Shown here piece by piece: positions 1 to 38,458 of a stretch of DNA of 38,458 bases. The stretch's first letter is position 1; each line of letters starts with the position of its first letter. The position numbers and the translations under genes were made by a program. Below the pieces are notes generated by a model. The model did not search any database. It was not told the origin of the DNA and saw nothing but the letters and a program-made list of their open reading frames with translations. Source of the stretch: Flavobacteriaceae bacterium (GTDB lineage: Bacteria > Bacteroidota > Bacteroidia > Flavobacteriales > Flavobacteriaceae); contig JABDLA010000091.1 in assembly GCA_013001965.1 (NCBI GenBank), positions 1 through 38,458 on the forward strand, given 5' to 3'.

Positions 1-341
1 TCACTTTCTATGGCGGTTTGAGCCTGTTCTATCATTTTGCTTGCCTGGGACTGTGCCTCATCTTTAGCATCGGCAATCATTTTGCTTTTAAGCTCCCTTG
101 CCTCCTTCAACATGGCTTCTCTTTCGGCGCGTGCCTCTTTCAGAATACGCTCATTATCGGCCTGAAGATTTTGCATCTCCAAACGCGCTTTTTCAGCTTC
201 ATCTAAGGCATCTTTAATTGAACTTTCCCTGTCATTTACAGATTTTAAAATAGGGTTCCAGGCGTACTTTGACAATACAAAAAATAATACCCCGAAGGCT
301 ATTGTAGTCCAAAATATTAATCCGATTTCTGGTGTTAACAT
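1..341 (-). CDS. atpF: ATP synthase F0 subunit b (partial, runs off left edge)
   Basis: Minus-strand translation from ATG at 341 reads MLTPEIGLIFWTTIAFGVLFFVLSKYAWNPILKSVNDRESSIKDALDEAEKARLEMQNLQADNERILKEAR..., a typical b subunit with one TM helix and a coiled coil; lies downstream of atpB and atpE. Not in the ORF track because it is open at the edge. Confidence 0.95.
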   Translation of the reverse strand, partial: MLTPEIGLIFWTTIAFGVLFFVLSKYAWNPILKSVNDRESSIKDALDEAEKARLEMQNLQADNERILKEARAEREAMLKEARELKSKMIADAKDEAQSQASKMIEQAQTAIES

Positions 342-368
342 AGTTTCTAATTTTAACTTTTAAAAAAT

Positions 369-403
369 AGATTAAGGTGCAACCAACCGTTGCACCTTAA
401 TCT
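369..403 (-). terminator. Terminator-like hairpin between atpE and atpF
   Basis: Perfect 15-bp inverted repeat 369-383 / 389-403 with a 5-nt loop; on the minus strand it is followed by six T (complement of 362-367). Confidence 0.6.
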
Positions 404-412
404 CATGGTCTT

Positions 413-640
<228 letters not shown>

Positions 641-656
641 TTAAAATTGTTCTTAA

Positions 657-1778
657 TTAATGATCATCATGTTCTGCCGTTGCCATACCAATGTATAACG
701 CAGACAAGATCGTAAAGATGTATGCCTGTATGGCCACAACCAAAATTTCTATTAAGCTGATGAATACAACAAAAGCCACAGAAACAGGAGCTACAACATA
801 ACCGGCTACATCTCCATACATATTTTTAAAGAAAAATATTAAACTTATCAAGGCCAGAATTACAATATGGCCTGCCGTTATGTTCGCGAATAAACGAATG
901 AATAACGAAATTGGTTTTGTGAAAACGCCTATTAATTCAATAGGTGCCAAAAACAATTTCATTGGCACAGGCACTCCCGGCATCCAAAAAATGTGTTTCC
1001 AATAATCCTTATTGCCATTGATGTTAGTAATGATAAATGTAATTGTTGCTAAAGCAAATGTAAAAGCGATGTTTCCACTTAGGTTCGCAGAGAACGGAAA
1101 AAATGGAATTAAGCCAAAAATATTATTGATCCATATAAAGAAAAATATGGTCAACAAATACGGCAGGAAACGCTTGTATTTCTTTTCACCAATATTTGGG
1201 ATTGCAATATCGTTCTTAACAAACAATACCAGAGGCTCGGTAAATTTTGCTATTCCCGACGGTACATTATTTTCAGACTTTCTATATGCTCTTGCAGAAC
1301 CGATAAAAATGAGCATCAGTACAAGCATTGACAGAAATAAAGTAAAGACATTTTTAGTGATTGAGAAATCCAACATGCGCTCGTTAACAGGATGATCTTC
1401 GGCATCCAGGGTTACATAGGAGCCATCGGCATTGGCAGTATCATTTGCGTAATAAATCTTTCCGTGATAATTAACCAGTTTCTGACCCTTTTTCTCTACA
1501 ATCACTTTCCCTTCTTCATCATGATGAAAATCAGAAGCCATAAAGGTCACTAAGCCTTCATTGGTCCAGAGGATAACAGGAAGCGGCACCGAAACAGGGT
1601 GACCGTTCCAATCGAGAATATGAAAGTTATGAGAGTCGCTTACGTGATGCAGGATCATTCCAGTGATATCCAGTTCTTCTTCGGTAGAATCAGGTTCTTT
1701 GGTTTCGGTAGAAAATCCTAAAAAGGACAGCGATAAAAAGAGGCTTAAAAATAGTGTTTTCAAAGTATTGATGTGCAT
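657..1778 (-). CDS. atpB: ATP synthase F0 subunit a with long N-terminal extension
   Basis: C-terminal region has the subunit a signature (IGVFTKPISLFIRLFANITAGHIVILALI); about 140 aa N-terminal extension begins with a signal-peptide-like segment. Confidence 0.95.
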   Translation of the reverse strand: MHINTLKTLFLSLFLSLSFLGFSTETKEPDSTEEELDITGMILHHVSDSHNFHILDWNGHPVSVPLPVILWTNEGLVTFMASDFHHDEEGKVIVEKKGQKLVNYHGKIYYANDTANADGSYVTLDAEDHPVNERMLDFSITKNVFTLFLSMLVLMLIFIGSARAYRKSENNVPSGIAKFTEPLVLFVKNDIAIPNIGEKKYKRFLPYLLTIFFFIWINNIFGLIPFFPFSANLSGNIAFTFALATITFIITNINGNKDYWKHIFWMPGVPVPMKLFLAPIELIGVFTKPISLFIRLFANITAGHIVILALISLIFFFKNMYGDVAGYVVAPVSVAFVVFISLIEILVVAIQAYIFTILSALYIGMATAEHDDH

Positions 1779-1818
1779 CCGTTTCCCTTATTAAACATAG
1801 CTGGTTTCAAATTCGCTG

Positions 1819-1848
1819 CAAAAATACACACATTAAGTTAATTAACAA
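1819..1848 (-). promoter_or_regulatory. Bacteroidota-type promoter candidate upstream of atpB
   Basis: Minus strand TTG (1848-1846), 19-nt spacer, TATTTTTG (1826-1819), matching TTG-N17-23-TAnnTTTG; about 40 nt upstream of the atpB ATG. Confidence 0.55.
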
Positions 1849-1865
1849 ATTTAAAGCGGTATAGT

Positions 1866-2261
1866 TTACAGTTTTTGGAGAAATTTATTGATGCTGAATA
1901 TTTCGAAGATCAATAACAAAAAATAGGCTGCAAAAAAATTGATGACTTCCAACTGCGGTTGGTCAGATTTTCCATAAAACAAGGGCAACAGAAAAACGAC
2001 GGCCAGAAGCATTTTTATTAATGTAAGTGCAATAAAACTGAAAAATATTTTTTGGTTGTCCTTTTTAGACTGGTAATTTAAAATACAATACACAGCGAAA
2101 ACCAGGACCGCGTTAAAACCATAGATGGTCCAGAGCGGAAAATGCAGCCTGCCTTCAAAGAACTGATGAATCAAATATGTGTGTACTGCAAAAATTAAAA
2201 CTGTAAAAACAAGGAGTCTGAAAACAAACCCTTTGAGCTCATTCATCATATGCATCGTCAT
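1866..2261 (-). CDS. Small membrane protein next to ATP synthase genes (DUF6168-like)
   Basis: 131 aa, about 4 hydrophobic segments; position between atpZ-like gene and atpB is consistent with an AtpI-position accessory protein. Confidence 0.55.
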   Translation of the reverse strand: MTMHMMNELKGFVFRLLVFTVLIFAVHTYLIHQFFEGRLHFPLWTIYGFNAVLVFAVYCILNYQSKKDNQKIFFSFIALTLIKMLLAVVFLLPLFYGKSDQPQLEVINFFAAYFLLLIFEIFSINKFLQKL

Positions 2262-2517
2262 TTGATTTTGAAATTTTATTGGCTTGTTTTATGACATTAT
2301 ACATCGCAATACTAAACCCTATAAAGGTTAAAAGGATCGTATAAATTGGTGTCTCATTTTGATAATGCTCATCGAGTTTATACCCAATATAAGCGCCCAG
2401 GCCGGTTATGGCCGCCATTTGAAAAGCTATTCCTGAAAGTGCAACGGCATTTTTAAGCTGATTTCCCTGCTTCTTCCGTTGATTTTTGTTGTTGGATTGG
2501 TTTTTTCTGCTGGTCAC
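2239..2517 (-). CDS. AtpZ/AtpI-family ATP synthase accessory protein
   Basis: 92 aa with two TM segments, FQMAAITGLGAYIGYKLDEHYQNETPIYTILLTFIGFSIAMYNVIKQ, as in AtpZ-family proteins. Confidence 0.75.
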   Translation of the reverse strand: MTSRKNQSNNKNQRKKQGNQLKNAVALSGIAFQMAAITGLGAYIGYKLDEHYQNETPIYTILLTFIGFSIAMYNVIKQANKISKSNDDAYDE

Positions 2518-2896
2518 CTTTATTCAATTCTTTAACTGTGCCTTTCATATTGCAGGTGGCGTTAAAAGTGGCTCCGGGCTCAACGGCCAACTTACCAACT
2601 TCAACTTCTCCCTGAACATAGGCTGTAGACTTCAGTGACAAGGTTTCAGAAAGCTTTAATTTGCCTGAAAAACTGCCTTCAATATCGGCATTGGTGCCTT
2701 CAATCGTACCATTGACAAATCCTGATTTACCAATGACTATCTTTCCATGAGTCCTTACATTTCCTTCCACTTGTCCGTCTATTCTAAAGGCTCCTTTACT
2801 TACGATATCACCAACAATTTTTGTTTCCTGTGATATAATATTCTGCTGTGATGAAGTTTCTTGTGTCATTTTTCCTTTTTTATTTTCTGAAAACAT
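2453..2896 (-). CDS. Bactofilin family polymer-forming cytoskeletal protein
   Basis: IVGDIVSKGAFRIDGQVEGNVRTHGKIVIGKSGFVNGTIEGTNADIEGSFSGKLKLSETLSLKSTAYVQGEVEVGKLAVEPGATFNATCNM is a typical bactofilin beta-helix repeat domain. Confidence 0.93.
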   Translation of the reverse strand: MFSENKKGKMTQETSSQQNIISQETKIVGDIVSKGAFRIDGQVEGNVRTHGKIVIGKSGFVNGTIEGTNADIEGSFSGKLKLSETLSLKSTAYVQGEVEVGKLAVEPGATFNATCNMKGTVKELNKGDQQKKPIQQQKSTEEAGKSA

Positions 2897-2917
2897 AATT
2901 AAAACTATTTGATGGGG

Positions 2918-5470
2918 TTATTGTGATTTTAAGTAAGCTTCCAAGTTTTTATGAATTTGAATGAGCTGATAGTTTTGAGACGATATAGCAAAATGCTCCT
3001 TATCAATATTATTGTCATCATAATCGTTCAGGATTTCTGCAAATCCGGTTGCTCCTTCGATACTTTTTAACCCATGTACCACGACAAAAATAGTGTCTTT
3101 GTCATAGACATCGGTAGAGGTGCTAAAATCGAAATGCCTCATCTTCCCAACCGCTTCATCCATTGCCTTAACAAATTCTTCTATTTCTTCAGGAGAAGCC
3201 CCATCAAATTGATACACGACCTTAAAATTATTTGCCGTGGCATCATCAATAAATTCACTCTTCTCCATTAATGGTAAGGTGGTTTGAAGCATGGTTTCGG
3301 CTTTCTTACCTTCCGGGCTATTAGGATAGTTTAAGGCGATATAGTTGATGGATTCCTTATAAGATTCAAAACCATAGATCCTGGCTCTGGATACAGCCTT
3401 TAAGAATTCGTATTTAGGCACAATGGCCTCGCCGTCAAATAAGTTGATGTATTTATCGCATTGGGCGATAACGTCTACATATTCCTGGTTTTCATACTTG
3501 CGGTATAGTCCATTATAAATATTTTCCGGACTATTCTCATCGGCAGCCAAAGCTGTATTAGGGTTTAAAAGTATTGTTGCATATCGAGAATCCGGATGGT
3601 TGTTTATGATATCATTTTTGGCGATATCTGCCTCATCATTCAACCCTAAAAGCTCATAGATCTTAAATAAATTATATTTTGAAGGCAAAATCAAACGCTC
3701 TTCCGGATCGCTTTTAAGTAGCTCCTGAAGCTTATCCTTTGCTAATTCAAATTCCTTGAATTTTTCCTTATAGATCAATCCCAGTTGATAATAGGCAAAG
3801 TTTCGGTCCCTTGAAAGACTATCCAAAGCTGTTTGTTCCGTTGGTATTCGAGCTAAATAAAATTCAGGGTCATACAACTCTTCTTCGGTGGCATTGACCA
3901 AAGTTGGATCAACTTCCTCCACGCCTCCTGCAGTTCTGTTTTTATTTGACCATCTCCAATTATCCTCCAACTGGCGTTCTCCCCAATTCTGAATAAAATC
4001 ATTCTTCCCAAAAGCAACTGTTGTCGAGTTGTAAAAGTAAAATGCACCTCCACTGTCACTGCTGCCTTTTCCGCTTTTTGCTCCCAGGTTGTTTTTGCTC
4101 TGGCCGATGCCTTTACTCACCTCCTGTTTTCTTTGTTCAGCCTCTTCTTTTTCCTTTTTCTCTTCAGCCTTTTTCTTAAGCTCGTCAATATGAGCATTGA
4201 AATAAGACAGCCTGTCGGCATCAGACATTGCCACCACATCCAGGATGCTATCATTTCTTTGGGCAACCGCCTCATAATAAATGACATCATCGAGATTATC
4301 CCGCTTCCTTTTTATAGCTCTGAATAGTTTTGAATTCTTTTTCAAATTCAGCATAGTACTGTCATAATAGGCGCCGGCATCACTATATAATGCATTATCG
4401 AAATTCATATCACCAAGCACCTGGTAATTCATCGCATTCAGATATTTGTCACGTGATCCGGAACGCAATGATTTATTATAGTATGTAGCTGCTAAACTAT
4501 CGGAATCATTGGTGAGGTGATATTGGGCAATTTGATGATATATTTTATCCAGATAGGGCCTGTTCTCCCTGTCCTCTTCAAGATCGGTCAGAAGTTCAAG
4601 GAACTCCAGTTTATTACCGTTCTCAACATCGAAATTCTTTGCTTTTTCAAGATGGGCGCTGATGTAATAGATCCTTGGTGTTTTTCTATGTAGTTCGATC
4701 ACCTTATCAAAGGCGTAATTCGCACTGTCTTTTTTGCCCAAGGCATTATAGAGTTGTCCCTGGATAAAGCTATAGCGTCCGCGCTCATCGCCACTTTTAG
4801 TCGCATTTGAAGCGATTTCAAGCTGTGTGATTGCGGTATCAAGTGCTTTCAGATTAATATACGCCTGCGCCAGGGTCGAGGTCGCATCAGCAAGATCCTG
4901 CTTTTCAATGTTCTCCTGTTTTAACAACCGCTTTAGATTAGCGATGGCCAACTCATCATTTTCCAAACGTAAATTTGTCTTTTCACGCCAGATCTTTGCC
5001 TGGTTTATTTTATCGCTGGCCGGATATTTAAATAAGATATAGTTAAATGCTTCCTGGGCAGGGACGAAGCGCTGGTCAAAATAACGTGCTTTTCCTAACA
5101 GGAGATAGGCTTCATCAATTTGAGGATTTTTCTCCTTCCCCTGAATATTCATCGAATGCCGCTGAACAGCTTTAACCGCCTTTTCTTCCGCACGTTCAAA
5201 ATCAGCATTTTTAGATTGCCCCGGCAGCACAACCTCTTCGGCCACTTGCATACGCTCAACCGGAAGAATTTCCCAGTAGTTGTCAGAATAGCCATCGTTT
5301 AAGGTTTGCCTTCCCTGTTCAAGTGCTATATTTCCGTTGTAGAGAATATTATATTCTGTGCCGATAGCATGCCATTGGCGATTGATGAATTTGTCTTTTT
5401 TTCGCGAACATCCAACAATGGTAATGGCCGCTAAGAGTAGACAAATATTATATTTTATGATTATTTTCAA
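2918..5470 (-). CDS. sprE: TPR lipoprotein, gliding motility / type IX secretion SprE (PorW)-like
   Basis: 850 aa with lipobox IVGCS, N-terminus RKKDKFINRQWHAIGTEYNILYNGNIALEQG, and multiple TPR-like repeats; sits beside bactofilin and ATP synthase genes. Confidence 0.8.
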   Translation of the reverse strand: MKIIIKYNICLLLAAITIVGCSRKKDKFINRQWHAIGTEYNILYNGNIALEQGRQTLNDGYSDNYWEILPVERMQVAEEVVLPGQSKNADFERAEEKAVKAVQRHSMNIQGKEKNPQIDEAYLLLGKARYFDQRFVPAQEAFNYILFKYPASDKINQAKIWREKTNLRLENDELAIANLKRLLKQENIEKQDLADATSTLAQAYINLKALDTAITQLEIASNATKSGDERGRYSFIQGQLYNALGKKDSANYAFDKVIELHRKTPRIYYISAHLEKAKNFDVENGNKLEFLELLTDLEEDRENRPYLDKIYHQIAQYHLTNDSDSLAATYYNKSLRSGSRDKYLNAMNYQVLGDMNFDNALYSDAGAYYDSTMLNLKKNSKLFRAIKRKRDNLDDVIYYEAVAQRNDSILDVVAMSDADRLSYFNAHIDELKKKAEEKKEKEEAEQRKQEVSKGIGQSKNNLGAKSGKGSSDSGGAFYFYNSTTVAFGKNDFIQNWGERQLEDNWRWSNKNRTAGGVEEVDPTLVNATEEELYDPEFYLARIPTEQTALDSLSRDRNFAYYQLGLIYKEKFKEFELAKDKLQELLKSDPEERLILPSKYNLFKIYELLGLNDEADIAKNDIINNHPDSRYATILLNPNTALAADENSPENIYNGLYRKYENQEYVDVIAQCDKYINLFDGEAIVPKYEFLKAVSRARIYGFESYKESINYIALNYPNSPEGKKAETMLQTTLPLMEKSEFIDDATANNFKVVYQFDGASPEEIEEFVKAMDEAVGKMRHFDFSTSTDVYDKDTIFVVVHGLKSIEGATGFAEILNDYDDNNIDKEHFAISSQNYQLIQIHKNLEAYLKSQ

Positions 5471-5587
5471 GCTTGGTTAATTTCAGTAAATTAATAACTA
5501 AAACCGCTGCATTATATTATGCAGAAAGGTAAAAATAATCATCTTTTTCTATATAACTAGTAAATTGCAGGACTTTTAGCCCTATGA

Positions 5588-6283
5588 TTAATCGGTGAAG
5601 TGATGCTCAAGCTCCTTAAGGGTTTCTTCGCTTGTAGCAAGATCTTTTACAATATCACCTTTGTCCAGTACGACAATACGTTCACAAACTTCTGTGACAT
5701 GCATAAGGTCATGGCTCGAGATCAACACGGTAACATTTCTGTTATTGGCAAGTTTTTTAATGATCTGTTTTAAACGTATCTGAGTTGTTGGGTCTAAATT
5801 TGCGAATGGTTCATCAAGAATAATGACTTCAGGATTTCCTATCAGTGAGGCCACAATTCCAACTTTTTTTTGGTTTCCTTTACTCAAATTCCGGAGGTAT
5901 TTCCTCTTGCCGGTGATCTCGCCATGAAAGAAATCTTCAAACTGTGAAATCAAACTATCGACATCGGCTTTATTTTGTCCCCTGAGATCTCCTATGAAAT
6001 AAAAATATTCCTCGGGAGTTAAATAACCCACTAAAAAACTTTCATCGATGAATGAGGAAGTAAATGGTTTCCAGTCTTCACTTTTATGAACCAGTATGTC
6101 ATTGGTCCTGATCTCTCCCGAACTCGGTTGAATAAGATCTAAAAGCAAGCTGAAAAATGTGGTTTTCCCCGCCCCATTATTACCAACCAGGCCAAAACTT
6201 TGCCCTTTCGGAATAGCAAGGTCAGGAATATTTAAAACACTTATTCCGTTATATTTCTTTGTTAAGTCGTTTACTGTTATCAT
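5588..6283 (-). CDS. ABC transporter ATP-binding protein
   Basis: Walker A GNNGAGKTTF, signature LSKGNQKKVGIVASL, Walker B EVIILDEPFANLDP. Confidence 0.93.
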   Translation of the reverse strand: MITVNDLTKKYNGISVLNIPDLAIPKGQSFGLVGNNGAGKTTFFSLLLDLIQPSSGEIRTNDILVHKSEDWKPFTSSFIDESFLVGYLTPEEYFYFIGDLRGQNKADVDSLISQFEDFFHGEITGKRKYLRNLSKGNQKKVGIVASLIGNPEVIILDEPFANLDPTTQIRLKQIIKKLANNRNVTVLISSHDLMHVTEVCERIVVLDKGDIVKDLATSEETLKELEHHFTD

Positions 6284-6294
6284 AACAATTTTTA

Positions 6295-7773
6295 TTAAGT
6301 CTCCTGGCTAAAGGCCTCAATCATTTTATATTTCGAATCCTGGTATTTTCCGGTGATAAAACGCATAAGCTTCTGATGAAAAACAATTCCAAGTAATCCT
6401 AAAAGAGAAATGCTGATTATCGCAGATTCAAATCCAAGTGTAAAATAAAATAAGGTGGCTATAAGCATGGGTACGATCATTAAAGGAATCCCCACAAGCC
6501 ACTGCACTGCTCCTGTTCCCTGGTAATTAAAGGCCGCACGCTGATCGAGTTCAATCTTTTTTCGGTTAAATGAACCCGCAAAAAGAATGACATGCGAATT
6601 AACTCCAATATTATAAATAGCTGCGGCAAAATGCGCCAACAATATTTTCCATCCAAAGTACACATAGGGTGTACTCAAAACAAAGAGTACAACAACACTG
6701 GTGACCATGAGCATGAATTTCGATTTCAGGTATTTTTCATATTTGATGTTTTGACTCATCAGCAACTTATAATAATCGCCATCCCATGCCGGAATAAATT
6801 GCCCGAATGTCATTAAAAATACACCGGTTACAAAAACCCCGACAAAAACAAATACGAAAGGATATTCCAGAAGCATGGGATTGGGGTAAAAAAATAAGCC
6901 ATACAGCAGTCCGATAATAATAATAAACAATGATGATCTTGAGCGTTTATTTCGTAAGATCAATCGAATATCCAATTGCATAAATGGGGCAATATCCCCA
7001 AATTTCTTCGTCCATTCCAAATTTGAGCTTTTGGCTTCTTCCGATTTGGTTTTTAAAGAATTGTCTATATATAATTTGCGCCTTAAAATTTTAAAGTTAA
7101 AACTATAAACCGCAACCAAAAGTCCACTAAAAACAAGAATGAAAATCGGCTTATTCGCCATGCCTAAAACCGCATTCGAGATCAGTTCGGAAAATGATAC
7201 GATCTCAAAATAATTCAAAGCGAATAAGGCTGCCGAAAACACAACGATAGGGAGGAAAGACAATTCGGTTTCGGCCGAAAGGCTTTCAACTATAAAATTG
7301 AGAAAATTATTAAAAAGTGAAATGAGTATAATAATTAATATCCAGCTCAGAATGACCGAAGTATCGTAGCCATTGTTGAGCAAGATCGCACTAAAAGGGA
7401 CAATGGCAAAGAGCGGTAAAATATTAAAGAATGACATCACTGATTTACCCAAAACATAATGAACAATTCGTTCTCGTTTAATGGGTAGGGTAAGCAACGG
7501 TTTCACGCTCATGACAGGTAATTTCTGAAAGAAAAAACGCATCAACAAATCGGCTATGATCCAATAAAACAAAAATCCGTTAAAAACGATAAATGGATCT
7601 GAATCGGGATGGAACTCTGTCAGGAGATTGTACACGGCAAATCCCATGATCAAAAAAGTGGCCATAAAATAGACCGCCAGGAATACCATTAAGATATTGA
7701 TCGCTATGCTCTTTTGCCAGTGGGAGGACCTGAAGAATTGTTTCCACTCAAGGACGAGAAATCGCTTGATCAT
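6295..7773 (-). CDS. ABC transporter permease-like membrane protein (DUF5687-like)
   Basis: 492 aa polytopic membrane protein directly upstream of and co-directional with the ABC ATPase. Confidence 0.7.
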   Translation of the reverse strand: MIKRFLVLEWKQFFRSSHWQKSIAINILMVFLAVYFMATFLIMGFAVYNLLTEFHPDSDPFIVFNGFLFYWIIADLLMRFFFQKLPVMSVKPLLTLPIKRERIVHYVLGKSVMSFFNILPLFAIVPFSAILLNNGYDTSVILSWILIIILISLFNNFLNFIVESLSAETELSFLPIVVFSAALFALNYFEIVSFSELISNAVLGMANKPIFILVFSGLLVAVYSFNFKILRRKLYIDNSLKTKSEEAKSSNLEWTKKFGDIAPFMQLDIRLILRNKRSRSSLFIIIIGLLYGLFFYPNPMLLEYPFVFVFVGVFVTGVFLMTFGQFIPAWDGDYYKLLMSQNIKYEKYLKSKFMLMVTSVVVLFVLSTPYVYFGWKILLAHFAAAIYNIGVNSHVILFAGSFNRKKIELDQRAAFNYQGTGAVQWLVGIPLMIVPMLIATLFYFTLGFESAIISISLLGLLGIVFHQKLMRFITGKYQDSKYKMIEAFSQET

Positions 7774-7813
7774 GTTTTTTGGTTAAGTGTATAAAGTTAG
7801 TATTCTCATCTGT

Positions 7814-7834
7814 TAATTTGTTACAAACAAATTA
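7814..7834. promoter_or_regulatory. Perfect dyad in divergent intergenic region
   Basis: TAATTTGTT-ACA-AACAAATTA, 9-bp arms and 3-nt loop, between divergent genes 6295-7773 (-) and 7879-8931 (+). Confidence 0.4.
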
Positions 7835-7855
7835 TTTTTTACTCCCCGACTTCCC

Positions 7856-7863
7856 TATTTTTG
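7856..7863 (+). promoter_or_regulatory. Candidate -7 box TATTTTTG
   Basis: Matches TAnnTTTG 15 nt before ATG 7879; no clear -33 TTG at the expected spacing. Confidence 0.35.
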
Positions 7864-7878
7864 TGCAAAATTTTAGAA

Positions 7879-8931
7879 ATGTCCAAATTTCATCAGCTCC
7901 CGATTGCGTCCATTGAAAAGGAAACCGAAAATGCCGTGAGCATAAGTTTTCAAGTCCCGGAGGAATTAAGATCAATCTTTCGTTTTAAAGCCGGACAATA
8001 CCTCACCCTAAAAACTTTTTTAAATGGGGAGGAAGTCAGGCGCGATTATTCCATCTGTACACATCCCGAAAGTGAAATGCTTAAAGTTGTCGTTAAGGAA
8101 GTTCTGGGCGGGAAATTCTCAAAGTATGCTAATAACGAACTCAAAGCAGGGGATATTCTTGAAGTTGCACCACCAAATGGAAGGTTTGTTTTTGAAGCCG
8201 ATGCGTCCAAAAATAGAACTGTCCTGGCATTTGCTGCCGGAAGCGGAATAACGCCTGTTATTGGAATCGTTAAAACAGTTTTGATCGAAGAGCCACAAAG
8301 TAAAATTGTCCTTCTCTATGGCAATAAAACACCAAAAGACACGATATTTTTGGATGAACTTAATGAGCTTTCAAGGAAATTTGAGGACAGGTTTCAACTA
8401 AAAATGATCTTTAGCAAGGCCAATGAAAGCAACGCCTTGTTTGGAAGAATTGAATCGTCGTCGGTAAATTATGTCGTCAATAGTATTTCAGACAAAATAG
8501 ATGCCACCTACATCTGCGGTCCGGAGCCGATGATTCACGCAGTTTCGGAAACCTTACAAGAGCGCGGGATGAAAAAGGAGGATATAAAATATGAATTATT
8601 TACTCCCGCAAAATCTACTGAAGAACCGAAGGAAACAAAAGAAACTGAAGGACAAACCCAGGTAACGGTCCTGGTTGACGATGAAGAGGCATCATTCAAC
8701 ATGCCACGAAATAAGACGATTCTTGAGGTCGCTTTAGATCACAATATCGACGCTCCATATTCGTGTCAGGGAGGCATTTGCAGCAGCTGTGTCGCACGAC
8801 TTAAATCTGGAAAAGTTGAGATGCGACAAAATAATATTCTAACCGATGGCGAATTGGCGGAAGGTCTGATTCTAACCTGTCAGTCAGAACCCCGAACATC
8901 TGAAATTAGTGTCGATTATGATGATGTCTGA
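7879..8931 (+). CDS. 2Fe-2S ferredoxin:NAD(P)H oxidoreductase, PaaE/HmpX-like
   Basis: FAD/NAD-binding reductase domain (RRDYSIC, GSGITPVIGIVKTVL, YICGPEPMI) plus C-terminal plant-type ferredoxin motif CQGGICSSCVARLKSGKVEM. Start set at ATG 7879 instead of TTG 7861. Confidence 0.88.
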   Translation: MSKFHQLPIASIEKETENAVSISFQVPEELRSIFRFKAGQYLTLKTFLNGEEVRRDYSICTHPESEMLKVVVKEVLGGKFSKYANNELKAGDILEVAPPNGRFVFEADASKNRTVLAFAAGSGITPVIGIVKTVLIEEPQSKIVLLYGNKTPKDTIFLDELNELSRKFEDRFQLKMIFSKANESNALFGRIESSSVNYVVNSISDKIDATYICGPEPMIHAVSETLQERGMKKEDIKYELFTPAKSTEEPKETKETEGQTQVTVLVDDEEASFNMPRNKTILEVALDHNIDAPYSCQGGICSSCVARLKSGKVEMRQNNILTDGELAEGLILTCQSEPRTSEISVDYDDV

Positions 8932-9956
8932 TCCTTATCAGACAGAAGTTCCCTAACCTTGTCTATGATATTTTGCGGACTAACAGTTGCAATGGCGTTC
9001 TCATAACCTTCAGGATATTGATTGCCATAAATAGAAGTCGGTATCCGTGGGAATTTATTACGATCGGCTAAAAGCGCATTATTTGTATTCTGATTAAAGG
9101 GGTAAAAGCCTGCATAGGGATGAGTTACACCCCAGATGGATATCACTTCAACATTGAGCATCGCTGCAATATGAGCGTTGGCCGAATCCATGGAGACCAT
9201 CACATCTAAATTCGAAATGATATCCATCTCTTCATCCAGACTTAATTTACCTGCAAGCGAAATCACATTGGTCAGTTCCAATTCGAGTTTTGAGAGCGCA
9301 TCGATTTCCTGATCACCACCTCCAAAAAGAAGAATTTTTGAGTCATTGGACAACTCCTTTATCACTTGGACCATTAAGTCCAGCGGATATGCTTTCCCTT
9401 TAAAGGCAGCAAAGGGCGCAATCCCAATGATACTATTATAATCTCCAAGTAAGGCTTTACATTTTTTATTGATAGTCGCCTTTGCAGGGAATTTTGGTGA
9501 CGACAGATCGATTTTATAGCCCAGTTTTTCAAAGACCAGTGCATAACGCTGATAAATTGGAGTGATCGGTTGAAACGCCTTTCCATTAATAAGGGCTTTG
9601 CGTTCAGGCCTCCCTTTATCGATTTGAACAAATGGATCGATCTTAAGAAAAGCCTTTAAAACATTTGATCGTAACACATTGTGCAAATCAGCAATGGCAT
9701 CTGGTTTATCTTTTTTTAATGCCTTTGAAAGTCGCCATAATCCTCTCATTCCTTTATGTCTTCCTTTGACATCGGCTTCGATGATCGTTACATTTTTTAT
9801 TCCTCTAAAAAACGGCTTAAATAAAGAGCGTGTTAATATGGAAATGCGTAATTGGGGATACTGCTCGACACAGGCTCTAATAACGGGAACGCTTATGGCA
9901 ACATCACCCATTGCAGAAAGCCGGATGACAAGAATATGTTGGTTAGGCTTTGACAT
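8916..9956 (-). CDS. Glycosyltransferase family 9 (heptosyltransferase-like)
   Basis: HILVIRLSAMGDVAISVPVIRA N-terminus and late VSMDSANAHIAAMLNVEVISIWGVTHPYAGFYPF, typical of GT9. Confidence 0.9.
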   Translation of the reverse strand: MSKPNQHILVIRLSAMGDVAISVPVIRACVEQYPQLRISILTRSLFKPFFRGIKNVTIIEADVKGRHKGMRGLWRLSKALKKDKPDAIADLHNVLRSNVLKAFLKIDPFVQIDKGRPERKALINGKAFQPITPIYQRYALVFEKLGYKIDLSSPKFPAKATINKKCKALLGDYNSIIGIAPFAAFKGKAYPLDLMVQVIKELSNDSKILLFGGGDQEIDALSKLELELTNVISLAGKLSLDEEMDIISNLDVMVSMDSANAHIAAMLNVEVISIWGVTHPYAGFYPFNQNTNNALLADRNKFPRIPTSIYGNQYPEGYENAIATVSPQNIIDKVRELLSDKDQTSS

Positions 9957-9986
9957 TTCATCCTTAAAAGTTGAGGACGGCCATCA

Positions 9987-10595
9987 TTATTTTTGCCCTC
10001 TTAGTACAGGATTAAGCTCATCATCATTGTACATCTTCATTTGCTTATACACCTTCATGTACTTTTCGCCTTTTGAAATATCTTCCAAAAGATCATCAAT
10101 CGCTGTTGAAAGGTCTTTCCGCTGATCCAGTAAAACATCCAGTTTTTGCTGGCAGGCATTTCTGTGTGCTTCGCTAGCGTCTTCACGGACAGTCTCTAAA
10201 TGCATGTGATATATTTTCAGGGCTAAGATCGATAATCTGTCAATTGCCCAGGCCGGACTTTCTGAATTGATCTTCGCATTAGGAGCGATTTGAACGTCCT
10301 TATATTTATTAAGAAAATAGCTGTCAATATATTCGACTGTATCAGTTCTGTCCTGGTTGGAGGCGTCTATTTTACGTTTTAACTTAAGAGCGGCAACCGG
10401 ATCAATATTCGGGTCGCGGATAATGTCTTCATAGGCCCATTGTACAGTGTCAATCCAACATTTTCTGTACAATAAATGTGCAAGCTGGTCTTCATTGCTA
10501 TCGTATTTATTTTGAAAGCTCTGGTCAACCGAATTGATCACCTTATACGTTTTAATGACGTCCTGAAAAATAGAGTTCGCTTTTTCTGAAAACAT
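9987..10595 (-). CDS. DUF4254-like protein
   Basis: 202 aa, YRKCWIDTVQWAYEDIIRDPNIDPVAALKLKRKIDASNQDRTDTVEYID; paired with a GT9 gene. Confidence 0.75.
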   Translation of the reverse strand: MFSEKANSIFQDVIKTYKVINSVDQSFQNKYDSNEDQLAHLLYRKCWIDTVQWAYEDIIRDPNIDPVAALKLKRKIDASNQDRTDTVEYIDSYFLNKYKDVQIAPNAKINSESPAWAIDRLSILALKIYHMHLETVREDASEAHRNACQQKLDVLLDQRKDLSTAIDDLLEDISKGEKYMKVYKQMKMYNDDELNPVLRGQK

Positions 10596-10615
10596 AACTT
10601 TGATAATTTAGACTG

Positions 10616-10649
10616 CAAATATACTTCTATTTAATTAACTTTACTACAA
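10616..10649 (-). promoter_or_regulatory. Promoter candidate for DUF4254-GT9 pair
   Basis: Minus strand TTG (10649-10647), 23-nt spacer, TATATTTG (10623-10616). Confidence 0.4.
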
Positions 10650-10663
10650 TCAAATTCTTCAAA

Positions 10664-11326
10664 ATGCAAATCCATAACCTCTCTGATGATCCATCAGTTT
10701 TAAATTCATTTATGTTCGAATTAAGAAGCGTCGGTATTCAAAATGATCGCATGCGTTTTCGCAAAAACATTGAGCGAATTGGAGAAATTTTAAGTTATGA
10801 AATGAGCAGAAGCCTGGATTACACTCCAAAAACGGCTCAAACCCCATTAGGTACAAAGACAGTGGCACTAGCTTCAGCTGATATTGTGATCTGTTCGATT
10901 TTAAGAGCAGGTTTGCCGCTTCATCTTGGAATTCTGAATTATTTTGACAAGGCAGAAAATGCCTTTATTTCTGCGTATAGGAAGCACGATGAACAAGATC
11001 CTTCTCAGTTTGAAATCATTGTCGAATATATTGCCTGTCCGGATCTTAATAATAAAATACTTCTGATCGTCGACCCCATGCTGGCGTCGGGGCGATCCAT
11101 AAAATTAGCTTATGATGCCTTAAAACCTTTTGGAAGCCCGAAACAAGTTCATGTACTTGGTGTAATCGGTGCTAAGGAAGGTGTTGATTTTATAAGCTCC
11201 AACCTTCCTGATAACAGTCATCTTTGGATAGGAGATATAGATGATGATCTTAACAGTAACGCTTATATCGTCCCCGGACTGGGGGACGCGGGTGATCTGG
11301 CATATGGCACCAAATTAAAACAATAA
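10664..11326 (+). CDS. upp: Uracil phosphoribosyltransferase
   Basis: ICSILRAGLPLHLGILNYF and PRPP-site ILLIVDPMLASGRSIKLAYDAL; C-terminal IGDIDDDLNSNAYIVPGLGDAGDLAYGT. Confidence 0.93.
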   Translation: MQIHNLSDDPSVLNSFMFELRSVGIQNDRMRFRKNIERIGEILSYEMSRSLDYTPKTAQTPLGTKTVALASADIVICSILRAGLPLHLGILNYFDKAENAFISAYRKHDEQDPSQFEIIVEYIACPDLNNKILLIVDPMLASGRSIKLAYDALKPFGSPKQVHVLGVIGAKEGVDFISSNLPDNSHLWIGDIDDDLNSNAYIVPGLGDAGDLAYGTKLKQ

Positions 11327-12238
11327 CATTGCGAATGGTGTTACAATCATAATCCAGATAAAAATTTCGGCAAACCATTTTTCAGACATTCCTTCGATAT
11401 AATTGGCCATAATAATGGAAAGTGGTGCGAATAAAAAGATGAATTCTGATCCGTTTTTTGAAGGGGAGATCAAGATTATTACAATCGAAACAGCTGCGAC
11501 ATAAAGTACGAGGACATGTGAGGCCCTGTGCATTTTTTGTTTATCCTTAAAACTTCTTAAATAATAAAAGGTCGACCAAATGGTAAAGGACAAAATAATG
11601 GTCATTCCAATAATCAGTCCAAGGGAATTATAGGGCGAATAATTATAATCAATCGCATCGATGAAACTGAATAAATCACCAAAAGAATTGGTTGAAATAA
11701 TGGCATAACTCAAATACAGTATTACTACAGTTAGAAACCCCGTAATGGGAATAAACCAATTCTTCAACTGGGTAATCGAGTAAAGTAACAAGGCGGCGAA
11801 AATAAGTGCAAAAAACAGTATGGCCCAAAAATGAAAAAAGGCGGCCAGGGTAATCCAAAAAGCTGCATCGAATAGTTTCTTCTTTACACGCAGATTGTTT
11901 CTCAAACTAAAGATGCGTCGCAGTGCCATGAGCACAAACAAATTGGAAATCAATATCGAATTGGTCTGCAGGCTAAAAGGAATAATGGCAATTAACAACG
12001 CATAAAAAAGGATTTTATAACTGTTTCGTTGCGTCAGGTTATTCTTATTTACAAAAAAAGCGAAAATTGAAATTGAAGCAAACACAACCAGGTACATCCC
12101 CGTTTGAATCAAAATACTCTTTAAATTTAATCCTTCTGAAATGGAGCCAAATCTCATAAATAAAAAAATGATCAAAGCATAAAGTGCAACGAGTACCAAA
12201 TGAATTGGTTTGGATGTGCTAAAAAATCTTGTAATCAT
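11315..12238 (-). CDS. Polytopic membrane protein (DUF6427-like)
   Basis: 307 aa, many TM segments, beside upp, as in flavobacterial genomes. Confidence 0.6.
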   Translation of the reverse strand: MITRFFSTSKPIHLVLVALYALIIFLFMRFGSISEGLNLKSILIQTGMYLVVFASISIFAFFVNKNNLTQRNSYKILFYALLIAIIPFSLQTNSILISNLFVLMALRRIFSLRNNLRVKKKLFDAAFWITLAAFFHFWAILFFALIFAALLLYSITQLKNWFIPITGFLTVVILYLSYAIISTNSFGDLFSFIDAIDYNYSPYNSLGLIIGMTIILSFTIWSTFYYLRSFKDKQKMHRASHVLVLYVAAVSIVIILISPSKNGSEFIFLFAPLSIIMANYIEGMSEKWFAEIFIWIMIVTPFAMLLF

Positions 12239-12258
12239 TTAAAGAGTTCGTATATTTG
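12229..12258 (+). promoter_or_regulatory. Promoter candidate for 12282..12509
   Basis: TTG (12229-12231), 19-nt spacer, TATATTTG (12251-12258); ATG at 12282. Confidence 0.55.
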
Positions 12259-12281
12259 CTTCATAAATATAAGATTATACT

Positions 12282-12509
12282 ATGAAAGATTTCTTTTATG
12301 CTATTCAGGATTTGTTCGTCAATATATTATTTGCTCCGTTTGATGCGCTAAGAGCCATTGAATTAGATAATTGGTGGATATCCAATATTATGTCTTGGAT
12401 ATTTTTTATCATTTTCATAGTTTCTTTTTTCTATTGGATGAAAAAGCTGAAAGCTGCTAATGACAATAACGAAGAAGATAAAAGCATAACTGCTCATACA
12501 TATTTATAA
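12282..12509 (+). CDS. Small single-TM protein (DUF6341-like)
   Basis: 75 aa MKDFFYAIQDLFVNILFAPFDALRAIELDNWWISNIMSWIFFIIFIVSFFYWMKKL; promoter motif upstream. Confidence 0.65.
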   Translation: MKDFFYAIQDLFVNILFAPFDALRAIELDNWWISNIMSWIFFIIFIVSFFYWMKKLKAANDNNEEDKSITAHTYL

Positions 12510-13775
12510 ATCGAAGCCTATATCCTTGCGAAAATACATCTTATCAAAATGCAGTTTGTCAATACTGCGATAGGACTTCTGAATCGCCTCTTCAAAATTA
12601 TTCCCCAATGATGTAATGGCCAGGACCCGTCCACCTGAAGTTATTGTCATTCCGTCTTCATTTTTAGCGCCTGCATGAAAAATCAAGGACTCATCAACAT
12701 TTTCAATGCCTGATATTGCTTTCCCCTTCTCATAAGATTCAGGGTATCCTCCAGAGACAAGAACAATTGTACTCGCCGCTTGTTCATCGATTTCAATGGT
12801 TACTTCATTAAGAGTTCCTTTTGAAACAGCCATAAATAATTCAACCAAATCATTTTTTAAGCGTGGCAAAACCGCTTCAGTCTCGGGGTCACCCATTCGT
12901 ACATTGTATTCAATGACAAATGGATCATCATTTACCTTTATCAGGCCAATGAAAATAAACCCCTTATAAGGTAAATTATCTTTCTTAAGGCCTTCGACTG
13001 TTGGTTTAATAATACGGTTCTCAATTTTATTCATGAACTCTTCGTCAGCAAATGGCACCGGTGAAACCGCTCCCATGCCTCCTGTGTTCAAGCCGGTATC
13101 GCCTTCGCCTATGCGCTTATAATCTTTTGCAGTAGGCAAAATTTTATAATTGTTACCATCGGTCAACACAAAACAACTCAGTTCAATGCCGTCCAAAAAC
13201 TCCTCGATAACCACTTTTTGACTTGCCTTGCCAAATTTGGAATCAAGCAACATGTGTTTTAATTCCTCTTTGGCATCATTGAGATCTTTCAAGATCAACA
13301 CTCCTTTACCCGCTGCCAACCCATCCGCCTTAAGTACATATGGTGGATTCAATGTCTCAAGAAATGAATAACCCTCCTCAACATTTTCTGAAGTAAAGCT
13401 TTGGTATGCCGCTGTCGGGATCTGATGCCTGTACATAAATTCTTTAGCAAATTCCTTACTCCCTTCGAGCTGAGCAGCGCTGGCCTCAGGACCAATGACT
13501 GCAATATGATGCAAGGCATCATCATTCAAAAAGAAATCATGAATCCCTCGCACCAAGGGGTCCTCAGGGCCTACGACAACCATATCGATGGCCTGTTTAA
13601 TTGCAAGATCCTTAATCGTTTCAAAATCATTAAGATCAATAGGAATGTTAGTCGCTATTCCGGCAGTGCCTGAATTTCCTGGTGCAACAAAAAGTTGATC
13701 ACATAAAGGGCTTGAAGAAATCTTCCAGGCAAAGGTGTGTTCCCTGCCTCCGGAGCCAATTATTAAAATGTTCAT
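12504..13775 (-). CDS. purD: Phosphoribosylamine--glycine ligase
   Basis: MNILIIGSGGREHTFAWK, VVGPEDPLVRGI, LKADGLAAGKGVLI, VIEYNVRMGDPETEAVLPRL. Confidence 0.97.
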   Translation of the reverse strand: MNILIIGSGGREHTFAWKISSSPLCDQLFVAPGNSGTAGIATNIPIDLNDFETIKDLAIKQAIDMVVVGPEDPLVRGIHDFFLNDDALHHIAVIGPEASAAQLEGSKEFAKEFMYRHQIPTAAYQSFTSENVEEGYSFLETLNPPYVLKADGLAAGKGVLILKDLNDAKEELKHMLLDSKFGKASQKVVIEEFLDGIELSCFVLTDGNNYKILPTAKDYKRIGEGDTGLNTGGMGAVSPVPFADEEFMNKIENRIIKPTVEGLKKDNLPYKGFIFIGLIKVNDDPFVIEYNVRMGDPETEAVLPRLKNDLVELFMAVSKGTLNEVTIEIDEQAASTIVLVSGGYPESYEKGKAISGIENVDESLIFHAGAKNEDGMTITSGGRVLAITSLGNNFEEAIQKSYRSIDKLHFDKMYFRKDIGFDL

Positions 13776-13861
13776 TGGGATGTGATTTATAAAGCGTAAA
13801 AATAATTGCTTTTACGTTTAAAAAATAATTAATTTACAGAAACATTTTATTTCCTGTTCAA

Positions 13862-15181
13862 TTGAGATTATTCGATTTTTCTTTACGATTCAATGGCTTT
13901 AAAATCGATAAGGCTCGCACTGCTTTGGAACTCCTCAAATCTAAGGATGAACTTGCTTTCGAAGCCTATGTTGAAAAACAAAAATCAGACATCTTTAACT
14001 ATCATTTGAATAGAACGCCATATTACAAAAGCCTTGTAAAGGAAGGCCAAATTACCGGATGGAACGCAGTCCCTGTAATGACCAAGCGCGATTTACAAGT
14101 GCCGTTAAAGGCGCGATTATCGAATGATTATTCTATTAAATCAGTTTACGTCAATAAAACCTCAGGCTCCTCTGGCGATCCCTTTATTTTTGCCAAGGAC
14201 AAATGGTGTCATGCCCTGACGTGGGCAGAAATTATGGATCGTTTTTCATGGTATGACATCGATTTTAACCATTCAAAGCAGGCGCGTTTTTATGGCATCC
14301 CCCTGGATACTTATGGTTATTATAAGGAGCGTTTGAAAGATCGATTTAGCCATCGATTTCGTTTTTCCATTTTCGATCTTAGCGATGCGGCGTTTGAAAA
14401 ATGCCTGAAAAAATTCGAAACCACGGCCTTTCAATATATTAACGGCTATACAAGTCCAATCGTTCAATTTGCTAAATATCTTAAGGACAGAAATATTATT
14501 CTAAAGTCCGTTTGCCCTACTTTAGAATCCTGTATGGTTACCTCGGAAATGCTATTCGATTCTGACAGAGCCTTAATGGAAAAACAGTTTGGTGTTCCCG
14601 TGATCAACGAATATGGTGCTTCGGAATTGGATCTTATCGCTTTTCAAAATCCTGATGGCGATTTTCAATTAAACAGTGAAACTTTATTGGTAGAGATTCT
14701 TGATGAAAACAACAATGCGGTGCCAAATGGTACTGAAGGTCGGGTTGTTATAACATCACTCTACAATAAGGCGCATCCTTTTATTCGTTATGACATTGGT
14801 GATATTGGTATCCTTTCAGAAAAAAGTACGGTCAAGAAACCTGTTCTTGAGAAATTAATTGGTCGAACCAATGATATTGCCATTTTGCCAAGTGGTAAAA
14901 AAGCTGCCGGACTGACCTTTTATTATATCACTAAAAGCATTATTGAAGATGATGGCAATGTCAAAGAATTTATAATTGAACAATTCAGCCTTGATCATTT
15001 TAAAGTATCTTATGTAAGTCGTGAAGAATTGTCTGATGAAAACATAAAGCAGATCAAAAAAGAAATGGAAAATTATTTAGAATCTGGAATAGATATTACC
15101 TTTGAGAGAACCGAAAAGCTTGAGCGATCTAAAAGCGGAAAGCTCAAGCAATTTTCATCTTATTTAAATAGCGCTCTATGA
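13862..15181 (+). CDS. Adenylate-forming enzyme, CapK / phenylacetate-CoA ligase family
   Basis: YVNKTSGSSGDPFIFAKDK AMP-binding motif, INEYGASELDLIAFQN, FIRYDIGDIG; apparent TTG start; first gene of polysaccharide cassette. Confidence 0.85.
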   Translation: MRLFDFSLRFNGFKIDKARTALELLKSKDELAFEAYVEKQKSDIFNYHLNRTPYYKSLVKEGQITGWNAVPVMTKRDLQVPLKARLSNDYSIKSVYVNKTSGSSGDPFIFAKDKWCHALTWAEIMDRFSWYDIDFNHSKQARFYGIPLDTYGYYKERLKDRFSHRFRFSIFDLSDAAFEKCLKKFETTAFQYINGYTSPIVQFAKYLKDRNIILKSVCPTLESCMVTSEMLFDSDRALMEKQFGVPVINEYGASELDLIAFQNPDGDFQLNSETLLVEILDENNNAVPNGTEGRVVITSLYNKAHPFIRYDIGDIGILSEKSTVKKPVLEKLIGRTNDIAILPSGKKAAGLTFYYITKSIIEDDGNVKEFIIEQFSLDHFKVSYVSREELSDENIKQIKKEMENYLESGIDITFERTEKLERSKSGKLKQFSSYLNSAL

Positions 15182-16272
15182 AGCTAACCATTGTGGCCGG
15201 TGCACGCCCGAATTTCATGAAAATCGCTCCTTTGATTAAAGCCATTCGACAAAGGCAAAATGACGGTGCTTCCATAGCCTTCAGATTAGTTCATACCGGG
15301 CAGCATTATGATAAGAATTTGAGCGACACCTTTTTTGAAGAATTAGGAATTCCATTTCCCGATGTTAACCTGAATGTGAAAAGTGGTTCCCAAGCTGAGC
15401 AGGCTGCGGGCATTATGATCGCTTTTGAAACTGACCTTAGAGAACATCCAACAGACCTTGTCATTGTAGTAGGCGATGTCACTTCCACGATGGCCTGTGC
15501 TGTTGTTGCCAAAAAAGAAGGTGTCAGGCTGGCCCATATTGAAGCCGGGATTCGCTCCGGGGACATGCGTATGCCCGAGGAGATCAATAGAATTGTCACC
15601 GATAGTCTAAGCGATTATTTCTTTACAACAACTATCTATGCCAACGAAAACCTGAAATCACAAGGTGCTTCTGAAGATCAGATATTCTTTGTTGGGAATA
15701 TCATGATCGATACATTACTTCAAAATAAAGATCGTTTTTTCAAACCAGATCTCTGGGACAGCTTTAATCTTGTGCCAAAAAAATATTTGGTGATGACATT
15801 ACACAGGCCAAGTAATGTTGACGAAGAGCTGCAACTCAAGTCATTGGTTTCCAAAATCGTGTCTTCTTCCAAAGGGCTTCCTATCATCTTTCCGGTTCAC
15901 CCAAGAACCAAGTTGGTGCTTGAAAAGCTGGATCTAAACTTTGAAACCCTTCATTTTGTCGATCCTCTTGGTTATCTTCAATTCAACTATTTGGTCCAGC
16001 ACGCTCTTGGAGTGCTCACCGACTCAGGCGGTATTACAGAAGAGACGACCGTCCTGAATGTCCCTTGCATCACTTTGCGTGAAAACACCGAACGGCCCGA
16101 AACCTGCGAAATGGGGACCAACGTTTTGGTTGGCAATGATCTTGATTTACTGGCCGAAAAATTAAGTCAGCTTCTCAGTGGGCAATGGAAATCGGGCGAG
16201 ATACCTGAGCTCTGGGATGGCCACACCGCCGAACGCATCGTTGACCATCTAATTGAAATTTACGGGTCTTGA
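15178..16272 (+). CDS. wecB: UDP-N-acetylglucosamine 2-epimerase (non-hydrolysing)
   Basis: AGARPNFMKIAPLIKA, LVHTGQHYDKNLSDTFFEELGIPFPDVNL, HIEAGIRSGDMRMPEEINRIVTD, LTDSGGITEETTVLNVPCITLRENTERPET. Confidence 0.95.
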   Translation: MKLTIVAGARPNFMKIAPLIKAIRQRQNDGASIAFRLVHTGQHYDKNLSDTFFEELGIPFPDVNLNVKSGSQAEQAAGIMIAFETDLREHPTDLVIVVGDVTSTMACAVVAKKEGVRLAHIEAGIRSGDMRMPEEINRIVTDSLSDYFFTTTIYANENLKSQGASEDQIFFVGNIMIDTLLQNKDRFFKPDLWDSFNLVPKKYLVMTLHRPSNVDEELQLKSLVSKIVSSSKGLPIIFPVHPRTKLVLEKLDLNFETLHFVDPLGYLQFNYLVQHALGVLTDSGGITEETTVLNVPCITLRENTERPETCEMGTNVLVGNDLDLLAEKLSQLLSGQWKSGEIPELWDGHTAERIVDHLIEIYGS

Positions 16273-17435
16273 AGAAAGAAGTTTTAATCATAACCAATTA
16301 TTTTCCGCCGGAAACCGGCGCTGCTTCCAACCGTATTTCTCATTTAGCCGAAGGCCTTGAAGCTCGAGAATTTAAGGTTTCTATTATTGCCCCGTTACCA
16401 AATTACCCGAGAGGTAAGATCTTTTCAGGATATCGTGGTCAATTCAAAAAAACAACCATAGAGCAGGGCATGACCATCCATAGACTTTGGTTATATGCCA
16501 GTAACTCAAAAAATAAGATCAAGCGACTCCTGTCGATGCTGTCTTTCAGTTTCAGTTTGGCCTGGTATTCCGCATTTAATAAAGTGCCTGATACTATTAT
16601 TGTTCAGTCACCACCGCTTATCGTTGCCTTTTCAGCCGTATTGTTCTTCAAGTCCAAAAAAAGTAAACTTATATTAAATGTAAGCGATCTCTGGCCGTTG
16701 GCCGGCTTGGAATTGAATGCCATGAGGCGTAATTTCTGGTATTCTATGCTGGAACGCATTGAGCGCTATAATTATCGGAAATCCGATCTCATTCTGGGTC
16801 AGAGTGAAGAAATTATCCATCATATAAAGTCAATTTATACTGATAAGGATACACAGCTATATAGAAATTACCCGAATTTCAAGCCTACAATCAATACAGA
16901 ATACACAATCCCTACGCATAAAATAAAGTTGGTGTATGCCGGGCTTTTAGGGGTTGCTCAGGGTGTATTGAAGCTTTGCCAGAATCTTGATTATTCGAAG
17001 ATCGAATTTCATATTTATGGAGCAGGAGCAGAAAAAGAGGCCATTGATTATTTTTTAAAGAATAATCAAGACCTTCCCATTATGTTCCATGGTGAAGTTG
17101 AACGCGCTGATCTGCATAAGATTTTACCAGCTTATGATCTTGCTATAATCCCATTATTAAATCGAATTTATGGATCGGTTCCTTCTAAGATTTTCGAGTT
17201 TTCAAAACTTGGCATTCCTCTGCTTTATTTTGGTGGTGGCGAAGGGGAGGCCCTTGTAAAATCCTTTAATTTGGGGTGGGTTGCAGAAGCAGCTAATTAC
17301 AAGGCGCTTAATTCAGTCATTTCTCAAATTGAATTGGGCATGCTTAGTAATTCAAGACGTGATCAGATCAAAGAAACAGCCGATAATAATTTTGATTTTA
17401 ACTCTCAATTGGATACAATAGTCGATTTCATTTAA
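16269..17435 (+). CDS. Glycosyltransferase family 4 (WbuB-like)
   Basis: VLIITNYFPPETGAASNRISHLAEGL, VLNVSDLWP-like segment, PSKIFEFSKLGIPLLYFGGGEG; TTG start overlapping wecB stop. Confidence 0.85.
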   Translation: MKKEVLIITNYFPPETGAASNRISHLAEGLEAREFKVSIIAPLPNYPRGKIFSGYRGQFKKTTIEQGMTIHRLWLYASNSKNKIKRLLSMLSFSFSLAWYSAFNKVPDTIIVQSPPLIVAFSAVLFFKSKKSKLILNVSDLWPLAGLELNAMRRNFWYSMLERIERYNYRKSDLILGQSEEIIHHIKSIYTDKDTQLYRNYPNFKPTINTEYTIPTHKIKLVYAGLLGVAQGVLKLCQNLDYSKIEFHIYGAGAEKEAIDYFLKNNQDLPIMFHGEVERADLHKILPAYDLAIIPLLNRIYGSVPSKIFEFSKLGIPLLYFGGGEGEALVKSFNLGWVAEAANYKALNSVISQIELGMLSNSRRDQIKETADNNFDFNSQLDTIVDFI

Positions 17436-17441
17436 TTGAGA

Positions 17442-18800
17442 TCAATAGGCTTTATCTTCACCCTTAACGGCATTCATAAAAGTTTGAAAAATGATCTTAG
17501 TGTCTAATAATAGTGACCAGTTTTCGATATAAAAGATATCATATTTTACACGTCCGATAATATCTTTATCCGATTCAACTTCACCTCTAAAACCACTTAT
17601 TTGAGCCAATCCGGTAATACCGGGCTTAACAAAATGCCTCACCATAAACTTATCGATCTTCTTTGCATACATGTTTGTATGGCTCACCATATGCGGTCTC
17701 GGGCCAACGACCGACATGTCTCCAAACAACACATTAAAGAACTGCGGAAGTTCATCGATACTGGTTTTCCTCATAAATCGTCCAACTTTTGTAACACGTT
17801 GATCACCTCGAGTGGCCTGATGCAAGTGTGCATCTTTATTTGGCGTCATCGATCTAAACTTATAGCAATCGAATTCTCTGTAGTTAAAACCGTTCCTTGA
17901 TTGTTTAAAAAAGACCGGGCCTCTGGACTCAATTTTAATAAGTAAGGCGATCAAAGGAGTGAGCCAAGATAGCAGAAAAATGATGACTCCTGAAGAGAAC
18001 AAAATATCAAATGCTCGTTTTACCACCTGGTTGATGGAATCCTGAAGCGGAATGTTTCTCAGCGACAGGATAGGTATATAATCGTAGTATTCATATTTGA
18101 GCTTTTTCGCATAAATTTCCTTATTGTCAGGAAGGAATTTCAGGATCTTCAGGTTATTGTCTGCAAAATCGACCACCTGATTGATTTGCGAAGAAGTCAA
18201 CTCGGAAATTGAACAATAGATCTCATCTATATTTTCATCATTTATATACTTAAAACATGAATTCAGGTTGGCGTCATTTTCATCCGAAAAATTGAAGGTC
18301 CTCTTATGTGCATACCCATATTCGGGGTTTTTCTTAAAAAAACTTTCCAAGGCCAATGTATTCTTGTTTCGGCCCATGATAACCGTTGTTCGATAATTTC
18401 CCCCAAATTCAACACGATACTTCTGCAGCAAATAGTAAATAGTGAATTTAAATATGGTAATCAATAAAAATACCGACAAGGCGTATTTGATAATTGTTGA
18501 GGCCTCAATTTTCATTTCGTTATTATAGCCGTAAAAGGCAAAAATCACCAGGGTAAAAAGTAGGAGCTGCCTGATAATGAGTGTTAAGATGGAAACCTCC
18601 CTGGTGTATCGGTAAACGTCATAGAATTTTGAAATAACCGAAATTATAATCCATGCAAATGAAATGAAAGTGATATAGATAATTGGGTCAACCTCCTGAA
18701 AATAATAAAGTATAGCCAAAGTATTGATTATACTTAAATCAATCAAGTATGAAATAGGTCTGAGATAACCAGAATATCGGCCGTGCTTAAATAAACTCAC
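17442..18800 (-). CDS. Polyprenyl-phosphate hexose-1-phosphate transferase (WcaJ-like initiating transferase)
   Basis: C-terminal PHPT domain: KFRSMTPNKDAH, RVTKVGRFMRKTSIDELPQFFNVLFGDMSVVGPRPHM, VKPGITGLAQISGFRGEV; N-terminal TM bundle. Confidence 0.93.
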   Translation of the reverse strand: MSLFKHGRYSGYLRPISYLIDLSIINTLAILYYFQEVDPIIYITFISFAWIIISVISKFYDVYRYTREVSILTLIIRQLLLFTLVIFAFYGYNNEMKIEASTIIKYALSVFLLITIFKFTIYYLLQKYRVEFGGNYRTTVIMGRNKNTLALESFFKKNPEYGYAHKRTFNFSDENDANLNSCFKYINDENIDEIYCSISELTSSQINQVVDFADNNLKILKFLPDNKEIYAKKLKYEYYDYIPILSLRNIPLQDSINQVVKRAFDILFSSGVIIFLLSWLTPLIALLIKIESRGPVFFKQSRNGFNYREFDCYKFRSMTPNKDAHLHQATRGDQRVTKVGRFMRKTSIDELPQFFNVLFGDMSVVGPRPHMVSHTNMYAKKIDKFMVRHFVKPGITGLAQISGFRGEVESDKDIIGRVKYDIFYIENWSLLLDTKIIFQTFMNAVKGEDKAY

Positions 18801-19789
18801 TATCTTTTTATATGATTACTAAAATCCTTGTGCTCTCTTTTGTATAATCGTTCTTCAGGTAAGCTTTTAAAATAATTGAAGGTGATGCGCATCCCCTCCG
18901 ATCGTGTTGTTTTAGGCTCCCAATCTAATAATTTTTTTGCTAATGAAATGTCCGGTTGTCGTTGTAATGGATCATTTTTAGGCAGTTCTTCAAAGACAAT
19001 TTTTTGATCAGTATGTGTTAGATTGATTATCTCTTTAGCGAAATCAAGAATGGTTATTTCATCAGGATTACCAATATTGACAGGATATACATAATCACTA
19101 AAAAGCAATCGATAAATTCCTTCTACCTGGTCGTCTACATAACAAAAGGAGCGTGTTTGCATGCCATCTCCAAAGACAGTAAGGTCTTCACCCCTCAGTG
19201 CCTGTCCCATAAATGCCGGAATAACCCTGCCGTCATTAAGCCTCATTCTTGGGCCATAGGTATTAAAAATTCTAACGATGCGTGTTTCAAGTTTATGAAA
19301 CCGATGATAAGCCATCGTTAAAGATTCCTGAAATCGTTTGGCTTCATCATAAACCCCTCTTGGGCCTATTGCATTAACATTCCCATAATAATCTTCTGTT
19401 TGAGGATGTACCAGTGGATCGCCATAGACCTCCGATGTTGATGCGATAAGTATTCTTGCTTGTTTGGCCTTAGCCAGTCCCAATAAATTATGCGTCCCTA
19501 ATGAGCCCACTTTCAAGGTTTGTATCGGGATTTTTAAATAATCAATAGGGCTGGCCGGGGAAGCAAAGTGCAGAATATAATCAAGTTTGCCTTCTATCTT
19601 CACAAACTCAGTGACATCATGTTCAATAAATTCAAAGTTAGAATGCTTATAAAGATGATTGATATTATCTTCAACTCCTGTGATAAAGTTATCCATCCCA
19701 ATCACATGAAACCCTTCAGAAACAAAGCGATCACAAAGATGCGATCCTAAAAAGCCTGCGGCACCAGTAATAAGAATTCTTTTAGACAT
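18800..19789 (-). CDS. UDP-glucuronate decarboxylase (UDP-xylose synthase) family SDR
   Basis: [90 protein letters not shown]; directly after ugd. Confidence 0.9.
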
Positions 19790-21102
19790 TAATTCGCTTC
19801 TTTTCGGCCTATTGAACTATAATAAAATCCCTCTTTTGCCATATCTTCAACATCATATAAATTCCTGCCATCAAATATTACAGCTTGATTCATGTTATCC
19901 TTCAGACGATTGAAATCAGGGGTTCTAAAGATACTCCATTCGGTGCTTATTAAGAGGGCATCAGCTTCTTTGGTGGCATCGTACATACCAGTCGCATAGG
20001 AGATCTTATCGCCCAGTTTTGCCCGTACATTATTCATTGCCTCAGGGTCGAACACAACAATTGAAGCGCCTTTTTTAAGCAGGTCCTCAATCATAAATAA
20101 TGCTGGAGCTTCCCTGATGTCATCGGTTTCCGGTTTGAACGCAAGACCCCAAATAGCAATCTTCTTATTCTTTAAATCATTATTGAAGTATTTCTCTAGT
20201 CGCGGAATCAAAATGCCTTTTTGTTTATCATTCACCTTAATAACGGCATTTAGTATATTGAATTCATAATTCTCTTCGCGGCCCGATTTATAAAGGGCTT
20301 TGACATCTTTTGGGAAGCAAGAACCACCGTAACCTATTCCCGGAAACAGAAAGCGTTTCCCAATTCTGGAATCAGTACCCATCCCGACCCTTACCTTGTC
20401 CACATCTGCGCCTACCTTTTCACAATAATTTGCGATCTCGTTCATAAAAGTGATCTTGGTTGCCAAAAACGCGTTCGCTGCATATTTAGTTAATTCTGCT
20501 GACCGCTCATCCATGATAATTATTGGATTTCCGGAGCGTACAAATGGCTTATATAATTTTTGCATGAGTTTTGTTGCCCGATCTGAGCTTGAACCAATTA
20601 TTATACGTTCAGGTTTCAGAAAATCATCCACGGCGAAACCTTCACGTAAAAACTCGGGATTTGATACCACATCAAATTCCACATCGGTTTCCTTTGTCAT
20701 AGTTTCTTTGACCATATCGGCCGTACCAACAGGAACCGTGCTTTTATCAACAATAACTTTATAGTCATCTATTTTCTGACCTATTTTCTTTGCAACATTC
20801 AATACATAAGAAAGGTCGGCCGAGCCATCTTCATCTTCGGGTGTTGGTAAGGCCAACATGATGATATTGCCATGCTCCAGGCCTTCATCCAGGGAAGTTG
20901 AGAATTTTAAGCGGCCGGCTCGAATATTTCTTTCGAACAGCAAATCCAGATGCGGTTCATAAATTGGAACCTTTCCCTGTTGCATGGTTTTAACCTTATG
21001 CTCATCAATATCGATACACAGGACATCGTTTCCGGTTTCGGCAAGACAGGTGCCTGTGACCAATCCAACGTATCCTGTTCCAACAACTGTAATTTTCATC
21101 AA
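19789..21102 (-). CDS. ugd: UDP-glucose 6-dehydrogenase
   Basis: [64 protein letters not shown]. Confidence 0.94.
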
Positions 21103-21117
21103 CTATTTATTTAGGAA

Positions 21118-21151
21118 CAAAAATAGAAAATAATTTAAGCGTGCTTATCAA
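21118..21151 (-). promoter_or_regulatory. Promoter candidate for ugd-uxs-wcaJ block
   Basis: Minus strand TTG (21151-21149), 23-nt spacer, TATTTTTG (21125-21118); 16 nt before the ugd ATG. Confidence 0.45.
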
Positions 21152-21214
21152 ATCGGCATTTAAATCAGAAATGAAATATTCTAAAGAAAATTACAGCTGA
21201 AGCATTTGGAGGTC

Positions 21215-22003
21215 CTATGTGAATTTTTCCGGTTCGAATTTACGGTTCGAATATTCCAAATTGTAGACAATTTCATTGTTTTCAATCTTAAGCCATGGCT
21301 GTAAACTTTGATTCTTTTCAATTACGAAAGCAAAAAGATTGCCTTGTTTTTTAAAGAAGAAAGTGAATATTGGAATTAGAAATTTCCCCAAATAACCTAC
21401 AACTCTTTTAAGCACATTTTTAGACATCGCCAATCTTTTGGTTGGAACGAGAAGACCGTAAAAAAAGTGAAACCTATGAATGTATTGTGGCATAAATGAA
21501 TTCACGGTTTTCCGTACTTCATTTTCTGTCCATTTATAAACATAATTTGGAATGTGTGAATTTCGCATCCCTCCATATTTTCCATCACTAAGCGCAACAG
21601 GCTCTAATTCATATGAAGGTGCCAGATTGAATTTGTTGGCCAATGTATTAAATAAGCTATCTCTGGATTCGAATACTCCAACGCCTTTTCTTGATACACG
21701 CAGCATTTCACAAAGTCCCTTATGCGGGGATGCGCAGTGGTGCAGCCCGGCATGAACAAAGACCCAATCGAACGTATTGTTGTCAAAGGATAAGTTCTCG
21801 GCGTCTTCTTTTTGCCATGCGAACGGTTCGTAATCCTTCACGCCACCATGATAGTCAAGATTAGTGATTGTGACATTCTTAAAGCCACAATTAAAAAATG
21901 TATCTCTATCTTTTTCGCCTCCGGCAATAACAAGAATGTTGTCATCAAGGGAAACGATGTTTCCGGACACAATTTTCTTCAATGTGTTTTGATAAAAATT
22001 CAT
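21215..22003 (-). CDS. Class I SAM-dependent methyltransferase (type 11-like)
   Basis: ILVIAGGEKDRDTFFNCGFKNVTITNLD, DAENLSFDNNTFDWVFVHAGLHHCASPHKGLCEMLRVSRKGVGVFE. Confidence 0.8.
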   Translation of the reverse strand: MNFYQNTLKKIVSGNIVSLDDNILVIAGGEKDRDTFFNCGFKNVTITNLDYHGGVKDYEPFAWQKEDAENLSFDNNTFDWVFVHAGLHHCASPHKGLCEMLRVSRKGVGVFESRDSLFNTLANKFNLAPSYELEPVALSDGKYGGMRNSHIPNYVYKWTENEVRKTVNSFMPQYIHRFHFFYGLLVPTKRLAMSKNVLKRVVGYLGKFLIPIFTFFFKKQGNLFAFVIEKNQSLQPWLKIENNEIVYNLEYSNRKFEPEKFT

Positions 22004-22119
22004 TTCAACTAACTATTCATTTGAGTGCCCAAAAATAATACAATTTTCGACTTAAAGGGAGATAGCCGATTTATAATTTCCTTATGCACTAAGGTTTAAA
22101 TTCAAAATCTGCTTAAGGG

Positions 22120-23346
22120 TCATTCAGACGTTTTTAGATCGAGGTTTTTAAAAGCAAAGAAATTGACCAAAAACGCAAATAAGATCAGGCCGTTCTGACG
22201 TTCTAATATATTTTCCGATAGCATTACAATTGTAAAGAATATCAAAATGCTAAAAAAAAGCCAATCTTGATTCCTATAAGCCAGTTTAAAATTATAACAC
22301 AGAAAAAACAGGAAAACCAGCAAGCCTGCCAGTCCTGTTTTCATGGTAATACTCAGGTATTGATTATGGGTGTTATATCGGTTTTCAAATAGGTAATACA
22401 AGTTCTCTTTATAACAGTTAAAAAGCGCTTCCTTGTCCCTGCCAATGCCATAACCGAATATTGGTTTTTCCATTATAAGATCAAGAGCACAGTCATAGAT
22501 CTGAAGTCGATTGTTTGTTGAGTTGGTTTCATTTCTGTGCGAATAGGTCTCCGGTTTGAATAGCTCGGAAATCCTTTTTTGATTCACCGGAATAAAAACA
22601 AAAATTGCGCTAATACCAATTAATCCTACCAATGCGAAAATTAGCACTTTTCGCTTTGCCTTAAAGCTCAATAACAGTAGAAAAAATATGCTCATCAGTA
22701 GTGCCCCGATCACCCCTCTTCGCGCAAGAAAAAATATGGTGAATAATAAAAATAAGGTCAGTAGCGCTACACCAAGTTTCTTGAAGGCATTGTTATTAGA
22801 GTTTTTAAAATATTCTATTGAAAAAAGAACCGACAAGCCCATTGGCATCGACAAATAAATGGGGTGATCATTTAACAGTGGCATTTTCCTTCCCAGCTGA
22901 GACATACAAAATTCATAAGTTGTAGTTCCGTTGAAATAGCCAAGGTGAGCAAAATAGATGAAGATCAAAATTGAGAATACCACAGAGGACAGAAAAAAAA
23001 CTTTAGCAAACAAGGATTCGATCTTCTTTGTAAACAATGATGGATAGCCCGAATGTAGTACGGAAAAAATAATTGGAATAAACAATAGTGACATTGCCAT
23101 TTCAAGGCGTTTGGGAGCATCGTCTGGGTGGAACACAAACAGTAGGCTGAAAAGATATGTGAGATACAATGACGTATTGATCAGAGCAGTTTTGCCGAAT
23201 TTTATTTTTCGTTCCTGAATTAAAATGAGTAGTGCCGCAAGCCCTAAGAGAATGACCAGATACCACCTTTGAATCGAGGGAACAAGCAAAAAGAGCCCAA
23301 AGGCCAGAATTGAGAAGACAGAAATTTTTTGTGCCGGTGTTTTCAA
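22120..23346 (-). CDS. O-antigen ligase / polymerase family membrane protein
   Basis: Polytopic, 408 aa, with Wzy_C-like loop RLQIYDCALDLIMEKPIFGYGIGRDKEALFNCYKENLYYLFENRYNTHNQYLSITMKTGLAGLL. Confidence 0.82.
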   Translation of the reverse strand: MKTPAQKISVFSILAFGLFLLVPSIQRWYLVILLGLAALLILIQERKIKFGKTALINTSLYLTYLFSLLFVFHPDDAPKRLEMAMSLLFIPIIFSVLHSGYPSLFTKKIESLFAKVFFLSSVVFSILIFIYFAHLGYFNGTTTYEFCMSQLGRKMPLLNDHPIYLSMPMGLSVLFSIEYFKNSNNNAFKKLGVALLTLFLLFTIFFLARRGVIGALLMSIFFLLLLSFKAKRKVLIFALVGLIGISAIFVFIPVNQKRISELFKPETYSHRNETNSTNNRLQIYDCALDLIMEKPIFGYGIGRDKEALFNCYKENLYYLFENRYNTHNQYLSITMKTGLAGLLVFLFFLCYNFKLAYRNQDWLFFSILIFFTIVMLSENILERQNGLILFAFLVNFFAFKNLDLKTSE

Positions 23347-23350
23347 TTCT

Positions 23351-24586
23351 TTATAAATTATTTAATTCATTCACAAATCCGTTTAATACGGTTTCTTTTG
23401 AATACCGGTCCATAATAAATTGTTTTGCCTTTCGGCCAAGTTCATCACCTAGCTCCTGGTCTGCCTGCAAGCCTTTAACAACATCTAAAATCGCCTGCAA
23501 CTGGTCGTTCTGAAAATAGTAGCCTCCCTGCGAATCTTCAAAAATTTGTCTCACCTCCGACTTCCTATTCCCGGTGATAATAGATGGTCGCCCGCTGCCC
23601 ATCATTCCTAATATCTTGGAGGGCATTACGGCATCAATGACCTCATCTTTTTGAAACAATATATGAAGATCGGCACTTGACAAAAGTAAGGGCAAATCTT
23701 CAAATGGTACAAGATTATAGTGTTTTGCCAAATGAAAGTCATCGAGCCTTTGCTTGACATTTTTTTGTTCAGCACCTTCGCCAACCACAATAACCTCAAC
23801 ATCTTTTAAGGGTTTTAATTCTTCAAGGAATGCAAAGAAAAAATCCCAATCTTGTTTGGCCCCAATATTTCCTGAATAAAGGATCTTAAAATTAGTTGAA
23901 TTTAGATACGGATGTTTTTCATTGAAATCCATATTGAATTTAGAAGTATCCAGCCAATTGGATAAAAAATACCCTTTTCTTCCCGTCTTTTCTCGTAGCT
24001 TATCCAGCATTCCATTGCTGATGGTACTCACTACATGCGCACGTCTAAGTAAAAAACGCTCCACCCAGAATAAAGGTTTTGATATCATGCTGTTCGTCTT
24101 ACTAAGCAATCCTGAATCTATAGCAGCATCAAATTCAAAATCCTGAATATGCACCCATAATTTGGCGCCATAGATGATTTTTAAGAACCAGCCCAGCATC
24201 ACCGATGACGTAAAGGGCACAATGGCTATAACGATATCTGGATTTGAAGGTTTAAACAGATTCAATAAACTACCCAATGTAAAGCTTGAAAGATGAATTA
24301 GGCGTTTTAAAAAACTCGGATTAGCCGGAACATACTGTTTAAATCGATATACCACAACCCCGTTAATGGTCTCCTTAAAATAGCTGCCCTTAGATCTGTA
24401 GGCCTCGCTGATCTTCCATTGTGGATAATACGGAAATCCGGTTATTACCGATACTTTGTAACCTCTTTCAACCAAATATTCAGCCTTTTGCGAAGAGTAT
24501 AGTCCGATAGCACTGTCTTCAGGCGAGTAATTTATACCAATAAGTGTGATGTTTTTATTCAAGGTCGTATTTGAAAACGGTTTCAA
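23351..24586 (-). CDS. Glycosyltransferase family 4 (WbuB-like)
   Basis: ITLIGINYSPEDSAIGLYSSQKAEYLVERGYKVSVITGFPYYPQW, LYSGNIGAKQDWDFFF, VMPSKILGMMGSGRPSIITG. Confidence 0.88.
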   Translation of the reverse strand: MKPFSNTTLNKNITLIGINYSPEDSAIGLYSSQKAEYLVERGYKVSVITGFPYYPQWKISEAYRSKGSYFKETINGVVVYRFKQYVPANPSFLKRLIHLSSFTLGSLLNLFKPSNPDIVIAIVPFTSSVMLGWFLKIIYGAKLWVHIQDFEFDAAIDSGLLSKTNSMISKPLFWVERFLLRRAHVVSTISNGMLDKLREKTGRKGYFLSNWLDTSKFNMDFNEKHPYLNSTNFKILYSGNIGAKQDWDFFFAFLEELKPLKDVEVIVVGEGAEQKNVKQRLDDFHLAKHYNLVPFEDLPLLLSSADLHILFQKDEVIDAVMPSKILGMMGSGRPSIITGNRKSEVRQIFEDSQGGYYFQNDQLQAILDVVKGLQADQELGDELGRKAKQFIMDRYSKETVLNGFVNELNNL

Positions 24587-25655
24587 GATTATTTATAAAG
24601 GCTTCGGTTGAAAAGTTCTTACTTGCGAATTTATAATTTTCGTATAGCATTGCGTTATGGTATTCCTGTTCGTTTCTAATTTTTTCAAGTTTTAAAACGA
24701 TGTCTTCCGGAGATTTTTTATCAATATATAAACCATTGACTTCATCGGTAAAAATATCAGAGATCCCAGCATGATCAGTTGTTAAAATCAGGTTTCCGGT
24801 AGACATGGCTTCCAACAATGAAATGGGCTGGCCTTCCATCAAATAATACGAGGGGAAAACAAATACATTCCCCCAAAGCAATAAGTCCTTTTTATCTTCC
24901 CCCCTCAATACGCCCATATAGTGCACATCCTTCAAAGCTTCAATGTAGGACTCTACTTTTGTCTTGGTCTTTATATCAATATGACCCGCGATTCTGGCCT
25001 CATATGGAATTCCTTTCTTCTCCATAATTTTCAAGGCTTCAAGTAAGTCCAAGATCCCTTTTTCTTCCATGAGGTTACTTAAATAGATTATATTTAAGGT
25101 CTTTAGTGACTTTTGCCTGATCATTTCCGCTGTATTCTGAACCAAGAATTCTTCTACAAAATTATAGACGACATGAATTTGGTTATTATTGAGAAAGGGG
25201 GTGAGATTTGGAATTAATGATTCTGACAACACGATGCCTTTATCAGCTTTTCCCAGGATAAATTTTGCAATACCTTTTTTTGAAGGCGAAAAATTTGAAT
25301 AGGATTTATGGAGATGATTTCCATGGATATGGATAATTATTCGTTTCATTGAAAGCTTAGCCAAAGCAATGAACAGCCCATATTTTAAAATCCCAAAAAA
25401 GGTCTGCCCGGGAGTGATATAAACGATATCTGTAAAGGCCACCTTATAACATTGCAGGTTGTGTTTTATGCTCTGAATTAATTTCCTGAACGAAAATGAG
25501 CCAACATTCTCATCGAAGAAATTCAACGAAGTGTTGACCCTTTTTACCTTAAAATCAGGCTTGCCGTTAAAACCCTCAAAAACAATCTTGTTTGATAGGC
25601 TATTTCCGGTGATTGGCTCAGGAAATGGCCCGATTAATAAAAGACGTTTTGGCAT
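24555..25655 (-). CDS. Glycosyltransferase family 4
   Basis: LLLIGPFPEPITGNSLSNKIVFEGF, NIIYLSNLMEEKGILDLLEAL, YYLMEGQPISLLEAMSTGNLILTTDHAGISDIF. Confidence 0.88.
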   Translation of the reverse strand: MPKRLLLIGPFPEPITGNSLSNKIVFEGFNGKPDFKVKRVNTSLNFFDENVGSFSFRKLIQSIKHNLQCYKVAFTDIVYITPGQTFFGILKYGLFIALAKLSMKRIIIHIHGNHLHKSYSNFSPSKKGIAKFILGKADKGIVLSESLIPNLTPFLNNNQIHVVYNFVEEFLVQNTAEMIRQKSLKTLNIIYLSNLMEEKGILDLLEALKIMEKKGIPYEARIAGHIDIKTKTKVESYIEALKDVHYMGVLRGEDKKDLLLWGNVFVFPSYYLMEGQPISLLEAMSTGNLILTTDHAGISDIFTDEVNGLYIDKKSPEDIVLKLEKIRNEQEYHNAMLYENYKFASKNFSTEAFINNLETVFKYDLE

Positions 25656-25658
25656 AAA

Positions 25659-26939
25659 TTACCCTTTTAATTTGTTTTTAATCCCCCTGAGAAAATAACT
25701 TCCTGACTTGTAGAAGAACCAGATAAAATAGGCATAGTAAATGTATCTAACTGCCGATCTTAAATAATATTCAAAGCTATAAAACAAAAATAGTGATAAT
25801 AATAGTACAAGAACAAATGAAATACCTCTTTGATTCGCTACCAAATAGTTTCGAATTATCCTTTCAAAGTGGGCAAAAATTAAGCCCAGGATCAAGAAAA
25901 ACAGGGAGGTGAAGGTGATTCCCATATTAAATACTTGTCCGTGCAATGTAAAAGGTGCGAATGGATTTAGTCGCAAGTCCGGGGCATATTTATACCATCC
26001 TATCATGCCTCCCGGCAGAGGATTGAGGCTGATATAGATAATGTACCAGTCCTGAGCGGCCTCATTTATAGTTCCTATGGTTGCGAAGAATCCAAAGATA
26101 AATGTATAATAGGTATTAAAGCCTATCGAATTTCTTATTCCAGATTCCGAATCAAAAATTGAGGCAAAATAGGGGATTAAGCCATGGTCATCCAAGGTTC
26201 GTAGAGACAATACAAAGGACATGAATATAAAGGCAAATATCAACTGAATGAAAAACCTGATTTTGTTTTTTAGCGTATTCCCCGAAGTTTGAAATACCAC
26301 CAAAAGATAGATCAACAGCAGTAAAAAGGTAACCCGGGATCCGGTACTCATGGTGAGAAGTAAAACAATGATGAAATACAGAACGCTTTTAAACCTGCTC
26401 TTTGAATACAAAAGGCCTAGAAAAATAGATACTAAAAACGAGAGGATTTTGGCGATTGAGATCAAGACCTTATAATCAAAATCAGGGATATATCGGCCTC
26501 TAATAAATATCCCTTTCCCATAGGTCAGGACATAACAAAATGTAATGATCATCACAAGTGCTGAAGCCGTACTTAACAAGTGTTTAGGCAGAATGTATTT
26601 TCGAAATAAGGTGTAATCCAGTTTGCTATTAAAAACCCGCTTGTTCTTTCGTTTGGACAAATCATAAAAAATTATACAACCCACCAAAAAACAAATATTG
26701 GCTAGCATATAAAATTTTAGGACATAAAGAAAACTCTCATTGGAGACCCTGTCTAGATTGTAAAAGGAAAACTTATCGTCATAGAAATAAAAATATAAGA
26801 CGGTAAGGATCAGGATTAAATAATTGAATATGAGGTAAATATAAATTGGACTTAATATCAAATACTTATAAATTCTTGTGACTATTCCTGTAAGGAACAA
26901 CATGAACAAGGCTATTGATATAAGTATGAAAAGTTCCAT
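25659..26939 (-). CDS. Oligosaccharide repeat-unit polymerase (Wzy-like)
   Basis: 426 aa polytopic protein with large loop ending NPLPGGMIGWYKYAPDLRLNPFAPFTLHGQVFNMG; sits between GT4 and sulfotransferase/flippase genes. Confidence 0.72.
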   Translation of the reverse strand: MELFILISIALFMLFLTGIVTRIYKYLILSPIYIYLIFNYLILILTVLYFYFYDDKFSFYNLDRVSNESFLYVLKFYMLANICFLVGCIIFYDLSKRKNKRVFNSKLDYTLFRKYILPKHLLSTASALVMIITFCYVLTYGKGIFIRGRYIPDFDYKVLISIAKILSFLVSIFLGLLYSKSRFKSVLYFIIVLLLTMSTGSRVTFLLLLIYLLVVFQTSGNTLKNKIRFFIQLIFAFIFMSFVLSLRTLDDHGLIPYFASIFDSESGIRNSIGFNTYYTFIFGFFATIGTINEAAQDWYIIYISLNPLPGGMIGWYKYAPDLRLNPFAPFTLHGQVFNMGITFTSLFFLILGLIFAHFERIIRNYLVANQRGISFVLVLLLSLFLFYSFEYYLRSAVRYIYYAYFIWFFYKSGSYFLRGIKNKLKG

Positions 26940-26953
26940 TTATAAGATTACAT

Positions 26954-27781
26954 TTACCATTGATCGTTTTTTTCGTAGCCCAGTTTTATCAACATTTTTC
27001 CGCCATATTTTTTAAAGACATCTTTGGCATTGTCGTTAAATTTATTCTTCCAATCTCCGGATATTCCTTTTCTTAAAAAACTACTGGTATCTTCCTCCCC
27101 CTTATTGCGTTGAGTTTGACTCTCAAAAGAATACTTATGAACCACTTCTTTCAGTTTATTTTCATCGATCTCTACATTAAAGAAGTCGGCGAATAGTTGA
27201 CGCAATGTCCCTTCGGTATCGTTTAAAAGGTCCTCATACTTTAACAGGTAGATATTAGAATTATTCTTGTCGTATTCATTATTCCATTGCGAATTAAAGG
27301 ACTCCCAATTCCCGGGAAAATTAAAATAATGACTTTTAGGTGGTGTATGTGTAAATGAATATTCGATATACTCCGGTAAATTGTTTGTTATGTCTTCATA
27401 ATTATCGAATTTCAGATTTTTCCGGGTATAGGTCACTGTTTTGGGGTCTAATTTATTCTTATTACTCCATATGAGTTGATGGTAATAAAAAGATACGCAC
27501 ACATCCCGACCATCTCTAACCAACCATAGTATTTTTTTATTTTTGTGAATGACGTATTTCGGTTGGTAATGGCTGTGATAAACCGATCGTCTTAATATAG
27601 GGAATCTATTTCTTGGAAAAGGAATGTCAAGATATGTTGCAACCAACTGTCCTAGCCATGAACCGCCTGATTTAGGGTATTCAACGATAAGTATTGAATC
27701 ATTTAAAAAGGTCAGGCTGTTTACAAATAATAAACGCGTTGCCTGTTCCAGTTTTCCCTTTATTGTTTTAAACAATATCAT
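26954..27781 (-). CDS. PAPS-dependent sulfotransferase domain protein
   Basis: 5'-PSB loop ILIVEYPKSGGSWLGQL, 3'-phosphate segment ILWLVRDGRDVCVSFYYHQ, C-terminal FLRKGISGDWKNKFN; matches the cytosolic-type sulfotransferase motif set. Confidence 0.9.
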   Translation of the reverse strand: MILFKTIKGKLEQATRLLFVNSLTFLNDSILIVEYPKSGGSWLGQLVATYLDIPFPRNRFPILRRSVYHSHYQPKYVIHKNKKILWLVRDGRDVCVSFYYHQLIWSNKNKLDPKTVTYTRKNLKFDNYEDITNNLPEYIEYSFTHTPPKSHYFNFPGNWESFNSQWNNEYDKNNSNIYLLKYEDLLNDTEGTLRQLFADFFNVEIDENKLKEVVHKYSFESQTQRNKGEEDTSSFLRKGISGDWKNKFNDNAKDVFKKYGGKMLIKLGYEKNDQW

Positions 27782-27788
27782 TTAATAA

Positions 27789-29090
27789 TTATACAATAAA
27801 AGAATTAATTTTTAAGGCTTTTTTAATATAAATATGAGATATGAAAAACATGCAGAGAAAGGCAAAACTTGTGGCAATCGCAGCCCCGTTAATGCCATAG
27901 GCCTGGATTAAAAAATAGTTCAACACCAAATTTAAAATCAGTGTTCCGAACATGATCCTGCTATAGGCTTTCTGATGTCCTGTCATTTGCAAAATATCAC
28001 TCACGGGGCCAAATAAGCTTATCGCTATTTTTCCCAAACAAAGCACCATTAATGCAAATATGCCTGTGAAATAGACTTCGCCAAGAAATCCAAGAACGGG
28101 TCGGTGAAAAATTAAGATCCCCAGAAAAATCAATAGCCCTGAATAAAATGTGGTTCGTACAGAAAACCGTATGTTCTTCTGTAATAAATTATAATCTTTT
28201 CTGTGAAATGAATCTGATATTTTCGGAGCGACAATCGAGTTAATCGCCTCATAACTAAAGGTGATGACAATGGCTATTTTGGTCACGATATCATAAATAC
28301 CAATATTAACTTCGGTCTCAAATATTCCTAATAAGATTTTATCAGACCATAGCAACAAAACATAAAAATAGGTGGAAGACATTAACGGAATGGTTTCACT
28401 TACATAGGTTCTGATGGTACTTATATTGGGCATCTTAACTTCTTCTTTTCTCAGTCTGAAAATAATCACACAAGACACTAAAAAAATGAGGGCTACGGCA
28501 TAAAAATGACTCTCCATAATCAAATTGTCTTCACTTACAATAAGCAGTGGAATTAACAAAAGCAGAACCAGGGTCACAAAAAATCTTGAAAAGAAAATAA
28601 AAAATGAATAGAGGCCATTCTGTCTTACACCTCGCAGTACGCCCGAATTGATCATTATAATCACCCAGAATGGTACAGAAAGAACTGTCCACTTCAGGTA
28701 ATTTGTAAACTGAGGTTTATTAAAGATCTCAGTTGCGATGTATTCAGCAAAGAAGTAAATGAGTGCAATAAGCGCACAGGAAAAAACAAAGGCGATGCCA
28801 ATGCTGATATAATAAAAGGAAAAACCAACAGCATTCGATTCATAGGCTGAGAACTTCTTCGTCAGGTGAATATCAAATCCCATCTTTCCGTAAACAACAA
28901 GAATCGAGAATACGGTTAAACTTAAAGCCACAAAGCCATAAACACTTTCGCCATATTGCTTAATAACGTAAAAGGAAAAGCCATATGCGATTAAAAAACC
29001 TAATATCCTAAAGATTAAAAAATGGCTGCTTTTAAAGAGAATTTCCCTGTAATCTTTATCTCGCGAAATTTTCTTTAACAATTTGTTCAT
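27789..29090 (-). CDS. Flippase, Wzx / MATE-like polysaccharide transporter
   Basis: 433 aa with about 12 TM segments; typical oligosaccharide flippase pattern (YGESVYGFVALSLTVFSILVVYGKMGFDIHLTKKF, ISLFGPVSDILQMTGHQKAYSRIM). Confidence 0.85.
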   Translation of the reverse strand: MNKLLKKISRDKDYREILFKSSHFLIFRILGFLIAYGFSFYVIKQYGESVYGFVALSLTVFSILVVYGKMGFDIHLTKKFSAYESNAVGFSFYYISIGIAFVFSCALIALIYFFAEYIATEIFNKPQFTNYLKWTVLSVPFWVIIMINSGVLRGVRQNGLYSFFIFFSRFFVTLVLLLLIPLLIVSEDNLIMESHFYAVALIFLVSCVIIFRLRKEEVKMPNISTIRTYVSETIPLMSSTYFYVLLLWSDKILLGIFETEVNIGIYDIVTKIAIVITFSYEAINSIVAPKISDSFHRKDYNLLQKNIRFSVRTTFYSGLLIFLGILIFHRPVLGFLGEVYFTGIFALMVLCLGKIAISLFGPVSDILQMTGHQKAYSRIMFGTLILNLVLNYFLIQAYGINGAAIATSFAFLCMFFISHIYIKKALKINSFIV

Positions 29091-29129
29091 CTAACATTAT
29101 CACTCCTTTATAAAACAGTGATTAGGGCA

Positions 29130-29654
29130 CTATTTGTATTTAGAGTATCTATTTATAATTCTTGCGTTTAAGCTTTCAGATGAACTTATGGTATCATTTG
29201 CAGCAATTAGAATAGATTTTGAATCTAGATGAAAATATTCGACTAAGGCCGAATCTTGGATGATAATCCTGTCATCATTAATATTTAAGACTATTTTTTC
29301 TAAATCTATAGCGCATTCGGCATCAAAAACAATTTCAAACTCATTTGGAATATTATATTCAGGCAAAATAAAAGTAAGTCTTTGTTTCATTTTTGGTCTG
29401 CCTGTAATTTTATTAGCTAAAACGGATTGTTCACCAAAATCATCTCGAAAAATTAATTTGGGCTGTATATCATTTTTTATAACACCATCAATATAAATCC
29501 TTAATTTATTATTAAGATCAGTCTGGTCAACAATTACATTTTCAATCGATTCTTTGGGGTTGTTTTCTACAGGAACTTCAGCATCTGTTTTTTTAGATTC
29601 CTTGCATGAAAGAACTATAATTAATAAGCTTAATAGTATTACTGTTTTTTTCAT
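29130..29654 (-). CDS. Small uncharacterised lipoprotein
   Basis: 174 aa with signal peptide and lipobox MKKTVILLSLLIIVLSCKES; no family recognised. Confidence 0.7.
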   Translation of the reverse strand: MKKTVILLSLLIIVLSCKESKKTDAEVPVENNPKESIENVIVDQTDLNNKLRIYIDGVIKNDIQPKLIFRDDFGEQSVLANKITGRPKMKQRLTFILPEYNIPNEFEIVFDAECAIDLEKIVLNINDDRIIIQDSALVEYFHLDSKSILIAANDTISSSESLNARIINRYSKYK

Positions 29655-29724
29655 ATAATTAATTTTATTATTTCATGTATGTTATACAAACCCTGGGGAA
29701 AGTATTAATAATTTTCTCAATAAA

Positions 29725-30978
29725 TTAAACAATCATGCCGGCCGCAACAGTCTCATTAGTTGTGTCATCTATTAATATAATACTCCCAGTGGTTCTGTTT
29801 TCTCTATACGAATCGATCATTAATGGCTTAGTGGTGCGAATTTTTACTTTTGAAATATCGTTCATCCGCAATTCCTTATCCTCAACATTTCTTTTAAATG
29901 TATTAATGTCGAACTTATAAACCACTTCCTTTATCATGGCTTTTTGCTCATTTGTTGTATGTCGAATGCTATATTTTGCACGCGGCCTTGACGGATTGTC
30001 ATGCAGCCAGCACAGCATCATTTCAAGATCTTGAGTTGCTTCAGGTTTATTGTTCGATCGAACAATCATATCGCCTCGGCTAATATCGATATCATCTTCT
30101 AATGCCATCGAAATGGACATGGGTGCATAGGCTTCTTTCAGCTCCTCTTCGTAGGTATCGATGCTTTTTATTATTGAAGTAAATCCCGAAGGAAGCACCA
30201 TGACCTCATCTCCAACTCTGAATATGCCACTTGAAATTCGTCCGGCATAACCTCTATAATCACGATGTGAATCATTTTGTGGTCGTAATACCGTCTGAAC
30301 CGGAAAACGTGCATCAATCTTATTGATGTCACTGCTTATGTGCATAGTTTCCAAAGTGTGTAACAAAGGGGCACCCTGGTACCAATTCATGTTGGTCGAT
30401 CGGTTCACAACATTGTCTCCATCCAAAGCACTTATAGGAATGAATCGTATGTCCTTTACCAACAGCTTTGATGAAAATTCTTCAAACTGATCAATTACTT
30501 TACTGTAGGCGTGCTCTTCATAATCAACCAGATCCATTTTATTGATACAAACAATAATATGTGGAATTTGCAATAAGGAAGCGATAAAGGCATGACGTCT
30601 TGTTTGTTCAATAACACCATATCTCGCATCAACTAAAATAATTGCTGCGTTGGCCGTTGAAGCTCCGGTGACCATGTTTCTGGTATACTGAATATGCCCA
30701 GGTGTATCGGCTATAATAAATTTGCGTTTGGGTGTAGTAAAGTATCTGTAAGCAACATCAATGGTGATCCCTTGTTCCCGTTCATCGCGCAGGCCGTCGG
30801 TAAAAAGTGCAAGATCAACTCCTTCGTGGCCCTTTTTCTTGCTCGTACTTTCTATGGCCTGCAATTGATCTTCAAATATCGACTTGGAATCGTACAATAG
30901 GCGGCCTATTAGGGTGCTTTTCCCGTCGTCAACACTTCCGGCTGTTGTAAATCTTAATAATTGGTTATTATCCAGCAT
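29725..30978 (-). CDS. cysN: Sulfate adenylyltransferase subunit 1 (GTPase)
   Basis: GTPase motifs AGSVDDGKSTLIGRLLYDSK, ADTPGHIQYTRNMVTGAS, CINKMDLVDY; start set at MLDNNQLLRF (30978), not 31104. Confidence 0.95.
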   Translation of the reverse strand: MLDNNQLLRFTTAGSVDDGKSTLIGRLLYDSKSIFEDQLQAIESTSKKKGHEGVDLALFTDGLRDEREQGITIDVAYRYFTTPKRKFIIADTPGHIQYTRNMVTGASTANAAIILVDARYGVIEQTRRHAFIASLLQIPHIIVCINKMDLVDYEEHAYSKVIDQFEEFSSKLLVKDIRFIPISALDGDNVVNRSTNMNWYQGAPLLHTLETMHISSDINKIDARFPVQTVLRPQNDSHRDYRGYAGRISSGIFRVGDEVMVLPSGFTSIIKSIDTYEEELKEAYAPMSISMALEDDIDISRGDMIVRSNNKPEATQDLEMMLCWLHDNPSRPRAKYSIRHTTNEQKAMIKEVVYKFDINTFKRNVEDKELRMNDISKVKIRTTKPLMIDSYRENRTTGSIILIDDTTNETVAAGMIV

Positions 30979-30997
30979 TCTATTTTTTCTAAATTTT

Positions 30998-31903
30998 CTA
31001 AAAATAACCTTGGCGTTTACGGTCTTCCATTGCGGTCTCTGAACGTTTATCGTCGCTTCTGTTGCCGCGCTCTGTTTGACGCATGGCTGAGACCTCCTGA
31101 GCAATTTTTGTTACAGTATCGGCCTCTGATTCAATACCGCCTGTAATAGTGATATCCCCCAAGGTTCTAAAACGTACTTTTTTGGTGGTTATTTCCTCAT
31201 TCTCTTCAAGAACCAGAAACTCCGAATATGGGATCCAGGAATTATTGCGCCAAACCACTTTTCGCTCATGCGCATAATACAGTGATGGAATTTCTATGTT
31301 CTCACGTTTGATATAATTCCAAACATCCATTTCTGTCCAGTTACTAATAGGGAAAACCCTAAAATGTTCACCTTCAAAATGCTTTCCATTAAACAAATTC
31401 CATAGTTCAGGCCTTTGATTTTTCGGGTCCCATTGTCCAAAATCATCCCGGTGCGAAAAAAACCGTTCTTTGGCTCTTGCTTTTTCTTCATCACGTCTCC
31501 CGCCACCAATTGCACAATCAACTTTGTATTTTTCAATAGCATCCAAAAGCGTTGTTATCTGAAGTGAGTTTCGGGTTGCATTTTTTCCTTTTTCCTCCGC
31601 AACACGGCCGTCATCAATTGAATCCTGAACAGATCCAACGATCAAATTGACGCCCAATTCAGAAATAAGTTTATCTCTGAAATCAATGGTTTCAGGAAAA
31701 TTATGCCCAGTATCGACATGCATTAAAGCAAATGGAATCCTTGACGGGTAAAAGGCCTTTCTCGCCAAGTGCGTTACTACAATGGAATCTTTCCCTCCTG
31801 AAAATAAAATAACAGGATTCTGAAATTGTGCCCATACCTCACGTAATATGAAGACCGCTTCACTTTCTAATTCATCTAAGTAGTTTAAGTAATATTTACT
31901 CAT
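30998..31903 (-). CDS. cysD: Sulfate adenylyltransferase subunit 2
   Basis: PP-loop FSGGKDSIVVTHLARKAF, AIGGGRRDEEKARAKERFFSHRD, C-terminal RSETAMEDRKRQGYF. Confidence 0.97.
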   Translation of the reverse strand: MSKYYLNYLDELESEAVFILREVWAQFQNPVILFSGGKDSIVVTHLARKAFYPSRIPFALMHVDTGHNFPETIDFRDKLISELGVNLIVGSVQDSIDDGRVAEEKGKNATRNSLQITTLLDAIEKYKVDCAIGGGRRDEEKARAKERFFSHRDDFGQWDPKNQRPELWNLFNGKHFEGEHFRVFPISNWTEMDVWNYIKRENIEIPSLYYAHERKVVWRNNSWIPYSEFLVLEENEEITTKKVRFRTLGDITITGGIESEADTVTKIAQEVSAMRQTERGNRSDDKRSETAMEDRKRQGYF

Positions 31904-32522
31904 TTTTGAGGTTTAATCTTGGTTTGATATATGCGATAATCCTATCTACCGCCTGATCCACTGATTCTTTTTCCGTTTTAATTTCAATATCTGGATTATC
32001 AGGAGCTTCATATGGCGATGAAATCCCGGTCATATCCTTGATCAATCCCGCTCTGGCCTTTTCATATAAGCCTTTGACATCCCGTCGTTCACATTCGGCT
32101 AAGCTGGTGTTGACAAAAATTTCAACAAAGTTAACATCTTTGACAATATCGCGTATATTATCTCTGTCTTTTTTATAGGGCGATACAAAGGACGCAATCA
32201 CCACTAATCCGGCATCAATCATTAGATTCGCAACCTCGGCAATGCGCCTGATGTTTTCTGTACGGTCCTCAGCTGAAAAAGAAAGGTCCTTATTGATTCC
32301 ATTACGAACATTGTCACCATCAAGTGCATACGTTTTTATGTTGAGGGCATGCAACTCTTGTTCCAGCCGGTTGGCAATGGTCGATTTCCCCGATCCCGAT
32401 AGGCCGGTAAACCAGATCAATAATGAATTATGAGTGTTTGATTTTCTTCTGTCTGTTGCAGATACTTTATATGTATGCGGCTTGATATTCTCTTGCATGC
32501 TCATTTTAACTTCTCTAAACAA
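31896..32522 (-). CDS. cysC: Adenylylsulfate kinase
   Basis: IWFTGLSGSGKSTIANRLEQELH, YALDGDNVRNGINKDLSFSAEDRTENIRRIAEVANLM, ISSPYEAPDNPDIEI. An in-frame upstream Met gives MFREVKMSM..., so the start may be at the internal Met. Confidence 0.95.
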   Translation of the reverse strand: MFREVKMSMQENIKPHTYKVSATDRRKSNTHNSLLIWFTGLSGSGKSTIANRLEQELHALNIKTYALDGDNVRNGINKDLSFSAEDRTENIRRIAEVANLMIDAGLVVIASFVSPYKKDRDNIRDIVKDVNFVEIFVNTSLAECERRDVKGLYEKARAGLIKDMTGISSPYEAPDNPDIEIKTEKESVDQAVDRIIAYIKPRLNLKNE

Positions 32523-32531
32523 TCGCTTTGC

Positions 32532-32552
32532 ATATAATCCGTCAGATTATAT
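32532..32552. promoter_or_regulatory. Perfect dyad just upstream of cysC
   Basis: ATATAATC-CGTCA-GATTATAT, 8-bp arms and 5-nt spacer, about 10 bp upstream of the cysC ATG. Confidence 0.4.
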
Positions 32553-32661
32553 ACTGTTTTTTAGAGGGATGAATTTTGCAAATTTCGTAAATTATTTGCC
32601 GAACTGCAATATATATCGCTATTTCATGCTTTTCAAATAATCAATACTACCGCTTGCTTTT

Positions 32662-33468
32662 CTATTCTTTTGGTTTTACCAGAAAATACGGGTTAAGAAG
32701 ATTTTGTTTGTTATAGACCAGCGGTTCACCGGTCTCTTGTGAAATCACGTCAATCCCAACAGCATTACAAATGGCCTGTCCGGCAGCAGTATCCCATTCC
32801 CAGGTGGGTGCGAATCTTGGGTACATATCAGCCTGCCCATCGGCAACAAGACAGAATTTAAGTGAGCTCCCCTTTGAAACGATTTCAACTTGTAATCCTT
32901 TTGATTTTAGATCGTCAACAAAATTTAAGGTGTCCTCATTCATGTGTGATCGGCTGCCAACAACCTGAACACTATTGGTATCCGTTTCTTTTGGTAACAA
33001 TGGTTTCGATAACGCATAAACCTTATCAATAGATGAGGCATGTGAATCAACTTCCGCCTTAAATGCTTTGTTCTCTTCAACATTGGCGTAATAAAGTGTC
33101 TTTTCAGCCGGCACATAAATTACCCCACAAATTGGTTGCCCTTGTCGCACCAGCGCAATATTGACCGTAAATTCTCCATTGCGTTTTATAAATTCCTTGG
33201 TCCCATCAACCGGATCGACAACCCAGCAACTGTTCCAATGTTTCCTTTTTGAAAAGTCGATCTGCTTATTCTCCTCGCTGATGACCGGGATCTCAGTTAA
33301 AGCTAAATGACGATTGATTATGGTATTTGCTTTGAGGTCAGCTTCTGTTAGTGGTGATTGATCATCTTTGTATTCAATTTCAAAGGCCTGTTTATAAACA
33401 GACATAATTGCTTCGCCAGCTTCAAGACTCGCTAGTATGGCTTTTTCAAGTAGATCAATTGTTTTCAA
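32662..33468 (-). CDS. cysQ: 3'(2'),5'-bisphosphate nucleotidase (PAP phosphatase)
   Basis: Inositol-monophosphatase-fold motifs VISEENKQIDF, WVVDPVDGTKEFIKRNGEFTVNIALV, APTWEWDTAAGQAICNAVG. Confidence 0.94.
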   Translation of the reverse strand: MKTIDLLEKAILASLEAGEAIMSVYKQAFEIEYKDDQSPLTEADLKANTIINRHLALTEIPVISEENKQIDFSKRKHWNSCWVVDPVDGTKEFIKRNGEFTVNIALVRQGQPICGVIYVPAEKTLYYANVEENKAFKAEVDSHASSIDKVYALSKPLLPKETDTNSVQVVGSRSHMNEDTLNFVDDLKSKGLQVEIVSKGSSLKFCLVADGQADMYPRFAPTWEWDTAAGQAICNAVGIDVISQETGEPLVYNKQNLLNPYFLVKPKE

Positions 33469-34504
33469 TATACCAATTATATAGAGTTCTTATTCCTTGG
33501 TCCAACTCAACCTTGTGCTTCCATCCCAATCCATTCAACTTAGTGACATCCGTAAGTTTTCTCAAAGTCCCATCCGGCTTTTCAGAATTAAATTCCAATT
33601 GTCCATTATATCCTATTAAGGATTTTATTTTTTCGGCCAGTTCTCGTATGGAAATATCTTGTCCTGTGCCAATATTAATATGTGTATTCCGAATTTCTGT
33701 CTGATTCTTTGAATAGGTGTCTGTAAAATCTCTTTGCTCCATAATGAACACACAAGCATCTGCCATATCTTTTGACCATAGAAACTCCCGTCTTGGATTT
33801 CCCGTGCCCCAGATCTCAACACTATTTGCACCTACTCCAAAAGATTTCAGGTAGGAATTAGCTTCTTCAATAGTCGCTGATTTAGTATCTTCTAAAATTT
33901 CCTTTTCATTGCCGTCTTCAAGCAGCTTCGCCAGATGAATTTTTCTGATCAATGCAGGGAGAACATGCGATTTCTCCAGGTCGAAATTATCATTTGGCCC
34001 ATACAGGTTCGTAGGCATGACCGAAATAAAATTGGTTCCGTACTGCAAATTATAGCTTTCGCACATTTTGATCCCTGCAATTTTTGCAATCGCATAAGGT
34101 TCATTGGTATACTCTAGCGTATCGGTAAGCAAATAGTCCTCCTTCATAGGTTGCGGTGAATTCTTTGGATAGATACAAGTACTTCCAAGAAATAACAACT
34201 TTTTCACCCCATTGACATAACTTTGATGAATGACATTGTTCTGAATCATGAGGTTTTCATAGATGAAATCGGCGCGATACACATTATTGGCTATTATGCC
34301 TCCTACTTTTGCAGCAGCTAAAAACACATAGTCCGGTTTAGCAGATTGAAAAAAATTGGTCACTGCTAACTGATCTGAAAGATCCAGTTCCTGATGTGTT
34401 CTTGTTATCAGGTTCCGATATCCTTTTGACTGTAGATTTTCAAGAATGGCGCTTCCAACAAGACCGCGATGCCCTGCTACATATATTTTTGAATCTTTTT
34501 GCAT
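33455..34504 (-). CDS. fcl: GDP-L-fucose synthase
   Basis: YVAGHRGLVGSAILENL, AAKVGGIIANNVYRADFIYENLMIQNNVIHQSY, FLGSTCIYPKNSPQPMKEDYLL. Confidence 0.96.
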   Translation of the reverse strand: MQKDSKIYVAGHRGLVGSAILENLQSKGYRNLITRTHQELDLSDQLAVTNFFQSAKPDYVFLAAAKVGGIIANNVYRADFIYENLMIQNNVIHQSYVNGVKKLLFLGSTCIYPKNSPQPMKEDYLLTDTLEYTNEPYAIAKIAGIKMCESYNLQYGTNFISVMPTNLYGPNDNFDLEKSHVLPALIRKIHLAKLLEDGNEKEILEDTKSATIEEANSYLKSFGVGANSVEIWGTGNPRREFLWSKDMADACVFIMEQRDFTDTYSKNQTEIRNTHINIGTGQDISIRELAEKIKSLIGYNGQLEFNSEKPDGTLRKLTDVTKLNGLGWKHKVELDQGIRTLYNWYIENN

Positions 34505-34509
34505 GCCTG

Positions 34510-35628
34510 CTATTCGAAATAATTTTTAATTCTATAGCCTCCTTGCTGAAGAAAATCTTGCTTTTTCATCAATTTAAGATCGCTCGACATCATATCTTCA
34601 ACGAGAGCTTCAAGATCGTATTCCGGTACCCAGCCCAATTTTTCTCTGGCCTTGGTCGCATCGCCAACAAGCAGTTCAACTTCAGTTGGGCGATAGTATT
34701 TTTCATCTACCGCGACCACTTCCTTGCCAATTTCAAGTTGATAATCAGGGTTTGAACAGGATTTGATATAGCCTTTTTCATTTGCTCCCTCTCCCTTGAA
34801 TTCCAATTCAACACCAATATGATCAAATGACATTCTTACGAAATCACGGACTGATTTCGATTTCCCTGTCGCAATGACCCAATCTTCGGCTTCATCTGCC
34901 TGGAGGATCATCCACATCATTCTTATATAATCCTTTGCATGGCCCCAGTCCCGTTGTGCGTTTAGATTCCCCAGATACATTTTGTCCTGTAAGCCAATCG
35001 CTATCCTCGAGGTGGCGCGCGTAATCTTTCTGGTTACGAAAGTCTCTCCTCTTATGGGAGATTCATGATTGAAAAGTATGCCGTTGCAGGCGAAGATTCC
35101 ATAGGCTTCTCTGTAATTCACCGTAATCCAATAGGCATACATTTTGGCAACTGCGTAGGGGCTTCTTGGGTAAAAGGGTGTTGATTCGGTTTGTGGTATT
35201 TCCTGAACTTTACCATATAATTCTGAAGTCGACGCCTGATATATTCGCGTTTTCTTTTCTAGTCCTAGAATTCTGACGGCTTCAAGTATACGAAGCGTTC
35301 CGAGGCCATCAGCATTCGCTGTATATTCTGGTGTTTCAAACGACACATGAACATGGCTCATCGCAGCCAGGTTATAGATCTCCTGGGGTTGGACTTCCTG
35401 GATGATCCGAATGAGGTTGGTACTATCGGTCAGATCACCATAATGGAGAAAGAAGTTTCGATTCTCAACATGAGGGTCCTGGTATAAATGATCAATGCGA
35501 TCGGTATTGAAAAGGGAGGACCTTCTTTTAACACCGTGAACTTCATATCCCTTTTTTAAAAGGAATTCGCTTAAATATGCGCCATCCTGTCCTGTGACTC
35601 CGGTAATTAAGGCTACCTTTTTTTTCAT
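34510..35628 (-). CDS. gmd: GDP-mannose 4,6-dehydratase
   Basis: [99 protein letters not shown]. Confidence 0.97.
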
Positions 35629-35680
35629 GCTATTAAATTTAAGTAGGTCATTGTGAATTGTGGTATTAATTTTCAGTGTG

Positions 35681-35710
35681 CAAATGTAATGTTTTTGAAG
35701 GGGATTTCAA
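35681..35710 (-). promoter_or_regulatory. Promoter candidate for gmd-fcl-cysQ
   Basis: Minus strand TTG (35710-35708), 19-nt spacer, TACATTTG (35688-35681); 109-bp intergenic gap between rfbD and gmd. Confidence 0.58.
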
Positions 35711-35736
35711 TATGGGTTAATAATAAATAAACCGGA

Positions 35737-36603
35737 TCATTGCTTCGAAAGCATCTTTTTCATGAGTTTATCAAGGCTATTTTCCCAGCTATCTATACGA
35801 TCATATATCGATTCTATTTCTTTAGTACTGAGAACACTGTTGGCTGGCCGTTTTGCCCTTGAAGGAAAATTGGAAACACCTTTGATCCTTGAACCATCAT
35901 AAGACGGAAAATAGGAGGCAATACGTTTAGCAAATTCAAACCAATTGGTGCTGTTCGTTGTCCCAAAATGATAGATGCCAAAGTTCAAGTCACCACTTAT
36001 AATTATAAAAAAAATAAATCGGGCGAGTTCATAACAACTCGTCGGTGATCCCAATTGGGTGTCAACAATATTCAGGTCTTCATTCATTTCAAGCTTCCTA
36101 ATAATGGTTTTGAGAAAATTCTTTCCATGGTCTGAATATAGCCAGGATGCCCGAATAATATAATACTTCTCTAAGTGTTCTTTGATCTTGAGTTCTCCTT
36201 CGAGCTTTGATGCACCATAAACATTTATCGGATTAGGTTGGTCGTGTATGGTATAGGCTTCATTCTTAGTGCCATCAAACACATAATCTGTAGAGAGATG
36301 GATCAAAACGACTTTGTTTCTTTGACATGCCTCGGCCAAATATCCTACGGCTTCAGCATTAATTAAAAAGGCCGTTTCAGGATCATCTTCGGCACCATCG
36401 ACATTGGTGTAAGCGGCACAATTTATACAATAGTCAAAACTATGATCCTTGAAGTAATTGCCCAAGTTATTTTGATCGGTTATATCCAGTTCATCTTTCG
36501 AAACAAAAATAAAATGAATCGCTTTTTGATGGCTCTTGTAAAGCCCTTTAATGCATTGGGCCAGTTGGCCATCGGCTCCGGTAACAATTACTTTTAAACT
36601 CAT
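35737..36603 (-). CDS. rfbD: dTDP-4-dehydrorhamnose reductase
   Basis: VIVTGADGQLAQCIKGL, CAAYTNVDGAEDDPETAFLINAEAVGYLA, HLSTDYVFDGTKNEAYTIHDQPNPINVYGASKLEGE. Confidence 0.95.
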   Translation of the reverse strand: MSLKVIVTGADGQLAQCIKGLYKSHQKAIHFIFVSKDELDITDQNNLGNYFKDHSFDYCINCAAYTNVDGAEDDPETAFLINAEAVGYLAEACQRNKVVLIHLSTDYVFDGTKNEAYTIHDQPNPINVYGASKLEGELKIKEHLEKYYIIRASWLYSDHGKNFLKTIIRKLEMNEDLNIVDTQLGSPTSCYELARFIFFIIISGDLNFGIYHFGTTNSTNWFEFAKRIASYFPSYDGSRIKGVSNFPSRAKRPANSVLSTKEIESIYDRIDSWENSLDKLMKKMLSKQ

Positions 36604-37145
36604 TTGAATGCATTTTCAAATGTAGGCAGCTGCTTGTCTTTTTCAGAAAGAATGATTTGGTTTTCAGGGTAATTCCAATCAATGTTCAGTGTGCTATCAT
36701 TGTAAATGATCCCCGACTCAGCTTCTTTATTATAGTAATTGTCGCATTTATAGCTGAATATTGTATTGTCTTCCATGACAAGGAAACCATGAGCAAAACC
36801 CCTTGGAATAAAAAGTTGTTTTTGAGACAGTTCATCCAGTTCAATTGAAAAACTTTGACCGAATGTTGGTGAATCCTTTCTGATATCGACGCATACATCC
36901 AGGACTTTTCCTTTAATGACGCGTACAAGTTTAGCTTGTGCAAATTCTCCTTTTTGATAATGCAATCCCCGAAGTACACCAGATGAGGACTTTGACTGAT
37001 TGTCTTGTATAAAAGAGGTTTCGAAGCCAAGGGATGTTGAAAAATCTCTGTGGTTATAACTTTCAAAAAAATAACCTCGGTCATCTCCAAAGATTTTTGG
37101 AGTGATCACAAAACAGCCTTTTAAATGGGTTTCTTCAATTAACAT
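36600..37145 (-). CDS. rfbC: dTDP-4-dehydrorhamnose 3,5-epimerase
   Basis: DDRGYFFESYN, FIQDNQSKSSSGVLRGLHYQKGEFAQAKLVRVIKGKVLDVCVDIRKDSPTFG, IPRGFAHGFLV. Confidence 0.97.
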   Translation of the reverse strand: MLIEETHLKGCFVITPKIFGDDRGYFFESYNHRDFSTSLGFETSFIQDNQSKSSSGVLRGLHYQKGEFAQAKLVRVIKGKVLDVCVDIRKDSPTFGQSFSIELDELSQKQLFIPRGFAHGFLVMEDNTIFSYKCDNYYNKEAESGIIYNDSTLNIDWNYPENQIILSEKDKQLPTFENAFK

Positions 37146-37146
37146 A

Positions 37147-38004
37147 TTATTTCAATTGTTGAAGATATTTTCCGTAACCGCTTTTCAGTAAGGGTTCTGC
37201 CAGAGCAAGAAGCTGGTCTTTATCGATATAGCCCATTTTATATGCCATTTCTTCAATACATCCAATTTTAAGGCCTTGACGTTCCTCAATGACCTGGACA
37301 AATTGAGAAGCCTGCATGAGAGAATTAAATGTTCCTGTATCCAGCCAGGCCGTTCCTTTATCTAGGATCTGAACTTTTAACTGCCCTTTGTTCAAATAGG
37401 CTTTATTGACATCGGTAATTTCAAGTTCTCCTCTAGCACTCGGCTTAATGTTTTTCGCGATTTCGACAACCTGATTGTCATAGAAATATATTCCCGGAAC
37501 CGCATAATTTGATTTCGGCTGTTTCGGTTTCTCTTCAATGGAAATCGCCTTATTTTGGACGTCAAATTCAACAACACCATAGCGTTGAGGATCCTGCACA
37601 TGATACGCAAAAATTACACCGCCCTGATCTGTTATACAGGACTGAAGTGTTTGCTCAAGTCCGGACCCATAAAATATGTTGTCACCAAGAATCAAGGCCA
37701 CTTTATCATCTCCAATGAAGGGCTCGCCAATAATAAAAGCCTCAGCCAGGCCATTGGGTTGCTCCTGTATTGCATATTTAAAGCTACATCCAAATTTTTT
37801 GCCGTCTCCCAGGAGCTCCTTGAATCTTGGGGTATCTTTTTCTGTGGAAATTATCAGGATTTCGTTGATCCCAGCCGACATTAAAGTCGTTAAGGGGTAG
37901 TAGATCATTGGTTTATCGTAAACAGGCAACAGTTGCTTACTCACCACTTCGGTAAGGGGATGCAATCGCGTGCCTGATCCTCCTGCAAGTATAATTCCTT
38001 TCAT
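37147..38004 (-). CDS. rfbA: Glucose-1-phosphate thymidylyltransferase
   Basis: [63 protein letters not shown]. Confidence 0.97.
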
Positions 38005-38005
38005 T

Positions 38006-38458
38006 TTAGCCCTTATATTTATTTATGTACCAGCTTATGGTCTTTCTAATTCCGGATTCGAAATTTTCATCGGCCTCCCACTTCAATTCCTCTGTTATTT
38101 TTGAAGCATCGATAGCATATCGATAATCATGCCCGGGACGATCGGTGACAAAGCTGATTTGATCTTTATATGAATTATCCTTTGGTTGTATGTCGTCTAA
38201 AATCTCACAAATGGTATTAGCAATATAAAGATTATTCCGTTCGTTATTACCGCCAATGTTATAGGTTTCACCCGGTCTTCCGTTTTCAAAAGCTAATTGA
38301 ATCCCTTTACAATGGTCCAACACATAGAGCCAATCCCGAACATTAAGCCCATCGCCATAGATTGGGATATTCTCCCCGTTTAGTGCCTTTTGAATGATGG
38401 TTGGAATTAGTTTTTCGTCATGCTGCTTCGGCCCATAATTATTGCTGCAATTCGTGGT
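38006..38458 (-). CDS. rfbB: dTDP-glucose 4,6-dehydratase (partial, runs off right edge)
   Basis: Reading frame continues past the ORF-track start to the edge: [57 protein letters not shown]...; followed by rfbA. Confidence 0.95.

Follow-up and report, generated by a model that had tools for sequence, protein, structure and literature searches.

A putative sulfated-polysaccharide locus with PAPS synthesis genes and a sulfotransferase inside a Wzx/Wzy cluster of a Flavobacteriaceae bacterium

Gene content of the locus

The window analyzed here is a stretch of 38,458 nucleotides from a Flavobacteriaceae bacterium. Profile searches of its ORFs place the sulfation genes at 26954-35628, all on the minus strand and embedded in a Wzx/Wzy polysaccharide locus with the following features:

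17442..22003, minus: methyltransferase (PF08241), UDP-sugar dehydrogenase (PF03721/PF00984/PF03720), epimerase (PF01370/PF16363), and WcaJ-type initiating sugar-phosphate transferase (PF02397)
22120..23346, minus: Wzy_C-family polymerase or O-antigen ligase (PF04932, 2.8e-24)
23351..25655, minus: two glycosyltransferases (PF00534, PF13579)
25659..26939, minus: Wzy-type polymerase (PF14296, 3.2e-7)
26954..27781, minus: predicted PAPS-dependent sulfotransferase, 275 aa (PF00685, 8.7e-24)
27789..29090, minus: Wzx-type flippase, 10 hydrophobic segments (PF01943, 6.8e-13)
29130..29654, minus: small lipoprotein of an undescribed family, lipobox Cys17 (no Pfam or NCBIfam match)
29725..30978, minus: CysN, ATP sulfurylase large subunit (GTPase), 417 aa (TIGR02034, 559 bits)
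30998..31903, minus: CysD, ATP sulfurylase small subunit, 301 aa (TIGR02039, 419 bits)
31896..32522, minus: CysC, APS kinase (TIGR00455, 251 bits)
32523..32661, minus: 139-bp gap between cysQ and cysC; the DUF2061 gene, in tandem in most relatives, is absent
32662..33468, minus: CysQ, 3'(2'),5'-bisphosphate nucleotidase for PAP clearance (TIGR01331, 265 bits)
33455..34504, minus: GDP-L-fucose synthase-like (Fcl) epimerase (NF047922, 457 bits, under the cut-off of 500)
34510..35628, minus: GDP-mannose 4,6-dehydratase, Gmd (TIGR01472, 603 bits)
35737..38458, minus: rmlD, rmlC, rmlA, and rmlB for dTDP-L-rhamnose (PF04321, PF00908, PF00483, PF16363); rmlB is cut at the window end

Family matches well above cut-off and intact motifs confirm the sulfation genes that the first-pass annotation had named on one strand, but its list omitted the lipoprotein gene at 29130-29654. 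The glycosyltransferase, wzy, sulfotransferase, wzx, and lipoprotein genes follow one another on a single strand with intergenic gaps of 3-39 bp, and the sulfotransferase gene, separated from wzx by 7 bp and from wzy by 14 bp, shares its run with the assembly and export set (Wzx, Wzy, glycosyltransferases, and initiating transferase). The genes cysN, cysD, and cysC are also tightly spaced. The listed ORF at 29725-31104 runs into cysD; the fitting cysN start is the ATG at 30978, which gives a protein of 417 aa, equal in length to that of relatives. Promoter and terminator scans of the window yielded scores not above those of shuffled controls, and operon boundaries are therefore left unclaimed.

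An iterative profile groups the lipoprotein with nine lipoproteins at comparable positions, and in relatives the family adjoins cysN/wzx. Residues K3 and C17 are invariant. The AF2 model (pLDDT 71) gave a weak beta-sandwich match; a lipoxygenase PLAT-like domain was considered, but the structural match (TM 0.40, rmsd 7) is not strong enough to support a functional assignment.

Sulfotransferase and sulfate activation enzymes

The product of 26954-27781 contains both PAPS-binding motifs, 5'-PSB and 3'-PB, as the first-pass annotation had recognized. The motifs YPKSGG, RDGRD, HSHY, and RKGISGDWKN are intact and invariant across eight homologues at 40-59% identity. Moreover, the best Foldseek matches of its AF2 model (pLDDT 84) are all SULT enzymes (E 1.7e-7). 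Together with the PF00685 match, this marks the protein as a predicted PAPS-dependent sulfotransferase of SULT fold. It has no TM segment, suggesting that it is cytosolic, where PAPS is produced.

The activation enzymes likewise retain their motifs: GSVDDGKST, DTPGH, and NKMD in CysN, SGGKDS in CysD, GLSGSGKS in CysC, and DPVDGT, read from the sequence, in CysQ. As CysD and CysH both match PF01507, the assignment of the window protein as CysH was considered and excluded by TIGR02039, its length of 301 aa, and its tree position. Comparing synteny in relatives, a check proposed at the outset, showed that Psychroserpens algicola and a Winogradskyella MAG share a nearly identical gene order with the locus. 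CysN is 87% and the Fcl-like protein 77% identical to the P. algicola counterparts, and Wzy is 48% identical to a gene of the Winogradskyella locus.

We then considered the rest of the host genome through family searches of its assembly, which is 86.7% complete. No second CysD or CysC was found in it, and neither CysH nor sulfite reductase was found in the window or in this assembly, where the only PAPS_reductase-domain match is the window CysD and NIR_SIR has 0 matches. The earlier observation that the window lacks reductive genes thus extends to the genome, with 13% missing, so an assimilation operon could sit in the missing part. The closest relative located, G008 (99% complete), presents the same picture as the host assembly, CysH and sulfite reductase again going undetected. 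Sulfotransferase-type sequences also occur at two other places in the host genome, one a second sulfotransferase in a different glycan locus (L053) and the other a third, sulfotransferase-like domain within a fusion protein (L054), suggesting that the window module probably represents the whole PAPS supply of the genome. The description of the module as dedicated to the window polysaccharide was therefore too narrow.

Co-variation across genomes and rival explanations

The first-pass annotation had named one outcome as counting against sulfation, namely that these cysNDC genes be the only copy and co-vary with assimilation but not with the sulfotransferase. They are indeed the only sulfate-activation copy found in the genome, but no assimilation genes were found alongside. 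In a survey of 121 Flavobacteriaceae genera, with PF00685 as the only sulfotransferase family searched, CysC is present in 52 of the 53 sulfotransferase genomes (both 52, CysC only 11, sulfotransferase only 1, neither 57; p=4.8e-22), and PF00685 had no match in 11 of the 63 CysC genera. Sulfite reductase showed no association with CysC in the same genera, being present in 29 CysC genera and absent from 34 (29/34/29/29, p=0.72). Of the 52 genomes having both, 31 carry a sulfotransferase no more than 15 kb from CysC, against 1.3 expected. The wider phylum repeats this pattern, with 31/17/3/97 for CysC and the sulfotransferase (p=2e-16) and p=0.22 for CysC and sulfite reductase. At both levels the outcome favors sulfation and supports the proposal that the module supplies sulfate for a polysaccharide, which would then carry it. 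The expectation that such loci are uncommon does not hold in Flavobacteriaceae, where CysC occurs in roughly half of the genera sampled.

The CysD tree is split by a 100/100 branch into two groups. One comprises the sampled assimilation operons (cysH-cysDN-SiR without cysC); the other comprises polysaccharide loci and includes the window CysD. The tracking and proximity of CysC and the sulfotransferase, the phylum pattern, and the separate CysD clade suggest that the most likely role of the module is to produce PAPS for sulfating a lipid-linked repeat unit that has yet to be flipped.

Alternatively, cysDNC could serve cysteine synthesis in the first place and lie beside the polysaccharide locus by chance, with CysC feeding a PAPS reductase. 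CysNDC and CysQ are textbook assimilation enzymes, the host assembly is incomplete, and a Kordia genome paper interpreted cysC and an additional cysND as the genes that complete the assimilation pathway (PMC7477175). However, the failure to find CysH and sulfite reductase in the 86.7% complete host assembly and in G008, the independence of CysC from sulfite reductase, and the distinct, cysC-free CysD clade of the sampled assimilation operons make this explanation very improbable, and the survey argues against the Kordia reading.

A genuine PAPS module whose sulfotransferase acts on a lipid, secondary metabolite, or core sugar rather than on the main polymer would fit the resemblance of the fold to cytosolic SULTs with small-molecule substrates. 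It would also fit relatives in which the sulfotransferase and the module occupy separate sites. In two Robiginitalea, the same sulfotransferase lies in a polysaccharide locus with cys genes absent from the fetched flanks, and in one of these (R. myxolifaciens, G193) CysC is at a different genomic site. The few base pairs to wzx and wzy argue against such a target, as do the wzx, polymerase-type, and glycosyltransferase neighbors of homologues in Psychroserpens, Winogradskyella, Robiginitalea, and Saprospiraceae, and we regard it as quite unlikely. Decay of the locus, leaving it non-functional for sulfation in this strain, is hinted at by the loss of DUF2061, which is present in 93 of 98 CysD genomes and was not found by family search in the 86.7% complete host assembly. 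However, four other genomes (G086, G023, G095, and G101) are also CysD-positive and DUF2061-negative, and no enzyme is truncated or has lost its motifs. Identity to G008 is 92% for CysD, and identity to P. algicola ranges over 57-87% for the sulfotransferase and cys genes, so that decay is scarcely credible.

Proposed pathway and known systems

We favor, with a probability of roughly 0.83, a locus that builds and exports a sulfated polysaccharide, the cysDNC/CysQ/sulfotransferase module sulfating the lipid-linked repeat unit. From family and motif matches we infer that CysD/CysN would convert sulfate and ATP to APS, which CysC would phosphorylate to PAPS. The cytosolic SULT-fold enzyme would transfer sulfate from PAPS to a hydroxyl of the lipid-linked unit, with rhamnose, fucose, and a uronic acid as candidate acceptors, and CysQ would clear the by-product PAP. 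After flipping and polymerization by Wzx/Wzy, the sulfated unit would end up in a capsule, an O-antigen, or a released polymer. PAPS from the module would probably be shared with the other sulfotransferase(s) of the genome.

For the family as a whole, we give even odds to two sulfate-activation lines with distinct CysDN paralogues. The reductive line, DUF2061-cysH-cysDN-SiR, would use APS directly, mostly via CysH without iron-sulfur ligands; the sulfation line, cysQ-tandem DUF2061-cysC-cysDN, would be devoted to PAPS production for surface glycans. The presence of APS kinase in a genome would thereby mark glycan sulfation, about half of the genera would make their own sulfated polymers, and the new lipoprotein family beside cysN/wzx would help handle them. 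Work on marine flavobacteria has mainly concerned their breakdown of sulfated polysaccharides from algae. Should about half of the genera indeed produce sulfated glycans, bacteria may contribute part of the marine sulfated polysaccharide pool, and cultured strains would allow tests of the part that sulfation plays in phage resistance, adhesion, or self-protection. CysC beside a sulfotransferase offers a simple marker for finding producers.

Rhizobial NodP/NodQ/NodH similarly pair a PAPS sulfotransferase with a dedicated ATP sulfurylase/APS kinase next to it; their target, however, is a small lipo-chitooligosaccharide signal, without Wzx/Wzy. No nod-type genes were found among the scanned window genes. 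Our literature search found no papers that link sulfated polysaccharide and sulfotransferase to Bacteroidota/Bacteroidetes, and the titles matched with Flavobacteriaceae do not point to a sulfation system. One report describes sulfated-polymer producers as limited among bacteria (PMC13125312).

Two clusters with cysNDC and a sulfotransferase belong to capsules whose sulfation was proven by NMR (PMC11641403, PMC11766843). Vibrio sp. KMM 8419 resembles the window in that its CPS/O-antigen locus, which includes a rhamnose operon, carries sulfotransferases together with cysC, cysN, and cysD, and its sulfated rhamnose was demonstrated by NMR; however, its capsule is exported by an ABC transporter (Kps), its cys genes are described as second copies, and the available part of the paper mentions neither CysQ nor a lipoprotein of the window type (PMC11641403). 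Cobetia marina KMM 1449 has a PAPS set with cysQ and a sulfotransferase in its CPS cluster and sulfated rhamnose in its published structure, whereas this gammaproteobacterium differs in its bifunctional cysN/cysC, sulfate permease, and Kps export (PMC11766843). The Synechocystis synechan (xss) cluster also combines polysaccharide genes with sulfotransferases, and comparable cyanobacterial systems use Wzx/Wzy or ABC export; unlike the window, it has the cyanobacterial regulators XssQRS, and the available part of the paper mentions no PAPS genes in the cluster (PMC13125312). In Pontiella sulfatireligans, a sulfated exopolymer was measured and a putative sulfated-GAG cluster places a sulfotransferase in a GT-rich EPS cluster, but this Verrucomicrobiota anaerobe also assimilates sulfate, and the legend to the cluster names no PAPS genes (PMC7356697). 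Sulfated-polysaccharide loci of this type are thus already known from Vibrio, Cobetia, and Synechocystis; less expected are their breadth in Flavobacteriaceae, their split from assimilation, and the undescribed lipoprotein family beside cysN/wzx.

Organization and conservation of the probable sulfation locus

The window spans the entire contig of a draft genome (2.74 Mb, 202 contigs, 86.7% complete). The main genes of the polysaccharide locus all lie on the minus strand, and three plus-strand genes diverge from it:

13862-17435, plus: a 439-aa protein without a Pfam match, a UDP-GlcNAc 2-epimerase, and a glycosyltransferase
17442-38458, minus, in order: rmlBACD, gmd, fcl-like, cysQ, cysC, cysD, cysN, lipoprotein, wzx, sulfotransferase, wzy, two glycosyltransferases, Wzy_C-family, methyltransferase, UDP-sugar dehydrogenase, epimerase, and WcaJ-type initiating transferase

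Intergenic gaps in the locus are mostly -32 to 39 bp, with wider gaps of 70 to 139 bp between cysN and the lipoprotein gene, cysC and cysQ, and gmd and rmlD and on either side of the methyltransferase gene. The start of CysN was placed at 30978; the longer ORF listed for it runs into cysD. As the first-pass annotation had claimed, cysD, cysN, cysC, cysQ, and the sulfotransferase gene share one strand. Every catalytic motif of the sulfate-handling enzymes is intact. The PAPS-binding motifs that the first-pass annotation recognized in the sulfotransferase are borne out by a match to PF00685 (8.7e-24) and by PKSGG, RDGRD, HxHY, and RKGxxGDWKN, which are common to eight homologues. The predicted structure (pLDDT 84) resembles SULT enzymes with bound PAP or PAPS (best E 1.7e-7, ~20% identity). 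No membrane segment was found in this protein, which would place sulfate transfer in the cytosol, ahead of flipping.

Gene order is largely retained in Psychroserpens algicola, where gmd, fcl, cysQ, DUF2061, cysC, cysD, cysN, lipoprotein, sulfotransferase, wzx, and Wzy_C are followed by two glycosyltransferases, UDP-sugar dehydrogenase, epimerase, and initiating transferase, with a few genes interspersed. CysN/CysD there are 87% identical to those of the window, and the sulfotransferase is 57% identical. The locus of a Winogradskyella MAG also has wzy (48%) and the lipoprotein (39%) in common with the window, and homologues of the 439-aa protein and the divergent glycosyltransferase border it on the opposite strand. 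Across loci, the activation core is retained and the sulfotransferases, flippases, and glycosyltransferases are variable, as expected if the polymer differs from strain to strain.

Homologues of the window sulfotransferase are patchy, occurring in 22 of 301 family genomes. Among named genomes, the carriers are Psychroserpens, Robiginitalea, Dokdonia, Winogradskyella, and Saprospiraceae, along with a scattering of other phyla, Verrucomicrobiota and Planctomycetota among them, and the gene frequently sits amid polysaccharide genes; this distribution looks like horizontal exchange. One close homologue (60% identity) in a Flavobacteriaceae MAG (L144, 10001-10818) is broken into two frames of 121 and 108 aa.

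Assimilation or sulfation

PAPS from this module could instead feed assimilatory sulfate reduction, in which case cysNDC should co-vary with assimilation and not with the sulfotransferase. We found neither CysH nor sulfite reductase by family searches of the rest of the 86.7% complete genome, in which the window CysD is the sole PAPS_reductase-domain protein. The nearest relative found (99% complete, CysD 92% identical) likewise yielded no CysH or sulfite reductase, and CysD is again its only such protein.

The survey that followed took one genome from each of 121 genera of the family and looked for CysC, sulfite reductase, and PF00685 (the only sulfotransferase family counted). With p-values that ignore phylogeny, CysC tracks the sulfotransferase (both in 52 genomes, CysC alone in 11, the sulfotransferase alone in 1, and neither in 57; p = 4.8e-22) and not sulfite reductase (29, 34, 29, and 29; p = 0.72). 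Among 148 Bacteroidota-wide genomes, a sample with several genomes per genus and p-values of the same kind, the corresponding results were 31/17/3/97 (p = 2e-16) and p = 0.22, and outside the family they were p = 3e-15 and 0.18. Physical linkage is free of the phylogeny and sampling weakness: in at least 31 of the 52 genomes, CysC has a sulfotransferase no more than 15 kb away, versus 1.3 expected at random.

The window's genome holds a second free-standing sulfotransferase in a separate glycan locus (contig C127, 3381-4376, plus), with glycosyltransferases and two flippase-like genes as neighbors; the PAPS supply therefore probably serves more than one acceptor. On contig C90 (2920-5445, minus), an 841-aa fusion carries a C-terminal sulfotransferase domain together with a type I phosphodiesterase/sulfatase-like domain and TPRs. 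Sulfotransferase matches within ORFs of ~840 to 890 aa occur in more than 10 CysC-positive family genomes.

Two lines of sulfate activation

In 20-kb and 8-kb stretches taken from relatives for comparison, the usual module of polysaccharide loci is cysQ, tandem DUF2061, cysC, cysD, and cysN, whereas the reductive operon comprises a single DUF2061, cysH, cysD, cysN, and a ~700-aa sulfite reductase, without cysC. In a tree of 51 CysD proteins, one 100/100 branch parts 39 sulfation-module from 12 reductive-operon sequences, and the window CysD falls on the sulfation side. Reduced modules, with cysQ and cysC alone beside other genes (L087, L104, L106, L109, and L111), occur in genomes that also hold a reductive cysDN operon (L107, L103, L105, L108, and L110), so that APS from the reductive line may be shared with them.

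Most reductive-operon CysH proteins checked (L093-L112 and L002-L011) lack the iron-sulfur cysteine motif. Such CysH occurs also in genomes without detectable CysC, which suggests, at the sequence level, an iron-sulfur-free APS reductase in Flavobacteriaceae. Since moss APR-B demonstrates that APS reduction is possible without an iron-sulfur cluster (PMC2275785), we infer that CysC is dispensable for assimilation in family members with the reductive operon, contrary to the published reading of Kordia genomes (PMC7477175).

Accessory proteins and known loci

DUF2061 is present in 93 of 98 CysD genomes (p = 9e-17); the reductive operon has one copy, and the sulfation module usually has a tandem copy. 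It is absent from the window and its genome, one of the five exceptions, and a 139-bp gap (32523-32661) occupies its expected position. Our guess is a membrane role in sulfate handling. The lipoprotein (29130-29654) has the lipobox LSC and no family match in Pfam or NCBIfam. A profile built from three post-cysN lipoproteins of relatives picked it up before inclusion (E 4e-5), and the final profile has eleven members, one of them weak. In 8 of the 9 measurable loci having a relative of it, a PF00685 sulfotransferase lies within 9 kb. Its model is a beta-sandwich of moderate confidence with faint likeness to PLAT-like domains. We speculate that the lipoprotein might help hold or export the polymer.

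Our search of the open-access literature, with subscription papers outside its coverage, found no report of such loci in Flavobacteriaceae. Sulfated-polysaccharide loci are already known, synechan being the cyanobacterial example (PMC13125312), and the window locus therefore joins a known type, to which the breadth across the family, the separate CysDN lines, and the lipoprotein add interest.
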